Shown here one piece after another: positions 1 through 64,000 of a DNA stretch of 64,000 nucleotides. Below the pieces are notes generated by a model that ran no database searches, was not told the DNA's origin, and saw only the letters and a list, made by a program, of their open reading frames with translations. The stretch is taken from positions 1,006,501-1,070,500 of the forward strand of contig NZ_AP027370.1 in the NCBI RefSeq assembly GCF_030296055.1, written 5' to 3'. Every line of letters begins with the position of its first letter. Positions within the stretch are counted from its first letter, which is position 1. The position numbers and the translations under genes were made by a program. The DNA is from Hydrogenimonas cancrithermarum. GTDB lineage: Bacteria > Campylobacterota > Campylobacteria > Campylobacterales > Hydrogenimonadaceae.

Positions 1-104
1 ACAGCGCACTTGCCGGCGGCCCGGCAATCGGAGGGTCGCCCCAGACGACAGACGAAGTTGACACTGCTGCCGGTCCGGTATCCACCGTTTTGCATTCCGG
101 TTAT
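1..104. other. unassigned left edge
   Basis: I recognise nothing in these bases. They lie outside the duplicated DUF481 segment, which starts near 105, and do not match the sequence downstream of the intact DUF481 gene at 7200-7220. A minus-strand ATG near 95 opens a short Cys- and Gly-containing frame that runs off the window, but it has no convincing ribosome binding site. Confidence 0.3.
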
Positions 105-315
105 CCGGTTAGAAGCTGTAGACGATGCCTGCCGTTGTCGTCGTATCGGTTTTTTTCTTTCCGACAGGCGGGACGTTGTCGTATTTGAGCTCGAACCCGA
201 GGCGGAACGACAGCTTATCGACGATCAGCATCTTCAATCCGAGATCGATGACGGTTTCGACATCCTTGACCCGTTTCAAATTGTCGAGAACATCCCATGT
301 GGCCGTAAACTGATT
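105..315 (-). repeat. diverged copy of the 3' end of the DUF481 gene
   Basis: This stretch repeats bases 7221-7431, the last 69 codons and stop of the intact DUF481 gene, with roughly a dozen substitutions in about 210 bp. Identity starts at the shared TCCGGTTAGAAGCTG and ends abruptly after AACTGATT at 315, where transposase sequence begins. The divergence of about 5 percent means it is not a very recent duplication. It may come from an older rearrangement or from recombination with a related strain. The two copies bracket array 1 and the ATPase gene. Confidence 0.85.
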
Positions 316-510
316 CTCTTTGGGGCGGGCACGCAACTGGTTCTCCATACCGCGACACGCTTCCTCCATCCACTCCTCGATCTGCGCCGGTGTCAAATCG
401 TACTTACGCGACACTTCCGCCACTGTCGTTTTACCCTGGAATATATCCATCACGAGTTCCGCCTTCTTCTTGGCGGTCATCCGTTTAATTTCTGGTTGTG
501 ACTCTCCCAT
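109..510 (-). pseudogene. chimeric ORF: IS3-type OrfA N-terminus fused to DUF481 C-terminus
   Basis: The open frame is 133 codons and is a fusion of two unrelated proteins. Residues 1 to about 65 look like a transposase OrfA, with a helix-turn-helix (KTTVAEVSRKYDLT) followed by IEEW, as in IS3-family first reading frames. Residues 66-133 are the C-terminal beta strands of the DUF481 outer-membrane protein, in the same frame as the intact gene at 7227. No signal peptide is present, so the product could not be exported as a barrel. It is most likely a by-product of an IS-mediated deletion or recombination. A TATAAT on this strand at 532-537 and a purine-rich leader could still express it. Confidence 0.8.
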
Positions 511-566
511 TTTCTCTCTCCTGTCTCATGTATTATACATTGTGCAGGTGGTCTGGGGGGGGTCAC
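316..566 (-). mobile_element. left end of an IS3-type insertion sequence, truncated
   Basis: Read on the minus strand, the element begins TGACCCCCCCCAGACC at 565, a terminus of the kind seen in IS3-family elements. It is followed by a TATAAT at 532-537, a GA-rich ribosome binding region and the orfA start codon at 510. Only about 195 bp of orfA remain before the sequence switches to DUF481 DNA at 315. The second frame (orfB, with the DDE catalytic domain) and the other terminus are absent from the window, so the element cannot move by itself. Its terminus abuts the cas1 fragment, so insertion into cas1 is the simplest reading. Confidence 0.7.
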
Positions 567-572
567 TAAACA

Positions 573-965
573 TATTACAATGTCGTACTCAGTAAAACCT
601 ACAAAACGGAACTCGATCCCAGGATCGGTTTTCTACATGAGCCCAACTACAGAGCGCTGAGCCAGCATCTGGATATCGTCGAAATTTTCAAACCCGTCTT
701 AGGAGACAACCTGATTTTCACCCTTCTCAATCGTGAGCAGATCACCGCCAAATCTTTCAAAACGGATGCCGGACTAATCCGCTTTACCAACGAAGCGATC
801 AAAACCATCGAAACAGCCATGATCGGGAAACTGACCGAACAGATCAAAATCGGCACCCAACGTTTGACTTGGCGCCAGGTGATACGAAGAGAAGTCAACC
901 ATGTTAAACGTTGTATATGCGAATTCGATGCATATCAACCTTTCATTTACGAAAAATATCGATAA
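573..965 (+). pseudogene. cas1: cas1 3' fragment next to array 1
   Basis: The frame encodes about 130 residues that align with the C-terminal third of the intact Cas1 at 38561-39568, by eye close to 80 percent identical. It starts at the YNVVLS region. It keeps the helical-domain segment with the metal-ligand motif GFLHEPNYRALS and the following HLD..EIFKP, but lacks the N-terminal half and the first catalytic Glu. A TAA in the same frame at 567-569, at the IS junction, closes it upstream. It ends directly before the array 1 leader, the same cas1-leader-array order as in the intact locus. I infer a decayed adaptation module. Confidence 0.9.
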
Positions 966-1099
966 AGTGTTTTTTAAGAATAATTCATACCCTTGAAATC
1001 GGGTTCCGTAAACACTTTTTTAAAAATTAAGCATTGTTTCAGGGATTCTCTTAAAGACAAAAACTTGAAAAGTGCTATAATTATGGGGAATAGCTTGCT
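966..1099 (+). promoter_or_regulatory. leader of CRISPR array 1
   Basis: The leader is AT-rich non-coding DNA between the cas1 fragment stop and the first repeat. A TATAAT lies at 1076-1081, so transcription would start about ten bases before the first repeat. The final bases GGGGAATAGCT resemble a GGGAATAGCT in the array 2 leader, but there the motif lies about 100 bp from the repeats; otherwise the leaders differ. Orientation is supported by the perfect first repeat here and the degenerate repeat at the other end. Confidence 0.75.
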
Positions 1100-4000
1100 A
1101 TTCTGATGTACCCTATGGGAATTGAAACGTCCGAAAATCCTAAATTTCATAGTCCCTCGCTATACATTCTGATGTACCCTATGGGAATTGAAACAGATCA
1201 GGCTCTGCGCAGGTATCGCTCCGTAATGTATTCTGATGTACCCTATGGGAATTGAAACTCGCCTGCTGACGCGTCCACATCGTCCGCCATGACATTCTGA
1301 TGTACCCTATGGGAATTGAAACGAGATAACCCGGTATTTGTCTTTGTGTTTCGGATCCGATTCTGATGTACCCTATGGGAATTGAAACTCTTCGATATAT
1401 CCCAGATCGTCATAATCGTTAAAATTCTGATGTACCCTATGGGAATTGAAACTAGCAGAGCCTCAACCGATACGCGGGAGAGGGGGATTCTGATGTACCC
1501 TATGGGAATTGAAACTCCAGAACAATGGCAATATATCAAAGATACGCAAATTCTGATGTACCCTATGGGAATTGAAACTAAGCTCCCCAGCCGTAAGTAA
1601 CGGGCCATTCTTTTATTCTGATGTACCCTATGGGAATTGAAACCCTTCGTGAGTACACAATAGACATCGATCACGAAGGATTCTGATGTACCCTATGGGA
1701 ATTGAAACTGGCGAAATTGGCGAAAGATGTAGCATTAGGTAAATTCTGATGTACCCTATGGGAATTGAAACCCGATGAATTTTCATAATCTTCCTGCCAT
1801 TCTTCATATTCTGATGTACCCTATGGGAATTGAAACTTTCGCGATCGCTCGCGCGATCATCGAGCTGCATCCATTCTGATGTACCCTATGGGAATTGAAA
1901 CTTCAAGCGATAGACAAGCTCTTCGCCGTAGGTTCTGATTCTGATGTACCCTATGGGAATTGAAACTATCTGATCGACACGACCTACTACAAGGACCGCC
2001 TGATTCTGATGTACCCTATGGGAATTGAAACAGGTTTCCTTAAACCTAAAATCTACAAATTGTAAATTCTGATGTACCCTATGGGAATTGAAACATCGAT
2101 CTCCGGGTGTTCGGCCTTGAGCCGTTTGGATTCTGATGTACCCTATGGGAATTGAAACGAATGGTTGGTAGATGAAGGTAAATCGGCTATCGGAATTCTG
2201 ATGTACCCTATGGGAATTGAAACCGACATTATATCACGACTTCAATTCCGACATCTATTCTGATGTACCCTATGGGAATTGAAACTAACGGCTTGCAGCT
2301 CGTCTATCTCCAACCCACCGAATTCTGATGTACCCTATGGGAATTGAAACCGCATCATGACACGGACACGGACACGAACACGGAATTCTGATGTACCCTA
2401 TGGGAATTGAAACCCAGTGTGAACCTTGAATGATTCAAAGTTCTCTGTATTCTGATGTACCCTATGGGAATTGAAACGTGACACTTTTTTGTGGTTTAAG
2501 GAAAAAAGTAAAATTCTGATGTACCCTATGGGAATTGAAACTACGAATAGCGGATATTCAACGGACGATACACACAATTCTGATGTACCCTATGGGAATT
2601 GAAACTACTCTTCTTTAAACGCCTTCATAAGGTTATCTTATTCTGATGTACCCTATGGGAATTGAAACGTTTCGCTGTGGAGCGGATTTCCGCTCTCCGT
2701 CAATTCTGATGTACCCTATGGGAATTGAAACGGAATTTTTTGCCATTGATAGTCCACGATGAGTAGATTCTGATGTACCCTATGGGAATTGAAACTCGCT
2801 ATAAACATAAGAAAGTCATATGCTTCCTGCATTCTGATGTACCCTATGGGAATTGAAACAGTCTCATTTTGCCTCCTTTTTGTGTCGTATATCGATTCTG
2901 ATGTACCCTATGGGAATTGAAACCTGGTTTCACGTTCCTACAACCATGATCGACAGGATTCTGATGTACCCTATGGGAATTGAAACGACAATAGCGACAC
3001 GGTTTTTTCGCTTTGTTTCAATTCTGATGTACCCTATGGGAATTGAAACCCAGAATGATGCCGCGCTGTCGCAGCGCCTCGCGGAAATTCTGATGTACCC
3101 TATGGGAATTGAAACTAGACTCCATAATCCGTGAGAAAGAAGACCAGTTGATTCTGATGTACCCTATGGGAATTGAAACTACGCTGAAGGTGGCGGAAGC
3201 GTCACATCGCCGAAAAATTCTGATGTACCCTATGGGAATTGAAACTTCCACGGGGCTATTGAATCCCATGTACCGTATAAAATTCTGATGTACCCTATGG
3301 GAATTGAAACTCCTACACAATCGTGCGGTTGGGTATGGGAACAAAATTCTGATGTACCCTATGGGAATTGAAACTTCGACATATGCCAGGCTTCGCGGCC
3401 GTGTCGACCAATTCTGATGTACCCTATGGGAATTGAAACCAGAGCGGTGGAAGAGCGATAACGAATACGCCGTGAATTCTGATGTACCCTATGGGAATTG
3501 AAACTGTTTTCCTCGATCTCAATCTCACAAGCGAAACTATATTCTGATGTACCCTATGGGAATTGAAACACAGGTTTGCGATTGTATACGACATAATCCC
3601 CACTATTCTGATGTACCCTATGGGAATTGAAACTCCGAACGAGATAAAAGTTTTGCTTCGCAACAATATTCTGATGTACCCTATGGGAATTGAAACCGAA
3701 GTGGTGCAAAAAGTACGGTTTCAAAGGTGTAAATTCTGATGTACCCTATGGGAATTGAAACACTGCTGTAATCGATTGAAAATTTTCGACAACTGCTATT
3801 CTGATGTACCCTATGGGAATTGAAACGAGGCTATCAAGTGGGAGGGGTGACATGGAAATAATTCTGATGTACCCTATGGGAATTGAAACGCCGCCATGTT
3901 CCATCACGCCATATCACGTAGCTTATTCTGATGTACCCTATGGGAATTGAAACCTCATCAACGCCCCCCGGGCGGCCCGGGCCGGCTCCATTCTGATGTA

Positions 4001-5602
4001 CCCTATGGGAATTGAAACTGCCACTTGTTCCTATTCCGTTGATAGTGTCGTGATTCTGATGTACCCTATGGGAATTGAAACTGGGATAAATTTGCCGAAT
4101 CACCTTTCACAAAAGATTCTGATGTACCCTATGGGAATTGAAACTTGACTCGAAAAAATCAGCGAATTTCTCGTCGTCAGATTCTGATGTACCCTATGGG
4201 AATTGAAACGTTGTTTTTTTTGTCACAACTGTCACAACTATACATTCTGATGTACCCTATGGGAATTGAAACTTCGGGTCCGGCAGGCATTGCAAAAGCG
4301 AAAAGCATTCTGATGTACCCTATGGGAATTGAAACCAAGCTCTTCATGTGTTACTCTTTTCATTTTTTCCATTCTGATGTACCCTATGGGAATTGAAACA
4401 TCTGAAGCTGTTGGAGGCCTCTTTGAGCCGTGGATTCTGATGTACCCTATGGGAATTGAAACACGGCACTGCCGGAGATTTGCAGATCGCACAATATTCT
4501 GATGTACCCTATGGGAATTGAAACGTTTTTTCAACATCATGCGAATACCCCAATCTTTATTCTGATGTACCCTATGGGAATTGAAACCAGAAGCCGCGAA
4601 ACTCGGCATCAAAATCGAGTTGATTCTGATGTACCCTATGGGAATTGAAACTCTTCTCAACGTGTTTGCCATTCAGCTCGATTTCCATTCTGATGTACCC
4701 TATGGGAATTGAAACGCTGTAACTTCCGCATTCGCTGACACTGCTGTTTATTCTGATGTACCCTATGGGAATTGAAACATGTACGCGTCGATGAGGTTCT
4801 CAGGGTAGTTGGATTCTGATGTACCCTATGGGAATTGAAACTTTGATTTTGATCCTGCTCGGCTCGTCTCTTGGATTCTGATGTACCCTATGGGAATTGA
4901 AACCACGGTATATCATCACGACACGCCACTCATATCAATTCTGATGTACCCTATGGGAATTGAAACTTAACACTGAATTGTAATATAGCATCTGCACAGA
5001 CATATTCTGATGTACCCTATGGGAATTGAAACTCGACGATGAGCTGGATGTCGAACGTGCCGTCTCCATTCTGATGTACCCTATGGGAATTGAAACCACT
5101 TGTTACACGGGTCTTTTTTGTGGCAGTGTATTCTGATGTACCCTATGGGAATTGAAACTCAGGACCGCAACCAGACACATTGCTAACCCAACCAATTCTG
5201 ATGTACCCTATGGGAATTGAAACTAACGAAGGAAGCAGGGGGAGGGGGATTCGGGCCGCTATTCTGATGTACCCTATGGGAATTGAAACTCCAGGACGAT
5301 ATAACATGGCACCGGAGGGGGCAAAGCATTCTGATGTACCCTATGGGAATTGAAACAGTATGGGTGGAGTGAAGAACGTCGATTCTACCCCATTCTGATG
5401 TACCCTATGGGAATTGAAACTTGTTTCAGATATGTGGGTATGTGATTAGCGGCGTACATTCTGATGTACCCTATGGGAATTGAAACCTGCCACGCAAGCC
5501 TAAGAAGCCGTGTGCCCATGATTCTGATGTACCCTATGGGAATTGAAACTACCAGTATGCAAGCACCGCGATTTTATGCCCCTTATTCTAATGTACCCTA
5601 TA
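1100..5602 (+). CRISPR. CRISPR array 1: 70 full repeats of 29 bp plus a degenerate terminal repeat
   Basis: I counted 70 identical 29-bp repeats, starting ATTCTGATG and ending GGGAATTGAAAC, from 1100 to 5549. Spacers are 33-38 bp. A degenerate partial repeat follows at 5585-5602 (ATTCTAATGTACCCTATA), giving 70 spacers. The 3' octamer ATTGAAAC is the usual 5' handle of mature type I-B crRNA. The degenerate copy marks the trailer end, so transcription is on the plus strand from the leader at 966-1099. No intact cas genes adjoin it. The nearest set is about 31 kb beyond the trailer end of the array, next to array 2. Four spacers (at 1579, 2732, 3762 and 4273) have identical or variant partners in array 2. 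Confidence 0.98.
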
Positions 5603-5834
5603 CCTGCTCGTTCAGGGCGATCTTCTGCTTGATCGCATCGCGCGCGTTGGACGAGGCACTGAGAATGTCGCCTCTGCCTCTCTCCCATGCCGCGACTCTC
5701 GCCTCCGCCTTGGCGATCCGTCGGGAGTCTCTGGAGGCCAGGGCCGCCTTCAGCTCCTCTTTTCGAAGATACTCAGGGAATTGGATAAAAAATGTCGGCT
5801 TGATTACACTTATGGATTGAATATGCGAAGTCAA
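5598..5834 (-). pseudogene. gene remnant abutting the array 1 trailer
   Basis: The frame is 78 codons and its stop codon lies inside the degenerate terminal CRISPR repeat. The C-terminal 55 residues are rich in Ala, Arg, Lys and Glu (EELKAALASRDSRRIAKAEA) and use GC-rich codons like the host, whereas the first 20 codons are AT-rich like the neighbouring ATPase gene. The break suggests an internal fragment of a larger coiled-coil protein captured at the array end. I do not recognise the family. It could be meaningless readthrough. Confidence 0.35.
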
Positions 5835-7015
5835 TATAAAAACCCAAACAGCCAGAGAGGAATTTTGTTGCCAGAGCCTATTTCTATGTCATCGGCTGCC
5901 ACAAAAGAGTTTTCCATATCTTTTATCTGCTTGAAACTTTTACGTTTGCCTCCTATCTCAAACAGGTATGTATCATCTACTAAAAAATCACCTTTTTTGG
6001 GAATTGAGAGTGTGTGCTCAAACAGCATACTTGCGAAAAACACTTCTCTTATTGTGCCAATTTGAGCTTTGTCGCAATAGCTGTAGTGTAAGTTTGTATT
6101 GTTTAGGTAAATTTTTTCCGGTTTGGTAAAAATATTGTCTCCTTTGCTTTTGGCTCTTATCACTTTTAAAATTTTGGCTCCGTTGAGATACTCCAAATAT
6201 CGATAGAGGCTTCTGTAATCTTCACCCATCTCCATTTTTGCAAGGAGCTCTTTGATGTTTGGGGTATATGGTTGCCACTCGCATATGAGTCTTATGAGCT
6301 TTTTTAGATTTCGTATATTTTGATACTCGATGTTGAAAATCGATGGAATATCCACCTCTAAAACGGTGTTTATCGTTTCATTGAGCTTTAAATAGTAGTT
6401 GCTTTTTTTATCGAAATAAAATGGGTAATAACCAAATTGCAAATACTCTTGAAAGAGAGTTGTTTTATTAAATTTGTCTAATAAATCGGTAGCTATTTCG
6501 ATGTGGTTTTGTAAGATGTCCTCCAAGCTAAAACTCGGCAGTTTCATGCCGCTTTTTAATTCTATAAACTCCCTGAAACTAAGTCCCTCAATTTCATAAA
6601 TGACTGCCCTTCTGCTAAGGTCTGCTTTTGCATTATCTATTTTTAGGGCACTACTGCCACTAAAGATCACCTGCAGATCCAAAAAGTCGTATATCTTTTT
6701 TAGTTCGGTTTCAAAGCCTGGATATTTATGGATTTCATCGATGACCAAAAGATCTCCTTGCTCTTTGGAAAAAGCAAGTGCCAAATCGAACAAAGAATCT
6801 ATAGTAATGGAGTCGGCACTGATATATAACTTTTTGTGCTTTGGTATTTTTGACTCTTTGATATATTGCAAAAGGAAAGTGGTTTTACCAACCCCTCTGG
6901 CTCCAATAATGCCTGTCAATCTGTCGAAATCAATTTTATCGAAGAAGTATCGTTTATAACTTGCTATTTTTTTTTGTAGAAGTAGCTGTTGTAATTCTCT
7001 TGCCTCTTGCAACAT
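5831..7015 (-). CDS. AAA-family ATPase with C-terminal DUF4143-like domain
   Basis: The protein is about 394 residues. It has a P-loop (GARGVGKTT) near residue 40, a Walker B (LLVIDEIHKYP) near 90, a sensor segment (VIFSGSSAL) near 117, and a C-terminal half resembling the DUF4143 nuclease-like domain that usually follows AAA_14 ATPases. The cellular role of this family is poorly defined; members are often found in mobile or defence-rich DNA. The gene is far more AT-rich than its neighbours, a sign of transfer. I prefer the ATG at 7015 (AAGG eight bases upstream) over an in-frame TTG at 7039. It sits between array 1 and the DUF481 gene, with no operon partner. Confidence 0.8.
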   Translation of the reverse strand: MLQEARELQQLLLQKKIASYKRYFFDKIDFDRLTGIIGARGVGKTTFLLQYIKESKIPKHKKLYISADSITIDSLFDLALAFSKEQGDLLVIDEIHKYPGFETELKKIYDFLDLQVIFSGSSALKIDNAKADLSRRAVIYEIEGLSFREFIELKSGMKLPSFSLEDILQNHIEIATDLLDKFNKTTLFQEYLQFGYYPFYFDKKSNYYLKLNETINTVLEVDIPSIFNIEYQNIRNLKKLIRLICEWQPYTPNIKELLAKMEMGEDYRSLYRYLEYLNGAKILKVIRAKSKGDNIFTKPEKIYLNNTNLHYSYCDKAQIGTIREVFFASMLFEHTLSIPKKGDFLVDDTYLFEIGGKRKSFKQIKDMENSFVAADDIEIGSGNKIPLWLFGFLY

Positions 7016-7036
7016 TTGAAGCCTTGGTTTGATATG

Positions 7037-7101
7037 CAAATCAAAATAATTATACTTTTAATTGATATAGATGTCAAACAAAATAAACATATTTTGATTT
7101 G
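7037..7101. repeat. 11-bp inverted repeat upstream of the ATPase gene
   Basis: CAAATCAAAAT at 7037-7047 is matched by ATTTTGATTTG at 7091-7101 in very AT-rich DNA just upstream of the ATPase start. It could be an operator pair for autoregulation or a trace of a mobile-element end. No function can be shown from sequence. Confidence 0.5.
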
Positions 7102-7143
7102 AAGATCAAATATTTTATGCTGCTGAGTACTAGAAATATCTGA

Positions 7144-7180
7144 AAAACGATGCGATGCATCTATGCAATCGCATCGTTTT
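7144..7180 (-). terminator. strong intrinsic terminator after the DUF481 gene
   Basis: A 13-bp perfect stem (AAAACGATGCGAT, loop of 11, ATCGCATCGTTTT) lies 47 bp downstream of the DUF481 stop codon. A and T runs flank the stem on both sides, so it may also stop plus-strand transcription. Confidence 0.85.
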
Positions 7181-7226
7181 TGTTCTCTCGCAAAACACTC
7201 TGTCTATGTTTTAGTTTCGGTTCCGG

Positions 7227-7937
7227 TTAGAAGCTGTAGACGATGCCTGCCGTCGTCGTCGTATCGGTTTTTTTCTTTCCGACAGGCGGGACATTGTCGT
7301 ATTTGAGCTCGAACCCGAGGCGGAACGACAGTTTGTCGACAATCAGTATCTTCAATCCGAGATCGATGACGGTTTCGACATCTTTGACCCGTTTCAAGTT
7401 GTCCAAAACATCCCATTTGGCCGTAAACTGATTGTCGTTGGTCATGTTGTAGGTATAGTCGAGTCCGCCTTTGAGATAGTAGAAGTTGTCGGATGGCTCG
7501 TCCGTGAAGTTGCTACGTCGATACTGCAGACCCGCCTTGCCTTTGAGAAACTGCTTCTCATCTTTGAAAATGTTGTAACCGAGACCGGCACCGAAGTTAT
7601 ACTGCTGGTTGTACCCCTCGAACGTATTTCTGAGAGCGGACGCTTCGCCGTAGGTGAAAACGTCGCCGTTGTAGTAGTGGTTGACATCGTAAAAGAGTCG
7701 ATAGCGCTCGTCGCTCTTCTCTCCGCTCTTTTCACCGTAGAGGATATCCACTTTCGTATGCATGTCCGTCTTTTCGTCGTATTGGTAGTCGTTTTTATAG
7801 ACACCGTTGAAGGACTGGCTGTCGGTATTGCCCGTCGAACCGATGTATCCCAGTTCGACCGACTGCTTGAAGGTTCCCGCCGGCTCTGCCGCCCATAAAG
7901 AACACCCTGCCAATGCGATTAGCGCCACTCTTTTCAT
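7227..7937 (-). CDS. DUF481 outer-membrane beta-barrel protein
   Basis: The protein is about 236 residues with an N-terminal signal peptide (MKRVALIALAGCSLWA) and alternating aromatic/polar beta strands ending in Phe (AGIVYSF), typical of outer-membrane barrels. It matches the DUF481 (YdiY-like) family, whose function is little known. A LAGC motif in the signal region could suggest a lipoprotein, but cleavage after LWA fits better. The ATG at 7937 has an AGGAG eight bases upstream and is preferred over the ATG at 7943. The last 69 codons are duplicated at 105-315. Its -10 region (TGTTAAAAT) closely resembles that of the divergent rimO. Confidence 0.85.
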   Translation of the reverse strand: MKRVALIALAGCSLWAAEPAGTFKQSVELGYIGSTGNTDSQSFNGVYKNDYQYDEKTDMHTKVDILYGEKSGEKSDERYRLFYDVNHYYNGDVFTYGEASALRNTFEGYNQQYNFGAGLGYNIFKDEKQFLKGKAGLQYRRSNFTDEPSDNFYYLKGGLDYTYNMTNDNQFTAKWDVLDNLKRVKDVETVIDLGLKILIVDKLSFRLGFELKYDNVPPVGKKKTDTTTTAGIVYSF

Positions 7938-8055
7938 ATTCATTACTCCTCTTGTAAAAAATACCGGATTTTAACACAATCTTCGTGAACTTATCGCGAA
8001 GTCGGACGCTTTTCAGATTATGTTAAAATTCGAAAAAAAAGAGTCTGGAAAATAT

Positions 8056-9369
8056 ATGAACAAAAAATTGCATATCGTCTCTTTGGGATGCACCAAAAAC
8101 CTTGTCGATACCGAAGTGATGCTGGGCCGGCTGAAAAGATTCGAGATGACCGATACACCCGATGAAGCCGATGTCATCATCGTCAACACCTGCGGATTCA
8201 TCGATGCGGCGAAAGAGGAGAGCATCCAGACCGTACTCGATCTTCACGAAAAGCGGAAAGAGGACTCCGTTCTCGTGATGGCGGGATGCCTCAGCGAACG
8301 CTACAAATCCGAACTGCAAAAAGAGATGCCGGAGGTGGATATCTTCACGGGTGTCGGCGACTACGACAAAATCGACGAACTGATCGTCAAACGCCAGAGC
8401 CGTTTCACGCCGCACGTCTTTCTGGCCGACGAAAACCACGAACGTGTCGTCACCGGATCGCGTTCGCACGCTTACATCAAACTCGCGGAAGGGTGCAACC
8501 AGACCTGCAGTTTCTGCGCCATTCCCGGTTTCAAGGGCAAACTTCACTCCCGTACGCTCGAAAGCGTCGTCAAAGAGGTGAAACACCTCGTCGACCGGGG
8601 TTTCTTCGACTTCAGTTTCATCTCTCAAGATTCCAGCAGCTATCTGCGCGACCTCGGGACCGATGACGGGCTCATCGAACTGATCGGGGCGATCGAAGGG
8701 GTCGAAGGCGTCAAGAGCGCACGTATCCTCTACCTCTATCCAAGCACCACCTCGCCGGAACTGATCGAGACGATCGCCGCTTCGAAAGTTTTTCAGAACT
8801 ATTTCGACATGCCGATCCAACATATCGATCCACGTGTGCTCAAAACGATGAAACGGGGCATCGGGAGCGACAAGATCAAAACGCTCCTGAACGCCATGAA
8901 AGCCGTACCGGAGAGCTTTGTACGCACCAGTGTCATCGTCGGCTTCCCGACCGAAACCGAAGAGGAGTTTCAGGCGCTGTGCGACTATATCGGAGATTTC
9001 GGTTTCGATCGTGTCAACATTTTCGAATATTCCGATGAAGAGGGGACGAGCGCTTTCGAACTGACGCCGAAGATCGATGCCGAGACCATCCACAAACGCG
9101 CCGAAAAACTTGGAAAGATCGTCAAAAAGAGCACCGAAGCGTCCTTGCGAAAAATGGTCGGAAAAAGAGTCGAGATGATCGTCGAAGGCCCCAGTGAAGA
9201 ACACGACTTTCTCCTTTCGGCCCGGCCACTTCTGTGGGCCCCGGAGATCGATGGAGAAGTACTGATCAACGACAGCGAAATCGAAGGTGTGACATTCGGA
9301 AACGCTTACCCTGTCGAAGTGACCGAACTGGTAGGGCGACAGCTTCTCGGGCGCATCGTCGCCGACTGA
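8056..9369 (+). CDS. rimO: ribosomal protein S12 methylthiotransferase RimO
   Basis: RimO adds a methylthio group to a conserved Asp of ribosomal protein S12, using S-adenosylmethionine and two [4Fe-4S] clusters. The 437-residue protein has the N-terminal cluster cysteines at 12, 46 and 78, the radical SAM motif CNQTCSFC at 147/151/154, and a C-terminal TRAM-like domain. Assignment to RimO rather than MiaB rests on the start (HIVSLGCTKNLVDTE) and on the presence of a separate MiaB at 13485. The ATG at 8056 has GGAA upstream, and the longer frame from 8020 adds a non-conserved stretch. tilS follows after 7 bp, so the two probably form one transcript. Confidence 0.95.
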   Translation: MNKKLHIVSLGCTKNLVDTEVMLGRLKRFEMTDTPDEADVIIVNTCGFIDAAKEESIQTVLDLHEKRKEDSVLVMAGCLSERYKSELQKEMPEVDIFTGVGDYDKIDELIVKRQSRFTPHVFLADENHERVVTGSRSHAYIKLAEGCNQTCSFCAIPGFKGKLHSRTLESVVKEVKHLVDRGFFDFSFISQDSSSYLRDLGTDDGLIELIGAIEGVEGVKSARILYLYPSTTSPELIETIAASKVFQNYFDMPIQHIDPRVLKTMKRGIGSDKIKTLLNAMKAVPESFVRTSVIVGFPTETEEEFQALCDYIGDFGFDRVNIFEYSDEEGTSAFELTPKIDAETIHKRAEKLGKIVKKSTEASLRKMVGKRVEMIVEGPSEEHDFLLSARPLLWAPEIDGEVLINDSEIEGVTFGNAYPVEVTELVGRQLLGRIVAD

Positions 9370-9376
9370 CGAACCG

Positions 9377-10369
9377 ATGTTGGAGCCTGAAGCCCTCGAT
9401 CGGCTTGAAAGAGGCAAGAATCTGCTCGCCTTTTCGGCAGGCATCGATTCGACGGCGCTCTACCACCTCCTGAAAGCGGAAAAGATCCCTTTCGATATCG
9501 CACTCGTCAACTACAAAACACGCGGCCAAAGCGATGAAGAGCAAGCGTATGCCGAAAAACTCGCCGCACTCGACCGAAAAAGAGCCTTCACGCTGGTGCA
9601 GCCACTCTCGGGCGGCGATTTCGAGCGGCAGGCGCGCAGTGTCCGTTACGCCTTTTTCGAAAAACTCATGGAAGAACACGGCTACGACAACCTCATCACG
9701 GCCCACCAGCTCGACGACCTGCTCGAATGGGGATTGATGCAACTCTGCAAGGGGTGCGGGGTAGCCGAATTCGTGGGAATGCAACCGGTCGAGAAACGCC
9801 GGCACTATACGCTGGTCAGGCCGCTCCTTTTTACGCCGAAACAGAGACTTCTGAGTTACCTGAAAGAGCATGCCATACGCTACTTCATCGATGAAAGCAA
9901 CATCGACACCCGCTTCAGACGAAACCGCTTCAGACAGGAGGCCGCCGCCTTTTTGATGCGCGAATGCAGTGACGGAATCGCCCGCAGTTTCAGATACATG
10001 CTCGAAGACAAAGGAGCACTGCTTCCGGAACCGGCGATTCTCTTTCGACACCACGCGCTGACCCTTTTAACGCGCCCATTCGAAGATACGCAGGCCATTC
10101 GGCAGATCGATAGGGTATTGAAAGAGAACGGTTACATTCTCTCGAAAGCACAGAAAGATGAAATTCTCGAAAAAAAATCGGTCGTGGTCGGCGGAAAATG
10201 GGTTGTGGAACTGGAGTCGGAAAGAATCTGGATCGCCCCCCGAAGAGAGGCTATGATGCCCAAACCATTCAAAGAGAGGTGCAGAGTCGCGAAAATTCCA
10301 AAGAAGGTCCGTCCCTACCTCTTCGAAACCGATGGGCTGGACGCATTGCTCTCTTTTTTCTCCTCATAA
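9377..10369 (+). CDS. tilS: tRNA(Ile)-lysidine synthase TilS
   Basis: TilS converts C34 of the CAU-anticodon tRNA-Ile to lysidine with ATP and lysine, so that the tRNA reads AUA. The 330-residue protein has the PP-loop as SAGIDS (residues 20-25), one Gly replaced by Ala compared with the usual SGGxDS, and the ITAHQLDDLLE segment typical of this N-type ATPase. It is shorter than the E. coli enzyme, as in other Campylobacterota. It is the second gene after rimO. Its 3' end overlaps the convergent PilO-like gene by about 55 bp. Confidence 0.92.
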   Translation: MLEPEALDRLERGKNLLAFSAGIDSTALYHLLKAEKIPFDIALVNYKTRGQSDEEQAYAEKLAALDRKRAFTLVQPLSGGDFERQARSVRYAFFEKLMEEHGYDNLITAHQLDDLLEWGLMQLCKGCGVAEFVGMQPVEKRRHYTLVRPLLFTPKQRLLSYLKEHAIRYFIDESNIDTRFRRNRFRQEAAAFLMRECSDGIARSFRYMLEDKGALLPEPAILFRHHALTLLTRPFEDTQAIRQIDRVLKENGYILSKAQKDEILEKKSVVVGGKWVVELESERIWIAPRREAMMPKPFKERCRVAKIPKKVRPYLFETDGLDALLSFFSS

Positions 10370-10872
10370 ACGCGGATGCGGAAAACCCCTTCGATCTGAT
10401 CACCGCCATGCGCTTTGAAAGCGATGGGGAAATCGGCCTGAATAACGAAAGGGATCTCGGGGAGGGCATCCAGGAAGCGATAAAAGTTTTGAGGCGACTC
10501 CATTTTCGTCATGGCGTTGATCTCATAAATTTTGAACAGGGTATCGCTTATATTGATATCGACCGGTTTCAGTTCGATATGTAGAAAGTACTCTTTCGCT
10601 TTGGCGATGAATTTCCCTTCGTTCCAGCTGTTTTCAAAGGCTTCGATAACTTTTCGGTGTTTGCTTTTGAGCACTTTGAGACGGTCGTTGATCGTCTCGT
10701 AACCGTTCTGTGCATTCATGTAATAGGCTTTGGTCTCGATGTAGCTCTTGTTGACACGCTTGTAGCTTTTAACCGCCGGAATCACGAGAAGAAAGATGAG
10801 CAGAAAAAGCGTGACGAGATAGAGAAGTATCCACATCAGCATTCGGATAAGTCGAATCTCCTTCAAGCTCAC
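10315..10872 (-). CDS. PilO-like membrane protein
   Basis: The 185-residue protein has one N-terminal membrane segment (about residues 10-33), a coiled coil (about 35-75) and a small alpha/beta C-terminal domain. This is the layout of PilO/GspM-type inner-membrane platform proteins of type IV pilus and DNA-uptake systems. It is third in a minus-strand set with the PilM- and PilN-like genes; the start overlaps the upstream stop by 4 bp. Campylobacter has comparable Cts transformation proteins, but I cannot assign an exact orthologue. Confidence 0.7.
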   Translation of the reverse strand: MSLKEIRLIRMLMWILLYLVTLFLLIFLLVIPAVKSYKRVNKSYIETKAYYMNAQNGYETINDRLKVLKSKHRKVIEAFENSWNEGKFIAKAKEYFLHIELKPVDINISDTLFKIYEINAMTKMESPQNFYRFLDALPEIPFVIQADFPIAFKAHGGDQIEGVFRIRVYEEKKESNASSPSVSKR

Positions 10873-11396
10873 TCTTCCACCTCGCTTCCGGTTTCGATAC
10901 TGCCCTCATTGACCGAAACGAAACGCCACCAGCCGTTTTTCAACGGATAAAAAGTCGTCACATTCCTCTGAAAAACCGATTTGAGCGGAGCCAGAAGAAG
11001 GTAGTTGTAAACATCTTTGGAAGGCGTGACGCCGTAAAGAACCAAGCCGTTTCGGTCCAAAATCGCCTTTGTCAGCGTGATCTGATCGGGAACGAGATCG
11101 AAAAGATTCTGAATACTCTCTTTCAGCAATGTGTTGTTGGTGCTGATCGTTTCATATTTCCGAACCAGTTTTTCGATTCGTGCTATCTCTTTTTTGAACC
11201 TCGCACTATGGCTCTGCAACTGCCGGGTCCGCTCCTGCATCGACACGATCTCATGCTGCATCGAACGTTTCTTGAGCAGGATGAATGTGGAAAAACCGAG
11301 AATCAGCAGTAACGTTACAACGATGAAGATGGCCAGGATCCTGCTCTCGGGATCGATCCTGGGTTTCGGTTTGGGATGGATGAAACTGTACCGCAT
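10869..11396 (-). CDS. PilN-like membrane protein
   Basis: The protein is about 175 residues: a short Pro/Lys-rich cytoplasmic N-terminus (FIHPKPKPRIDPES) of the kind that binds PilM, a membrane helix (about 20-42), a coiled coil, and a C-terminal domain. This is PilN/GspL-like architecture. I take the ATG at 11394-11396, which almost abuts the PilM stop at 11398, because the longer frame adds 37 residues encoded in antiphase to pilM. It probably anchors the pilus or DNA-uptake platform with its neighbours. Confidence 0.7.
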   Translation of the reverse strand: MRYSFIHPKPKPRIDPESRILAIFIVVTLLLILGFSTFILLKKRSMQHEIVSMQERTRQLQSHSARFKKEIARIEKLVRKYETISTNNTLLKESIQNLFDLVPDQITLTKAILDRNGLVLYGVTPSKDVYNYLLLAPLKSVFQRNVTTFYPLKNGWWRFVSVNEGSIETGSEVEE

Positions 11397-11397
11397 G

Positions 11398-12351
11398 TTA
11401 ATTTCCCGTCTCTTCCGCGACGAGCTCCGCCATCGTCTCGATCGGATCGAATCTGTGCAGGCTCGCTTCCATAAAAAGTTCATCTCCGATATAGCGAACC
11501 AGGTCACTGCCCAGATCGTCCATATCGAAGATCGTCACCTTTTCGATAAACTCGTGGGGATATCTGTCATCGTGATAAAATTTTGCGATCGCATCTTTCA
11601 TCTCTTCGAAAAGATCGAGATTGTACTCGAGAAGTTCAAGCGCGGAGGCATCCTCGACACCACGCTCTTTCGGTTCGAGCTCCTCTTTGAACTCTCCCAG
11701 CATATCGACATCGCTGATGGGCTCGACATCTTCTCCGATCTCCTCGAGATCGAATGCGAGTTCTTCGAGCCCCTCGTCCTCCTCTTCCATCATCTCCTCC
11801 TTCACTTCACCATCCGCAACGAGAAGGACCTGGGCATACCACATTCTCTCTTCCGAGAAGACGGCGAGAAAAAGTGTACCGCTTTGGTGCAGCACAAAAA
11901 GCCCCGGGCGCGCTTCGAGCAGCGGCCGGCACCTCCGGTAGAGCAACACGAAGGGAGAGTAGAGAAAATCGAAATCGACACCTTCGAACTTCTTTTCGAA
12001 CCATTTCATCTCGACCAAAGAGGTGTAGGCGAGCCAGCTCTCATCGATACAAATGGAGTGGACGAGGGATGCATCGACACCGAAACGTTCGAACGAACTT
12101 TTCGAGCATGACGGAAGCGCTCCCTGGTTGATGGTATCGAGCATCGCGGAGACATAGATTTTGGGATAGGTACGACGGATCTCTTCGAGCCACTCTCCGA
12201 GTTCACGTTCCTTTCCGATCGCTATCGTCCTGCGCTCTTGAATGTCGACACCGCCTTCTTCGACATAACCGAACGCCGCTTCGATCTTCTCATCGTCCAG
12301 ATAGAAAAGAAGGGCCGTTTTCGGCCAGAAATAGCGTCGCAGTTTGCCCAC
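11398..12351 (-). CDS. PilM-like actin-fold protein of a pilus or transformation system
   Basis: The 317-residue soluble protein is followed directly by PilN- and PilO-like genes, which is the main reason for the PilM assignment; the actin-like ATPase motifs are not obvious. Residues about 175-235 form an acidic insert (EEMMEEEDEGLEE and similar) not usual in PilM. The start is GTG at 12351 with AAGGG six bases upstream. A TATAAT lies at 12388-12393. The role would be cytoplasmic support of a type IV pilus or competence pseudopilus. The family call is tentative. Confidence 0.55.
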   Translation of the reverse strand: MGKLRRYFWPKTALLFYLDDEKIEAAFGYVEEGGVDIQERRTIAIGKERELGEWLEEIRRTYPKIYVSAMLDTINQGALPSCSKSSFERFGVDASLVHSICIDESWLAYTSLVEMKWFEKKFEGVDFDFLYSPFVLLYRRCRPLLEARPGLFVLHQSGTLFLAVFSEERMWYAQVLLVADGEVKEEMMEEEDEGLEELAFDLEEIGEDVEPISDVDMLGEFKEELEPKERGVEDASALELLEYNLDLFEEMKDAIAKFYHDDRYPHEFIEKVTIFDMDDLGSDLVRYIGDELFMEASLHRFDPIETMAELVAEETGN

Positions 12352-12387
12352 ACCTTACCCTTACATGAAAAACTTGAATTATCTTGA

Positions 12388-12393
12388 ATTATA
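12388..12393 (-). promoter_or_regulatory. -10 element of the pilM-like operon
   Basis: TATAAT on the minus strand, 37 bp before the GTG start of the PilM-like gene. No clear -35 is visible. Confidence 0.5.
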
Positions 12394-12408
12394 ATAAACT
12401 ATTTTTGC

Positions 12409-12876
12409 TTAAGGATGCCTCTGAAACAACGAGCGATAGAGGTTCTGGAACTTTTCGTACATATCTCTTGCACGCTCCACCAACTCCTTCTCGGTCAATT
12501 TCGTCGGTGCGAGTTTCTCGTATCTCTCCATCATCACTTCGCACATCAATTTGATGCGCATACGGTCGGCATCGCTGATCGGAGGATGATCGGCGATCGT
12601 CTCGATCTGACGCAGGTACGCTTCACCCTCCCGGATATAGTCGATGAAGCGCTTCGCCACTTCCGTCTGGGTCATCACGGTAAAAGCCATGCGGTTGTAA
12701 CGGTCGAGTTCATACGCCTCTTTTGCCAGCGTGTAGGCCTCGTCGTACTCGCCCATCAGATAGTGCCACTTCGCTTCGAACGCCTTTTCATAAGAGGGGT
12801 TGGTCCATGCAAAGATCGCCATACCGGCCAGGAGCAAGAGCGCCAAAAGCGCATAAACCATTCTACTCGACTGCAT
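12409..12876 (-). CDS. small membrane-anchored protein, unknown function
   Basis: The protein is about 155 residues with one N-terminal membrane helix (about 7-25), then a helical region with a TPR-like hydrophobic pattern (YDEAYTLAKEAYELDRYNRMAFTVM). The ATG at 12876 lies inside the end of the upstream DUF374 gene (14 bp overlap), so the two are probably translationally coupled; the longer frame runs antiphase to that gene. It is last in the HP0268-miaB-DUF374 run. I do not recognise a named family. Confidence 0.7.
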   Translation of the reverse strand: MQSSRMVYALLALLLLAGMAIFAWTNPSYEKAFEAKWHYLMGEYDEAYTLAKEAYELDRYNRMAFTVMTQTEVAKRFIDYIREGEAYLRQIETIADHPPISDADRMRIKLMCEVMMERYEKLAPTKLTEKELVERARDMYEKFQNLYRSLFQRHP

Positions 12877-13492
12877 GTTCCAACATCCTTTCGCGCAACA
12901 TTTTCTTGGCGGCACCTTTGTCCATTCCGGTGACATCGATCGGCTCGGAGATATAGAAGTCGATCGCCGAAAAGGGTTTGGGAACGGTAAATCTGTCCCA
13001 GCTGCCCGCCTGCCAATACGTTTGGGGACGGACATTGACGATCACGATGGGAATGCCCGCTTTTTGCGCAATAACGACGGCACCATCGGAGACCGAATGG
13101 CGCGGACCTCTCGGACCGTCCGGGGTGATACCGACATGCTCGCCCTCTTCCTTCACCGCCTTGATGGCCGAAATGAGCGCTTTGACCGCCCCTTTGCGCG
13201 ATGAACCGCGGATCGTTTTCATTCCAAGCAACCGGGTCAGGCGCGCGACGATCTCACCGTCGAAATGGTCACTGATCATGATATTGAGTTTTCGAGAAGT
13301 TCCGAGTTTGGCGTAGATAAAAGGGGCCATCAGCAGTTCGCCATGCCAAAAGGCGATCACGACGGGTGAATCCGGAAATTCGCCCTTGAAGTGCCACCGC
13401 TTTCTGGCGGTGAGATACAAAAACCACATAAGCGTCCAAATAAGAGGCGGGAGGGTCCAAAGCGCGAGCGCCCTTGCGAACCGCTTACGCAA
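12863..13492 (-). CDS. DUF374 lysophospholipid-acyltransferase-like protein
   Basis: The 209-residue protein has an N-terminal membrane segment and acyltransferase motifs: AFWHGELL near residue 48, where the usual HxxxxD appears to be replaced by a WHGE form typical of DUF374, and [12 protein letters not shown] near 122-133. The family is related to lipid A and phospholipid acyltransferases and is thought to act at the inner membrane; the substrate is not known. H. pylori has the same neighbour order (HP0268, HP0269 miaB, HP0270 DUF374, from memory). Its start overlaps the miaB stop by 8 bp. Confidence 0.85.
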
Positions 13493-14786
13493 CCACCACT
13501 CCCTGGCTCGAGAGGCGGTTCGTTTCGGTGATCTTCACCGGAACGATTCGGCCAAGAAGCTCTTCGCTCCCTTCCACCTGAACAAGCCAGTTGTTATCCG
13601 TACGCCCCGCCACTTTTCCGCCGGGACGCAACTCTTCGAAGTAGACTTCATAGACTTTGCCGATGCGTCCGCTTTTCATCTCGTCGAGCATTTCGTTGTG
13701 GCGTGCCTGAAGACGTGCCAGACGCTCCGAACCGACCTCGTCGGGTACCTGGCCTTCGTAATCTTTCGCCGGTGTCAAAGGCCTCGGAGAGTATTTGAAG
13801 CTGAAGATCTGCTCGAACCGAACCTGTTCGATCACATCCATCGTATCTTCGAAATCCTCGTCGCTTTCGCCCGGAAACGCGACGATGATGTCGGTACTGA
13901 TCGAAACGTCGGGGACCATGGCCCGCAGTTTCGCCGCACGGTCGAGAAACCACTCTTTCGTGTAGCCGCGCTTCATCGCCTTGAGAATGCGCGACGAACC
14001 GCTCTGAAGCGGCATATGCATCGATTTACAGATCTTGGGGTTGCGGGCGAACTCTTCGAGAAACTCGTCGTCCATATGCAGCGGGTGCGGCGACGTGAAG
14101 CGAATGCGCTCCACCTCCTCGATCTCGCTGATGCGGCGCAGCAGGTCGGTAAAATTCATCTTCGGATGCTCGCCGCTGAAACGCCGGCCGTAATTGTTGA
14201 CGTTTTGGCCCAGCAGAAAGATCTCTTTGGCGCCGCTTTGCGCCGCTTTGCGCGCCTCTTGAACGAGCAGATCGGCCGGGATGGAGACTTCGTCGCCGCG
14301 CGTATGCGGAACGATGCAGAAGGTACACTGCTTGTCGCATCCGATCGAAATGTTGACGTATGCCTTGAAAGGCGAACTTCGAAACTCGCCGAACGCATAC
14401 TGGCTTTCATCGTAATCGATATCGACTTCGACCGCTTTTGGGGTGTGCAGCACTTGGGTGATCTTGCTGACGTTCCTCGCCCCCAGAACGAAATCGACAA
14501 ACGGCGCACGCTTGATGATCTCTTCGCCCAGATGGCTCGCCGTACAGCCGCAGACACCGATTTTCGCACCCTCTTTCTTGCGCTTGTTGAAAACTCCAAT
14601 TTCGCTGAAAAGCTTGTTGACCGGTTTTTCGCGCACGCTGCAGGTATTGATGAGAATGAGGTCCGCCTCTTCGAGCCTGTCGGTTGCCTCATACCCCTCT
14701 TTTCGTGTCAGTTCGGCGATCATATGCTCGCTGTCACGCACATTCATCGCGCATCCGAGCGTCTCGATATAAAACTTTTTACCCAT
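13485..14786 (-). CDS. miaB: tRNA-2-methylthio-N6-dimethylallyladenosine synthase MiaB
   Basis: MiaB methylthiolates i6A37 of tRNAs that read codons beginning with U. The 433-residue protein has N-terminal cluster cysteines at 12, 49 and 79/81 (LGCAMN, NTCS, VCGC), the radical SAM motif CDKQCTFC at 150/154/157, and a C-terminal TRAM domain. The ATG at 14786 gives the conserved start [12 protein letters not shown]; the longer frame is antiphase to the HP0268-like gene. It lies 16 bp after that gene and overlaps DUF374. Confidence 0.96.
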
Positions 14787-14802
14787 AAACCGATTCTCCC
14801 GC

Positions 14803-15051
14803 TTACGCCAGGATATGCACCTCGTAAAGGTAGTCGTTCTCGTCCAGTCCGTAACGGATCTCCCGGAAGTAGACACTGTAGCCCTTCTCTTCGAAATGCT
14901 CCACCATCTCCATGAGATCTTTATGGGAGTTTTCGCGGTCGAAATAGAAAATCTTCTGGCCATCTTTTTCGAGTTCTTTTTCGATCTTCTCGACGCTGAT
15001 CGTTTTCGGTTTTGCATTCAGTTCGGTACGTGCCGCTTTCAGTTCCATCAT
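14803..15051 (-). CDS. HP0268-family protein
   Basis: The 82-residue protein has conserved blocks ([37 protein letters not shown]) that match H. pylori HP0268 as I remember it. That protein has a small Smr-like fold and reported nicking and RNase activity; activity here is inference. It sits directly upstream of miaB, as in H. pylori. A TTGATA-N5-TATCAA inverted repeat at 15079-15095 lies just before the start. Confidence 0.85.
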
Positions 15052-15078
15052 CTATCCTCATCTTTTTTGCGTAATTTA

Positions 15079-15095
15079 TTGATATATTGTATCAA
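15079..15095. promoter_or_regulatory. inverted repeat in the HP0268/nusA divergent region
   Basis: TTGATA, five bases, TATCAA forms a 6-bp inverted repeat 28-44 bp upstream of the HP0268-family start. It could be an operator. It includes a plausible minus-strand -10 (TACAAT). Confidence 0.4.
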
Positions 15096-15137
15096 AACAA
15101 AGGTAAAGCCTTTATAAATGTTAAAGATTGCTTTCAG

Positions 15138-15143
15138 TATAAT
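15138..15143 (+). promoter_or_regulatory. -10 element for nusA
   Basis: TATAAT lies 78 bp before the nusA ATG, followed by an AAGGA ribosome binding site at about 15205. No good -35 is visible. Confidence 0.55.
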
Positions 15144-15220
15144 TGGATCCCTAAAAACAGGCTGCACACTTCTACTGCACAAAAAATCAATCACGAAAAT
15201 TTAAAAGGAACTGTTGACGG

Positions 15221-16342
15221 ATGGAAAAAATTATCGATATTATCGACTCTATTGCCCATGAAAAGGGCCTGCCGCCCGAATCTGCCAAAGAGGCGTTCAA
15301 AACGGCGGTGATTCAGACCGCGAAACGTGTCATCTGCGAAAACTGCGACTTCGAAGTCGAAATCGACGAAAAGCACAAGCACTACAACCTTTATCAAAAG
15401 ATCACGGTCGTAGAAAACGGCGACCCGAGACTGGTCGATGAACCGGACAAATACATCTCCCTCGAAGAAGCCAAAGAACTCGACCCGGACGTCGAACTTG
15501 GAGACGAACTGACAAGCGAAGTGAATCTCGAAGATTACGGACGCAGCGCCGCAGCGGCTCTCTATCACGAGATCGAGTATCACATTCAACGCTTCGTCGA
15601 AGAGCAGATGTTCAACAAATACAAAGCGATGATCGGCACGATCGTCAACGGCCCGGTCACGCGCGTCGACAGCGAGCAGAACACCTATATCGAGATCGAC
15701 GAAGTTCGGGCGGTACTGCCCAAGCGTAACCGCATCAAGGGCGAATCGTTCCGCGTCGGCGACACGATCAAAGGCATTTTGCGCTACGTCGGCATCGACA
15801 AAAAGTTCGGTATCCACCTCGAGATCTCCCGAACCATGCCGAAATTTCTCGAAGAGCTGCTGCGCCAGGAGGTCCCGGAGATCGCCGACGGCCTGGTCGT
15901 CATCGAAAAGTCGGCACGAATACCCGGCGAGCGGGCCAAAGTGGCACTTACCGCCACCAGCCCGCGTGTCGACCCTGTCGGTGCCACCGTTGGCGTACGC
16001 GGCGTGCGCATCAATGCCGTCAGCCAGGAGCTGCATGGTGAAAACATCGACTGCATCGAATACTCTCCGATTCCGGAGATCTTCGTCGCCAGAGCGCTCA
16101 GTCCCGCCATCATCAGCAGCGTCAAGATCGAAGAAGACAAAGCGATCGTCACGCTGCCGAGCGACCAGAAGTCCAAAGCGATCGGCAAGAGCGGCATCAA
16201 CATCCGTCTCGCATCGATGCTGACCGGCTACCAGATCGAACTCAACGAGATCGCTTCGACGTCGGCACCATCTGCAGAAGGCGGTACCGAAGAGGAAGCC
16301 CAAATCAACCCGGACGCACTCAAAGCACTCTTCGGGGAGTAG
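15221..16342 (+). CDS. nusA: transcription termination/antitermination factor NusA
   Basis: NusA binds RNA polymerase and modulates pausing, termination and rRNA antitermination. The 373-residue protein has the N-terminal polymerase-binding domain (1 to about 125), an S1 domain (about 130-195), and two KH domains (about 200-345) with IGKSGINIRLASMLTGY in KH2. It lacks the C-terminal acidic repeats of the E. coli protein, as in other Campylobacterota. Its stop codon lies inside the first unit of a 7-bp tandem repeat at 16337-16390. Confidence 0.96.
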   Translation: MEKIIDIIDSIAHEKGLPPESAKEAFKTAVIQTAKRVICENCDFEVEIDEKHKHYNLYQKITVVENGDPRLVDEPDKYISLEEAKELDPDVELGDELTSEVNLEDYGRSAAAALYHEIEYHIQRFVEEQMFNKYKAMIGTIVNGPVTRVDSEQNTYIEIDEVRAVLPKRNRIKGESFRVGDTIKGILRYVGIDKKFGIHLEISRTMPKFLEELLRQEVPEIADGLVVIEKSARIPGERAKVALTATSPRVDPVGATVGVRGVRINAVSQELHGENIDCIEYSPIPEIFVARALSPAIISSVKIEEDKAIVTLPSDQKSKAIGKSGINIRLASMLTGYQIELNEIASTSAPSAEGGTEEEAQINPDALKALFGE

Positions 16343-16538
16343 TGAGTAGTGAGTAGTGAGTAGTGAGTAGTGAGTAGTGAGTAGTGAGTAACGGTAGCCT
16401 TTGGCTACCGGTTTGTCAAGATTTTGCTAAAAACCGTTTTTCACGCTTCCATCTTCCATCTTCCATCTTCCATCTTCCATCTTCCATCTTCCATCTTCCA
16501 TCTTCCATCTTCCATCTTCCATCTTCCATCTTCCATCA
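16337..16538. repeat. heptad-hairpin-heptad element A (nusA/dppB gap)
   Basis: The whole gap between convergent nusA and the ABC permease gene is one structured element. It holds GAGTAGT repeated 7.7 times (16337-16390), a perfect 8-bp hairpin CGGTAGCC-TTT-GGCTACCG (16392-16410), a 36-bp linker, then TTCCATC repeated 13 times (16447-16537). The second array is purine-rich on the opposite strand, so the two 7-bp arrays face each other across the hairpin. Both flanking stop codons (16340-16342 and 16536-16538) are made of or touch repeat sequence. Elements at 20251, 32235 and 60436 have the same plan. Confidence 0.9.
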
Positions 16539-17495
16539 TCCCCTCTTCGCATACGGATTGAGTCTCCAAAGTGCCAAATCGGCCAGAACGTTTCCGAGCA
16601 GCGTCAGAAATGCCGTAATGATCAAAATCCCCATAATCACCGGATAATCCCGGCTCAGTGCCGACTGATAGAAAAGCAGCCCCATCCCGTTGATCGAGAA
16701 GATCGATTCGATGATGACGCTGCCGCCGATAAGCCCCGGCAAAGAAAGACCGAGGATCGTGACAATCGAAGGCATGAGATTCGGCATGATAAACCGCTTT
16801 CGGATATTTTTGTCGTCGATGCCTCGGGCCTTGGCGAAAAAGATGTAATCGCTTTTCAAAATCTCCAGCGTCAAAGATCTCACATACATCGTCAAACCGC
16901 CGATCCCTCCAAAGACCATGACGAAGATGGGGATGGCGAGGTGCCATGCGTAGTCGAACCACTTCATCAGACCCTCTTTGGGTTCGATACTCTGCAACCC
17001 GCTGATGGGAAACCAACCGAGCTTGAGGGAGAGAAAGAGAATGAGCAGAAGTGCGAGGTAGAAAGAGGGCATCGCGAAACTGACCAAAGAGAGCTGTTTG
17101 ATGGCTCTGTCCGCCGGACTCTGCGCTTTCAGCGCCGCCTTGATACCAAGACGAAGCGAAATGAAAAAAATGAACAGCATGGAAACGATATTCATCGTCA
17201 AGGTTATGGGAATGCGCGAAGCGATCTCGCTGCTGACACTGTTGCCACTGGCGAACGAGAGGCCGAAATCGAGATGCAGCAGCGCCCAGACCCAGCGGAC
17301 ATACTGCTCCCACAGCGGCCTGTCGAGGCCGTAGATCGCCTTCAGATGCTCGATCGACTCTTTGGTGATGTTGGGGTTGAGCTCTCCTGCCGCGAAAAAA
17401 CTGTTAGGCGCGGCGTGTATGGCGAGAAATGAGATGAGCGAAATGAGCCCGAGCATCCCGCCGATGTAAAGGAGTTTACGGATGAAAAGAGACAT
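16536..17495 (-). CDS. oligopeptide/dipeptide-type ABC transporter permease (DppB/OppB family)
   Basis: The 319-residue protein has six predicted membrane segments, the N-terminal segment and periplasmic loop usual for DppB/OppB permeases, and a cytoplasmic EAA-type loop (TLEILKSDYIFFAKARGIDDKNI). It would form a channel with a second permease and two ATPases for peptides or a similar solute. None of those partners is in the window: the gene follows a small secreted protein and ends at element A. The substrate is unknown. Confidence 0.85.
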   Translation of the reverse strand: MSLFIRKLLYIGGMLGLISLISFLAIHAAPNSFFAAGELNPNITKESIEHLKAIYGLDRPLWEQYVRWVWALLHLDFGLSFASGNSVSSEIASRIPITLTMNIVSMLFIFFISLRLGIKAALKAQSPADRAIKQLSLVSFAMPSFYLALLLILFLSLKLGWFPISGLQSIEPKEGLMKWFDYAWHLAIPIFVMVFGGIGGLTMYVRSLTLEILKSDYIFFAKARGIDDKNIRKRFIMPNLMPSIVTILGLSLPGLIGGSVIIESIFSINGMGLLFYQSALSRDYPVIMGILIITAFLTLLGNVLADLALWRLNPYAKRG

Positions 17496-17502
17496 CGTGC
17501 CC

Positions 17503-17967
17503 TTACTGCACTTTGTGAAGTGTTACGGGAAATGTTTCCGACCGGTCGAGAAGCGTTGCATGATCTTTGGAAAGTTTCAGATATCGTGTAAATCCACCGA
17601 CCGAAAAGAAGCCCATTTTCGTCGTTTCACCGGCGTTGAGATGGAATCTCAATGTATCGGGCTCGATATTTTCGATTTTGAAAGATTCTGTTTTCGATTT
17701 CCCATCTTTTGTGAAAGTGACCCTGTTGCCCTGGAAACAATAGGCAATCTTCCCATCTTTCGAGCTCCATTTGCCCTGTAACGCCTTGATGATCTTTTCC
17801 GCAAGGGGGCTTACCTTGGTCGCATCGACAGCGTTTTCCGGAATGATTTCCACTTTTTCCCATGTCCCGTCATCTTTCAAAATGATTTTGGTACCGTCTT
17901 TCAGTGTGGCGTATTGGCTTGCGAGTAATGGCAGCGAAGTTAGAAGAAGTAAAAACAGCCTTTTCAC
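17503..17967 (-). CDS. secreted protein, DUF3157-like
   Basis: The 154-residue protein has a signal peptide (MKRLFLLLLTSLPLLA) and a first segment, ATLKDGTKIILKDDGTWE, like DUF3157-type periplasmic proteins. The rest is a small beta-rich domain (KWSSKDGKIAYCFQGNRVTF) with no catalytic motif I recognise. It ends 7 bp before the ABC permease start, so they may share a transcript. The function is unknown. Confidence 0.6.
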   Translation of the reverse strand: MKRLFLLLLTSLPLLASQYATLKDGTKIILKDDGTWEKVEIIPENAVDATKVSPLAEKIIKALQGKWSSKDGKIAYCFQGNRVTFTKDGKSKTESFKIENIEPDTLRFHLNAGETTKMGFFSVGGFTRYLKLSKDHATLLDRSETFPVTLHKVQ

Positions 17968-18017
17968 GATCTCTCCTTTTTTCGAGGATTATAGCAAAAT
18001 CGCGAAAACTTTGGCAT

Positions 18018-18042
18018 AAAAAAAGCCCGCCCGAAGGCAGGC
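18018..18042 (-). terminator. intrinsic terminator of the porin gene
   Basis: On the minus strand a 7-bp stem GCCTGCC-TTCG-GGCGGGC (one GU pair) is followed by seven T, 27 bp after the porin stop codon. Confidence 0.9.
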
Positions 18043-18068
18043 AGGTTTTAAAGCTAATATACTTTAAA

Positions 18069-19292
18069 TTAGAAGTTGTAAGTCAGATAGACTTGAACGG
18101 TATTGAACGCGTCGTCGTTGTTTTGATTTTCTGCATCTGTATAGATGTATGCCAAAGCCGCATCGAACGCACCGAAAGACTTATCAGCTGTCAAAGTGAA
18201 TTCGGTAAGATCCTCGCCTCTGTCATTGCTGTCGGTTGCAGTATAGTATGCGCCGAGTTTGGCAATGCCTTCCGCCATGTAAGAAATAGATACATTGTAA
18301 GCATCCGTATCGGGTGCAGATACGTATCCGTAGTTCCACCATGCTTCAGTGTAGAGTTTGGACTGTGCACCGCCAACGTTCGTGAAACCGAGGTCACCTT
18401 TGTCGGCAGAAGAGTAGGCACCGGAGATATCGAAACCGGCAACGTTGACACCGACTTTAGCGGCCCATACAGTCGCATCATCGTTGATTTTATGAGAAAG
18501 AGCCGTACCTGCGAACTGTACACCAATTTCAAGTTTCATATCGCTGTCGATATCCGGCGTAACGTCGGCTTGCAGCCAATAAGCAGTGGCGACAGAGTCG
18601 ACAGCATAGTACCAAGCCTGCGCAGTCGTCATCGGAATAGCGGTAGTTACAGCACCGAACGCGTAAGCGCCGTTGTCACCGAAAGTAGTGAAAGGCTGAC
18701 CACCGAAACGATCGTCAGTTGCAACGGTAGCACCGCCATTGACATTGCTTCGCATAACCCATGCAGCGACGAGCGTCGTCTTTTCGAGATGGCTGTCGGC
18801 GACGACTGCAGCGTCATAGCTGTTTGCCGCGATGTTCCATCTTTCAGAGAAAACCATCGGCGTATCAAGGTACTGGCGTCCGAAGATGACGGCGGTTTTG
18901 TCGAAAACCGTTCCCTGGAGGTTCGCTTCGTCGAACCACATTTGAGAACCTACTTTGCTTCCTGCCCATACATCACTTACGATGCTGCTTTCGAGGCCCA
19001 TCGTTTCAAGCATCGTGAAGCCGACTTTCGCTTTGATACTGTCGGCAAGTTCAGTCTCAGCATCGATACTTACCGCTGCATTCGCATAAGAGTTATCTTG
19101 TCCGAAAAGGCTCGCGTCCGAAGGTGTATGTGTAGAAGGGGGAGTTGTTTGAGCATTGCCCAGAACGCCATCCCATTTGTCGGCATCGTTCGTACCGTAG
19201 TAAACTTTGACGTCTCCGCTCACTTTTACATCAGCGAATGCGCTGATTCCCATTGCCATGATCGCCGCGAGGCTCAGTTTTGCAAATTTCAT
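18069..19292 (-). CDS. major outer-membrane porin, Campylobacter type
   Basis: The 407-residue protein has a signal peptide cleaved after SAFA, then an extended beta-strand pattern and a C-terminal aromatic strand (VQVYLTYNF). This is typical of the 16- to 18-stranded porins that dominate Campylobacterota outer membranes. It probably carries small hydrophilic solutes. It has its own promoter (TATAAT at 19334-19339), AAGGAG at about 19297 and a strong terminator, so it is a single-gene unit. The codons look like those of a highly expressed gene. Confidence 0.85.
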   Translation of the reverse strand: MKFAKLSLAAIMAMGISAFADVKVSGDVKVYYGTNDADKWDGVLGNAQTTPPSTHTPSDASLFGQDNSYANAAVSIDAETELADSIKAKVGFTMLETMGLESSIVSDVWAGSKVGSQMWFDEANLQGTVFDKTAVIFGRQYLDTPMVFSERWNIAANSYDAAVVADSHLEKTTLVAAWVMRSNVNGGATVATDDRFGGQPFTTFGDNGAYAFGAVTTAIPMTTAQAWYYAVDSVATAYWLQADVTPDIDSDMKLEIGVQFAGTALSHKINDDATVWAAKVGVNVAGFDISGAYSSADKGDLGFTNVGGAQSKLYTEAWWNYGYVSAPDTDAYNVSISYMAEGIAKLGAYYTATDSNDRGEDLTEFTLTADKSFGAFDAALAYIYTDAENQNNDDAFNTVQVYLTYNF

Positions 19293-19333
19293 TCCTACTC
19301 CTTAGGGTTTTTGTTTTTTAGCTTGCAAGCGCC

Positions 19334-19339
19334 ATTATA
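19334..19339 (-). promoter_or_regulatory. -10 element of the porin gene
   Basis: TATAAT, preceded by GG and AT-rich DNA, lies 42 bp before the porin ATG. Confidence 0.65.
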
Positions 19340-19415
19340 CCATATAACAAACTTAAATAACTATTATAATGGATTATCTAGAGTTATCACGATCTTTGTT
19401 TACTTTAAGTAACAC

Positions 19416-20355
<940 letters not shown>

Positions 20356-20357
<2 letters not shown>

Positions 20358-20736
20358 AATGTTTTACCTGTTCTTTTAAAGTTTTTGTACTCGATACGAG
20401 AATCTTCAATAACGATTGGATATCGGGATGAATGCTCTGAAACATTTTATCATTGATTAGCGCGCTATCATATAAAAGATAGAGCCAGTATTTCGTTTCA
20501 TTGGCTTCTTTCAAAGCGATATAGAGCTTGTTGAGAAAATCGGATCTCGATTGGGCGAACTCAGCTTCGTGAACCAGAGCACCGATCGCTGTACCGGAAC
20601 GAAGCAACTGTTTGCTCAAAATATATTCGTTGCACTCTTCCTGAAGCCATCTACAGAGTTTCACGATTCTAAGAGCGAACCGATAACTCTGTCCTTTCAG
20701 CGGATCGTTGCCGTCTATTCCTATAGTTGTCCGCAA
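20356..20736 (-). CDS. four-helix-bundle protein (23S rRNA intervening-sequence protein family)
   Basis: The protein is about 126 residues and almost entirely helical. Its core (YRFALRIVKLCRWLQEE, LSKQLLRSGTAIGALVHEAE) matches the TIGR02436 four-helix-bundle family found in 23S rRNA intervening sequences and, as Avd relatives, in diversity-generating retroelements. Members bind nucleic acid or oligomerise; the role of stand-alone copies is unknown. The only start is TTG at 20736, inside the hairpin at 20731-20741. It interrupts the tpiA-fabI order and is bracketed by 7-bp-repeat/hairpin elements pointing inward, so it may be a mobile cassette. Confidence 0.85.
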
Positions 20737-20782
20737 AGCGGCTCACTCCAATTTCTCATTGCTCACTTCTCATCTCTCATCG
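20731..20782 (-). repeat. heptad array with hairpin upstream of the four-helix-bundle gene (element B')
   Basis: On the minus strand, GATGAGA-like units repeat with a 7-bp period (20782 down to about 20745) and lead into a CCGC-TTT-GCGG hairpin at 20731-20741. The array overlaps the last codons of tpiA (stop at 20763). It is the mirror image of element B. Confidence 0.7.
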
Positions 20783-21482
20783 CTGTTTCCAGCATGGAAA
20801 CCATGCTTTCGACGTCCCAACTCGCCGTGCCGATCAGTGCTCCGTCACAACCGGGAACAGCCAAAATGTCTGCAATATTTTGCGGTTTCACGCTTCCGCC
20901 ATAGAGCAGCGGGCGGTCGCTCAATCTCTTGATGACGGCATGGGTCTGCTCGATCAGCTCCGGTGTGGCCGTTCGTCCCGTTCCGATCGCCCAGACCGGT
21001 TCGTAGGCCAATATCAGCTTTTCATACGCCGTATCGATACCTTCACACTGGTCGACGAGATAGCGGCGAACCGCATCGTCACCCGCTTCACGCACTTCCA
21101 AAGGCTCGCCGATGCAGTAGACGATGGTAAAGCCCTGCTCTTTGAACCATGCATATTTTTGTGCGATGAACGCCTGCGACTCACCCAGAATGTGGCGCCG
21201 TTCGCTGTGGCCTACGAGTATGGTGCCGATGCCGAACTCTCCAAGCTGCTCGAGGCCGATCTCGCCGGTAAAAGAGCCTTTGACCGTCGGATAGGCGTTC
21301 TGTGCGCCGATTCGGATGTCGGCTTTCGTCTCGAAACGGTCGAGCGCCGTCGCAGGAGGGAAGATGTAGGTCTCTCCTTTGTACCCCGATGCGTCCAGAT
21401 GGGCATCGAGCGCTTCGATGTACGCACGGGTCGATGCGCGGGTATGGTTGGTCTTGAAGTTGGCGGCGAGTATTTTACTCAT
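20763..21482 (-). CDS. tpiA: triosephosphate isomerase
   Basis: TpiA interconverts dihydroxyacetone phosphate and glyceraldehyde 3-phosphate. The 239-residue protein has the active-site residues Asn8 and Lys10 (ANFKTN), His92 (GHSERR) and Glu161 ([11 protein letters not shown]). The ATG at 21482 overlaps the pgk stop (ATGAGTAA), a typical coupled start. The last codons lie in a 7-bp-repeat array, so the C-terminal residues may vary among relatives. Confidence 0.95.
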
Positions 21483-22683
21483 CGTCATCCCCGTCGACCT
21501 GCAGTGCCGCGATACCCGGCAGCGTCTTGCCCTCGAGCAGTTCGAGGCTCGCACCGCCGCCGGTGGAGATGAAGGTCATCTCGTCGTCGACGCCGACACG
21601 CTGGATCAGGTCGGCCGTGTCGCCCCCGCCGATAATCTTGGTGGCGTACGATTCCGCCACGTAGTTGGCGAGTTTGAAACTGCCGCGGGCGAACTTGTCC
21701 ATCTCGTAGACACCCATCGGCCCGTTCCAGAGAATGGTCTGGCAATCCGAGAGCGCTTCTCGGAAGAGGCGTGTCGACGCCAGGCCGATATCGAGCCCCA
21801 TCCAATCTGCCGGAATCTCCTGATAGGTGACGTATTTTACGGGGGCATCCTCTTTGAACTCGGGAGCGACGACGAAGTCGACCGGCAGATAGAGTTTGAC
21901 ACCCAGACGCTTGGCTTCCTGAACGATGTGGTTCGCGTCATCGAGCAAATCGTCTTCGACCAGGGAGTTGCCCACTTCCAGCCCCGCCGCTTTGAGGAAC
22001 GTAAAGGCCATCGCTCCGCCGATCACCATCTTGTCGACTTTTGGAAGAAGGTTGATGAGCGCTTCGAGCTTGCCCGAGACTTTGCTTCCCCCGACGATCG
22101 CCATAAAGGGGCGTGTCGGCTTCTTGAGCAGCTTGTGGAAGTATTTGATCTCTTTTTGCAAAAGGAAACCGGCGCCTTTGTGGTCCGCATCGAAATAGTG
22201 GGTGATCGCTTCGACCGACGCATGGGCGCGGTGGCTGACGCCGAATGCGTCGTTGACGTAGAATTCAGCCATCGAAGCGAACTTTTTCGCGAGTTCCGGA
22301 TCGTTTTTCGTTTCGCCCGGTTCGAAGCGCACATTCTCCAGAAGAAGTATCTCGCCGCCCTGGAGCGCCGCGGCTTTGGCCGTCGCATCGGGCCCCACGA
22401 CATCTTTCGCCAGCGTCACGTCGTGATGGAGCAGCGCATGAAGACGTTTGGCTACCGGCTTGAGCGAATATTTCTCGCTGTACTCCCCTTTCGGGCGTCC
22501 CATATGGCTCGCGAGAACGATGGCACACTCATGGTCGAGGCAGTAGCGGATCGTCTGAAGCGCCGCGCGGATACGGCGATCGTCCGTGATGTTGCCAAAC
22601 TCGTCGAGTGGTACATTGAAGTCGCATCGTATAAAAACTTTCTTTCCCGCAAGATCGAGGTCTTTGATCGTCAAAAGTCGCAT
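21475..22683 (-). CDS. pgk: phosphoglycerate kinase
   Basis: Pgk transfers phosphate between 1,3-bisphosphoglycerate and ADP. The 402-residue protein has the N-terminal substrate motif RCDFNVPLD and ASHMGRPKG, and the C-terminal nucleotide segment GGGDTADLI with [15 protein letters not shown]. The ATG at 22683 follows AAAGGATATC and is 13 bp from the gap stop; the longer frame adds antiphase residues. It is the middle gene of gap-pgk-tpiA. Confidence 0.97.
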
Positions 22684-22696
22684 CGGTGGATATCCT

Positions 22697-23692
22697 TTAT
22701 TTTGAGATGTGTAGTGCCATGTCGACAAGGCGGTTGGCATAGCCCCATTCGTTGTCGTACCAGGCCATGATTTTGAGCATGTTTCCCCCGATCACCTGTG
22801 TCAGATCGGTCGCCACTATGCCGCTGCGCGTATCACCGCAAAAATCCTGGCTGACGCCGAATTTCTCGTCGATCCCGAGGATGCCTCTGAGCTCTCCTTT
22901 CGCCTTTTCCAGAAAGAGGAGATTGACCTCCTCGGCGGAGGTCGGTTTTTCGAGCACGAGGTTCAGGTCCATCAGCGAAACGTCGGGTGTAGGCACCCGT
23001 ACGCTCTGGCCGTGAAGCTTTCCTTTGAGATTCGGAAGCACTTTGTAGATCGCTTCGGCGGCATGGGTAGAGGTCGGGACGAGGTTGACCGCCGCCGCGC
23101 GGCATCGACGCATATCGCTCGAGATCGCGGCATCCATCAGGCTCTGTCCGCCCGTGTAGGCGTGAATCGTCGTCATGAGCCCCGTCTTTATGCCGTAGAT
23201 CTCGTCGATGACGCGGGCGATGGGGCCGAGGCAGTTGGTCGTACAGCTTGCGTTGGAGATTATCGCTTCGCCTTTGTAGGAGTGCGCATTGACGCCGAAA
23301 ACATAGGTCGGCGTATCGTCTTCGGCAGGCGCGGAGATGACGACGCGTTTGGCGCCATGGCGAATGTGGGTCTGCACGATCTCGCTTCTCAAAAAGCGGC
23401 CGCTGCATTCGAGAACCACATCGGCACCCGCATCCGCGAACCTCAGGTTTTCCGGATCGGGCTCGCGAAAAATCTCGACCGACTGCCCGCCCAGCCTCAA
23501 AACGTTTCCCTCGACCAGGGCTTCCTCGTCGAGAGGCCCGTGGACACTGTCGAAATTGGTCAGATATTCGAGGGTTTTCGGATCGGCGAGATCGTTGATC
23601 GCGACCAGTTCGACATCGTCCCGTTTCGAAACGATGCGTGCCACGCTCCGCCCGATTCGCCCAAATCCGTTGATAGCGATCCTTAATGCCAC
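22697..23692 (-). CDS. gap: glyceraldehyde-3-phosphate dehydrogenase
   Basis: The 331-residue enzyme has the NAD-binding start INGFGRIGR, catalytic Cys150 ([10 protein letters not shown]) and His177 ([10 protein letters not shown]), and the C-terminal WYDNEWGY. Asn at 33 followed by Asp (AINDL) fits NAD preference, as in other glycolytic or gluconeogenic forms. In an autotrophic or organic-acid-using campylobacterium the gap-pgk-tpiA set would mainly serve gluconeogenesis; that is inference. The gene is divergent from nadD, with 64 bp between starts. Confidence 0.96.
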
Positions 23693-23720
23693 ACGCTTTC
23701 CTTAACCGTAAAGAATTACG

Positions 23721-23747
23721 TTGATTTTATCAAATCAAGTGTATAAT
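23721..23747 (+). promoter_or_regulatory. nadD promoter very close to the start codon
   Basis: TTGATT at 23721-23726 and TATAAT at 23742-23747 are separated by 15 bp. The nadD ATG is at 23757, so a start site seven or so bases after the -10 would leave almost no 5' leader, and no ribosome binding site is visible. Confidence 0.55.
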
Positions 23748-23756
23748 CATTATTAA

Positions 23757-24323
23757 ATGAATAGAACCCATCCCAAAAAAATCGCGATTTTCGGTGGCAG
23801 TTTCGACCCGCCGCACCTCGGACACCTCGAAGTCATCAAAAAGGCGCTGCAGTCACTCGATATCGACAAGCTCATCGTCGTGCCTGCCTATATCAGCCCT
23901 TTCAAAAAAGGCCACAGTGCACCGCCACAACTCCGTTTCGAATGGTTGAAAAAGATAACCGCCTTCGATCCGCGGATCGAAGTGAGCGATATAGAGATAA
24001 AAAAAGGCGGGCCGTCGTACACGATCGACACGGTCAACCATTTTTCCGAAATTTTTGATACAATTTACCTCATTATCGGCGCGGACAACCTCGAGAGCCT
24101 GCATCGGTGGCACCGCTTCGACGAACTGAACAGAAAAGTGAAATGGGTCGTCGCGACACGAAACGGCGAAAAGATTCCGGAAGGATTTATCCGCCTCGAA
24201 GTGAAGATGCCGATCAGTTCGACGAAACTGCGCCGAAACATCGTCCCGGAATGGATACCGGAACCGATCCGGGAAGAGGTATTACAATACTATTCAAAAC
24301 ATACGAAGGAGAATCGTGACTAA
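23757..24323 (+). CDS. nadD: nicotinate-nucleotide adenylyltransferase NadD
   Basis: NadD adenylates nicotinate mononucleotide in NAD synthesis. The 188-residue protein has the nucleotidyltransferase motif GGSFDPPHLGH (residues 14-24) and the C-terminal ISSTKLRR. No alternative start exists before the motif, so the ATG at 23757 is secure even though the message may be leaderless. It overlaps rsfS by 8 bp. nadD-rsfS opposite gap is also the order I recall in C. jejuni. Confidence 0.95.
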   Translation: MNRTHPKKIAIFGGSFDPPHLGHLEVIKKALQSLDIDKLIVVPAYISPFKKGHSAPPQLRFEWLKKITAFDPRIEVSDIEIKKGGPSYTIDTVNHFSEIFDTIYLIIGADNLESLHRWHRFDELNRKVKWVVATRNGEKIPEGFIRLEVKMPISSTKLRRNIVPEWIPEPIREEVLQYYSKHTKENRD

Positions 24324-24657
24324 CGAAATGCAATCACGTATCGACCGCATCGTCGATCAACTCGACCAGAAAAAAGCGGAAGATATTCAGGTTTTCGACC
24401 TGAGCGACAAAGAGTACCTTACCAGTTATGTGGTCATCGCCACCACACTGGGAGACAAACATACACTGGCACTGCTCGATCATTTGAGAGAAACTCTAAA
24501 ACCCGAAGGGGAAAGTTTTATAGCGGTAGACGAAGGGGAGCAGTGGACGGTTATCGACCTTGGAGACATTATGATTCATCTGATGGTCCCGGACTACCGG
24601 GCGAAATACAATCTCGAAGAGTTTCTCGATTCACTGGGAAAACGGGATAATCGATAA
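24316..24657 (+). CDS. rsfS: ribosome silencing factor RsfS
   Basis: RsfS (RsfA/YbeB) binds ribosomal protein L14 and blocks subunit joining in starved cells. The 113-residue protein has the family core (DIQVFDLSDKEYLTSYVVIATTLGDKH, IDLGDIMIHLMVPDYRAKYNLE). The start is GTG at 24316, five bases after AAGGAG and inside the end of nadD, so translation is coupled. Glu-Gln-Trp (EGEQWTVIDLGD) is conserved. Confidence 0.93.
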   Translation: MTNEMQSRIDRIVDQLDQKKAEDIQVFDLSDKEYLTSYVVIATTLGDKHTLALLDHLRETLKPEGESFIAVDEGEQWTVIDLGDIMIHLMVPDYRAKYNLEEFLDSLGKRDNR

Positions 24658-24678
24658 TCGATCGAAGAATTGTTTATT

Positions 24679-24725
24679 GAGCTCCGGAAAGACCGGAACA
24701 GTCTGCAAACTAAAATCCGGAGCTC
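24679..24725. terminator. inverted repeat between rsfS and argS
   Basis: GAGCTCCGGA (24679-24688) pairs with TCCGGAGCTC (24716-24725) across a 27-base loop. It lies between convergent genes, so a bidirectional terminator is likely, but neither strand has a clear T run. Confidence 0.5.
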
Positions 24726-24784
24726 TTAGCCTCATACATAGCAAATAGTGTTCCAAAAGAAGATGCGAGAAGCGGCATCTTCCT

Positions 24785-26374
24785 CTACATCTTTTTAAGC
24801 GCCGTGATCCCCAGCATTTTCAGGCCGACACGCAGAGAAAGTGCCACCATCGACGAGAGTTTCAGCAGCGCATCCTCGTTCGGCGTGCCGATGACTTTGT
24901 TGTCGTAGTAGAACTTGTGGTACATGCCTGCCAGGTACTTCAGATAGTCGGTGACTTTCTGCAACTGGCGGCTTTCGAATGCATCTTCGAGAACTTCGGG
25001 CAGAAGAAGCGCCGTAAAAAGAAGGTCGTACGCGTCGTCGCCCAACCCCTCGATCGAAGCGTGAAAAAGGTCCTCCTGGCTTTTGCCCGCCTTTTCGAAA
25101 AGAGAAAAGACACGTGCATGCGCATAGTTGATGTAGTAGATCGGGTTGGAGTTGTCCTCTCTTTTCAGATCTTCCACATCGAACTCGAGATGTGTATCGC
25201 TCTTTTTGGTCAAAAAGATGAAGCGGAGCGCATCGGCACCGATCTCTTTGACGATGTCCTGCATCAAAATGAAGTTTCCGGCGCGTTTGGACATCTTGTA
25301 GGGTTCGCCCCCTTTGAGCAGCGAAACCATCTGCGAAAGAATGATTTCAAGACGCTGCGGGTCGTGGCCGAAAAAAGCGATCGCCGCTTTGACGCGTGCG
25401 ATGTAGCCATGGTGGTCGGCACCCCAGATGTTGATGTAATGGTCGTAACCGCGCTCGAATTTCAGGTAGTGGTAGATGATGTCGCCCGCCAGATAGGTAG
25501 GCCGGCCATCTTCACGCACGACAACACGGTCTTTCTCGTCACCGTGTTCCGTCGACTTGAGCCACCACTTGCCATCCTTTTCATAGACGGCACCGGCTTC
25601 GACGAGCTTCGTGAAAATTTCATCCCACTTCTCATAGAGAGATTTTTCGCTGACGTAATGGTCGAAAAAAATCCCGACTTCCGCAAGGTTTTGGTTGATG
25701 AGTTCTAGCATCTGCTCTTTCGCCCACTCCGAAATCTCCGGAATATAGGTCTCGTCCATGAACTTTTCACGCCCGAGCGCTTCGACCGCCTTATGTGCCA
25801 ACTCTACGATGTATTCCCCGCGATAATACTCTTCCGGCCACTCCACATCGAGCCCCAACACCGCTTCGCGTCCGGCGAGATAGACGGAAAGGCCGAGCAG
25901 ATAGATCTGGTTGCCTGCATCGTTGACGTAATACTCGCGCTCGATTTTGTAGCCGATATGCGTTCCGATGCGTGCGAGGACGTCGCCCCAGACAGCACCT
26001 CGCGCATGGCCGATGTGCAGCGGGCCCGTCGGATTGGCACTGACGAATTCCAGCAGGATGGAAGTGTCGTTTTCACCCTTTCCAAACGCCTCTTCATGCT
26101 CGAGTGCCCAAACGGTGTAGTCGTTCAGAAAGTTTCGGCTCAGCTTGATGTTGACGTACCCTTTGAGGGCATCGACCTTTTCGAACATCTCCTCTTCACG
26201 CAGTTTTTCGGCGAGCTCTTCGGCGATCTGCATCGGATTGCGGCGAAGAACTTTGGCCATCGAAAAAGCGATGGGAGTGGCATAGTGGCCGAAGTTTTTA
26301 TCTTTGGGCTTCTCCAGCACGATCGGATGGTCGATGTGTTTTTGAAGAACTTTGTAGACGCGTCGTTTCAACAA
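24785..26374 (-). CDS. argS: arginyl-tRNA synthetase
   Basis: ArgS charges tRNA-Arg. The 529-residue class I synthetase has the HIGH motif as LHIGHARG (about residues 118-125), a KMSK-type motif YKMSKRAGN (about 360), and an anticodon-binding helical C-terminus ending LKMLGITALKKM. It is the last gene of the rpsB-to-argS run, starting 6 bp after the tatA stop. Confidence 0.97.
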   Translation of the reverse strand: MLKRRVYKVLQKHIDHPIVLEKPKDKNFGHYATPIAFSMAKVLRRNPMQIAEELAEKLREEEMFEKVDALKGYVNIKLSRNFLNDYTVWALEHEEAFGKGENDTSILLEFVSANPTGPLHIGHARGAVWGDVLARIGTHIGYKIEREYYVNDAGNQIYLLGLSVYLAGREAVLGLDVEWPEEYYRGEYIVELAHKAVEALGREKFMDETYIPEISEWAKEQMLELINQNLAEVGIFFDHYVSEKSLYEKWDEIFTKLVEAGAVYEKDGKWWLKSTEHGDEKDRVVVREDGRPTYLAGDIIYHYLKFERGYDHYINIWGADHHGYIARVKAAIAFFGHDPQRLEIILSQMVSLLKGGEPYKMSKRAGNFILMQDIVKEIGADALRFIFLTKKSDTHLEFDVEDLKREDNSNPIYYINYAHARVFSLFEKAGKSQEDLFHASIEGLGDDAYDLLFTALLLPEVLEDAFESRQLQKVTDYLKYLAGMYHKFYYDNKVIGTPNEDALLKLSSMVALSLRVGLKMLGITALKKM

Positions 26375-26380
26375 GTTTCC

Positions 26381-26620
26381 TTACGCCTCTTTTTTCTCTT
26401 CTGTTTTTACGGTTTCGGCGCTTTCCGCCTTCTTCTCGACCTGCTTTTCAGCTTTCGCCGAAGCTGCGAGTTCCTCTTCCTCTTCCTCTTTCATCGCTTT
26501 TTTGAAATTGCGGATACCGCTCCCCATTCCTTTTGCGAGTTCTGGAATCTTTTTCGCTCCGAACAGCAATACGACGATTGCAAGAATGATCAGAAGTTCC
26601 GGCATTGATGGCATACCCAT
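26381..26620 (-). CDS. tatA: twin-arginine translocase subunit TatA
   Basis: TatA forms the pore of the Tat exporter for folded proteins. The 79-residue protein has the N-terminal membrane helix ([15 protein letters not shown]), the hinge [23 protein letters not shown] and an acidic/lysine-rich tail. The ATG at 26620 has AAGGAGA upstream; the longer frame to 26674 is unlikely. Tat is relevant here because molybdoenzymes such as the formate-dehydrogenase-like protein at 58351 are classic cargo, although that protein shows no twin-arginine signal. Confidence 0.93.
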
Positions 26621-26689
26621 GAGTGTCTCCTTGTAAAATTTTGGTTTTATTATATCTATCGTTGGCTGTTGCACGCCTTATGATATCAA

Positions 26690-27316
26690 CTAATCCTCCT
26701 GGCCTCTCCATCGATTGATAAACTGCAACGCCTGTTTTCTTCCTTTTTTCAGCCGGGCGGCTTTCGCCACGGCGATAAACGAGTCGACGGCTTTTTCGAA
26801 CTCGTCGTTGACGATCAGAAAATCGTAAGCGGTGATGTATTCGATTTCGACAAGTGCATTCTGTATCCGTTTTTGAATGATCTCTTCACCGTCGGTCGCC
26901 CTGCTCCTGAGTCTTCGCTCCAGTTCCTCGAGCGTCGGAGTCGTAACGAAAACGGACGTGACGAGATCTCCCATGCGCTCCCTGGCGATGGCGTGCCCTT
27001 GCACATCGATATCGAAAATGACGAGTTTGCCGGCTTCGAGCGCTTCTCTCACGGGTTTGAGGGAGGTGCCGTAGTAGTTGCCGTGCACCTGCGCATACTC
27101 CAGAAACTCCCCGGCGCGGATATCCGCTTCGAACGTCTCTTTGTCGACGAAATGGTAGTCGACCCCTTCGCGTTCCCCTTCCCTCGGCGGCCGTGTCGTC
27201 GTCGAAATGGAAAAATAGTAGTCTCCGATTTTCTCTTTCGCGGCGTTTATCAAAGAACTTTTACCGGCTCCGCTGGGGCCCGATATAATCAAAATCGATC
27301 CAAACTTTTTTTGCAT
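26690..27316 (-). CDS. gmk: guanylate kinase
   Basis: Gmk phosphorylates GMP to GDP. The 208-residue protein has the P-loop GPSGAGKSS (13-21), the GMP-binding segment TTRPPREGEREGVDYHFV and the lid region RLRSRATDGEE. It lies head to tail with the acidic-protein gene: its start is at 27316 and the upstream stop begins at 27317. Confidence 0.96.
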   Translation of the reverse strand: MQKKFGSILIISGPSGAGKSSLINAAKEKIGDYYFSISTTTRPPREGEREGVDYHFVDKETFEADIRAGEFLEYAQVHGNYYGTSLKPVREALEAGKLVIFDIDVQGHAIARERMGDLVTSVFVTTPTLEELERRLRSRATDGEEIIQKRIQNALVEIEYITAYDFLIVNDEFEKAVDSFIAVAKAARLKKGRKQALQFINRWRGQED

Positions 27317-28672
27317 TCAACTCTCTTTCGGGAATGTGATGGTGATGTTGATCTGCGCGCCCGCGAGAAGCTTGCGAAGCGCCTCGGGATCCATACCGAG
27401 AAGTTTTGAAATCAACGCCGTCTCTTCGCTTTGCGATCTCATATCCGCCTCTTTCGCCGTCATTTTGGCGTTCTCTCCAGGAGTGGAGGTCCCTTCAGGC
27501 AGAAACGTTTCGCCCAATACCGCACCGAGCTCCTCTTCGGAGACGAGATCGAGCTCGTCTTCGGGGGTCTCCTCGGCGGCGGCAATCGCTTCGAACTCTT
27601 CGTAAAATCCGGCATCCATTTCCTCTTCGGCCGCCTCCGCCTCCACTTCGGCTTCTTTCTCTTCCGGTTCCGCCGCACTCTGTGTGCTCTCCATCGGCTT
27701 CCTCCCTTCCTCCGCGAGAGCCTCTTCCGGCAGCGCTTCGAAATCTTCCGTAACCTCCTCTTCCGGTTCCGAACCCTCTTCGAGAAGCTCCTTCACTTCG
27801 CTCACCAGCTCCTCATCGAGTACGCCGGAAAGGGGCTCTTCGGGCTCAGGAAGGCTGATCGGCTCCTCTTCGGCCGGCTCCTCCTCCCCCTCTTCCAGGT
27901 CGATCTCTTCGTGCAACGTCTCGATCTCTTCGGCTTCCGCCGTTTCAGGAAGGTTTTCATCCGATGGGAACTCCCGCTCTTCGACATCCATCTCTTCGAG
28001 CAGGCTTTCGAAGTCGATCTCTTCATCTTCGGAAATCTCTTCCGCCTCGCGCACCGCCTCTTCGGTAGCCGTTTCCCTCTCCGCCGCCGCTTCTTCGACA
28101 ACGCTGCCGCTCTCTTCTTCCAAAACCGCTTCGTTATCCTCTTCCATCGATTGGAGCAGCGCTTCGAAATCCTCTTCCTCGCCCTTTGCCGCCTCCATTT
28201 CCTCTTCGGAACGAGGTTCGCTCTCTTCCATATCGATCTCTTCCAAAAGGGATTCGAAATCTTCAAAATTCTCCTGCGCTTCCGGTGTAGTGGAAGATTC
28301 CTCCGTCACTTTTTCTTCCGGATGGCCGACGCTCTCTTCCATTTCGGGAAGCAGCAAGTCGTCTTTGATCTCGCTCAGCAGATCCACCATCTCGGTTGGA
28401 AGGAAAGGCTTTTTTATGTAGTAGTCGAATCCCGGAATCTTCGCGTCATCGTCGGCATAGATCAGACATGCCTTCCGGGTGCCGCTGGCGGCTTTCAACT
28501 CTTCCGGGCTCATCCCCTCCAGACGGGCATCGTCGATGAACAACAGGTCGAACGTATCGTTCCCCATCTCTTCGATCGAGGACTTTTCCACGATATCGAT
28601 ACCCGATTTCTGGGCACTCAACCCCGCAAGTTTGGAGACGACGGGATTCTGGTTGATCAGAAGCATTCGCAT
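27317..28672 (-). CDS. highly acidic protein with receiver-like N-terminus
   Basis: The protein is about 451 residues. Residues 1-110 resemble a degenerate response-regulator receiver (MLLINQNP, FDLLFIDDARLEG, YYIKKPFLPTEM), with the Asp/Lys framework partly kept. Residues about 125-400 are low-complexity and Glu-rich, with a repeated motif (FESLLEEIDMEE, FEALLQSMEED, FESLLEEMDVEE). The last 50 residues form a compact hydrophobic domain (LISKLLGMDPEALRKLLAGAQINITITF). C. jejuni has a highly acidic protein between gmk and fliR (Cj1178c, from memory). The role is unknown. I start at ATG 28672 rather than TTG 28678. Confidence 0.8.
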   Translation of the reverse strand: MRMLLINQNPVVSKLAGLSAQKSGIDIVEKSSIEEMGNDTFDLLFIDDARLEGMSPEELKAASGTRKACLIYADDDAKIPGFDYYIKKPFLPTEMVDLLSEIKDDLLLPEMEESVGHPEEKVTEESSTTPEAQENFEDFESLLEEIDMEESEPRSEEEMEAAKGEEEDFEALLQSMEEDNEAVLEEESGSVVEEAAAERETATEEAVREAEEISEDEEIDFESLLEEMDVEEREFPSDENLPETAEAEEIETLHEEIDLEEGEEEPAEEEPISLPEPEEPLSGVLDEELVSEVKELLEEGSEPEEEVTEDFEALPEEALAEEGRKPMESTQSAAEPEEKEAEVEAEAAEEEMDAGFYEEFEAIAAAEETPEDELDLVSEEELGAVLGETFLPEGTSTPGENAKMTAKEADMRSQSEETALISKLLGMDPEALRKLLAGAQINITITFPKES

Positions 28673-28678
28673 TGTCAA

Positions 28679-28880
28679 AGCCTTTGATGAGAACCCACCC
28701 CAAACACCGTTTTCGAGGGAGGTTCCGTTATGTGTAGCAGTTGCTCAGGTACTTATTGTATAATCAACATCATTTATTTTTGCTTTAGAAAATCCCCCTC
28801 TCCTTCCTGAAGACCTTTGCCGCTCGTTTTGTCACGCTATTCTCTTTCGTCTATCCAGGACCGGATATTTTACACACTCC
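28679..28880. other. intergenic gap between fliR and the acidic-protein gene
   Basis: This 202-bp gap holds no gene I can see. A minus-strand TATACAAT near 28755-28762 could serve the acidic-protein gene. The fliR-proximal part has no clear terminator. Confidence 0.4.
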
Positions 28881-29648
28881 CTACCGAATCCACTGCATCA
28901 ATACATCGATGGCAGAAAGAAACTCCCCCTTGAAGATCAGCATCATCGAGCCGAGCACGGCGAACCATACTGCCAAAGAGAGGGCGATCTTGATCGGAAA
29001 TCCGACGACGAGCAGGTTGAACTGGGGCATCGTCTTCATCAGCATACCGAAGATGATGTCGGAAAGAAGGGAGAGGGCGACGATGGGGAACGCTACCGAA
29101 AACCCCATGACGAAAAGATGGCCCATCGCACTGACAATGTAGTCGAACATCTCATGGCTCAGCACGAACCCGCCGAGAGGGGCATTTCTCAGCGCTTCGA
29201 CCATCCACGTCAAAATCATGTAGTGGCCGTTGAACGCCAAAAGGACGATCATCGCCAAAAGGGTCAGGAACTGGCTGACCAGCGGCGACTGGATCTGGCT
29301 TTGCGGGTCGATGACACTCGCCAGTGAAAACCCCATGACGAAGGCGATCTGCTCTCCGGCATAGGAGAATATTCCGAAGACGATGTTGAGCACGACGCCG
29401 GCTATCAGCCCCATGACCGCTTCGGAGAGGATGGCTGCAAAAAGAAGCGATGTACTCTGCGGTTCAGGTGTGACGGGCACGATCGGAAACAGGACCAGCG
29501 TCAGATAGAACGCGAATGCGGCTTTTATCTGCGGAGAGATGGTCATATGATTAAAAAAGGGCAAAAAGACGAAGAGGGTCGAGAGCCTCACGAAAAGAAG
29601 CAGGAATGTGTAGACGTTATCGGGTTGCAGCAAGCTGTACCAGCTCAC
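28881..29648 (-). CDS. fliR: flagellar export apparatus protein FliR
   Basis: FliR is part of the inner-membrane export gate of the flagellar type III secretion system, together with FliP and FliQ. The 255-residue protein has six hydrophobic segments and the family blocks SLLQPDNVYTFLLLFVRLS, GEQIAFVMGFSLASVIDPQ and MPQFNLLVVGFPIKI. The start overlaps the end of the upstream ABC ATPase gene by 4 bp. It implies that the organism is flagellated. Confidence 0.94.
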   Translation of the reverse strand: MSWYSLLQPDNVYTFLLLFVRLSTLFVFLPFFNHMTISPQIKAAFAFYLTLVLFPIVPVTPEPQSTSLLFAAILSEAVMGLIAGVVLNIVFGIFSYAGEQIAFVMGFSLASVIDPQSQIQSPLVSQFLTLLAMIVLLAFNGHYMILTWMVEALRNAPLGGFVLSHEMFDYIVSAMGHLFVMGFSVAFPIVALSLLSDIIFGMLMKTMPQFNLLVVGFPIKIALSLAVWFAVLGSMMLIFKGEFLSAIDVLMQWIR

Positions 29649-30331
29649 TGAATCTGCTCCAATACCTGGTTTTCAAGCCGATAAACCCTGTCGCAGCTTC
29701 GGGCGATCCGTTCGTCGTGCGTTACGAGAAAAAGGGCTCCGGAGACCTTTTCGATATGTTCGAAGACCGCATCCATCACGATGTGCGCCGTCTCGTCGTC
29801 GAGGTTGCCCGTCGGTTCGTCGGCAAAGATGAGACGCGGATTTTTGGAGAGTACGCGGGCGATGGAGACCCGCTGCTGCTGGCCACCGGAGAGTTCCGTC
29901 ACCCTTTGATGAACGACGTTTTCGATCCCCAAACGCTTCAGCAGGGCATCGTCGAATTCAGTGTCGCTCAACAGTGTCGCGATTTCGATATTTTCCGCCG
30001 CACTCATCCCTTTGAAGAGATAGTGAAATTGAAAGATGATACCGATTTCGAAACGTCGTATCGCAAGCTGCTGTTTCGGCGTCAGGCTGTAGATATCGGA
30101 ACCCAGCAGTTCCACCGTTCCGTGTTGCGGCTTCAAAAGGGTCGCCAGGATATGCAGAAGTGTCGACTTTCCGCTGCCGCTGACACCGATGACGGCGACT
30201 TTTTCGTTTTCACGGATAGTTAGGTCTATATTTTCAAAAAGGGAGTAGTCGAATGCGTGGGAGAGTCGTTCAGCTTTAATCAGCTCCGGGCCGCCGGAGA
30301 TCGGCGGCTCGAGCGTTGTCGAAAGAGGCAT
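29645..30331 (-). CDS. ABC transporter ATP-binding protein, LolD/MacB-like
   Basis: The 228-residue ATPase has the Walker A GVSGSGKST (about 49-57), signature LSGGQQQR (about 143), Walker B LIFADEP and the H-loop LVTHD. It resembles LolD, FtsE and MacB-type ATPases that energise lipoprotein release or mechanotransmission. No permease is adjacent. C. jejuni has an ABC ATPase in the same place between fliR and tsf (Cj1180c, from memory). It begins 6 bp after the tsf stop. Confidence 0.88.
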   Translation of the reverse strand: MPLSTTLEPPISGGPELIKAERLSHAFDYSLFENIDLTIRENEKVAVIGVSGSGKSTLLHILATLLKPQHGTVELLGSDIYSLTPKQQLAIRRFEIGIIFQFHYLFKGMSAAENIEIATLLSDTEFDDALLKRLGIENVVHQRVTELSGGQQQRVSIARVLSKNPRLIFADEPTGNLDDETAHIVMDAVFEHIEKVSGALFLVTHDERIARSCDRVYRLENQVLEQIQ

Positions 30332-30337
30332 CGGGTC

Positions 30338-31258
30338 TTATTTGCCCATTTGTGCCGCAACTTCCGCTGCGAAATCTTCCTCTTTCTTTTCGATACCTTC
30401 GCCAAGCTCGAAGCGGATGAACTCGACGATCTTCGCCGTTCCGCCCACCGCTTTGGCAGCTTCGTCGAGAACCTGTCCGACGGTTTTCTTGTCATCCATG
30501 ACGAACGGCTGGTTGACGAGAGTGTTGTCTTTGAGGAAACGCTTGATCTTGCCCGGGAGGATTTTATCCCAGATCTGCTCGGGCTTGCCCTCTTTTTTAA
30601 GCTGCTCGATCGCGATCTCTTTCTCTTTCTCGATCACTTCGGCCGGAACGGCTTCTTCGTCGAGATAGGAAGGATTCATCGCGGCGATGTGCATCGCGAT
30701 GTTTTTGAGTGTCGGGCGGATCGCTTCGCATGTTTTGTCGCTGTCGCATTTCGCAGCGATAAGAACACCGACTTTTCCGTTGCCGTGGATGTAACCCTCG
30801 ACCGTACCGTTTTCGCCGGCATCGATCGTGACGAAGCGGCGCATAACGATATTTTCGCCGATTTTCGCGATTTCGCCTTTCAGGAACTCTTCGAATTTCG
30901 TGCCGTCGATCTCTGTTTCGAGCAGATCCTCGACCGTGGTCGCCGTCGAGCAGTGGACATGGCGTGTCGCTTTTTTCACGAGCGACTTGAAGTTGTCGTT
31001 CTGCGCGACGAAGTCTGTCTCGGAGTTGATCTCGGCGATCGTCCCCTTGCGGTGATCATCGCTGATCTCGATGCTGATCGCACCTTCGGATGCGACACGG
31101 CCGGCTTTTTTGGCCGCGCTTGAGAGACCTTTTTTGCGAAGCCACTCGACGGCGGCTTCCATGTCACCGTTTGTTTCGGTGAGCGCTTTTTTACAATCCA
31201 TCATCCCCGCGTTGGTCATCTGGCGGAGTTCTTTGACCATTGCTGCAGTAACTGCCAT
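30338..31258 (-). CDS. tsf: elongation factor Ts
   Basis: EF-Ts exchanges GDP for GTP on EF-Tu. The 306-residue protein has the UBA-like N-terminus (VKELRQMTNAGMMDCKKAL), the core (INSETDFVAQNDNF, HIAAMNPSYL) and a C-terminal module. It is 2 bp downstream of rpsB in the standard rpsB-tsf operon. Confidence 0.97.
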   Translation of the reverse strand: MAVTAAMVKELRQMTNAGMMDCKKALTETNGDMEAAVEWLRKKGLSSAAKKAGRVASEGAISIEISDDHRKGTIAEINSETDFVAQNDNFKSLVKKATRHVHCSTATTVEDLLETEIDGTKFEEFLKGEIAKIGENIVMRRFVTIDAGENGTVEGYIHGNGKVGVLIAAKCDSDKTCEAIRPTLKNIAMHIAAMNPSYLDEEAVPAEVIEKEKEIAIEQLKKEGKPEQIWDKILPGKIKRFLKDNTLVNQPFVMDDKKTVGQVLDEAAKAVGGTAKIVEFIRFELGEGIEKKEEDFAAEVAAQMGK

Positions 31259-31260
31259 GG

Positions 31261-32052
31261 TTACGCTCCTTTTGTTTCAGTTGCTTCTTCGGCTTCGCCT
31301 TCGGCAACCGCTTCTTCCGTGACTTTCGCCATCTCTTCTTCGCTCACTTCCTCTTCCGTTTCGGCTTCCTGTGCCGCAAGCTCGCGTCCTTCGATGATCG
31401 CATCGGCCATCTCGCGGCAGAAGAGCTGGATGGAGCGGATCGCGTCGTCGTTGCCCGGAATCGGGTAGTCGATAATGTCCGGATCGCAGTTGGTATCGAG
31501 CGGTGCGATGACCGGAATACCGAGGCGGCGCGCCTCTTTGATCGCGATGCGCTCTTTGACCGCATCGACTACGAAGAGCATATCCGGAAGTTTTTTCATG
31601 TTGCGGATACCGCCGAGGTAATTCTCGAGCTTCTCTTTTTTGCGCTTGAGCATCAGCGCCTCTTTTTTGGTCAGAAGATCCATCTTTCCTGTCTCTTCCA
31701 TCTCCTCGATCACTTCGAGTTTTCGGATCGACTTGCGGATCGTCTGGTAGTTTGTCAGCATACCGCCGAGCCAACGGGTCTGAACGTAGGGCATGCCGCA
31801 GCGCTGTGCGTGCTCGACGATCGCATTGCGCGCCTGCTTCTTCGTACCGACGAACATGACCGTTTTGCCATCGGCTGCCGCGTCGCGAACGACATTGTAG
31901 GTATAACGGAAATATCGAAGCGTCTTCTGCAGGTCGATAATATGAATGTTTTTTCTTACGCCGAAGATGAATTTTTTCATCTTCGGGTTCCAACGACGTG
32001 TCTGGTGTCCAAAGTGCATACCGCACTCGAGAAGGTCTTTCATAGTGACCAT
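31261..32052 (-). CDS. rpsB: 30S ribosomal protein S2
   Basis: S2 is a 30S subunit protein. The 263-residue product has the family blocks [44 protein letters not shown] and [11 protein letters not shown]. The C-terminal 40 residues are an acidic Glu/Ala-rich tail ([13 protein letters not shown]) beyond the usual core. It is the first gene of the run that extends to argS. Confidence 0.97.
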
Positions 32053-32234
32053 GGGTTCTCCTTGAGAATATTTTTGTTGTCTGTGCCATATGGCCAGGTT
32101 TGTTCCTCTGTGCCCATCAACGCGAAATCGCGCAACCTGTCAAGGATTGACACATGTGAGGTTTCCCTAATAAAAGGGAGTGCAATAATACTAAAATAGC
32201 TCTTAAATTAAGCTTTGTTTAACGAAAGTGAGAC
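32053..32234. other. rpsB upstream region
   Basis: The region holds the rpsB promoter area and then AT-rich DNA. No gene is seen. It passes at 32235 into element C. Confidence 0.5.
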
Positions 32235-32337
32235 GCCCGCCATGCGGGCTCAGTAGGTAGTGGGTAGTGAGTAGCTTTTTACGGTAGCGGCAAAGCCGCA
32301 TCCGAAACTTTTCACTTTTGGTTTTTAGTTTTTAACT
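32235..32337. repeat. heptad-hairpin-heptad element C (bcp/rpsB gap)
   Basis: Parts in order: hairpin GCCCGC-CAT-GCGGGC (32235-32249); plus-strand 7-bp units AGTAGGT/AGTGGGT/AGTGAGT (about 32252-32273); hairpin GCGGC-AAA-GCCGC (32287-32299); minus-strand 7-bp units GTGAAAA/ACCAAAA/ACTAAAA/GTTAAAA (about 32305-32337). The minus-strand array encodes the last residues of Bcp (LKTKNQK) and its stop. ACGGTAGC before the second hairpin also opens the hairpin of element A. Confidence 0.85.
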
Positions 32338-32791
32338 CTTGTAATTTCTCTTTCACCGCTTCCACGTGTCCTTTGACCCGTACTTTGGGCCAGACAGCCG
32401 CGACGTTGCCCTCCGGATCGATGATGAATGTGGAACGTATCACCCCTTCATACTCTTTGCCATAGAGTTTTTTGAGTCCCCATGCACCATAAGCTTTGAG
32501 CACCTCTTTGTTCTCGTCGCTCAGGAGCGTGATCGCGAGGCCTTTTTTCTCGATGAACTTGCGGTGCCTCTCGGGCGAATCGGGGCTCACACCCAAAATG
32601 ACGCCATCCAGCTCCTCGAATTGGGGCATCGCTTCGGTAAACTCGCACGCTTCCGTCGTGCATCCGGGCGTGAGATCTTTGGGGTAGAAATAGAGAATGA
32701 CCCATTTTCCTTTGAGATCGCGCAGGCAGATTTCGACGTTATCTTGATTTGGAAGGCAAAACTCCGGTGCTTTTTCTCCCACTTCGACCAT
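32312..32791 (-). CDS. bcp: thioredoxin-dependent peroxiredoxin, BCP type
   Basis: Bcp reduces peroxides with electrons from thioredoxin, which connects it to trxA/trxB at 56-58 kb. The 159-residue protein has peroxidatic Cys44 and resolving Cys49 (TPGCTTEACEF) and the GVSPDSPERHRKF segment. The C-terminal ELKTKNQK is encoded by 7-bp repeat units of element C, so the natural end has probably been replaced by repeat sequence. Confidence 0.95.
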   Translation of the reverse strand: MVEVGEKAPEFCLPNQDNVEICLRDLKGKWVILYFYPKDLTPGCTTEACEFTEAMPQFEELDGVILGVSPDSPERHRKFIEKKGLAITLLSDENKEVLKAYGAWGLKKLYGKEYEGVIRSTFIIDPEGNVAAVWPKVRVKGHVEAVKEKLQELKTKNQK

Positions 32792-32853
32792 AATCGACTC
32801 CTCAATTTTTTTGCGTTAGTATACCATTCTATATTTTGAGGTAAGATATCCGA

Positions 32854-33045
32854 ATGGAAAAAGAAAAATTGCTACACGAAATAGAAAAACTGCTCAGTTT
32901 CGACGGCAACGATACTACAATCAATCCCGATTATCTCGAATTCTTCACCGTGGAGGAGCTCGAGTCGATCAGACGGGAACTCGAAAGAAAATACAAGAAT
33001 ATGGTCGAAGAGAATCTCGACTGGATGCAGCAGTTCAAAAAATAG
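32854..33045 (+). CDS. small conserved-looking protein, unknown function
   Basis: The 63-residue protein is acidic and helical (LLHEIEKLLSFDGNDTTINPDYLEFFTVEELESIRREL). GAGG lies 15 bp before the ATG, and the response-regulator gene follows 11 bp after its stop, so they are probably cotranscribed. I recognise no family. Similar short proteins are common next to regulators in this phylum. Confidence 0.7.
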   Translation: MEKEKLLHEIEKLLSFDGNDTTINPDYLEFFTVEELESIRRELERKYKNMVEENLDWMQQFKK

Positions 33046-33056
33046 GAATGACACCC

Positions 33057-33767
33057 ATGGAGCAAAAAGATTTTATCCGCGCGATGAAGCGCTGTACCGT
33101 TCTCTACGTCGAGGACGACCATGAACTCAGAGCCTATATTTCCGAATTTCTGCGCCGCTTCTGCAAAGACATCTACGAAGCCGAAAATGCCGAAAACGCC
33201 TATGATCTTTATCTGCGCAAACATCCGGAAATCATCCTGCTCGATATCAATCTGCCCGGCATGAGCGGCATCGATTTCTGCGAAACGATTCGCCGAAAGG
33301 ATGCCAGAACCCGCATCATCATGTCGACTGCCTACACCGACAAAGATTTTTTGTTGAAGGTCGTCGAACTGGGCCTGACACGCTATCTGGTCAAACCGAT
33401 GACGAGTGAGGAGCTTTTCGGGGCTTTCGACAAAGCGTTGCAGGAGCTCGAAGCGATCGACAACAGATTCGGAGCGGTCGATCTTGGAGAGGGGTTTTTC
33501 TACCAGTCGAAGGCAAAATGCCTTTACAAGGGCGATGAGACGATCCCTCTGCGCAAAAAAGAGATACAGCTGCTCGATTTTTTCATCGATCACCAGGAGG
33601 AGGTGGTCTCTTACGAACTTCTCGAACAGGCCGTCTGGCCGGATGGAGCGATGACACCCAATGCGATCCGAAGCCAGATACGGAATCTTCGCAGAAAAAC
33701 CCATGACGGGATCCTTGAAAACATCAGCGGCATAGGCTACCGCCTCTACAGGAAACCCGCCTCATGA
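33057..33767 (+). CDS. OmpR-family response regulator
   Basis: The 236-residue protein has a receiver domain with phosphoacceptor Asp63 (LLDINLPGMSG), the acidic pair VEDD, Ser90 and Lys113 (LVKP), and a C-terminal winged helix (LRKKEIQLLDFFI, NAIRSQIRNLRRK). I choose the ATG at 33057, nine bases after AGGA, over 33048, which directly abuts it. Its stop overlaps the kinase start by 4 bp, so the two form a two-component system. Target genes are unknown; the diguanylate cyclase downstream is a candidate. Confidence 0.93.
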   Translation: MEQKDFIRAMKRCTVLYVEDDHELRAYISEFLRRFCKDIYEAENAENAYDLYLRKHPEIILLDINLPGMSGIDFCETIRRKDARTRIIMSTAYTDKDFLLKVVELGLTRYLVKPMTSEELFGAFDKALQELEAIDNRFGAVDLGEGFFYQSKAKCLYKGDETIPLRKKEIQLLDFFIDHQEEVVSYELLEQAVWPDGAMTPNAIRSQIRNLRRKTHDGILENISGIGYRLYRKPAS

Positions 33768-35662
33768 TCAGCCTCAAAACTATCGCCAGGTGCGACGGAT
33801 TTTCTCTCGACTCGACCGCTTCGGCAAAAGATGCACTCGCCACGATGCACCGGAACAAGAAAGGGTGTGTCGTGCTGCTGAAAGAGCAGATACCCGTCGG
33901 CATCCTCACCGAAAGCCATATCGTCAGGATGCTCGACAATGAGCTTCCCCTCGAAACCCCCGCCATCGATATCTGCGTCAAAAAGGTCATCAGCGCCAAC
34001 GAAAACAGGCCGATCGACTTCGCGTTCGAGTTTTTGAGCAAAAACCAGATCCGCCGTATCGTCCTGACCGACGGTGCCAATCGCTTTTCCGGTATCGTCC
34101 TGCAGGAGGATCTTTTCGACTACCTCGACAAGGATGTCTATAAAATCGATCTGAAGCTCTCCGACATCCTCAAAAGCGGCCAGCATGTGACGATGCTCGG
34201 AAGAGACGAGACCGTCCGCAGGGCACTCGCCCTGATGAGACGGCTGCGCATAGGTTCGATCATCGTCGGCGACAAAAACCGCCCCGAAGGGATCGTAACG
34301 GAAAAAGATATCCTCGAACTCGCCTACAAAGAGGGCAACCCCGACGATTCGCTGCAAAAACATATGTCCGCACCGCTCTTTACAGCCAAACCGGAAACGG
34401 CCGTCACCTCCATCATCGATGTCATGAAAAGAAAAGGGTTCAGGCGGGTCGTCGTGACAGACAGGGACGGACAATGCATCGGCATTCTTACCGACCGTGA
34501 CATTCTCAAGCAGATACGGGGCAACTATACGAAAATTTTGCAAAGCAAAATCCGCCATGCCCAGGAGATCATGGATATGCTTCCCGAAGCGATCGTGGAA
34601 GTTTTCGATGCCGACGGCCATCAGGTCATCCACTGGATGAACAAGAAAGCGGCCGCGCTCTTCGGCGAGGAGCTGATCGACAAAGAGATAGACCGCCTCT
34701 TCGCCCCTTCCCAGTGGGATTCGATCTACCATGAACTCAGGAGCGGCTCCATGGTCGTCGAAAAGAAAATGATCATCGGAAAACGTACCTTCGAAATCTC
34801 TTCCAGTGCGTCGGAAAACTACACCAACCGCTATATCAAACTGATCTTCAACGACGTAACCAGCCACGAAACGGCAAAACAGAATCTTCAGGCACGTATC
34901 GACGAAGAGATGAACAAACGTCTCGAACACGAATATCTGCTGATGCAGCAGTCCAAACTGGCGACGATGGGAGAGATGATCGGCCATATCGCCCATCAGT
35001 GGCGACAACCTCTGGCACAGATTGGCGGCATTTTCATGAATCTCGATGCCGCGGCCTCTTTCGGCGAGCTCAGTCCCGAGTATCTGCAGAAAAAGATCCG
35101 CAGAGGCAATACCCTGCTCAAATACATGTCACAAACCATCGAGGATTTCCGCCGATTTTTCGAACCGGGGAAAGAGAAAGAGCGATTCGACCTGCATGCC
35201 CACATTCAAAACGCGATTCATATCATCCAGGCATCCCTGACATATCATCATATAAAAATAGAGTATACGCCGCCGAAAAATTCCGTTTTCATTCTGGGGT
35301 ACCCGGGCGAGTTTTCACAGGTCATACTCAACCTCATCGGCAACGCCAAAGACGTCCTGGTCGACCGTAACGTCGAAGAGCCGACGATCTGGATAGATGT
35401 ACATCGCAGGGGGGAGAAAATCTCCATTCACATTATGGACAATGGCGGGGGCATCGAAGAGAAAAATCTTCCAAACATTTTCAACCCCTACTTTACGACC
35501 AAAAAACACAAAGACGGGACAGGCCTCGGGCTCTATATCTCGAAACTTATCATCGAAAGTAAAATCGGAGGGAAAATCTATGCGCTCAACGGCGACGGAG
35601 GTGCCGAATTCGTTATCGAGATAGATTCCGAACCGTACCCGGTAAGCGTCATCGCTCGTTGA
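33764..35662 (+). CDS. histidine kinase with four CBS domains and a PAS domain
   Basis: The 632-residue protein has two tandem CBS pairs (about residues 1-125 and 130-255) with repeats such as GIVTEKDIL and GILTDRDIL, then a PAS-like domain (about 270-370). A HisKA-type dimer helix carries phospho-acceptor His411 (GHIAHQWRQPL), and the HATPase has NLIGNAKDVL, DNGGGI and GTGLGLYISK. No membrane segment is visible, so it is cytoplasmic. CBS pairs normally bind adenine nucleotides or related ligands, so the kinase may sense energy charge; that is inference. It pairs with the regulator at 33057. Confidence 0.9.
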   Translation: MISLKTIARCDGFSLDSTASAKDALATMHRNKKGCVVLLKEQIPVGILTESHIVRMLDNELPLETPAIDICVKKVISANENRPIDFAFEFLSKNQIRRIVLTDGANRFSGIVLQEDLFDYLDKDVYKIDLKLSDILKSGQHVTMLGRDETVRRALALMRRLRIGSIIVGDKNRPEGIVTEKDILELAYKEGNPDDSLQKHMSAPLFTAKPETAVTSIIDVMKRKGFRRVVVTDRDGQCIGILTDRDILKQIRGNYTKILQSKIRHAQEIMDMLPEAIVEVFDADGHQVIHWMNKKAAALFGEELIDKEIDRLFAPSQWDSIYHELRSGSMVVEKKMIIGKRTFEISSSASENYTNRYIKLIFNDVTSHETAKQNLQARIDEEMNKRLEHEYLLMQQSKLATMGEMIGHIAHQWRQPLAQIGGIFMNLDAAASFGELSPEYLQKKIRRGNTLLKYMSQTIEDFRRFFEPGKEKERFDLHAHIQNAIHIIQASLTYHHIKIEYTPPKNSVFILGYPGEFSQVILNLIGNAKDVLVDRNVEEPTIWIDVHRRGEKISIHIMDNGGGIEEKNLPNIFNPYFTTKKHKDGTGLGLYISKLIIESKIGGKIYALNGDGGAEFVIEIDSEPYPVSVIAR

Positions 35663-35713
35663 CACATCGACGATGCCCGCCTCGCTCGAAGGGTTTTTCG
35701 CCCCGTTTTTTAC

Positions 35714-35731
35714 ATAAAATGTACATTTTAT
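35714..35731. promoter_or_regulatory. 18-bp perfect palindrome upstream of the diguanylate cyclase gene
   Basis: ATAAAATGTACATTTTAT reads the same on both strands. It lies 48 bp before the diguanylate cyclase ATG, after a T run that follows the kinase gene. It suits a dimeric regulator site. A terminator is less likely because the stem is all A/T apart from one GC pair on each side of the centre. Confidence 0.5.
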
Positions 35732-35778
35732 TTCGATATGCTTTCCAAAACAACCATCTCCCAGGAGGTTAGTACGTT

Positions 35779-36597
35779 ATGGATCAAGCCATCGTCAAAG
35801 CGGCGTCTCAAGAGTGCAAATCGGCCATCGATACTCTTGAAATCGTGACACCGTCCATCTACGCGTCGATATTTTCAGAAATCGCGAAAAAATATGGAAT
35901 CGATCCCAAAACACTGACGGAAGTCGCGGAACGGTCACTTGTCATGCAGATCGAAAAACTTCTCGATCTGAACAAAAAAAGCAGCGAACAGGTCACGCAT
36001 CTGGACAAAGCGTCGAAAAAGGCACTCGATGCGATGCAAGCACACGATGAGACCCTCCTGCGGGAGAGCATCAGCGAAACCGAAGCGCTCAGGCAGGAGA
36101 TCGAACGGCTCAAAGAGAGTGTCTACACCGACTCTCTGACCAAAACATGGAACAGAAAATGGGTCGATGCCAACCTCCTCGACGAAAACGGCCACTTTAA
36201 AAAAGCGTGCATCCTCGCCATCGTCGACCTCAACTATTTCAAACAGATCAACGACACCCTCGGGCATATCGCCGGGGACAAGGTTCTAAAATACATCAGC
36301 TCCCATCTGAAATCACTCGGCATACCCGTCGTGCGTTACGGCGGAGACGAGTTTCTGCTCCTCTTCGACACGGAAGAGAGTGCCGAAAAAGCGGAAAAGA
36401 GAATGCACCTATGCCGGGAACTTCTACTGAAAAAGACATTGAAATTCAACGGACATTCGTTCAAAACCAGCTTCTCCTACGGAATCCACGCCTGCAAAGA
36501 AGGCGAATCTTTTTCCGATGCACTCGAAGCCGCAGATAAACAGATGTACGACGACAAAGAGGCGATTAAAAAGAGAGTTTCGGCACCGTTTTCGTAA
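35779..36597 (+). CDS. diguanylate cyclase
   Basis: The 272-residue protein has a helical N-terminal domain (1-115) with a coiled coil, then a GGDEF domain (about 115-265) with the intact catalytic motif GGDEF at 178-182 and metal-binding Asp at 150 (VDLNYFKQINDTLGH). It would make cyclic di-GMP from two GTP. The RxxD inhibitory site upstream of GGDEF is absent. AGGAGG lies nine bases before the ATG. There is no membrane segment. CRISPR array 2 begins 60 bp downstream. Confidence 0.93.
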   Translation: MDQAIVKAASQECKSAIDTLEIVTPSIYASIFSEIAKKYGIDPKTLTEVAERSLVMQIEKLLDLNKKSSEQVTHLDKASKKALDAMQAHDETLLRESISETEALRQEIERLKESVYTDSLTKTWNRKWVDANLLDENGHFKKACILAIVDLNYFKQINDTLGHIAGDKVLKYISSHLKSLGIPVVRYGGDEFLLLFDTEESAEKAEKRMHLCRELLLKKTLKFNGHSFKTSFSYGIHACKEGESFSDALEAADKQMYDDKEAIKKRVSAPFS

Positions 36598-36656
36598 CAA
36601 ATTTCTTTCTAGTAGTTGATAGAATCAAAAACGGTCGCCATGGATGACACGATCAA
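36598..36656. other. trailer side of array 2
   Basis: This is non-coding DNA between the diguanylate cyclase stop and the last repeat of array 2. No degenerate repeat is visible, in contrast to array 1. Confidence 0.5.
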
Positions 36657-38423
36657 GTTTCAATTCCCATAGGGTACTTCAAAATAGTGTCCTGCAGAAG
36701 TACGACGTATTTCTTATTAGTTTCAATTCCCATAGGGTACTTCAAAATTGACGAGGATCGTCGGAAAAGGGCCGGGAGCGAAACGTTTCAATTCCCATAG
36801 GGTACTTCAAAATGATGACTGGTGGAAAGATGGTTTTTACGAAACAATGTTTCAATTCCCATAGGGTACTTCAAAATGCTTCGCCTGGGTTTGAAACTCT
36901 TTCGTTCCAAACTCAGTTTCAATTCCCATAGGGTACTTCAAAATAAAGTTGATTATCTGTTCCGTATTTTACGGAATACTTAGTTTCAATTCCCATAGGG
37001 TACTTCAAAATTCAGTTCTGCAACCAATGAAAATATCTTGATCGAGTTTCAATTCCCATAGGGTACTTCAAAATGCTTCGCCTGAGCTTGAAACTCTTTC
37101 GTTCCAAACTCAGTTTCAATTCCCATAGGGTACTTCAAAATATATATCCGCAGTTCGGACAGACGTATTTATTCAGTTTCAATTCCCATAGGGTACTTCA
37201 AAATTGTACGTTCGACTTTTTTCATGCCAAGCGTGGCAGTTTCAATTCCCATAGGGTACTTCAAAATCAATCGTACTTCCGTAAATTTCATCTTTCATTT
37301 GTTTCAATTCCCATAGGGTACTTCAAAATGTAGCTTCCGAAATCTGTCCGCCCACTCGTCGATGGGTTTCAATTCCCATAGGGTACTTCAAAATTGATAG
37401 AACCATAGTATGGGTCGTACCTGAAGCAGTTTCAATTCCCATAGGGTACTTCAAAATACAGGTCGGTGTCCTCCATGACGTCGCCAGGGACAGTTTCAAT
37501 TCCCATAGGGTACTTCAAAATCCAAGACATTCTTTCAATGTCGTCACGCTCATCAGTTTCAATTCCCATAGGGTACTTCAAAATACTCTTTTAGTATATC
37601 GAAACCATGCTCATCAAGAAGGTTTCAATTCCCATAGGGTACTTCAAAATCGTAAACAGTGTTTAGGATCTTTGTAATGTTGTCATGTTTCAATTCCCAT
37701 AGGGTACTTCAAAATTCGCCTAAGCTTGAAACTCTTTCGTTCCAAACTCAGTTTCAATTCCCATAGGGTACTTCAAAATAAAAGAATGGCCCGTTACTTA
37801 CGGCTGGGGAGCTTAGTTTCAATTCCCATAGGGTACTTCAAAATCAGTTGTCGAAAATTTTCAATCGATTACAGCAGTGTTTCAATTCCCATAGGGTACT
37901 TCAAAATCTACTCATCATGGACTATCAACGGTAGAAAATTCCGTTTCAATTCCCATAGGGTACTTCAAAATCCAGTCTGTGGTAACATTTACCCACTCTG
38001 TATCAGGTTTCAATTCCCATAGGGTACTTCAAAATTAGCTTCCGAAATCTGTCCGCCCACTCGTCGATGGGTTTCAATTCCCATAGGGTACTTCAAAATG
38101 CTTTTCGCTTTTGCAATGCCTGCCGGACCCGAAGTTTCAATTCCCATAGGGTACTTCAAAATAAGAAGCTCATCGAGGAGTATACTTCCGCATCGTCAGT
38201 TTCAATTCCCATAGGGTACTTCAAAATGAGAGGATATATATATTCCTGTCGATGTAGATGGGTTTCAATTCCCATAGGGTACTTCAAAATAAAAGTCAAG
38301 TTGATCTTTTATCCTTGCACTGAAATCTGGTTTCAATTCCCATAGGGTACTTCAAAATGAAGTTAGTGATAGTTGAAACGTCTATCTCAATCGTGTTTCA
38401 ATTCCCATAGGGTACTTCAAAAT
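36657..38423 (-). CRISPR. CRISPR array 2: 28 repeats of 29 bp
   Basis: There are 28 repeats with 27 spacers of 33-39 bp. On the minus strand each repeat starts ATTTTGAAG and ends GGGAATTGAAAC, differing from array 1 only at positions 4 and 8. Transcription is on the minus strand from the leader at 38424-38560, next to cas1. Four spacers match or nearly match array 1. Two more families recur within the array: three variants at 36878, 37075 and 37716, and two copies at 37330 and 38036. Confidence 0.98.
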
Positions 38424-38560
38424 AGCACCAATTACTCCATAAGAAGGAGCTTTCAGGTATCCATTTCCTTAAAATTATACCTGAAAAACAGCTGCTATCC
38501 AAAAGTTTTCTATTTAGCTATTCCCATAAAAATAGGGTTTTAAAAATCTTAAAAATCACT
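38424..38560 (-). promoter_or_regulatory. leader of CRISPR array 2
   Basis: AT-rich DNA between cas1 and the first repeat. A minus-strand TATAAT lies at 38474-38479, inside an 8-bp inverted repeat TCAGGTAT (38453-38460) / ATACCTGA (38477-38484). GGGAATAGCT near 38518-38527 recurs in the array 1 leader. Confidence 0.75.
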
Positions 38561-39568
38561 TTACTTGGGTTTACCCTGATAAAAAGGACGATACTCGTCA
38601 TATTCACAAATGCAGCGTTTAAGGTGATTGACCTCGCGACGGATTATCTGTCTCCAAGTGAGCCGCTGCTTACCAATAGTAATCTGTTCGGTTAGTTTGC
38701 CGATCATCGCCGTTTCGATTGTCTTGATGGCGTCGTTGGTAAAACGGATGCGGCCGGCATTCACTTGGAACGATCTGGAGGTGATCTGCTCACGGTTGAG
38801 CAGGGTGAAGATGAGATTGTCTCCAATGACGGGTTTGAAGATCTCCGCAACATCCAGATGAAGGCTCAAAGCCCGATAATTTGGCTCATGTAAAAACCCG
38901 ATGCGCGGATCGAGTTCTGTTTTGTAGATTTCACTAAGTACCACGTTGTAAATACGAGTGTTGACATAGGATATCATCGCGTTAATCTTATCGGCTGGTG
39001 GGCGTTTGGTACGGATGGTAAACTTGAAGCTGCGCTGGTTTTTGACAATAGTATTCCAACGCTGGTAGTACTCTTTTTTAAACGCACCCTCTACCGCCAT
39101 CACTTCACCGATGCTTCGGGCACTTTCCAGCGCTTCCAAATGGGGTTTTTCTTCCATCTCCACCCCACGTCGGATACAATTGTAGACGCCATTGCGTATC
39201 TGTCCCTCGGTGAAGGCTTTGGCAATATAAAGACGCTGTTTCGGATCGTCGAAAGCCCGTACCTGTTGCAGCAGCACGAAACCGCTTTTATTGACGCTAT
39301 TCGGGGTATTGGGATAGAAGTTTCCTCTAAAACTCTGGTAAGGGCTGAAGAAATGCAACAGGATATTATTGTCAGCCAGAAAAGCTAGAGTGTAACTGTC
39401 AATCTCCACTCTGGCTAGTACATAGATTTCATCGATGGCGTTTATGGGTAAAATTTTCGCCTGCACCAACGTCTCATCTTCGTTATAACGGTCGAAATAG
39501 AGATTATTGTCTCGGCGTCTAAGCCTCCCGGGACTCAGTATAAAATGAGTACGGTCATTTTTTTGCAT
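38561..39568 (-). CDS. cas1: CRISPR-associated endonuclease/integrase Cas1
   Basis: Cas1 is the integrase that inserts new spacers together with Cas2. The 335-residue protein has the type I-B form, with likely metal ligands Glu150, His217 (GFLHEPNY) and Glu232. It ends about 137 bp from the array, with the leader between. It is the last gene of the cas operon, 8 bp after cas2. The C-terminal third is about 80 percent identical to the fragment at 573-965. Confidence 0.97.
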   Translation of the reverse strand: MQKNDRTHFILSPGRLRRRDNNLYFDRYNEDETLVQAKILPINAIDEIYVLARVEIDSYTLAFLADNNILLHFFSPYQSFRGNFYPNTPNSVNKSGFVLLQQVRAFDDPKQRLYIAKAFTEGQIRNGVYNCIRRGVEMEEKPHLEALESARSIGEVMAVEGAFKKEYYQRWNTIVKNQRSFKFTIRTKRPPADKINAMISYVNTRIYNVVLSEIYKTELDPRIGFLHEPNYRALSLHLDVAEIFKPVIGDNLIFTLLNREQITSRSFQVNAGRIRFTNDAIKTIETAMIGKLTEQITIGKQRLTWRQIIRREVNHLKRCICEYDEYRPFYQGKPK

Positions 39569-39576
39569 ATTTGCTC

Positions 39577-39855
39577 CTAACTGAAAAGCGGCTCGTTCTT
39601 GTCGATACCGATGACCTCCCTACGAGTATAGCTGGGTTTGTCGAATTCGTATATGACGATGGAATCAAGATCGTGTTCGCACTCTTTTTTTAGCTTCGCT
39701 TTGAGCTTTTTGAGATCACTTGGTCGAATCTCCCCTTCGAAAACCGAATATTGCACCCTGGGCAGATACTTCTCGACCGCTTTCCGAATGCTCCGGCTAT
39801 TATCTTTTTCCTTCATGGAACGATCGGCAATGTCATAAAATAAAATCACATACAT
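39577..39855 (-). CDS. cas2: CRISPR-associated protein Cas2
   Basis: Cas2 bridges Cas1 dimers in the spacer-integration complex. The 92-residue protein has the ferredoxin-like start MYVILFYDIADR with Asp8, the core YLPRVQYSVFEGEI and the tail RREVIGIDKNEPLFS. It lies between cas4 and cas1, giving the order cas4-cas2-cas1 rather than the more common cas4-cas1-cas2. Confidence 0.96.
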   Translation of the reverse strand: MYVILFYDIADRSMKEKDNSRSIRKAVEKYLPRVQYSVFEGEIRPSDLKKLKAKLKKECEHDLDSIVIYEFDKPSYTRREVIGIDKNEPLFS

Positions 39856-39864
39856 ATGTAACCT

Positions 39865-40365
39865 TCAATAACAGTAGTTACGGTATCCGCATTTGGCGCA
39901 AAAGGCGATCTTTTCAGGCTTGGGTGGCCTTGGCTCATCCAAAAACCGGCTCATCTCTTCAAGTAACGCCTCCATCATCCGCATATTTTCCTCATTTCCT
40001 TCGACGAAAAGCACCTTTTTGCCACTGATGACCTTACCGTCGATTTTCCTGAGTTTAAGATTCTTTTTGAGCAGGTACATGTAAAAGAGCAGCTGCATCT
40101 TCGCACCTTCCGGATTTCTAAAGCTTTTTTTGTATTCCGTGACTACGTAATGACCCCGTTCTTTGCCAATTTTGTCGAACTTGAGGTTGGAAAAGGCGAA
40201 ATCCTCAAGCTGTTTTTCCTCCTTGATCTCCGCAAGTGCCCGCCCCATAAGGATATTTTCATCGTTTTGGTCCGCTGAAATTCTGTGGGCGAAGAGCCAT
40301 GCCTCTCTCTTGCAGGTAACGTAATACTGCACCGTCGTACCGGTGATGAGATCGGGGTCATACAT
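39865..40365 (-). CDS. cas4: CRISPR-associated exonuclease Cas4
   Basis: Cas4 trims prespacers and helps select those with a PAM. The 166-residue protein has a first cysteine (TCKREAWL), a RecB-type nuclease motif (VVTEYKKSF) and the C-terminal iron-sulfur cysteines CAKCGYRNYC. The ATG at 40365 overlaps the toxin gene by 8 bp, which links translation of the toxin-antitoxin pair to that of the adaptation genes. The cas2 start is 9 bp downstream. Confidence 0.95.
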   Translation of the reverse strand: MYDPDLITGTTVQYYVTCKREAWLFAHRISADQNDENILMGRALAEIKEEKQLEDFAFSNLKFDKIGKERGHYVVTEYKKSFRNPEGAKMQLLFYMYLLKKNLKLRKIDGKVISGKKVLFVEGNEENMRMMEALLEEMSRFLDEPRPPKPEKIAFCAKCGYRNYCY

Positions 40366-40621
40366 AATGAAATCTGCATTGGGCGACGATCAGACAATCA
40401 CCGTCTACCTTGTAAACCAGCCGATGCTCGTCGGTAATTCGCCGGGAAAAGTAACCGGCTAGATTACCTTTGAGCATCTCCGGTTTGCCAAGCCCATGAT
40501 TGTCTTGAGGATTGCGCGTGATATCTTTAATGAGCAGGTTGATCCGTTTGAGCACTTTTTTATTGGTCTGCTGCCAATGGAGATAATCTTCCCAGGCAAT
40601 GTCGGAAAACGCTACAATCAC
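40358..40621 (-). CDS. yoeB: YoeB/Txe-family mRNA interferase toxin inside the cas operon
   Basis: YoeB toxins cleave mRNA in the ribosomal A site. The 87-residue protein aligns along its length with E. coli YoeB: catalytic Glu48 (GKPEML), Arg67 (EHRLVY), His85 and Tyr86 (CRFHY), with one extra Val at the end. All key residues are present, so it should be active. The start overlaps the antitoxin stop by 4 bp and the end overlaps cas4 by 8 bp, so it is fully built into the operon. Confidence 0.93.
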   Translation of the reverse strand: MIVAFSDIAWEDYLHWQQTNKKVLKRINLLIKDITRNPQDNHGLGKPEMLKGNLAGYFSRRITDEHRLVYKVDGDCLIVAQCRFHYV

Positions 40622-40872
40622 TCTTCTACCAACTCTCTTTCCTGAAACCTTCCGGCTTCAATCTGACGAATCGACTCCAACAAACGCTCCCTGTTGGCAG
40701 GAGTCGAAAGCAAATAGAGCGTCTCCTTCATGCTGTTGTATTCATCCACCGAAATAAGTATCGCCTTGGCATCGTTTTTGGTAGTGATAAGATACTCCTC
40801 GAAATTTCGATCCACATCCTCAATCAACGATTTGAGATTGTTTCTAGCATGAGAGTAGTTGACGGCTTGCAT
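40618..40872 (-). CDS. yefM: YefM/Phd-family antitoxin inside the cas operon
   Basis: The 84-residue protein has the YefM/Phd DNA-binding N-terminus (VNYSHARNNLKSLIEDV, ILISVDEYNSMKETLYLL) and a flexible Glu-rich C-terminus that would wrap the toxin. Partner and order (antitoxin first, 4-bp overlap) are typical. The ATG at 40872 has AAGGAG upstream; a longer frame into cas3 is rejected. It lies just downstream of two identical palindromic operators, so autorepression with YoeB is expected. Confidence 0.92.
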   Translation of the reverse strand: MQAVNYSHARNNLKSLIEDVDRNFEEYLITTKNDAKAILISVDEYNSMKETLYLLSTPANRERLLESIRQIEAGRFQERELVEE

Positions 40873-40884
40873 TTTTTCTCCTTT

Positions 40885-40931
40885 TTGACAAAATATTGTC
40901 AAATTGTAGCCTATTGACAAAATATTGTCAA
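40885..40931 (-). promoter_or_regulatory. yefM-yoeB promoter with duplicated operator
   Basis: On the minus strand, TTGACA (40931-40926), a 17-bp spacer and TACAAT (40908-40903) form a near-consensus sigma-70 promoter. Two copies of the 18-bp imperfect palindrome TTGACAATATTTTGTCAA lie at 40914-40931 (covering the -35 and the cas3 stop codon) and 40885-40902 (covering the start site). They are 29 bp apart. This fits a Phd/YefM autoregulated promoter and lets the pair, and cas4-cas2-cas1, be transcribed independently of the effector genes. Confidence 0.85.
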
Positions 40932-43120
40932 AACAATTCGAACAACCCTTCAATTCCCTGCTCCTCTTCAATCAAAAAGCCTGTTTTTTCGCTGTATATT
41001 CCCTGATATTCTTCCAAATAGAGCAGTCCAAACAGATCGCTTTTCTTAAATATCACACCACTTTTTGTGATATCTCTCTTCTTGATATTGAGAATATGTG
41101 GGAGAAACGATTTGAACATTTTCTCTTTTGCACGCTTCAATTCCCATCGCCCAAACTCTTTTTCAAGTTCGAAATATCGCCGTTCCATTTCACGCAGATC
41201 GACGCCGAGCACCACTGAATCGGTATAGTCGTCTTCGAGCCGGAAAATTTTCCGTAAGGCCTCGCCAATTTTCGGAAAGTCAAATTTTTCGATCGCTTTC
41301 AAAATTTCGTACCGGTCCGACAGGGTCAAATCCAGTGTGGCAAAAAAGCTCTCTACCAGTTTCAGAATCTGCCGCTCCTCTATCCCGTCACACTCCTGCA
41401 AAGCGATCAAAAGATGATTGCGCGTCGCGCTCATCAAAGAACTGTCATAAATCTCATATCCCAACTTATCGAATATCTTCACTTCCGCCTGCCCTCGCAA
41501 CCCTTCACGATTGATCCGACCCGCAGTTTGAATAATGGAGCTAAGAGGCGCGAGCTCTCTGAACCCTATATCGAAATCAAGGTCCACTCCCGCTTCCACC
41601 ACTTGAGTGGAGATCAGCACTTTCTCTTCTACCCGATTGGACGTTTTTGTACGTAATGCACTCAAAGTCTTTTCGCGATCGACCGGCAACATATAGGAGT
41701 TGAGTGCATAGAGCCGTTCCTCTTCGATATTCTCTTTCAAACGCCCATACAACCGTTTGGCATTTTTGATAGTATTGACCACACAAAGCACCGAACGTCC
41801 TCTGCCGGCGGCATCGATCACTTCCATTGCCAGCTCTTCAAGCTTTCGTTCCTCATCGGTTTCTTTTAGATCGATCCATTTCAGAATGTAACGGTTTTTA
41901 CTCCGAAAAAGCACCTTCTTATCCGCCAGTTCGGGAACGTTTCTGGCCACGATCGGCATCGTAGCGCTCATCAACACAAAAACTGTGCCTAATATCTTTG
42001 CCAAAGGCTCGAAAAGTTGCTGCATCACCTTCCACAACTCAAATGGAATCGCCTGCACCTCATCGAGCACCACCACGCTGTTTCGCAAACTTTGAAATTT
42101 GATGTTGTCACTGTTGTGTTCACTGAAAAGCGCGAAAAAAAGCTGATAGAAAGTGGTTACAATAAAAGGATGGCTCCAGCTCTCTACCAAATATTTGATC
42201 CTGTCATAGTCGTTGTGCCCCTCTTCGTCCATCTCGGGATAGGCCACCCTGTAATGATGGGCCGTGATGCCTCCTGAAAAAATCTCCGAAAAAATCGCGA
42301 CAGTTTGGTCAATGATACTGGTAAACGGAATAGCGTAAATGATACGTTTTTTACCCTCTTTTTTGGCGATAGTCAATGCCAGTTCCAAAGAGGCAAGTGT
42401 TTTTCCTGCACCTGTAGGCGCCGTGATGGTTACCACCCGTTGGGGGTCTTCCTTCCAATTCCTCACAATATGATGCGCCGCTTTAGAGCGAAACGACGTT
42501 GTATCGAAACCTTTTCTCTTTTTGTAGTGTTCGAGATCTTCGACCGAACACTTCAGAGCAGGAGGATGAAAGGTCTTCGAAGTGATTGCTTCATATTTAT
42601 CAGCGAAAATCAGTTTTGAATAGAGCAATTTCTGGTGGATGAAATCTTCCGGACCCATCTGCAGCTCGTCGAAATCGAAACCCAAGTCTTCCAACAGTTC
42701 TTTGTCCATTCCGGGAAGGTTCCACCATCTTTCAACTTCCTCGTTCGCCAACAACTCGGCATATTGCCGCTGCCAAAGATTCCAGGACCATCCCATCTGC
42801 ACCGAAAGCGTTTCAGCCAACTTTTTTCTACTTTTTAACGGCGTATGGTGCGAAAAGATCGCATCGGAAATCATAAGCAGCTCTTTGGATGAGAGTCTAT
42901 CGGCATTGGCCAATAAAAAGGCCAGTGCCGAAACACCTGCATGAGGATCCGCCGAATCGCTCTTGTTGCGAATGTAGCACTGGAAAGATTCGGTACACTT
43001 TCCTAGATCATGAAACTTTGCGGCCAAGATAAAGAGCCTATCTCCATCAAAAGCTTCTATCCGGCCGATATGATCGATCAGCCTTTTACCCGGGTGTGAA
43101 AGAATTTCGCTCAACTCCAT
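40928..43120 (-). CDS. cas3: CRISPR-associated helicase/nuclease Cas3
   Basis: Cas3 is recruited by Cascade and degrades target DNA. The 730-residue protein has an N-terminal HD nuclease (His37-Asp38 in KFHDLGK, HH near 91), Walker A TAPTGAGKT (about 233-241), DEVQ box at 353-356, motif III SAT at 385-387 and the helicase C-terminal domain with QTAGRINREG. It follows cas5 with a 10-bp overlap. Its stop codon lies within an operator of the toxin-antitoxin pair. Confidence 0.97.
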   Translation of the reverse strand: MELSEILSHPGKRLIDHIGRIEAFDGDRLFILAAKFHDLGKCTESFQCYIRNKSDSADPHAGVSALAFLLANADRLSSKELLMISDAIFSHHTPLKSRKKLAETLSVQMGWSWNLWQRQYAELLANEEVERWWNLPGMDKELLEDLGFDFDELQMGPEDFIHQKLLYSKLIFADKYEAITSKTFHPPALKCSVEDLEHYKKRKGFDTTSFRSKAAHHIVRNWKEDPQRVVTITAPTGAGKTLASLELALTIAKKEGKKRIIYAIPFTSIIDQTVAIFSEIFSGGITAHHYRVAYPEMDEEGHNDYDRIKYLVESWSHPFIVTTFYQLFFALFSEHNSDNIKFQSLRNSVVVLDEVQAIPFELWKVMQQLFEPLAKILGTVFVLMSATMPIVARNVPELADKKVLFRSKNRYILKWIDLKETDEERKLEELAMEVIDAAGRGRSVLCVVNTIKNAKRLYGRLKENIEEERLYALNSYMLPVDREKTLSALRTKTSNRVEEKVLISTQVVEAGVDLDFDIGFRELAPLSSIIQTAGRINREGLRGQAEVKIFDKLGYEIYDSSLMSATRNHLLIALQECDGIEERQILKLVESFFATLDLTLSDRYEILKAIEKFDFPKIGEALRKIFRLEDDYTDSVVLGVDLREMERRYFELEKEFGRWELKRAKEKMFKSFLPHILNIKKRDITKSGVIFKKSDLFGLLYLEEYQGIYSEKTGFLIEEEQGIEGLFELF

Positions 43121-43806
43121 ATAACACGGCTACCTTCCACTTCGTACACGCCCACATCGCGACAACGAATCGAACGGCCTGATGTCTCTACCAAATAATC
43201 CCTGAAACCTCCGAATTCTCGCCCATTTGCGATCCGGGTCGCCATCCGCACATCGGTATAGGATTTCCCATCCTCCAACTCGAAGTCGACATCCAGAGGA
43301 ACCATGGAATCCACCATTACATCATCATATCGGATCGAACACCCCTCAGCAATTCCCAAAAATGAATAGGAGGCAAGACAGAAGTTGACTCCCATATAGA
43401 GAGGATAATAAGCCCTTCCATCTTCCATCGCGAAGAGTAGACGGTCGCGGACATCTTTTCCCACCTCCGAAAGATCGCAGTAGATTCTGTAATGTGGTGA
43501 CACCAGAAGCTCCCGGTAAAACTGTTTACGCCCTTTACGAAAGCCGTTTCGCTCCTTGGACGGATCGAGCTCAATGAGAGCATCCTTGATACCATTGAAG
43601 CAAAATTGCCGTTTCCCCTCCAGTCGCTCCACAACCACAGCATACCTCATGGCATTGAACGACAGATAATCTTGCACCCCCATAATGGCTCCCAGCATTC
43701 CCATCACAGTGGTCTTGGGCGGTACGGGGTAGGTGAGTGAACTGTAATTCGTGGCCGGATGGCTGAAATGACCATAATCGGCCTCGATACGCCAAACCAA
43801 TACCAT
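43111..43806 (-). CDS. cas5b: Cascade subunit Cas5, type I-B
   Basis: Cas5 caps the 5' handle of the crRNA in Cascade. The protein is about 231 residues, with the N-terminal WRIEADYGHFSHPATNYSSLTYPVPPKT block (G-rich RAMP-type fold). I start at ATG 43806, which lies 2 bp after the cas7 stop; ten further upstream codons would overlap cas7. It sits in the standard order cas8b-cas7-cas5-cas3. Confidence 0.93.
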   Translation of the reverse strand: MVLVWRIEADYGHFSHPATNYSSLTYPVPPKTTVMGMLGAIMGVQDYLSFNAMRYAVVVERLEGKRQFCFNGIKDALIELDPSKERNGFRKGRKQFYRELLVSPHYRIYCDLSEVGKDVRDRLLFAMEDGRAYYPLYMGVNFCLASYSFLGIAEGCSIRYDDVMVDSMVPLDVDFELEDGKSYTDVRMATRIANGREFGGFRDYLVETSGRSIRCRDVGVYEVEGSRVIWS

Positions 43807-43808
43807 CG

Positions 43809-44702
43809 CTATATCCCAAAGTCCCTGCGTTGCCACGTTTCGGGTATCGGTTCGATCGTGAGGGCTTCATCGTACCAATACTCCACCATGGCGATTTTGT
43901 CAGCGGCTTTATCCATCTTTTCAATCAGTCGGATGAGATCGATGCGGTATTCATCGATGGTCCGGATTTCGTTTCGCGCCTCCTTGTTGCTCACAAGATC
44001 CACCAGGTTATCGAGTGCACCGATGTAATGGCCTGGTTCTTTATAGGTGATTTTGAGCAAGAAACGGGGCATCTGTCCAAATTTGCTCCGAGAGATCAGG
44101 TTTTTTGTCCCCATCCAGAGCCCTTCAAGTACCGCTTTCACATCCTCTTCGCCGAGTTCGGTATCCGTTGCGGCCAAGGCATTGACGATGCCGTAGGTAC
44201 CGAAGATCGCATAAGGCAGGATGTATTCTTCCCGAAAAGTTTTATTCTCTTTGCCCGCCTGACTGGCGAACGCTCCCGTCCCTTTGACGAAGACAATCTC
44301 CGTCTCATGCAGCGACTTACTCATCTTGAACTGCATGGGACCGGTCAGGCTGTTGGTCTGCTTTTCAACGGGAAAGACTCCACCAAAAGCTCTCACATCG
44401 ATACACTTTTGCAAAATGGCACGCTCAACGTCTTCGGCGGCACCCGCTACGGTCTTGACTCGCTGTTTTCCGTCAGCCAGTCCCTTCCCACTCACCTCTT
44501 CCTTGACGAAAATCTCATATCCTTTGGCATCCAGATAATCGCGAATCGTCCGTTTGATCCGTACGTCGCTCACCAATGCTCTACGGCTGACCTCATCATA
44601 CCTCGGCGCATTGGCATTGAGTATGTCGCCATTTGGATTCCAGTTTTCTCCATCCCACAAAAAAAGCAGTTCCGCTTGCTTTGCAATCTCTTTTTCAGCC
44701 AT
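43809..44702 (-). CDS. cas7: Cascade backbone subunit Cas7 (Csh2 type, I-B)
   Basis: Cas7 forms the helical backbone along the crRNA. The 297-residue protein has the Csh2 start LLFLWDGENWNPNGDILNAN, ALVSDVRIKRTIRDYL, and the middle region AFGGVFPVEKQTNSLTGPMQF. The ATG at 44702 overlaps cas8b by 8 bp; the longer frame to 44732 is less likely. Confidence 0.95.
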   Translation of the reverse strand: MAEKEIAKQAELLFLWDGENWNPNGDILNANAPRYDEVSRRALVSDVRIKRTIRDYLDAKGYEIFVKEEVSGKGLADGKQRVKTVAGAAEDVERAILQKCIDVRAFGGVFPVEKQTNSLTGPMQFKMSKSLHETEIVFVKGTGAFASQAGKENKTFREEYILPYAIFGTYGIVNALAATDTELGEEDVKAVLEGLWMGTKNLISRSKFGQMPRFLLKITYKEPGHYIGALDNLVDLVSNKEARNEIRTIDEYRIDLIRLIEKMDKAADKIAMVEYWYDEALTIEPIPETWQRRDFGI

Positions 44703-46437
44703 TGTTTTCCTCCTTTTTCGGTCTGTTTTCACGATACGTTTTTAAATCCACAGCTCCCATGACAAAGGCGATGTTTGCCTGATCAATCGAAACGATATCC
44801 TCTTTCTTCAATGTCTCTTTCACCTCGGCATAGAGCGTCATCAAATCATCGTAGTCGCTTCCATACATCGAGTATTTGCGGCTCGCCTCGTAGATCTTGC
44901 GAAAGACACGGTCACTGTTTTGCATCGACAGCGCCCCGATGCCGTCGAGATATTTCTGTAGCGCATCGCTACCGTTTTGGTACTGCCAGTCCATCACAAA
45001 TTTCGCCAACGCTCCCAATACATAAAATTCCCGTGCCCTCGGCTTTTGTCGAAGCAGCTCCACCGCTTCGAACTTCTCTTTCGCCAATTGCGAAAAACGC
45101 TTACCTTCCTGCATCCTCACCTCCTTGTTCTCATGTAAATAGTCGTTTACGTTAAAACCCACTACGCCGAGTTTTCTCAGAAAATCCAAAAATCTCTGGT
45201 GCTTTTTGAAATCTATATCTTCGATATAGTATCCGTGAACGATCTCAGAAAGTTCCCGGCGTTCGCCGTTTTCCCGATTGTCGCCATAAAATATTTTCCT
45301 GGCGACCCAACGCTCAAGCAGTGGCATTGTCGGAATCGATTCTTTGCCAAATATCAGTTTTGCCAGCAGCAATCCATCTTCAATATAGTCTCCTAGATAG
45401 ACCCTATGGAGTTCCCGATTCTTGACTTTGATAAAGCGTGACGCTTTGCCTTCCATTCCATCCTCGTCCATTAGGGCAAACGCCCGTACAATCCTGGAAG
45501 GTGCCACATCTTCGATGAGATGGTGCAGATCGATGGCATTGTTCTGTTTGTGGGCAAAAAGAAAACTTAGCAGCACCTTTTTGCCCATCCGTTCACCTAC
45601 CAATCCTTTTGCCAGCCTCTGCAACTGCTTTTCGGCCATCACTTTACTTTCGGCACTCCCTGAATCCTCCCTGGAAAGCTGTGCCAGCTTGTCAAAAAAG
45701 TGTCGCTTCTCCTCAAAAAAGAGTGTTGGGAGTAGATAATAATTCAAACCGAATAGAGAAAAACGAAATATCTTCGCTTCGAAAAGTTTGACAAACCCCT
45801 GTTTCACCAGACATGCTTCGTCACGCCCCAAAGGAAGCAGTCGGTATTTGGTGATCTTCTGCAAAGGCTTGGGCAATTCGTTGACACTACAGAAATTGAG
45901 TCCTGCATCATATCCGATAACCATATCGTCGCTAAAATAGCTCGCACCTCTTTTCGTAAATACCCCTTCGCAAACCTTCTGCGCATAATTCTGCGCAACT
46001 TCAGGAAAAAGCTCATAAAAGGTCTTCCCATCCACTGTGAGGGCCAAATAGAGGTTTTTGATCTCCTTGTAGGGTTCAAGCAGGGCTTCGATCCTATCAG
46101 CATCGATGCGTTCATCAAATTTTCTGAGCTCTTCACGTCTGGCTTCGTCGAGGTATCTACGCATATTTTTAAATGCTTTTTTCAGCGCCTCTTTTAGTTT
46201 GTCAGGAGTATAGAAGAAAAAAGGATAGAGATTTCCACCGTTTGAAGAGGTCACCCGTAAAAAGAGTCTGGACCTAATCGCTTCTTTGTCGTAAATCTCC
46301 ACCCGATCCATATCGTCGATATCTACCAGTGCAATCTTTTCAATCGTCTTGACGTCGATCTGATTGTAATCCTGTAACGCTTCGTCCCGATACGCCACAC
46401 CCACATCCCGAAATATTTTTACCAGATCTGCCATCAC
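44695..46437 (-). CDS. cas8b: Cascade large subunit Cas8b (Csh1 type)
   Basis: Cas8b is the large subunit thought to read the PAM and recruit Cas3. The 580-residue protein matches the Csh1 form in length and position rather than by strong motifs. A segment with four possible metal-binding residues is not obvious. It overlaps cas6 by 4 bp and cas7 by 8 bp. With Csh2-type Cas7 it defines subtype I-B. Confidence 0.88.
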   Translation of the reverse strand: MMADLVKIFRDVGVAYRDEALQDYNQIDVKTIEKIALVDIDDMDRVEIYDKEAIRSRLFLRVTSSNGGNLYPFFFYTPDKLKEALKKAFKNMRRYLDEARREELRKFDERIDADRIEALLEPYKEIKNLYLALTVDGKTFYELFPEVAQNYAQKVCEGVFTKRGASYFSDDMVIGYDAGLNFCSVNELPKPLQKITKYRLLPLGRDEACLVKQGFVKLFEAKIFRFSLFGLNYYLLPTLFFEEKRHFFDKLAQLSREDSGSAESKVMAEKQLQRLAKGLVGERMGKKVLLSFLFAHKQNNAIDLHHLIEDVAPSRIVRAFALMDEDGMEGKASRFIKVKNRELHRVYLGDYIEDGLLLAKLIFGKESIPTMPLLERWVARKIFYGDNRENGERRELSEIVHGYYIEDIDFKKHQRFLDFLRKLGVVGFNVNDYLHENKEVRMQEGKRFSQLAKEKFEAVELLRQKPRAREFYVLGALAKFVMDWQYQNGSDALQKYLDGIGALSMQNSDRVFRKIYEASRKYSMYGSDYDDLMTLYAEVKETLKKEDIVSIDQANIAFVMGAVDLKTYRENRPKKEENNG

Positions 46438-47114
46438 AATATCTCCAAAAATCCCAGATTTTTCATCGTGTCGCTTCCCATCCCGGTTTTCAGAAGAAGA
46501 TTCAGCATCTCTTTGTCCGCTTCTATCTCATATCTAGCATTCCAAGCAACATAGGGAATATTTTCGTACCAGAAAGTCTGAGGTTTTGGACTTTGCCATT
46601 TGGGAGTGACGATCAGTTTTCCTTCATAAGGTTTTCCAAGCAAGGCTTCAAACTTTTGCAGCGAATGCTTGAGAACGATCCCAGTGTGTCGGTTTTCACC
46701 GGGTTCTAGAAAGATCTTACGGCCCGTCAGCGGATTTTTGACAGCGGCACATACAAATCCTCGTACCTGCAATCTGCCTTCTTCTGGAGCTTCACGTTCC
46801 ACCAGACTTACCGACGTCTGGGCAAAATGTACCTCTCCAAGCTTCAACCCCTCTTTGAGTACTGCCATGGCAAGCTCTTTTTCATGCAGAGGATTGAGTG
46901 CGGTGAAGTCGATCTCAAAACGGTCTTCGAAGTAGCGGATGCGAAAATTGGTGCTCTTGAAGCGTTTGCCGGTAGAGTGGGCATAGCCTTCATGCTCCTT
47001 CGGAGGTAGACAGGTATACGAAAAGGCTTGAAAAAGGCGGGCCATGCTCCTTCTTATCCGCACTCTTTCAGTGGAGGTTCTAGCAACGATATGAAGCACT
47101 CTTGATCCTTTCAA
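46434..47114 (-). CDS. cas6: crRNA-processing endoribonuclease Cas6
   Basis: Cas6 cuts the repeat RNA to leave the 8-base 5' handle ATTGAAAC. The 226-residue protein ends with the Gly-rich loop GMGSDTMKNLGFLEI that is typical of Cas6. A His near the N-terminus (EHEGYAHSTG, about 40-46) is a candidate catalytic residue. It is the first gene of the operon, about 60 bp after a TATAAT. The same enzyme should process both arrays because the handle and central dyad are identical. Confidence 0.9.
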   Translation of the reverse strand: MKGSRVLHIVARTSTERVRIRRSMARLFQAFSYTCLPPKEHEGYAHSTGKRFKSTNFRIRYFEDRFEIDFTALNPLHEKELAMAVLKEGLKLGEVHFAQTSVSLVEREAPEEGRLQVRGFVCAAVKNPLTGRKIFLEPGENRHTGIVLKHSLQKFEALLGKPYEGKLIVTPKWQSPKPQTFWYENIPYVAWNARYEIEADKEMLNLLLKTGMGSDTMKNLGFLEIL

Positions 47115-47172
47115 AACCGGTTATGGCGTATCGTATCCAGTGAAAACGACAGCATCGTGTCTGGTTGAAAAG

Positions 47173-47178
47173 ATTATA
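47173..47178 (-). promoter_or_regulatory. -10 element of the cas operon
   Basis: TATAAT on the minus strand, about 60 bp before the cas6 start. The -35 region is A/T-rich without a good match. Confidence 0.5.
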
Positions 47179-47206
47179 CTGTTTTTTGGTTTATTTTGTT
47201 AAACAA

Positions 47207-47647
47207 TCAATAATTTTCGTCGTCCACCGCTTCGATACCCCGGGCTTTGGCTTCGGCGGCCATGATGCCGGCCTCTTTTTCGCTGATGAGATTGCCCTCT
47301 TCGTCATAGAGTTTTCCGGTACGGACACCGCAGCTGGGGCTTCTGGCCTTCCCGACGAAGAGGTCGATGTCGGGATGGTCTTCGAAAAACTTCTCGGCAT
47401 ATTCGACGATGGGTTCGGTACGGTCGGCTTTGGAGTATTTGGTAAGTGCTTTGACGCCCTCGGGGGTGACGGTGAGGTCCATCGCTTCGCGCGGGGTGCC
47501 GAAACAGGCGTCTTCGGGGCAGAAGAACACGATTTCACACCCCTCTTTTTCCAGTTTTTCCATCACTTCCGGATTGCCCTTTGGCTCACCGTTGTAGCGG
47601 CAATTCTTTCCGGCCAGACAGGCGCTGACGGCCACTTTTTTACCCAT
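47207..47647 (-). CDS. DUF523 family protein
   Basis: The 146-residue protein has the DUF523 blocks ACLAGKNCRYNG, FCPEDACFGTPREAMDL and GKARSPSCGVRTGKLYD, with several conserved cysteines that may bind metal. The family is sometimes fused to DUF1722 and its function is unknown. It begins 1 bp after the aldehyde dehydrogenase gene, so they are probably cotranscribed. The cas operon starts 93 bp downstream with its own promoter. Confidence 0.88.
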   Translation of the reverse strand: MGKKVAVSACLAGKNCRYNGEPKGNPEVMEKLEKEGCEIVFFCPEDACFGTPREAMDLTVTPEGVKALTKYSKADRTEPIVEYAEKFFEDHPDIDLFVGKARSPSCGVRTGKLYDEEGNLISEKEAGIMAAEAKARGIEAVDDENY

Positions 47648-47648
47648 T

Positions 47649-49067
47649 TCAGAAAATCACCACCGACTGGATCTCCGTGAACTCCTCCAGGGCGAACTGC
47701 GGTCCTTCGCGGCCGACACCGGAGAGCTTCATGCCGCCGTAGGGCTGGATGTCGAAGCGCACCGTCGGGACATCGTTGACGACGATGCCGCCGCACTCGA
47801 ACGCATCGAGCGCGCGCTGCGTCATACGCAGGTCGTTGGTGAAGATGGAGAACTGCAGGCCGTAGGGGGAGTCGTTCATCTTCCGGGCCGCTTCGTCGAA
47901 ACTTTCGACTTTGACGAGGCTGACGATCGGGGCGAAGACCTCCTCGCAGACGATGGCCATATCGTCCGTGACGTCGGCCATGACGGTCGGGGCGAAAATG
48001 CCGTCTACGAGCTCACCCCCCGCGACGACGCGGGCACCCTCTTTTGCGGCACTCTCGACCCACCGCATCGCCCGCTCTTTCGATTCGTCGTTGATGAGCG
48101 GGCCCATGAAGGTGTCGTCGTCGTAGGGGCTGCCGACTTTGAGCTTTTTCGTCTCTTCCGCCAGCGCTTCGGCGAAGTCGTCGTAAACCGCGGCATCGAC
48201 GTAGATACGCTGCAAAGAGATGCAGACCTGGCCGGAGTTGACGAAGGCACCAAAGGCGCAGCGCGCTGCGGCATGGGCGATGTCGGCGCTCTTTTCGACG
48301 AATGTCGCCGCGTTGCCGCCGAGCTCCAGGCTCACCTTCTTGATACCCGCGCTTTTCGTGATGATGTTGCCGACCGGGACGCTGCCCGTAAAGCTGACGA
48401 CACGCGGTATGGGGCTCGTCACGAGTGCGCTCCCCACTTCGGCATCGCCATAGACGACACTCAAGGCGTCTTCGACAGCGTATTCGCTTTCGATGAAGAG
48501 TTTTGCGAAGAGGTAGGCCGTCGCCGGCGCTTCCGGGGTCGGCTTGAGCACGACGCTGCAGCCGGCTCCCAGGGCGGGAGCGAGTTTGTGCGCGGCGAGA
48601 TTGAGCGGGAAGTTGAACGGGGTGATCGCCACGACGACGCCGGCGGGAACGCGGCGCCAGAAGGCCGTCGATCTCTTTCCGCTCGGTGTCGCGTCGGTCG
48701 GGATCGTCTCACCCCGCAGATGAACCAGTGCATCGGCCGTCAGGTCGATCGTCTCGATACAGCGATCCACCTCGATGCGGCTGAACATGACCGGCTTCCC
48801 GATCTCGTCGGTAATCGTTTTGGCAAAAAGCTCCTTCTGTTCTCTCATCCGTTTCGCCACGTCACGTAGCCATGCGATACGCTGTGAAAGCGGTGCTCTC
48901 CTGCTTCGCTCGAAGGCGCTTTCCGCTACCTTCAGCGCCGCTTCGGCATCTTCGGCACCGCAAAGCGGAAACACTGAAACCACCTCACCGCTGTATGGTG
49001 ATTTTCTCTCCCCTTTTTCACCTTTTGAAACCGTTTTGGACCCCATAAAGATTTTCGCTTCGATCAT
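47649..49067 (-). CDS. NAD(P)-dependent aldehyde dehydrogenase
   Basis: The 472-residue protein is of the ALDH superfamily: the NAD fold with PFNFPLNLAAHKLAPAL and FTGSVPVG, general base Glu in LELGGNA (about 250), and catalytic Cys in NSGQVCISLQR (about 284). The form resembles lactaldehyde or succinate-semialdehyde and glyceraldehyde-type enzymes, but the substrate cannot be decided. It is divergent from ilvE. Confidence 0.9.
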   Translation of the reverse strand: MIEAKIFMGSKTVSKGEKGERKSPYSGEVVSVFPLCGAEDAEAALKVAESAFERSRRAPLSQRIAWLRDVAKRMREQKELFAKTITDEIGKPVMFSRIEVDRCIETIDLTADALVHLRGETIPTDATPSGKRSTAFWRRVPAGVVVAITPFNFPLNLAAHKLAPALGAGCSVVLKPTPEAPATAYLFAKLFIESEYAVEDALSVVYGDAEVGSALVTSPIPRVVSFTGSVPVGNIITKSAGIKKVSLELGGNAATFVEKSADIAHAAARCAFGAFVNSGQVCISLQRIYVDAAVYDDFAEALAEETKKLKVGSPYDDDTFMGPLINDESKERAMRWVESAAKEGARVVAGGELVDGIFAPTVMADVTDDMAIVCEEVFAPIVSLVKVESFDEAARKMNDSPYGLQFSIFTNDLRMTQRALDAFECGGIVVNDVPTVRFDIQPYGGMKLSGVGREGPQFALEEFTEIQSVVIF

Positions 49068-49154
49068 GCTATCCCTTTTTCAAAAACTGCTTTTAATCTA
49101 TTATAAGATAAAATCAACCAATTTTTTACTGAAACATCTCTTTTGGAGTACTGA

Positions 49155-50069
49155 ATGAAACAAGCTGATACCATTTGGATGAACGGCAGACTGGTTCCCT
49201 GGGACGAGGCGAACGTTCATATCCTGACACATACGCTACACTACGGCAACGGCGTCTTCGAAGGGACCCGCGCCTACAAGACCGACAAAGGACTGGCGAT
49301 CTTCCGTCTGCGCGACCACACCCGGCGCCTGCTCAACTCGGCCAAGATCACGATGATCAAGAGCCCATACACACTCGAAGAACTCGAAGCCGCACAGCTG
49401 GAACTGCTGCGCGAAAACCACTTCGAAAGCAACGTCTACATTCGCCCGCTCATCTATCTGGGATACGGCGTCATGGGCCTCTACCACATCAACGCCCCCG
49501 TCGAAGTGGCGATCGCGGCATGGGAGTGGGGCAGCTACCTCGGCGACGATGGGCTCGAAAACGGAATCCGCGTCAAAATCGCCTCGTTTGCCAGAAACTC
49601 GGTCAAATCGACGATGGGCAAAGCCAAGGCGGTCGCCAACTATCTCAACAGCCAGATGGCCAAATTCGAAGCGCTCGAAGCGGGCTACGAAGAGGCGCTG
49701 CTTCTCGATGACGAAGGCTTTGTCGCCGAAGGGAGCGGCGAATGTTTCTTCATCGTCCGCGACGGTGTCATCGTCACGCCACCGCACGACAACAGCCTCG
49801 AATCGATCACCCAGGCGACTGTCATCGAGCTTGCCGAAAAACTGGGTTACACCGTCGAATTCCGCCGTATCACCCGCGACGAAGTCTACATCGCCGACGA
49901 AGCTTTCTTCACGGGGACCGCGGCGGAGGTGACACCGGTGCGCGAAGTCGACGCCCGCGTTATCGGCGAAGGCAAACGCGGCCCGATTACCGAACATTTG
50001 CAGCGTGAATACTTCGATGTCGTTTACGGCCGAAACAAAGATTTCGAACACTATTTGACCTATATCTAA
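49155..50069 (+). CDS. ilvE: branched-chain amino acid aminotransferase
   Basis: IlvE carries out the last step of Val, Leu and Ile synthesis. The 304-residue fold-type IV PLP enzyme has HTLHYGNGVFEGTRAY, the PLP lysine (Lys158 in GKAKAVANYLNSQ) and the signature EALLLDDEGFVAEGSGECFF. TTGGAG lies before the ATG. It is followed by the prohibitin gene, an order also known in C. jejuni (Cj0269c/Cj0268c, from memory). Confidence 0.95.
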   Translation: MKQADTIWMNGRLVPWDEANVHILTHTLHYGNGVFEGTRAYKTDKGLAIFRLRDHTRRLLNSAKITMIKSPYTLEELEAAQLELLRENHFESNVYIRPLIYLGYGVMGLYHINAPVEVAIAAWEWGSYLGDDGLENGIRVKIASFARNSVKSTMGKAKAVANYLNSQMAKFEALEAGYEEALLLDDEGFVAEGSGECFFIVRDGVIVTPPHDNSLESITQATVIELAEKLGYTVEFRRITRDEVYIADEAFFTGTAAEVTPVREVDARVIGEGKRGPITEHLQREYFDVVYGRNKDFEHYLTYI

Positions 50070-50164
50070 ATTTTGTTATCGGGTATACTGGGATTGAAAA
50101 ACCTTTTTTCAAAAACCAAAACACTCGATACACAACATAGTACTTAACACAAAAAAGGAACATC

Positions 50165-51223
50165 ATGCCAGCAGACATGAACGACTATTTCAATAAGCAG
50201 CGCGGCAAAGGCGGCGACAACCAGCCTCCGAAACCGCCACAGTTCATCCAGGATTTCAGCAAGAAAGCGACGGCGCTTTACGTGCTCATCATCGTCGCGG
50301 CGCTACTGATATTTTTCAAACCGTTCGTCGTCATCAACTCCGGCGAAGTCGGTATTTTGAAAACGGCGGGTAAGTTCGATCCCCAGCCGCTTCAGCCGGG
50401 GCTTCACCTCTTCATTCCCGCCATACAGGATGTCATCGTCGTCGACACGCGCGTACGGATCGTCAACTATAAATCGCATGCGGGCGAAGGGGATTTCGAC
50501 CGACGCGGCGGCGTTTTGATCAAACCGGCGATCGAAGTGCTCGACGCACGGGGCCTTCCTGTCAATATCGAATTGACGGTTCAGTACCGACTCAACCCGA
50601 TGCGCGCTCCCCAAACCATCGCGGAATGGGGCCTCAACTGGGAAGAGAAGATCATCAACCCCGTCGTGCGTGATGTCGTTCGAAACGTCATCGGCCAGTA
50701 CAAAGCAGAAGATCTTCCCGTCAAACGGAACGAAATCGCGATAAAAATCCAGACAGCGATCGCCAAAGAGATCGACAAACTGGAAGGCGAACCGGTCGAA
50801 CTGGTCGCCGTGCAGTTGCGATCCATCATGCTGCCTCCGAAAATCAAAGACCAGATCGAGCGCGTTCAGATCGCGAAGCAGGAAGCGGAGCGTGTCAAAT
50901 ACGAGGTGTTGAGAGCGAAACAGGAAGCCGAGAAAAAAGCGGCACTCGCAAAAGGTACAGCTGACGCGAAAAAGATCGAAGCGCAAGGCGAAGCGGACCG
51001 TATCCGCATCGAGGCCAATGCACAGGCCAAAGCGAACAAACTGATCAGCGATTCACTCTCCGACAAACTTTTGACACTCAAACAGATTCAGATCCAGGGC
51101 AAGTTCAACGAAGCACTCAAGTTCAACAAAGACGCCAAAATCTTCCTGACACCCGGTGGTGCGGTACCGAATATCTGGATCGACAGCAAAGACAAACAGA
51201 AGACGACGACCGTAGGACGTTAG
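50165..51223 (+). CDS. prohibitin/SPFH-domain membrane protein
   Basis: The 352-residue protein has a short cytoplasmic N-terminus, one membrane helix (about residues 39-55), an SPFH/band-7 domain (about 58-240) and a long coiled coil rich in Ala/Glu/Lys (about 225-300). It resembles prohibitin or HflK/C-like scaffold proteins that organise membrane microdomains and FtsH. AAAGGA precedes the ATG. hisIE starts 1 bp after its stop. Confidence 0.9.
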
Positions 51224-51224
51224 C

Positions 51225-51896
51225 ATGATCACGATCGACTGGGAAAAGACGCCGCTCGTTCCTGCCATCGTGCAGGATGCCGACACCAAAGAGGTGCTGA
51301 TGCTCGCTTACATGAACAAAGAGGCGTTCGAGAAAAGCCGCGACACCGGATATGCACACTACTACTCCAGAAGCCGCAAGCGTCTCTGGAAAAAAGGTGA
51401 AACCAGCGGCCACACCCAGGAGATCGTGCAGATGATGCTCGACTGCGACGGCGACACCTTGCTGCTGCTGGTGCATCAACACGGCGTCGCCTGCCATACG
51501 GGCCGCAAAAGTTGCTTCTTTACCGATATTCAGTCCGGTAAAACGACCACGGACGCGGAGGTCGATACGACTGCAGTCTACGGCGTCGTCGACACACTCT
51601 ACCACACCATTCTCGAGCGGAAAAAGAGCGATCCGAACACTTCGTACACGGCAAAACTGCTGCAGGGAAAAGAGAACGGCATGCTCAAAAAAATCGTCGA
51701 GGAGGCGGGAGAGTTCTGTTTCGCCGTCAAAGACGACGATGAGGACGAGATCGTCTACGAGTGTGCGGACCTGACCTATCATGTCCTGGTCGCACTCGGA
51801 AAAAAAGAGATCTCTCCCGACCGTATCAAACAGGAGCTCGCACGCCGCTTCGGCATGAGCGGCATCGAAGAGAAAAACAGCAGAGACGATGGCTGA
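51225..51896 (+). CDS. hisIE: bifunctional phosphoribosyl-AMP cyclohydrolase/phosphoribosyl-ATP pyrophosphatase
   Basis: HisIE carries out steps 2 and 3 of histidine synthesis. The 223-residue fusion has the HisI domain (1 to about 120; [38 protein letters not shown]) and the HisE domain (about 128-215; [24 protein letters not shown]). Its stop overlaps the DUF2393 gene start by 8 bp. No other his genes are near. Confidence 0.96.
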
Positions 51897-52413
51897 ACTT
51901 TTTAAAAGTTACCTCTACTACACCTTTCATTCTCTTACAAAATACGATTTTATGGCGATTGGATGGGTTCTCTTCCTCGCTGTGCTCCTAATGATCCTCG
52001 GTGCTTTCATCAAGCGAAAAACGATTGCTTACGCACTTCTTTTTATCGGTTTTCTCCTCTTCTTCGCAGGCCCGCCAGCCATCAAGGTGGCGATGGACAG
52101 TTATCTAAGAGCAGCCGAAGTCGAGGTTGAAAAGGTAAAAACACTGGCATACAGCGACGCCGCTATCGTTGAAGGTACCATAGAAAATCGTGGAAAGATC
52201 AACTTTTCAAAATGCGATCTCGTGCTGATTTTCCGCAAACCTGCGAAGGGCGGGATCGAAGCACTCTCCGCTTTTTTCAAACCGCTCGATATCCGTATCG
52301 AGCCACTCGGCGAGGCACTCGAAAAAGGCTCGGCTAAACCCTTTAAAATAGTCGTCGATCATTTCAGTAGAAACGATTTCAATCTCTCCGTACTAGCGAG
52401 GTGCTATCCATGA
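51889..52413 (+). CDS. DUF2393 membrane protein (copy 1)
   Basis: The 174-residue protein has two N-terminal membrane helices (about 24-45 and 47-70) and a C-terminal beta-rich domain ([25 protein letters not shown]) resembling FxLYD-like domains. DUF2393 proteins are known in Campylobacterota without a function. It overlaps both hisIE and the next gene, so four genes from ilvE on may form one unit. Confidence 0.75.
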
Positions 52414-52952
52414 CCTATTTCACCATCATCCACTGGCTTATGCTTCTCTTTTTTCTGGCCCTCTTTATCCTACTGGTCATCGTCTCAAGAAAAGAGAGCC
52501 GGCCAAACGTCTTCTGGTCGATGGTCTTCGCATCGTTCCTGGTTACGTCGACAGCAGCCGTATTCAGCATGTTCGTACTCGACAAATATACAAAAAAAGG
52601 GAAACTGCTCTCGATAGAGAATCATCGGATACTCCGTACCGAAGAGATCGTTTTCAAAGGGAAGGTCGCCAATGTCGGGAAGTTCACGATCGGGAAGTGC
52701 AAACTCACGGTCAAGATGATCAACAATCCGGTGGAAGCGGGAAAACTGAGCGGAGGGCAGATATTCAAGCCTTCCGGACTCGAGTTCTTCAAATCGAAAG
52801 AGAAGAAGGAAAACCGGCCCAATACGATCGAAAAAGAGTTTGTCGTAGCCAGAGATCTCAAGCCGAGAGAAGTGCAGCCTTTCACGATACGGATGCACTA
52901 TCCGCCCTACTTTTCAAAGACACGCCTTATCTACAAACTCTACTGCCACTGA
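52410..52952 (+). CDS. DUF2393 membrane protein (copy 2)
   Basis: The 180-residue protein has the same plan as the gene before it: two membrane helices (about 8-27 and 35-58) and a beta-rich C-terminal domain (VFKGKVANVGKFTIGKCKLTVKM). The shared phrase G.V.N.GK...KC.L shows that the pair arose by duplication. The ATG at 52410 overlaps the previous stop by 4 bp. It ends directly before a 7-bp repeat array. Confidence 0.75.
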   Translation: MTYFTIIHWLMLLFFLALFILLVIVSRKESRPNVFWSMVFASFLVTSTAAVFSMFVLDKYTKKGKLLSIENHRILRTEEIVFKGKVANVGKFTIGKCKLTVKMINNPVEAGKLSGGQIFKPSGLEFFKSKEKKENRPNTIEKEFVVARDLKPREVQPFTIRMHYPPYFSKTRLIYKLYCH

Positions 52953-52953
52953 A

Positions 52954-53013
52954 GAGTTTTGAGTTTTGAGTTTTGAGTTTTGAGAAAGATGACATGAACG
53001 GGAGTTCATGTCA
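52954..53013. repeat. heptad array plus hairpin (element E, half form)
   Basis: GAGTTTT is repeated four times (52954-52981), starting one base after the DUF2393 stop codon. It is followed by a perfect 10-bp hairpin TGACATGAAC-GGGA-GTTCATGTCA (52990-53013). It lies between convergent genes and may end transcription from both sides, although no T run follows. There is no second 7-bp array. Confidence 0.85.
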
Positions 53014-53018
53014 AGGGT

Positions 53019-53972
53019 TCAGTAGATGTACCCCGCTTTTTTCAGCGCTTCACGAATATGCTTCATCTGCCGATGTTTGTTGCGGCACCACTCCGGAGCG
53101 AGCAGCGAATCGTCTTCGATACCTGCCGTCACACGCTGCACGCTGATCGTCGGCGGCAGCATCTTGATCGACTCGACCAGCAGCCTGATGTAGGTCTCTT
53201 CATCGATAGGCGTGAACTTTCCCTTCAAATAATCGACGGCGAGCGCCGTGTTTTTGACGACATAAAGGGGGTGAATCTTGATCGAGTCGATACCCCACCG
53301 GATTGACTCCCGAACGGTATCGAGCATCATCGTCTCATTTTCACCCGGCAGACCGAAAATCACGTGGCCGCAAACATTGAGCCCTTTTGCCTTGCTGCGT
53401 TCGATCCACTCTTTGACATTGGCACTGTCGTGCCCCCGATTGATCGCTTCGAGCGTCTCATCGTAGATCGACTGGATTCCATACTCGATCCATATCTCAT
53501 ACCTTTCGGAAAGTTCCGCAAGATAGTCGAGAATCTCGTCGGTCACGCTGTCACTGCGTGTTCCGATGCTCAGGCCGATACAGCCAGGCTGCCGCAGCGC
53601 CTCTTCATAGAGCGCCTTGAGCGTCTCGATAGGAGCATAAGTATTGGTAAACGACTGAAAATAGGCGAGAAACTTTTTCACGCCATATTTGCCCGCAAGG
53701 CGCTTCGATGTGGCACCGTACTGTATGCGCACCTGCTCGAGCTGTTTTTCAAGCAGCGGGTTTTCGCTGCTTGCGGGATTGAGATAGAACTTTTTCGAAG
53801 GTTTGGCGAGATTGGGGCTGAACGATTCGTTCAGACAAAACGTACACCCTCCCTTCGCGACGGTCCCGTCGATATTCGGACAGGTAAACCCCTGGATACT
53901 GAGCGGTACCTTGTAGACATCTTCGCCGAATTTTTTGCGAAAATACCGCCCAATGGTCAATACTTTTTTCAC
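53019..53972 (-). CDS. radical SAM protein, TIGR01212/YhcC family
   Basis: The 317-residue protein has a radical SAM cluster motif with wide first spacing (CPNIDGTVAKGGCTFC), a TIM-barrel with GLSIGTRSDSV and GHVIFGLPGE, and a C-terminal domain. It matches the TIGR01212 (YhcC) family, whose substrate is not established. It lies downstream of purF, with about 90 bp between. Confidence 0.9.
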   Translation of the reverse strand: MKKVLTIGRYFRKKFGEDVYKVPLSIQGFTCPNIDGTVAKGGCTFCLNESFSPNLAKPSKKFYLNPASSENPLLEKQLEQVRIQYGATSKRLAGKYGVKKFLAYFQSFTNTYAPIETLKALYEEALRQPGCIGLSIGTRSDSVTDEILDYLAELSERYEIWIEYGIQSIYDETLEAINRGHDSANVKEWIERSKAKGLNVCGHVIFGLPGENETMMLDTVRESIRWGIDSIKIHPLYVVKNTALAVDYLKGKFTPIDEETYIRLLVESIKMLPPTISVQRVTAGIEDDSLLAPEWCRNKHRQMKHIREALKKAGYIY

Positions 53973-54016
53973 ACTCCCCCTTTAACGCTTCGCTTGGCTG
54001 GAGGTGGAAGTCGAGA

Positions 54017-54037
54017 GAGTTTTCGTCTTGAAAACTC
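54017..54037. terminator. hairpin after purF
   Basis: GAGTTTTC-GTCTT-GAAAACTC forms an 8-bp stem with a 5-base loop, 28 bp after the purF stop. It could be a terminator or processing site between purF and the radical SAM gene. Confidence 0.45.
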
Positions 54038-54064
54038 GGCTCCAACCTTCGCCTCTTCAACCTT

Positions 54065-55414
54065 CTAAACGATATAGTTCCCGTCGAAACAGGCTTTACA
54101 GTAACTCTGGTCATCCCCTACGGATCGCATGAGACCCTCGATCGAAATATAGGCGAGCGAGTCGGCTCCGATATAGTCACGGATCTCTTCCGTCGTCATA
54201 CGCGCGCTGATCAATTTGTCTTTTTCCGGCGTATCGACCCCGTAGTAACAAGGATCGGTCGTCGGCGGAGAGGAGATACGCATATGTACCTCCGCCGCCC
54301 CCGCCTCTTTGAGCATCGAAACGATCTGTTTGCTGGTCGTACCCCGTACGATCGAGTCGTCGATGACGATGAGGCGCTTGCCTTCGATCACTTCGCGGAT
54401 CGGACTCAGCTTCATTTTGACCTTCAGATTGCGAAGTTCCTGCGTCGGTTCGATAAAGGTACGGCCGACATAGTGGTTCCGCATAATACCGAGTTCGAAC
54501 GGAATGCCACTCTCTTGCGAATAGCCGAGTGCCGCGGCAACGCCGCTGTCGGGGACCGGTACGACCATATCGGCATCGACGGGAAGCTCTTTGGCGAGTT
54601 CACGCCCCATCTTTTTCCGCAGCGTATAGACATTTTTTCCGTAGACCACGCTGTCAGGACGCGCAAAGTAGATATATTCAAAGATACATTTGTGCGGATC
54701 GGGCTCGAAAACCTGGATGGATCGCGGCGCTTTGCCCTTTTCGAATATCAGCATCTCGCCCGGCTTGATGTCGCGGATAAACTCCGCACCCACCAGATCG
54801 AACGCACACGTTTCGCTGGCGACCATGTAGCCGTCACCGAGCTTGGCCAGGCTTAGCGGGCGGAAGCCGAAACGGTCACGCACCGCATACATCTTGCTGC
54901 GGCTCTGGATGACGAAAGAGTATGCCCCCTCCACTTTGTGCAGTGCGTCGACGATACGGTCGATCAGGCGATCCTTTTCACTCTTGGCGATCAGGTGGAT
55001 CATATTTTCCGTATCCATGAAGGTCTGGAAGATCGCACCCCGCTTGATCAACTGGTCACGCACCTCCTGTGCATTCGTCAGGTTGCCGTTATGAACGATC
55101 GCGATCTCTCCGAGATCGTAGCGTGCATACACCGGCTGAGCATCGAGAATCGAATCGTCCCCCGCAGTCGAGTAGCGGGTATGGCCGATCGCCATATCGC
55201 CCTTGAGCTTTTTGATCTTCTTTTCGGTAAAGACGCGCGTCACGAGCCCCCGATCTTTGATCAGATGAAACCTTCCCTCTTTGTTGGAGCAGATTCCTGC
55301 CGCCTCCTGGCCGCGATGCTGCAGCGCGAAAAGACCGAAATAAGCGATCTGCGCCGCACCTTTGACGTCGAAAACACCGACAACCGCACACTTTTCGTTT
55401 AATGCTCTATCCAT
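54065..55414 (-). CDS. purF: amidophosphoribosyltransferase
   Basis: PurF makes phosphoribosylamine from PRPP and glutamine, the first step of purine synthesis. The 449-residue protein has an 8-residue propeptide before the catalytic N-terminal Cys9 (CAVVGVFD), the glutaminase domain (GHTRYSTAG, HNGNLTN) and the PRPP motif VIDDSIVRGTTS. The ATG at 55414, 2 bp after the dapB stop, gives this propeptide; upstream codons are not needed. Two late cysteines (SYCKACF) may bind a cluster, as in the B. subtilis type. Confidence 0.96.
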   Translation of the reverse strand: MDRALNEKCAVVGVFDVKGAAQIAYFGLFALQHRGQEAAGICSNKEGRFHLIKDRGLVTRVFTEKKIKKLKGDMAIGHTRYSTAGDDSILDAQPVYARYDLGEIAIVHNGNLTNAQEVRDQLIKRGAIFQTFMDTENMIHLIAKSEKDRLIDRIVDALHKVEGAYSFVIQSRSKMYAVRDRFGFRPLSLAKLGDGYMVASETCAFDLVGAEFIRDIKPGEMLIFEKGKAPRSIQVFEPDPHKCIFEYIYFARPDSVVYGKNVYTLRKKMGRELAKELPVDADMVVPVPDSGVAAALGYSQESGIPFELGIMRNHYVGRTFIEPTQELRNLKVKMKLSPIREVIEGKRLIVIDDSIVRGTTSKQIVSMLKEAGAAEVHMRISSPPTTDPCYYGVDTPEKDKLISARMTTEEIRDYIGADSLAYISIEGLMRSVGDDQSYCKACFDGNYIV

Positions 55415-55416
55415 CG

Positions 55417-56184
55417 CTACAGTCCCAGACAATCACTGATATCGTAAAGGCCGGCAGGCTGGTTCACCAGCCACTTGCAGGCACGCACCGCACCTTTGGA
55501 GAAGGTCTCCCTGCTTGTCGCCGTGTGGTTGAGTTCTATAAATTCACCGTCGTTGTAGAACCCCACCGTATGCCGGCCGACCACATCGCCACCGCGAATC
55601 GCCATGACGCCGATCTCCTCTTTGGAGCGTTCTCCTGTCATGCCGTCGCGGCAGCTGACACGCGCCTTGTCGAGATCGACGCCGCGCCCTTTGGCAGCGA
55701 ATTCGGCAAGCGTAAGTGCCGTACCGCTCGGTGCATCTTTCTTGTACCGGTGGTGCTGTTCGACGATCTCGATGTCGAAATCACCCAACTTTTCCGCGGT
55801 CATCTGTACCAGTTTCTTGAGCAGTGCGATCCCTGCCGACATATTGGTCGCATAGAGGATCGGCATGATCTCGCTCGCCTCTTCCAACAATGCACGCTGT
55901 GCATCGTTCAGTCCCGTCGTCCCGATCACCAGCGGTTTCGGGCGATCCATCGCCGCTCTCAAAAGTGCTTCGGTCGCTTCGGGGACCGTAAAATCGATCG
56001 CCGCGTCGCAGCTGTCGAGAAATATTTTGGCATCGTTGGTGACGACCGACCCCTCCGGTGCATGGTAGTCGATGCGGTCTCTTTCGCAAAGCGCTGCGAC
56101 CGTGGTATCCGGATCTTCCGTCAAATTTTTGACCAACAGCTGGCCGACGCGTCCATTGGCGCCGTAGACTCCAACATTCAGCAT
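55417..56184 (-). CDS. dapB: 4-hydroxy-tetrahydrodipicolinate reductase
   Basis: DapB reduces dihydrodipicolinate in lysine and peptidoglycan synthesis. The 255-residue protein has the nucleotide motif GANGRVG, the loop GTTGL, the signature [19 protein letters not shown] and the C-terminal dimer domain. It overlaps trxB by 7 bp and precedes purF by 2 bp in the trxA-trxB-dapB-purF run. Confidence 0.96.
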
Positions 56185-57134
56185 AGATTCTCCCGTTTAA
56201 GATGTTCTACATAGGCGATGGCACCGATGGCGGCATTGGCACCGTCACCGGCGGCACAGACAACCTGTTTGGGGGCCATAATGCGCAGATCCCCCGCAGC
56301 GAACAGGCCCTCTTCACTCGTTCGCATCGCCAGGTCGACGACCACTTCGCCCCATTCGTTCAACTCGCAGAGAAACGAACCGTCTTCTTGTTTCAGTACC
56401 TCGTTGTTTACATTGTTGCCGACGAATACGAAGACGCCCGGTACCGGCAGGTCGATCACTTCACCCGACTCTCTCTTTTTCACTTTCAGGCCGTTGACGC
56501 CCATCGCATCGCCGTAGACCTCTTCGGGAACGGCATTCAGAACCAGTTCGATCTTCTCGTTCTCCTTGACACGTTTTACCGTGGAAGGCGCGGCCCGGAA
56601 CTCGTCACGACGGTGTACGACATAGACTTTCGAACAGATGTTGGCGAGATAGAGCGCCTCTTCGAGCGCCGTATCACCGCCACCGATGACAGCCACCTCT
56701 TTGCCTTTGTAGAAAAATCCGTCGCAGGTGGCACAGGTGCTGACACCACGGCCGAAAAACTCGTCTTCACCTTTGAAGCCGGCACGCTTGGGCGTGCTTC
56801 CGGTACAGACGATGACGCTCTTGGCCGTTTCGACCCTCCCGTCGCTCAGTTCGATCTTGAAACAGAGCCCTTCGGGACGACTGACACGACTCACCTCGGC
56901 CATCTCATGCTTGAGTCCGAAACGCATACACTGTTTCGGCCACTCCTGCATCAATTCCATCCCCGTTACCACCTCCGCGATACCGGGATAGTTCTCGACC
57001 TCGCTGCTCTGGGTAATCGCACCGCCGGGCATCCCCTTTTCGTACATCACGACATTTTCGAGTCCTCCGCGCGTGGCGTAGAGCCCTGCCGTCAATCCGG
57101 CCGGTCCGCCTCCGATAATCGCCAAGTCAAGCAT
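56178..57134 (-). CDS. trxB: thioredoxin reductase
   Basis: TrxB reduces thioredoxin with NADPH. The 318-residue flavoprotein has the FAD motif [13 protein letters not shown], redox-active Cys134/Cys137 (CATCDG), the NADPH motif [10 protein letters not shown] and the C-terminal GLFAAGDLR. It serves TrxA (57624) and, through it, Bcp (32312). Confidence 0.96.
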
Positions 57135-57146
57135 CTTTTCTCCTTC

Positions 57147-57611
57147 TTATTGCACTGTATCCAGCAGATAGATTTTGCTGTCTTGTTTGTAACGCCCGTG
57201 GTCGTTCTGCTTTTTAATCATAAAATAGCTTGGAACTTCACGAATGTGAAACCGATGAATGATTTTAAGCAGCGTATTGGTCCCCGCCGTCGCAAAAGTC
57301 ACATTTCCTTCAGCGGCTCTGCGCTGTTGATACAAGTCGATCGCCAGTACACTGTTTTTTCGCTGAAGCGGCACCAATGCTTTGTCGATATTTCCCATAT
57401 GCGAACTGTAGATCACAACGATGTAGCGATCTTTCTCAGGTACGAATAATTGGGACTTAGTATAGAGTATCGTCTCTTTGAAATTGATAAATTTGTACTG
57501 GGAGTATTTGTAGTTGAAGTAGGCGAAAGCCGCCGCGATCATCGCCGCGCCGAAGAACGACGCGAAAACATACGAGAAGGAGAAAAGAGATTTTCCCCTC
57601 CGTTTCTGCAT
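57147..57611 (-). CDS. membrane-anchored protein between trxA and trxB, possibly thioredoxin-like
   Basis: The 154-residue protein has one N-terminal membrane helix (about 14-33) and a periplasmic or cytoplasmic domain. A segment REVPSYFMIKK has the Val-Pro turn expected of the thioredoxin-fold cis-proline, and VVIYSSHMGNIDKAL sits where the CxxC motif would be, but with no cysteines. It could be an inactive thioredoxin-like domain. It lies 12 bp from both neighbours, so it belongs to the operon. The function is unknown. Confidence 0.6.
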   Translation of the reverse strand: MQKRRGKSLFSFSYVFASFFGAAMIAAAFAYFNYKYSQYKFINFKETILYTKSQLFVPEKDRYIVVIYSSHMGNIDKALVPLQRKNSVLAIDLYQQRRAAEGNVTFATAGTNTLLKIIHRFHIREVPSYFMIKKQNDHGRYKQDSKIYLLDTVQ

Positions 57612-57623
57612 CGGTTTCAGACG

Positions 57624-57944
57624 TTAGCTGAGCAGTGCGTCGAGTTTTTCGGCAAATGCCTGCTTCGAAGCGGCACCAACCATCTGATCTACAACCTGGC
57701 CGTCTTTGAAGAAGAGGATACTAGGAATAGAGCGGATACCGTATTTGATCGCGAGATCCTGCTCTTCGTCAGTGTTGACTTTCGCGATTTTCGCTCTGCC
57801 TTCATACTCTTCGGCAAGCTCTTCGATAACCGGCGCGATCATACGGCACGGTCCGCACCACGGGGCCCAGAAATCTACCAGAGTCACACCCTCTTTTACC
57901 GTTTCGTCGAAGTTACCGCTGTTCAGTTCAATATATTTACCCAT
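57624..57944 (-). CDS. trxA: thioredoxin
   Basis: The 106-residue protein has the redox motif WCGPC (Cys30, Cys33), the buried Asp (VDFWAPW) and the cis-Pro ([10 protein letters not shown]). AAGGAG precedes the ATG and a TATAAT lies at 57975-57980. It is the first gene of the trxA-trxB-dapB-purF run. Confidence 0.97.
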
Positions 57945-57974
57945 TATGGATCTCCTTGAGAAATTTGTTGATAG

Positions 57975-57980
57975 ATTATA
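57975..57980 (-). promoter_or_regulatory. -10 element of trxA operon
   Basis: TATAAT lies 31 bp before the trxA ATG. The -35 is weak, as is usual here. Confidence 0.6.
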
Positions 57981-58027
57981 GCGGGTAAATCTTTAAAATA
58001 TTTTGTTGTCGGGGACTAATCGTGTCA

Positions 58028-58354
58028 TCAAACCGTAATATTTTCTATCCATTCGCACCGCTCACCCTTTACGATCAGCGCATCGAGCTGATAAGGGCTT
58101 TCGAGTCGATGTTTTTTGAGATAGGCATCGATAGAACGGAGGAGTTTGGCAAGTTTGGAAGGCGTGATATTGTAGATCGGCTCGAAGGTGGTTCCGCTCT
58201 TGACCTCGACAAAGTGGAGAACGCCGCCCTTCTCGGCGACAATGTCGATCTCGCCGAAGCGGGAATAGACATTGCGCTCCAAAATCCGGCACCCCTGCAG
58301 CATCAGCCAATCGCAGGCGAGATCTTCGGCGCGGTTGCCCCGTTCTCTGCTCAC
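58028..58354 (-). CDS. yraN: UPF0102 nuclease-like protein YraN
   Basis: The 108-residue protein has the PD-(D/E)xK-like core GEIDIVAEKGGVLHFVEVKSG that characterises YraN/UPF0102. It is often linked to rRNA or Holliday-junction-type metabolism without proof. Its start overlaps the molybdoenzyme stop by 4 bp. In C. jejuni the gene between hom and trxA is also of this family, from memory. Confidence 0.9.
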   Translation of the reverse strand: MSRERGNRAEDLACDWLMLQGCRILERNVYSRFGEIDIVAEKGGVLHFVEVKSGTTFEPIYNITPSKLAKLLRSIDAYLKKHRLESPYQLDALIVKGERCEWIENITV

Positions 58355-60417
58355 GCCGGAAGAACCTCCACTTTGATCGATTTGAACGCAGCGGTGAGGA
58401 TCAGCTCGTCGCTCGCATCGCCGAAAAGATAGTTGATGTGCGATTTGGCGTGGTGGAAAGTGGTAAAGAGGGTATTCGGCCTGATCTTGTCGCTAAATTT
58501 GACACACAGCGGAGCGCTCTGGCCGTAGGCACTCTTCAAAACGACGTACTCGCTTTTTGGAAAGCGTGCTTCATCCTCTTCACTCGCCAAAAGAATATCC
58601 TCGGCATAGCGGTTGTTCAGCTTCTCGCTCCGGATTGTCTGAGCGGCATTGTTGTAGTGAGCAAGCGTTCTCCCGGTTGTCAGGTAGTAGCCCTCTTCGA
58701 CACCTTCGTTCAGCAGCTCTTCCACCATCCCGCGCAGTTTGTAGGAGTGGTAGATGAATCTGCCAAGGCCATCTTCTGTGCGAAAATCGAGCAAATGCAG
58801 CACCGGCGTATCCTCGATATAGACCGGCCATTGCAACCCGCGCTTGCGGTGGCGTTTCAGACGCAGGTAGCTGGCGCCGCTGAACCTTCGATGGGCCACT
58901 TCACGCACTTCGTTCCAGACATCTTCACTCGTTTCGTAGTCGTAGTTGCCCCCCATCGCGTTATCGAGCATCTTGATCACTTCCCAATCGTCGGGAAGGT
59001 CGCTTTCGATCAGCGGTTGAGAGAGGTGAAGGCGCCGCATCGCGTTGACATAGACGCCCTCCTTTTCGTACGCCGATTTGACGCCGATGACGATGTCGGC
59101 GCGCTTTGCGATCTCGGTCATGAAAAGCTCCTGCACCATGATGAACTCGAGCTCGTTCAGTGCTTTGTCGATCTTGTTCTGGTTGGGGTGGATATGGGCG
59201 ATATCTTCACCCATATTGAGCAGTGCCTTGATTTTGCCCTCCAGCATCGCATCGACCAGCTGCGGCGTCATCAACCCCACCTTTTTCGGTGTCTGGTAGT
59301 CGGGATCGTAGTAGGGAAGACACCCCATGTCGCACGCACCCTGTACATTGTTCTGGCCGCGCAACGGCATCAGCCCGGCTCCCGTCTTTCCAATATTGCC
59401 GGTCAGCAGCGCCAGATGGGTGATCGCCATCACCGCGTAGCTTCCATCCAGATGCTCCGTGATCCCGAGTCCCCAGAAGATCATCGATTTTTTCAGTGCA
59501 TACTCGCGTGCGATGATAGGAATGAGTGTGGCCAGATGTTCGTAGCCCGGAATCTTTCTGAAGAATTCCGGATCGGCATACGGGTCGTTCAATATCTTCT
59601 GCCTGTAGGCCTCGAATCCCGTCGTCCGGCTCTCCACGAACTTCTTGTTGTAGAGCTCGTCCTTGAGAATGACGTATGCCATCATATTGAGTACCAGGAG
59701 ATTCGCTTCATGCGGGATGACCGCCTTGTGCTTGGCGTATTTCATCATCTTGATCTCGCGCACATCGATGACTGCTACATTGTCGTGAAGTCTCGCCGCA
59801 TCGATGATGCGGTTGGCGACGATCGGATGCGCTTCGGTTGTATTGGAGCCTATGATCAGAATAAACTCGGTCTCGTAGATGTCGTTGTAGGGATTGGTCG
59901 CAGCCCCCTCGCCGATCGTGGCACGCATTCCCTTGAGGCTGGGAGAGTGGCAGACACGCGCACAGTTGTCGACATGTGGCGAGTTCATAGCGTCGCGGGT
60001 GAACTTTTGAAAGAGGTAGGCACTTTCACAACTGGTACGTGCCCCGCCGATGGCGCAGAAACTCTCGTCGCCGTAGCTTTTGCGGATTTCGCTCAGTTTC
60101 ATCGCCGCGGCTTTGACGGCACTTTGCAGATCGGTCGTATACCAATCGTCGTCGAGCGGTTTCAAAGCGCCTTCTATCTCGTTTCTTATAAGCGGATTCT
60201 TTTCCAGAAACCGTCTGGCGATACGCGGTTCGCGGAGGCGTGCATCGGCATCGAGGAAGTCGAACCCATATTTGCCTTTGATGCAGAGTTTTCCCTGGCT
60301 GACATAACCGTCTTTGTCGGCCGTGATTTTCTGGATTTTGTTGTCGTCGACCTGTGCGACGATATCACAGCCGACACCACAGTAGGTGCAGACACTTTCG
60401 ATTTCGGTGTAATGCAA
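58351..60417 (-). CDS. molybdopterin oxidoreductase, formate dehydrogenase alpha-subunit type (Cys form)
   Basis: The 688-residue protein begins with a [4Fe-4S] motif (Cys10, Cys13, Cys17, Cys45) and continues with molybdenum bis-MGD domains (GSNTTEAHP, WGLGITEHLDGS, GLMPLRGQNNVQGACDMG). Cys156-His157 (NCARVCHSPS) matches the Sec/Cys-His pair of formate dehydrogenases, so a cytoplasmic formate dehydrogenase, or a subunit of a formate-hydrogen or CO2-reducing system, is likely. There is no twin-arginine signal and no electron-transfer subunit beside it. It is inserted between hom and yraN, which are neighbours in C. jejuni. Confidence 0.85.
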   Translation of the reverse strand: MHYTEIESVCTYCGVGCDIVAQVDDNKIQKITADKDGYVSQGKLCIKGKYGFDFLDADARLREPRIARRFLEKNPLIRNEIEGALKPLDDDWYTTDLQSAVKAAAMKLSEIRKSYGDESFCAIGGARTSCESAYLFQKFTRDAMNSPHVDNCARVCHSPSLKGMRATIGEGAATNPYNDIYETEFILIIGSNTTEAHPIVANRIIDAARLHDNVAVIDVREIKMMKYAKHKAVIPHEANLLVLNMMAYVILKDELYNKKFVESRTTGFEAYRQKILNDPYADPEFFRKIPGYEHLATLIPIIAREYALKKSMIFWGLGITEHLDGSYAVMAITHLALLTGNIGKTGAGLMPLRGQNNVQGACDMGCLPYYDPDYQTPKKVGLMTPQLVDAMLEGKIKALLNMGEDIAHIHPNQNKIDKALNELEFIMVQELFMTEIAKRADIVIGVKSAYEKEGVYVNAMRRLHLSQPLIESDLPDDWEVIKMLDNAMGGNYDYETSEDVWNEVREVAHRRFSGASYLRLKRHRKRGLQWPVYIEDTPVLHLLDFRTEDGLGRFIYHSYKLRGMVEELLNEGVEEGYYLTTGRTLAHYNNAAQTIRSEKLNNRYAEDILLASEEDEARFPKSEYVVLKSAYGQSAPLCVKFSDKIRPNTLFTTFHHAKSHINYLFGDASDELILTAAFKSIKVEVLPA

Positions 60418-60435
60418 GATGAGCCCCCTGATCAG

Positions 60436-60551
60436 TTGAAAACTAAAAATTGAAAATTTCAGTAAACTGCTCTACAGTCAACATTTAAAAATTATAATAA
60501 AAAGCGAAGCGCTTTTCCCAAACTTTTCATTTTTAGTTTTTAACTTTTAAC
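60436..60551. repeat. heptad-hairpin-heptad element D (hom/fdh gap)
   Basis: TTGAAAA/CTAAAAA/TTGAAAA units run at 60436-60456 on the plus strand. The hairpin AAAAGCG-AAG-CGCTTTT lies at 60500-60516. AGTTAAA/AACTAAA/AATGAAA units run on the minus strand at 60521-60551. The 7-bp arrays face the central hairpin as in elements A and C, but the units are A/T-rich. Confidence 0.8.
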
Positions 60552-60556
60552 TGGCG

Positions 60557-60686
60557 TTATGCACCATGCACTCCCATCCGCCACTCAAACGTCGTACGAG
60601 TGCACGAGGCAGCGGCAAGGAAAGCTACGTTCGAAGCTTTTCAACGGCGTTCTCGTTTGACGGATGGCGGTGTTTGGTGCGTAGCG
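60557..60686. repeat. large imperfect fold-back sequence downstream of hom
   Basis: The outer arms (GCACCATGCACTCCCATCCG near 60561 and, inverted, CGGATGGCGGTGTTTGGTGC near 60661-60680) and the inner part (AAAGCT-ACGTTCGA-AGCTTT at 60620-60639) pair over about 125 bp. It may be a MITE-like element or the 3' structured region of the hom transcript. No open frame explains it. Confidence 0.55.
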
Positions 60687-60697
60687 TCGGTTTGAAC

Positions 60698-61960
60698 TTA
60701 CGCTTCCATCCGTATCATCATCGGACGCTCTTTGACACTTTCGAGCTCGAAGAGAGCTTTAAGGGCTTCCTGCATCGCCCGCTCTTCACAAGCATGCGTC
60801 GCAAGCAGCAGTGATGCGGAGCCCTCTTGCCCAGGTTTTTGAAGCATCGTCTCGATCGAGATATTCTGCTCGCCCATTACCTGGCTCACTTTGGCCAATA
60901 CACCCGGACGGTCCGCCACTTCGAGGCGAAGATAGTATTTGCTGACGATCGATTCGCGACCGAGCAGTTTGAGCCCGCTCTCGAGCGGACGCTTGAAGCC
61001 GAGCATCGGTGATGCCTTGCCGCCACGGGCGATCGCGATAATGTCGCTGATCACGGCACTCGCCGTCGCATCGCCGCCGGCACCCGGCCCGTAGTACATC
61101 GTCTCGCCGACCTTGTCGCCAATGACGCTGATACCGTTCATGACGCCGTCGACCTTGGCGATCATCTGGCTCTGCGGAACCAATGCCGGATGAACACGCA
61201 ACTCGACGAACTCGCCCACCTTCTTGGCGATGCCGAGCAGTTTGATCGTATAACCGAACTCTTTGGCGAAGCCGATATCGGCCTGGGTGATCTGCTCGAT
61301 CCCTTCGATCATGATCTCTTCCGGCTTCGCATCGATTCCGTAGGCGATGGATGCGAGAATCAAAAGTTTGTGCGCCGCATCGAAACCGCCGATATCGAAG
61401 GTTGGGTCCGCCTCGGCATAACCGAGTTCTTGCGCCTCTTTGAGGACCGGCTCGAAATCGACCCCCTCGTTCATCATCTTGGTCAGAATGTAGTTGGCCG
61501 TCCCGTTGATGATCCCCTTGATCGACTCGATATGGTTGGCACTAAGCCCTTCACGAAGCGCTTTGATGATCGGGATACCGCCCGCCACACTCGCTTCGAA
61601 CTCAAAGGGCAACTCGCCGGCCGTCTCCTGCAGTTCGTAGCGGTGATAGGCCAGAAGCGCTTTGTTGGCCGTCACAACCGCCTTGCCGTTTTGCAGTGCT
61701 TTGCGTACGACGCGGTAGGGCTCCTCGACTCCGCCCATCAACTCCACGACAATGTCGATTTCGGGATCGTCGAGAACCTCATCCACATTGTCGGTCAGAG
61801 GAATGTCGACATCGCGTGCCCGAGAGAGGTTACGTACCACGCCCTTTTTGACGACAATCTCTTTCCCCGCCCTTGCCGAAATGATATCGCGGTTGGCTTC
61901 GAGAATCTGTGCAACACTCTCACCGACGGTACCGACACCGATAATGCCTACCTGGATCAT
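60698..61960 (-). CDS. hom: homoserine dehydrogenase
   Basis: Hom reduces aspartate semialdehyde to homoserine for Thr and Met synthesis. The 420-residue protein has the NAD(P) motif GVGTVG, the catalytic block VANKALLAYH and KGIINGTANYILTKM, and a C-terminal ACT domain (about 345-420, LRLEVADRPGVLAKVSQVM) for feedback by an amino acid. The ATG at 61960 overlaps the aminotransferase stop by one base; the 150-codon upstream extension is antiphase to that gene. Confidence 0.96.
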   Translation of the reverse strand: MIQVGIIGVGTVGESVAQILEANRDIISARAGKEIVVKKGVVRNLSRARDVDIPLTDNVDEVLDDPEIDIVVELMGGVEEPYRVVRKALQNGKAVVTANKALLAYHRYELQETAGELPFEFEASVAGGIPIIKALREGLSANHIESIKGIINGTANYILTKMMNEGVDFEPVLKEAQELGYAEADPTFDIGGFDAAHKLLILASIAYGIDAKPEEIMIEGIEQITQADIGFAKEFGYTIKLLGIAKKVGEFVELRVHPALVPQSQMIAKVDGVMNGISVIGDKVGETMYYGPGAGGDATASAVISDIIAIARGGKASPMLGFKRPLESGLKLLGRESIVSKYYLRLEVADRPGVLAKVSQVMGEQNISIETMLQKPGQEGSASLLLATHACEERAMQEALKALFELESVKERPMMIRMEA

Positions 61961-63177
61961 CACCCATCCTCTTTCAGTGTTTTCAAATATTTCTTGATAT
62001 TGCGTGCCGCCTGACGGATGCGCTTTTCGTTTTCGATCAACGCGATGCGGACATACTGGTCGCCATACTCGCCGAATCCGATGCCGGGGCTGACCGCCAC
62101 CTTCGCTTCGGTCAGCAGTTTTTTGGAAAACTCCAGGCTCCCAAGATGCAGTGCCTCTTTGGGCAGCTTGGCCCAGACAAACATACTGGCATTGGGCTTT
62201 TCGATCGGCCAGCCCGCTTTGTTGAAGGTGTCGATCAAAACGTCGCGGCGTTTGCGGTACTTTTCGATCGTCTTGTCGACTTCGCTTTCCAGCTCGTTGA
62301 TAGCGATCGTCGCAGCCACCTGAATCGGTGTGAACATTCCGTAATCGAGCCAACTCTTGATCTTCTGCAGCGCACCGACCATCTTCGGATTCCCGACGAT
62401 AAACCCGACGCGCCAACCGGCCATGTTGTAGCTTTTGGAAAGGGTAAAGCTCTCGACCGCCACATCCTTCGCCCCCTCGACACTCAGAATCGACGGCGTC
62501 TTGTAGCCGTCGAAGGTGATGTCGGCATAGGCGATATCGCTGATGATGTAGAAACGCTCTTTTTTGGCCATATCGACGAGCCGTTCGTAAAAGGCCGGTG
62601 TCACCGTCGCCGTCGTGGGATTGTGCGGAAAATTGACGACGACGAACTTCGGACGGGGCACCGACTCGATCAATGCCTTTTTGAGGTTGATGAAGAAGAG
62701 ATCCTCATCCACTTCGTAATGGTCATTGAATACCAGTTCCATCTTGCGGACCGCGCCCCCCGCCAGCATAAAGGCATAGGAGTGGATCGGATAGGTCGGA
62801 TCGGGAACGATGGCCGTGTCGCCGGGATTGGTGATCGCCTGTACGAGATGGACATATCCCTCTTTGCTTCCCATCGTCGCGACCGCTTCGGTCTCGGGAT
62901 CGAGCGCGACGCCGTAGCGGCGCTCGTACCAGTTGCAGATCGCCAGGCGAAGCTTGTAGATGCCCTTGCTGGCGGAATAACCGTGTGTTTTTGGCTTTTT
63001 GGCCGATTCGACCAGCTTTTCGATAATTTTTTCACTCGGAGGCCCGTCCGGATTGCCCATACTGAAGTCGATGACATCTTCACCGGCACGCCGTGCCGCC
63101 ATTTTGAGGTCGTTCACTTCGGCAAAGACATATTTCGGAAGCCGTTTCAGTTTTTCAAACTCTATTTCGTCAAACAT
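61960..63177 (-). CDS. PLP-dependent aminotransferase, AlaC/LL-DAP class
   Basis: The 405-residue fold-type I enzyme has SMGNPDGPP, the PLP lysine in SFTLSKSYNMAGWRVGF (about residue 240), NFPHNPTT and the C-terminal Arg in RIALIENEKRIRQA. The form resembles glutamate-pyruvate (AlaC) and LL-diaminopimelate-type aminotransferases; substrate unknown. It is fused in order with hom, as in C. jejuni Cj0150c-Cj0149c from memory. Confidence 0.88.
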   Translation of the reverse strand: MFDEIEFEKLKRLPKYVFAEVNDLKMAARRAGEDVIDFSMGNPDGPPSEKIIEKLVESAKKPKTHGYSASKGIYKLRLAICNWYERRYGVALDPETEAVATMGSKEGYVHLVQAITNPGDTAIVPDPTYPIHSYAFMLAGGAVRKMELVFNDHYEVDEDLFFINLKKALIESVPRPKFVVVNFPHNPTTATVTPAFYERLVDMAKKERFYIISDIAYADITFDGYKTPSILSVEGAKDVAVESFTLSKSYNMAGWRVGFIVGNPKMVGALQKIKSWLDYGMFTPIQVAATIAINELESEVDKTIEKYRKRRDVLIDTFNKAGWPIEKPNASMFVWAKLPKEALHLGSLEFSKKLLTEAKVAVSPGIGFGEYGDQYVRIALIENEKRIRQAARNIKKYLKTLKEDG

Positions 63178-63180
63178 CTT

Positions 63181-64000
63181 TTATCTTTCACCTTTGGCGG
63201 TCAGTTTGAGGCCGCTTCGAAGATTTTCCAGGGTAAAACGATCGCTGATTTTTACATAGACTGCATCGGGCGGCAGTTTGAGGCTCAAATAGCGTGTGCG
63301 CGTATCGTTCTGTTTCATGGATAAAATATGCAGCATTTTATCATAAACTACGACATCTGCATACCAGTGGCTGCCAGGTAATTCACGTACAATCAACCGT
63401 TTGATACGGGAAACGTCGATCCAGACAGGACGTACCGGCCGGACGATCTTCTCCACACTTCCGGCCTCCATCATCTTCGCATCGATGCGGGCATTGCTCA
63501 TATCGATTCTGTAGCGCCATCTGGCCGCATCGAGACGTTCGAGTTCCGTGATCTCGACACGGTTTTTCTCCAGACGCTTCGCGACGAGTACAGGATCGGG
63601 AACCATTTTCGACTCGAACATCACGGTCCAGACAAATCCGTTCTTGTCCAGGACGGCTTTTTTCGTGAGCACGAAAGAGAGGCCCATATTGCGAAGCGTA
63701 TCTCCCATCAGTTTCATAAAGAAGAGCGGATTCTCTCCGCCATATTCGAAGGTCAGCTCGATCTGCCGTGCAGCAGGAAGCGTCAGATTCAAAAGGCCGT
63801 TCTCTTCCAGCGTCGTCGCAACTTTGACCATATCGAAGCGGGAACCTTTTCGAAAAGCTTCTTCATCCTCGAAAAGGAGCGCGATCAGTTTTTTATGGGA
63901 GTTGTAGCTGTTTTCATCCATCAGTGAACGAGCCCGGTCCATCAAGCCTTCGGCACAAAGGAGCGAAGAAAAGAGCAGCGGCAACAGAACCTTTTTTACC
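63181..64000 (-). CDS. secreted protein of unknown function, cut by the right edge
   Basis: The frame runs off the window. Base 64000 (G on the minus strand... read as the last base of a codon) is followed by VKKVLLPLLFSSLLCAEG, a signal peptide, so the real ATG probably ends exactly at the edge, two bases being missing. The mature part (about 250 residues) is helical then beta-rich, without motifs I know. C. jejuni has a hypothetical gene (Cj0151c, from memory) in the same place. It lies 3 bp before the aminotransferase gene and is probably cotranscribed. Confidence 0.7.
   Translation of the reverse strand, partial: VKKVLLPLLFSSLLCAEGLMDRARSLMDENSYNSHKKLIALLFEDEEAFRKGSRFDMVKVATTLEENGLLNLTLPAARQIELTFEYGGENPLFFMKLMGDTLRNMGLSFVLTKKAVLDKNGFVWTVMFESKMVPDPVLVAKRLEKNRVEITELERLDAARWRYRIDMSNARIDAKMMEAGSVEKIVRPVRPVWIDVSRIKRLIVRELPGSHWYADVVVYDKMLHILSMKQNDTRTRYLSLKLPPDAVYVKISDRFTLENLRSGLKLTAKGER

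Follow-up and report, generated by a model that had tools for sequence, protein, structure and literature searches.

How does one CRISPR array come to hold nearly the same spacer three times, by duplication of a repeat-spacer unit or by repeated uptake of the same target? The question is raised by array 2 of the window analysed here, a stretch of 64,000 nucleotides from the 2.38 Mb genome of a Campylobacterales vent bacterium, where spacers 4, 7 and 17 form a family (F1) of three variants:

36657-38423, minus strand: CRISPR array 2, type I-B, 28 identical 29-nt repeats and 27 spacers, with a right-hand leader at 38424-38560
36878-36915, minus strand: spacer a2_04, F1 variant A, 38 nt, in crRNA sense TGAGTTTGGAACGAAAGAGTTTCAA followed by ACCCAGGCGAAGC
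37075-37112, minus strand: spacer a2_07, F1 variant B, 38 nt, first 25 bases TGAGTTTGGAACGAAAGAGTTTCAA, then GCTCAGGCGAAGC
37716-37750, minus strand: spacer a2_17, F1 variant C, 35 nt, first 25 bases TGAGTTTGGAACGAAAGAGTTTCAA, then GCTTAGGCGA

The repeat reads GTTTCAATTCCCATAGGGTACTTCAAAAT on the plus strand (29 nt, 28/28 identical), and the crRNA strand is taken to be the minus one because the repeat then ends in ATTGAAAC and the right side of the array adjoins cas1. The three spacers have crRNA bases 1-25 in common and differ at positions 26, 28 and 29; A and B differ at 26 and 28, B and C at 29, and A and C at all three. An earlier, sequence-only reading had given these coordinates, the lengths of 38, 38 and 35, the common 25 bases and the restriction of the differences to the 3' third, all of which were confirmed to the base; it had also described the neighbours as unlike, and the spacers flanking the three copies are indeed all different from one another. 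The F1 pairs align with scores of 29-34 and chance similarity is excluded, since the best unrelated pair in arrays 1 and 2 reaches only 13.

The machinery adjoining array 2 is a cas locus composed as follows:

38561-39568, minus strand: cas1 (type I-B)
39577-39855, minus strand: cas2
39865-40365, minus strand: cas4
40928-43120, minus strand: cas3
43111-43836, minus strand: cas5b-like gene
43809-44732, minus strand: cas7/csh2
44695-46437, minus strand: cas8b/csh1-like gene
46434-47114, minus strand: cas6-like gene, below the NCBIfam cut-off

The signature set of type I-B is present, with Csh2 (262 bits) and the Cas3 core above their cut-offs and the Cas5b and Cas8b matches significant, yet under the curated cut-offs; the adaptation genes cas4-cas1-cas2 adjoin array 2, as expected for that type. 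The locus resembles known type I-B systems (Cas8b/Csh1, Cas7/Csh2, Cas5h, Cas3, Cas4-Cas1-Cas2) in its gene set, its repeat end and its spacers of 33-39 nt. It departs from the typical arrangement in a YoeB-type toxin and YefM/Phd-type antitoxin pair (yefM/yoeB, window 40373-40971, minus strand) placed between cas3 and cas4 in the operon, and in the existence of a second array, whose repeat differs slightly and which has no intact cas genes. Elsewhere, the window carries perfect or nearly perfect tandem 7-base repeats at 16337-16390 (GAGTAGT, 7.7 copies), 16446-16541 (CTTCCAT, 13.7 copies) and 52954-52984 (GAGTTTT, 4.4 copies), of a kind that could shift reading frames. An aldehyde dehydrogenase encoded in the window shows 82% identity to that of a Hydrogenimonas MAG and 86% to that of another Campylobacterales MAG, so that the host would be Hydrogenimonas-like.

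The second array is an orphan, and of the cas operon only a remnant of cas1 is found beside it:

575-965, plus strand: C-terminal remnant of cas1 adjoining array 1 and close in sequence to the intact cas1
1100-5549, plus strand: CRISPR array 1, 70 identical repeats ATTCTGATGTACCCTATGGGAATTGAAAC and 69 spacers

An IS30-like transposase gene (HTH_38 plus integrase core; locus L038, 3588-4592, contig about 998.1-999.1 kb) lies about 8.5 kb upstream of array 1. The repeats of the two arrays differ at two bases, and all 98 of them (28 and 70) are pure in type. An all-against-all comparison of the 96 spacers of both arrays (69 and 27) gave eight related pairs in six families, below which the score falls from 27 to 13. 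Four of the families link arrays 1 and 2, two lie within array 2 and none within array 1; five of them, a1_08/a2_18, a1_42/a2_19, a1_26/a2_20, a1_50/a2_23 and a2_11/a2_22, had been missed by the earlier reader:

1579-1614, plus strand: spacer a1_08, identical to a2_18
2732-2766, plus strand: spacer a1_26, variant of a2_20
3762-3797, plus strand: spacer a1_42, a2_19 plus 2 nt
4273-4306, plus strand: spacer a1_50, identical to a2_23
37330-37365, minus strand: spacer a2_11, 36 nt, with the same PAM-side end as a2_22, encoding IDEWADRFRKL of a phage large terminase
37780-37815, minus strand: spacer a2_18, identical to a1_08
37845-37878, minus strand: spacer a2_19, a1_42 minus 2 nt at the PAM-distal end
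37908-37942, minus strand: spacer a2_20, variant of a1_26 with 4 substitutions
38036-38070, minus strand: spacer a2_22, 35 nt, sharing the protospacer of a2_11 but with 1 base less at the PAM-distal end
38100-38133, minus strand: spacer a2_23, identical to a1_50

All eight related pairs are in exact 5' (PAM-side) register, and their length differences of 0-3 nt are confined to the 3' (PAM-distal) end. Duplication of a repeat-spacer unit within array 2, with later mutation and trimming of the copies, would likewise yield near-identical spacers within one array. The equal lengths, common neighbours and co-transferred repeat type that go with duplication were not found: the neighbours are unlike and length changes on the PAM-distal side only, the three substitutions in F1 stand against none in the 28 repeats, and common spacers also occur between arrays whose different repeats are unmixed. 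With the four substitutions of a1_26/a2_20 added, still against none in repeats, Fisher's test gives p of about 7e-11 (about 5e-4 for F1 alone). A crossover shifting a spacer between arrays would normally bring donor repeat bases along, so that the pure repeats argue against recombination as well, although a crossover within the short stretch beyond the donor's two distinguishing bases would leave these behind. Hence, because of the exact register, the far-end length variation and the pure repeats, duplication and inter-array recombination fail, and independent uptake, with its constant PAM-side end, its free PAM-distal end and no transfer of repeats or neighbours, fits; duplication we consider extremely improbable. 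The sequence-only reading had argued against slipped duplication and for repeated uptake of target variants, and both claims are borne out by PAM-distal-only length change, mutated spacers amid unmutated repeats and recurrence across arrays with different repeats. Co-duplicated flanking spacers in sister strains, which it had named as contrary evidence, were seen in none of the relatives (17 genus genomes, all of other species). None of the redundant spacers turned up in those 17 genomes, and no spacer is shared with a relative whose repeat is very similar.

F1 thus very probably records three separate uptakes at one PAM-anchored site by the type I-B adaptation machinery adjoining array 2, from a single invader element that existed in several sequence variants. 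The uptakes would have been made by the adjacent cas1-2-4 genes, and the source was presumably a phage or other mobile element. The PAM-side cut would be fixed, so that each capture would begin at the same base, while a loose cut at the far end would make spacer lengths differ, and the base differences among the copies would represent natural variation of the target. Capture would have been repeated likewise at the five other sites, and among the invaders would be tailed phages of a family whose head module is lambda-like.

The variation within F1 may have another origin. Positions 1-30 form a hairpin with a stem of 12 bp and a loop of 6 nt. In folding z-score the F1 variants take ranks 1, 2 and 4 among the 96 spacers, and the changes at 26 and 29 preserve the stem (G-U or A-U pairs), the one at 28 breaking one pair. 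Since the folding is strong and the stem is kept by two of the three changes, F1 may be a palindromic element, and its variants could derive from several copies of such a repeat element in one invader genome, or from coexisting strains, instead of from a target changing over time; that no open reading frame is clearly favoured in F1 also speaks for this. We regard it as rather unlikely, as five other, non-palindromic families recur too, the host genome outside array 2 contains no F1 copy with 3 or fewer mismatches, none stood out in related phage contigs, and the array order A, B, C is the parsimonious order, though this would happen by chance one time in three. The sequence-only reading had proposed uptake from evolving relatives of one target; of this, the repeated uptake stands, and change over time is inseparable from coexisting variants or element copies for F1. 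A terminator function of the hairpin was considered and dropped, there being no T run after it inside the spacer. The third strongest self-folder is spacer a1_09 (window 1644-1679), with a perfect 9-bp inverted repeat and an 18-nt loop.

Folding might also explain why this particular site was retaken. A crRNA that folds on itself, seed included, would guide badly and protect weakly, the invader would persist and the site would be recaptured. We hold this explanation to be quite improbable. That folding and triple uptake go together was noticed post hoc, and folding cannot be the general cause of redundancy because the five other families are not hairpins. If it were true, self-folding spacers would be over-represented among repeated spacers generally. 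The folding of the most-repeated spacer provides a simple and testable idea on why some spacers are retaken.

Independent uptake could in turn have been primed or interference-driven, older matching or partly mismatched spacers steering capture to the same invader. This is possible but doubtful. The system is of type I with cas3, and interference-driven uptake is reported as dominant in a native Pectobacterium system (PMC5059440). Redundant families account for six of the seven consecutive array 2 spacers from 17 to 23 (p about 0.026 by permutation), a clustering that is modest and post hoc and provides only a hint. Against this, the seeds are unchanged, and the priming that the sequence-only reading had allowed for is not supported. 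The sequence-only reading had proposed to look for escape changes in the seed before each new uptake, but none of the six families varies in bases 1-8, the F1 changes at 26-29 lying far from the seed. That none of the seven substitutions in two families falls in the seed is not significant, yet it gives no support for escape before each uptake.

A further possibility concerns the cross-array matches, which would have been gathered in two hosts if array 1 had grown in a different lineage exposed to the same phages before being imported. Array 1 is an orphan whose only cas neighbour is a cas1 remnant, its repeat and leader differ, and it shows no internal redundancy (0 coincidences against 3.8 expected, p about 0.02, a hint only). 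The remnant is, however, close to the resident cas1 and the two loci are about 31 kb apart. Import, which we judge unlikely, would leave the F1 triple within array 2 unaffected.

The identity of the invaders was approached through the spacer targets. The searches turned up an exact protospacer for none of the spacers. For F1 they covered IMG/VR (no exact 25-mer, no match to one peptide frame), GTDB contigs (no match), 397 Campylobacterota genomes and phage and plasmid records, collections that are poor in phages of this host group. A phage search with the combined spacer set, a plasmid search with F1, the repeated families and a few more spacers, and IMG/VR scans for the exact a1_08/a2_18 spacer and for the YSSWTING peptide gave no match. 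Several candidates were rejected: five IMG/VR contigs with the F1 18-mer core, because their flanks mismatch; a three-mismatch F1 match in a Campylobacterales murJ-like gene, which equals the level of the reversed-pattern control; weak phage matches for F1 alone (E 0.5), with query coverage of at most 71%; and matches of the concatenated spacers of both arrays in five of the 397 Campylobacterota genomes besides the host's own (E 2e-4 to 0.007), roughly as many as chance would give.

Related targets were recovered at lower identity. A codon-degenerate IMG/VR scan for IDEWADRFRKL, the large-terminase motif of a2_11/a2_22, gave two contigs. Spacer a2_11 matches one, IMGVR_UViG_3300033146_005359, at 34/36 bases within the GpA terminase gene, the PAM side reading TCA, and a1_14 matches the GpA gene of the same contig at 31/36 with an identical peptide and CTC at the PAM position. 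The ten-residue peptide GTAGDLQIAQ of a1_53 is identical in a Campylobacterales MAG contig with a terminase of that family, where TCA precedes it, the support being weaker. Spacer a2_25 shows 76% and 65% matches, on the TCA side, to a conserved gene in L046/L047, which is suggestive of a target there, and a1_03 resembles a head-decoration gene with a peptide score of 39, below the shuffled maximum of 42. The PAM would then be TCA, as judged from few related, non-identical targets (a2_11, a1_53 and, weakly, a2_25), a1_14 having CTC; TCA is a PAM listed for type I-B of Campylobacter (PMC8482600) and of Clostridium (PMC4860712). Campylobacterota MAGs and Sulfurimonas phage SNW-1 encode relatives of the matched terminase. 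Among named phages SNW-1 (OP810509; PMC11290706) comes nearest to the targeted terminase relative (GpA 50% identity, lambda-like head genes, vent host) and itself has no spacer match above control level. The terminase contigs are relatives, not the invaders themselves.

The same genome carries a third array, which samples invaders in another manner:

C1:273246-287984 (contig coordinates, locus L075): type III-A locus with csm1, csm3, csm4, csm5, a TIGR02221 protein and its own cas1, and the 36-spacer array 3
37522-37555, minus strand: spacer a2_14 of array 2, homologous on the opposite strand to III-A spacer a3_34, frame [D/E]ERDDIERMS

Two array 3 spacers have opposite-strand homologues among the I-B spacers, namely a2_14/a3_34 and a1_60/a3_02 (frame TVYHHD[T/K]P[L/V]I), with scores of 47-60 against 31 for the top shuffled control. 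RNA targeting needs a crRNA antisense to the reading frame, and in both pairs the III-A crRNA is antisense. Four of the five base changes in a2_14/a3_34 are silent, as are three of the four in a1_26/a2_20 (frame YSSWTINGKKF), the remaining one being K/R. The coding constraint in these two pairs and in a1_60/a3_02 counts for independent uptake. Within array 3, two spacer pairs overlap in an offset manner, shifted by about 15-16 nt, and there is one further variant pair. Array 3, with its own cas1, has overlaps without the fixed register of the I-B pair of arrays, and the genome provides PAM-fixed and unfixed sampling side by side.

Repeated capture of one protospacer, TCA as I-B PAM and the sharing of invaders between systems are all already known, and the locus is an unusually clear new example of repeated capture, not a new kind. 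In the Legionella I-C system two spacers for one protospacer were acquired independently (PMC5071653); there, as here, a target site was captured more than once, but here it occurs in one natural genome, with up to three captures, sequence variants and two arrays with different repeats. Co-occurring CRISPR systems share acquisition and have compatible spacers (PMC8482600), and their distinct arrays sample the same invaders as those of the present genome do, in which, however, two I-B-type arrays have common spacers in exact register. The two I-B arrays amount to a capture-recapture experiment on the invader pool. With eight coincidences among 4560 pairs, the effective pool comes to about 570 protospacers (289-1320), and a likelihood estimate based on 96 draws, which hit 89 distinct sites, gives 619 (336-1400), even sampling being assumed in both. 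A pool of about 600 would correspond to one or a few tailed phage genomes' worth, and suggests long exposure of this organism to a small, persistent and slowly changing set of invaders.

Follow-up and report, generated by a model that had tools for sequence, protein, structure and literature searches.

A YefM-YoeB toxin-antitoxin module inside a type I-B cas operon of Hydrogenimonas cancrithermarum, between cas3 and cas4, and the inserts at the same joint in related operons

The effector and adaptation parts of CRISPR-Cas systems are reportedly exchanged as units, to judge from the titles of work by Garrett in 2011 and Almendros in 2014. Toxin-antitoxin genes are also associated with cas genes in several ways. 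In Sulfolobales, vapBC pairs are interspersed in cas cassettes and have been suggested to help maintain CRISPR-Cas (available part of PMC4390879). CreTA is described as a type VIII, CRISPR-regulated RNA toxin-antitoxin system (available part of PMC12737573), and HEPN genes are sporadically embedded in CRISPR-Cas neighbourhoods (available part of PMC3710099). Here we analysed a stretch of 64,000 nucleotides of the H. cancrithermarum genome (contig NZ_AP027370.1, positions 1,006,501 to 1,070,500; from here on, the window), which carries a complete YefM-YoeB module, self-contained by its own predicted promoter and operators, inside a cas operon. The reading we prefer, with a probability of roughly 0.55, is that a self-contained addiction cassette entered a recombination joint between cas3 and cas4, where it would incidentally stabilise the operon and add a promoter to cas4-cas2-cas1.

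Anatomy of the operon and of the embedded module

The cas genes of the window lie on the minus strand in the order cas6-cas8-cas7-cas5-cas3-(yefM-yoeB)-cas4-cas2-cas1. They comprise cas6 (46434..47114; Pfam PF01881, 7e-10), a cas8 of the TM1802/Csh1 type (44695..46437; PF09484 over cut-off, 1.6e-17), a cas7 corresponding to Csh2 of type I-B (43809..44732; TIGR02590 over cut-off, 262 bits), cas5 (43111..43836; PF09704, 1.3e-9) and the HD nuclease-helicase gene cas3 (40928..43120; Pfam and NCBIfam), directly upstream of yefM-yoeB; after the pair follow cas4 (39865..40365; PF01930, 6.3e-36), whose start codon lies within the 3' end of yoeB, cas2 (39577..39855; PF09827, 4.6e-20) and cas1 (38561..39568; PF01867, 1.8e-70). 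A promoter of the whole operon, TTAACA-18-TATAAT, is predicted at 47173..47202 on the same strand (11/12). With cas8b/csh1, a csh2-type cas7, cas5, cas3, cas6 and cas4-cas2-cas1 the operon is of type I-B, the NCBIfam model for Csh2 scoring over its cut-off and those for Cas5h, Csh1 and Cas1b below theirs. Downstream of cas1 there is a CRISPR array of 28 repeats on the plus strand (36657..38423). A second array of 70 repeats lies at 1100-5549 of the window on the minus strand, more than 30 kb away from the cas operon; its repeats each differ at 2 bases from those of the array next to cas1.

The toxin gene yoeB (40358..40621, minus strand, GTG start) encodes an 87-aa protein of the mRNA interferase family, assigned to Txe/YoeB by matches over cut-off to both PF06769 (YoeB_toxin, 2e-34) and TIGR02116 of NCBIfam, and similar to PDB 2a6q_E (2.4e-29). 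Just upstream, overlapping it by 4 bp, yefM (40618..40872, minus strand, ATG start) encodes an 84-aa antitoxin of the Phd/YefM kind (PF02604, PhdYeFM_antitox, over cut-off at 1.1e-22; PDB 2a6q_A, 9.8e-16), with a match to the YefM equivalog NF008499 that stays below cut-off (72.5 of 121 bits). The overlap between yoeB and cas4 is 8 bp. The coordinates and both overlaps had already been reported in an initial annotation of this DNA, and all of them hold when the open reading frames are checked. That annotation also listed Glu48, Arg67, His85 and Tyr86 of YoeB, which we take to be the catalytic residues, and the aligned E. coli YoeB of 2a6q has identical residues at the four positions.

A sigma-70-type promoter, TTGACA-17-TACAAT, is predicted for yefM-yoeB at 40903..40931 on the minus strand, with 11/12 matches. 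An equal or better one appeared in 3 of 500 shuffles of the leader, and between 38400 and 47400 one other site, upstream of cas6, equals this score; the scan returned 17 promoter-like sites against a shuffle mean of 11.4. Two palindromic 18-bp sites, the predicted operators, lie over the promoter as in YefM-YoeB systems and are conserved in relatives. Operator 1, TTGACAATATTTTGTCAA, at 40914..40931, takes in both the -35 box and the stop codon of cas3; operator 2, again TTGACAATATTTTGTCAA, at 40885..40902, covers the predicted transcription start near 40896. The operator pattern has 4 matches in the window, a number that none of 100 window shuffles reached. Across the 2.38-Mb genome the exact pattern TTGACAANNNNTTGTCAA is confined to the two yefM-yoeB sites, and none of the window shuffles contained it. 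The near-consensus promoter and the two operators proposed initially are thus present by score, shuffle and genome-wide checks; both operators had however been placed over the cas3 stop codon, which is true of operator 1 and not of operator 2.

The position of the pair within the operon and the precedent of CreTA and CrePA (available part of PMC12737573) suggest that failure of the CRISPR effector might derepress or free the toxin, either in a CreTA- or CrePA-like way or as abortive infection, and the initial annotation had likewise imagined that failure of Cas interference could be turned into growth arrest. Systems of the CreTA/CrePA kind have a crRNA-like antitoxin with (degenerate) repeats beside the toxin and a guide to the toxin promoter. 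No repeat-like sequence with up to 9 mismatches was found inside the cas operon, more degenerate repeats being beyond the reach of the search, and the only one outside the arrays is located at 32833, with 8 mismatches. The module is also unmatched by the 96 array spacers (best 22 of 34 bases). Since neither ectopic repeats nor matching spacers were found, control of this type was rejected; as the module has moreover palindromic operators of its own, we consider a suicide response coupled to immunity extremely improbable, and this part of the initial proposal is left without support.

Inserts recur at the cas3-cas4 junction and at other joints of block exchange

Related operons were gathered through a cas3 search, Cas4 searches and further fetched stretches; a related cas3 was present in 31 of the 398 genomes of the order at an E-value of 1e-40 or below, and the same-genus set contained 18 genomes, that of the window included (loci and genomes bear our own L and G handles). 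Operons with a Cas4 at least 56% identical were called clade I, and diverged I-B-like operons, with a Cas4 at 33-48%, clade II. In many loci both cas genes and inserts owe their names to similarity with proteins of the window or with other proteins found, and some were named by eye. The count at the cas3-cas4 junction leaves out L148, L065 and L184 (no cas3), L023 (contig ends after cas3) and L200 (different gene order), together with other cas3 clades, namely L030 (empty junction), L032-L034 (no cas4 seen), G074 (no locus retrieved) and L031 (a HipA-like reading frame after cas3, cut at the locus end). Four distant, partially annotated loci (L083-L086) show no obvious insert at this junction. 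The Hydrogenimonas MAG locus L065 holds a cas4-cas2-cas1 at 77-90% identity to that of the window, which puts it roughly level with the same-genus genomes.

The junction is occupied in 9 of the 32 clade I operons in which it is visible, and 8 of these 9 inserts contain toxin families: YoeB twice, ParE, YafQ-like, MazF, GNAT and Fic. Besides the window, yefM-yoeB is found in G040; G250 has yefM-parE, G092 TacA-GNAT, G366 MazF with an 83-aa partner without assigned family, G187b a YafQ-like pair below curated cut-offs, and G518 Fic, while the Sulfuricurvum MAG locus L077 combines MazF, YefM-ParE and an AAA-RloB pair. The insert of G116 is a 155-aa gene without assigned family. In clade II the junction is filled in 8 of 18 operons, three times by toxin-antitoxin pairs (TacA-GNAT in G294, an RHH-like gene with MazF in G479, and in G404 MNT with a HEPN-like partner detected only below cut-off) and five times by other genes (a YhcG nuclease in G413 and, by eye, a look-alike in G514; Bro-N in G395; SEC-C protein relatives in G520 and G515). 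The initial annotation had proposed a survey of related genomes, regarding absence of the pair from the orthologous I-B loci of all relatives, together with a silent internal promoter, as a sign of chance insertion; the pair of G040 stands at the same place and other relatives hold other modules, alongside 23 empty junctions out of 32. The nearest same-genus cas3 genes (G016 and G011, 56-57% identity) run straight into cas4 without the pair, and since the empty loci include these orthologues, the module must be dispensable.

Some further observations concern the same loci. In G011 a YefM-like/ParE-like pair (ParE by eye) stands about 0.5 kb upstream of cas6, outside the operon (L123:718-1255, oriented). 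Two operons with an insert have a gene seemingly split in two frames, namely cas3 of G294 (L181, oriented 6401-8806) and cas1 of G116 (L138, oriented 12077-13078).

The distribution of occupancy was compared with trees. On the Cas3 tree it needs 8 changes against a shuffled mean of 8.1. The Cas4 tree shows some clustering, with 6 changes (30 of 500 shuffles were as low), and groups G116, G250 and G187b together despite their different inserts. Because the starred branches force only 4 (Cas3) or 3 (Cas4) changes, some of the insertions may not be separate events. A search for GNAT genes of the TacA-GNAT type in 175 genomes from a single family of bacteria gave 11 near-full-length matches with at least 46% identity, four of which lie inside cas operons (G518, G366, G092 and G294; 1.5 kb flank). 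Another stands directly after cas2 in G520, that of G441 lies, tentatively, beside a partial cas4-like match, and five are without a cas gene.

Two other junctions of the operon are occupied as well. Of 23 clade I loci, 6 have gene-sized inserts between cas6 and cas8 (MNT-HepT in G040 and G116, a PIN gene in G520, PemK in G092, a PD-T4-5-like gene in G016 and a look-alike in G518), and 5 of 30 have inserts between cas4 and cas2 (TacA-GNAT in G366 and G518, antitoxin-like orphans in G348 and G437, a SEC-C protein in G250). Counting gaps of at least 300 bp in clade I, we found them at 22 of 85 module boundaries versus 2 of 114 core junctions, i.e. cas8-cas7, cas7-cas5, cas5-cas3 and cas2-cas1 (Fisher p=1.5e-7, only a guide, the loci being related). 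Three of the 22 boundary gaps (L130, L135 and L145, all cas6-cas8) hold only frames of up to 56 aa, and the short insert of L129 (188 bp) falls under the limit. Both core gaps that exceed it lie between cas8 and cas7 (L138 and L141). They contain a 149-aa frame, similar in position to frames of G260 and G296, and a cut frame of cas8, with no recognised toxin-antitoxin gene. In clade II, where only two core junctions were counted, the numbers are 0 of 6 for cas5-cas3 and 0 of 11 for cas1-cas2; the rule is broken at least once, in G479, where a ParE-like pair immediately precedes cas5, and perhaps again in G137.

A few of the genes met at these junctions deserve mention in their own right. The PD-T4-5-like defence gene at cas6-cas8 occurs in two bacterial families (L122:8672-9397 and L144:538-1269, oriented; L144 by eye). 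A family of 155-179 aa has members at different junctions of three cas operons (L138:10823-11290, oriented; L194; L196), and one copy of it gave no Pfam match over cut-off (one sub-threshold match) and no NCBIfam or PADLOC match. In G092 (L128, outside the 30 loci) a type III-B-like operon, identified by eye, appears to stand between cas4 and a distant cas2. Between cas4 and cas1 there are a HipA-type gene of 502 aa that carries an additional part at its N-terminus (L187:4750-6258, with a copy in L184 by eye) and, in another operon, a gene with RhuM and Fic domains (L189:3496-4461).

The occupied junctions coincide with the places at which operons have exchanged parts. G296 and G266 share cas6 (94% aa) and cas4-cas2-cas1 (96-97%) and only 28-44% in cas8-cas7-cas5-cas3; their nucleotide similarity breaks off just short of the cas6 end, by 4 bases in G296 and 13 in G266, and returns 17 bases ahead of cas4. 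Between G518 and G288, cas4 is 97% identical in amino acids, and high similarity begins and ends at its boundaries; in G518 this gene stands between Fic and TacA-GNAT. G520 and G288 have 90% nucleotide identity from cas8 to cas4 and 80-81% on either side. From these breakpoints it follows that the operon behaves as four blocks, cas6, cas8-cas7-cas5-cas3, cas4 and cas2-cas1, and the inserts sit at the joints cas6-cas8, cas3-cas4 and cas4-cas2.

It is possible to hypothesize that in Campylobacterota I-B operons interchangeable toxin-antitoxin modules lock the recombination joints, so that a block swap or deletion would cause antitoxin loss and arrest, and competing blocks would carry their own addiction modules; pairs at exchange joints may then act as addictive locks on pieces of an immune system. 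Exchange needs no insert, as the joints of G296 and G266 have none. The recent exchange in G518, an insert-bearing locus, does not favour a lock, and we find this idea rather unlikely. The strongest rival to the addiction-cassette reading is instead a neutral or selfish passenger: breakpoint joints would accept any cargo that spares the cas genes, and toxin-antitoxin modules, common and resistant to deletion, would be found there without benefit to CRISPR. It is the strongest because the joints accept other cargo as well, from the type III-B-like operon of G092 to the YhcG nuclease, Bro-N, SEC-C proteins and the PD-T4-5-like gene, and it agrees with the coincidence with block exchange and with the sporadic occupancy on the Cas3 tree. 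Against it, occupied cas6-cas8 and cas3-cas4 junctions co-occur (4/6 vs 1/17, one-sided p=0.008). We hold a mere passenger role to be possible, if on the doubtful side, and the copies of the module discussed below also bear on it.

Origin of the cassette and its possible effect on the cas locus

The genome of the window has one further yefM-yoeB copy, the stand-alone L002 (G000:C1:280923-281183), which is decayed: the -10 region and one operator are missing, with one near-match to the operator pattern kept, the yefM frame is lost and YoeB has no equivalent of Glu48. An intact copy in G009 is the nearest relative of L002. Of 14 comparisons of the window copy with intact relatives, 7 had a computable dS; they give dN/dS of 0.04-0.09, values that are rough, dS being high or saturated (>1.3). 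An intact and constrained cassette beside a decayed stand-alone sibling speaks against a mere passenger, and so does the 8-bp overlap with the downstream gene in both cas-embedded YoeB modules, since 29 further YoeB loci yielded only 2 with any possible overlap (-29, if the earliest start codon is taken). In favour of the passenger is the wide spread of YoeB, with matches in 98 of 398 genomes of the order and in 766 plasmid records. Plasmid and phage searches found no donor and gave only more distant YoeB relatives, with up to 64% identity.

A tree built from 31 YefM-YoeB pairs places that of G040 with the stand-alone copies of G015 and G197 (99/94), apart from the window pair; starred branches force 2 changes, and 0% of 200 bootstrap trees unite window and G040. 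A single insertion common to both is disfavoured by this tree, whose most economical reading is that the two modules are independent insertions.

The same promoter type with two operators recurs, with small deviations, in the stand-alone modules of G015, G197, G177, G093 and G081 and in the cas-embedded ones of G040 (yefM-yoeB) and G250, where the YefM, at 74% identity over 46 residues, is paired with ParE. For this comparison 13 loci were tried and 8, window included, were returned; G091, G049 and G310 are outside it, and G009 and the decayed L002 were read separately. Since stand-alone relatives have the same promoter and operators, the regulatory part must have arrived with the module, and an origin of the promoter from the cas context was rejected for the same reason. 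No terminator-like site was listed between cas3 and yefM in the scan of the cas operon region, so that read-through from the cas6 promoter is also expected. It had been suggested initially that cas4-cas2-cas1 are controlled separately from the effector genes; transcription of the module can indeed run into them, but with read-through expected too the separation holds only in part.

Promoters of 11-12/12 are found in 7 of the 10 two-gene inserts at cas3-cas4 (the others being G479 with 8/12, G404 with 7/12 and L077 with a 5-bp leader), while the 7 single-gene inserts and 10 empty junctions score up to 9/12. Some transcription of cas4-cas2-cas1 from insert promoters is therefore likely. One could go farther and suppose that the module owes its retention to its promoter, which would drive these genes at a level raised when stress degrades YefM. 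The presence of such promoters before antitoxins of unrelated families, and the cas4 start embedded in the toxin end, are consistent with this recruitment; however, the promoter came with the cassette, as stand-alone modules show, and 23 of 32 operons do without such an insert, which makes it improbable.

Returning to the addiction cassette, we infer from the sequences that the window YoeB is toxic, that the pair represses itself, that its promoter is active and that the locus is stabilised. A self-contained cassette would have entered the cas3-cas4 joint of a modular type I-B operon, as unrelated toxin-antitoxin modules have done repeatedly at the cas6-cas8, cas3-cas4 and cas4-cas2 exchange joints, and YefM and YefM-YoeB would repress the internal promoter. 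If the cassette were lost by deletion or block replacement, the stable toxin would remain without fresh antitoxin; such cells would be disfavoured, and stabilisation of the cas locus would be a by-product. Degradation of YefM would open the internal promoter, from which cas4-cas2-cas1 would be transcribed too. That yefM-yoeB guards the cas locus is plausible, considering the repeated insertion and a copy intact here while its stand-alone sibling decayed. The interest of these operons is that one kind of cas operon holds several unrelated toxin-antitoxin families at its cut-and-exchange points, and that natural pairs of filled and empty operons make it testable whether toxin-antitoxin modules at CRISPR loci stabilise or hitch-hike.

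Comparison with known systems

A published report of these Campylobacterota inserts was not found in the open-access literature, where the Sulfolobales precedent was. The E. coli YefM-YoeB of 2a6q and its relatives are like the window pair in both proteins, active-site residues, gene order, overlap and palindromic operators over the promoter, the operators being set beside those of E. coli by type only. Unlike it, the window pair is embedded in a cas operon and overlaps cas4 by 8 bp.

CreTA and CrePA are similar in being toxin-antitoxin systems linked to cas genes, with a proposed role in guarding CRISPR-Cas, but depend on a crRNA-like antitoxin together with the effector complex (available part of PMC12737573), whereas the window has a protein antitoxin with its own operators and no repeat-like element was found in its operon. 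The vapBC pairs of Sulfolobales come closest in that they too are protein toxin-antitoxin pairs inside cas cassettes, and both this arrangement and the idea of maintenance are already published; that case is archaeal, with one toxin family and a type III-D example (available part of PMC4390879). The window and its relatives differ in being bacterial and of type I-B, with several unrelated families at block-exchange joints. With respect to the exchange of functional modules of CRISPR-Cas, the joints described here carry toxin-antitoxin modules. Judged against the open-access literature, the apparent novelty lies in the setting, a bacterial I-B operon, in the variety of families found at a single junction, in the return of one of them there and in the coincidence with the joints of block exchange.
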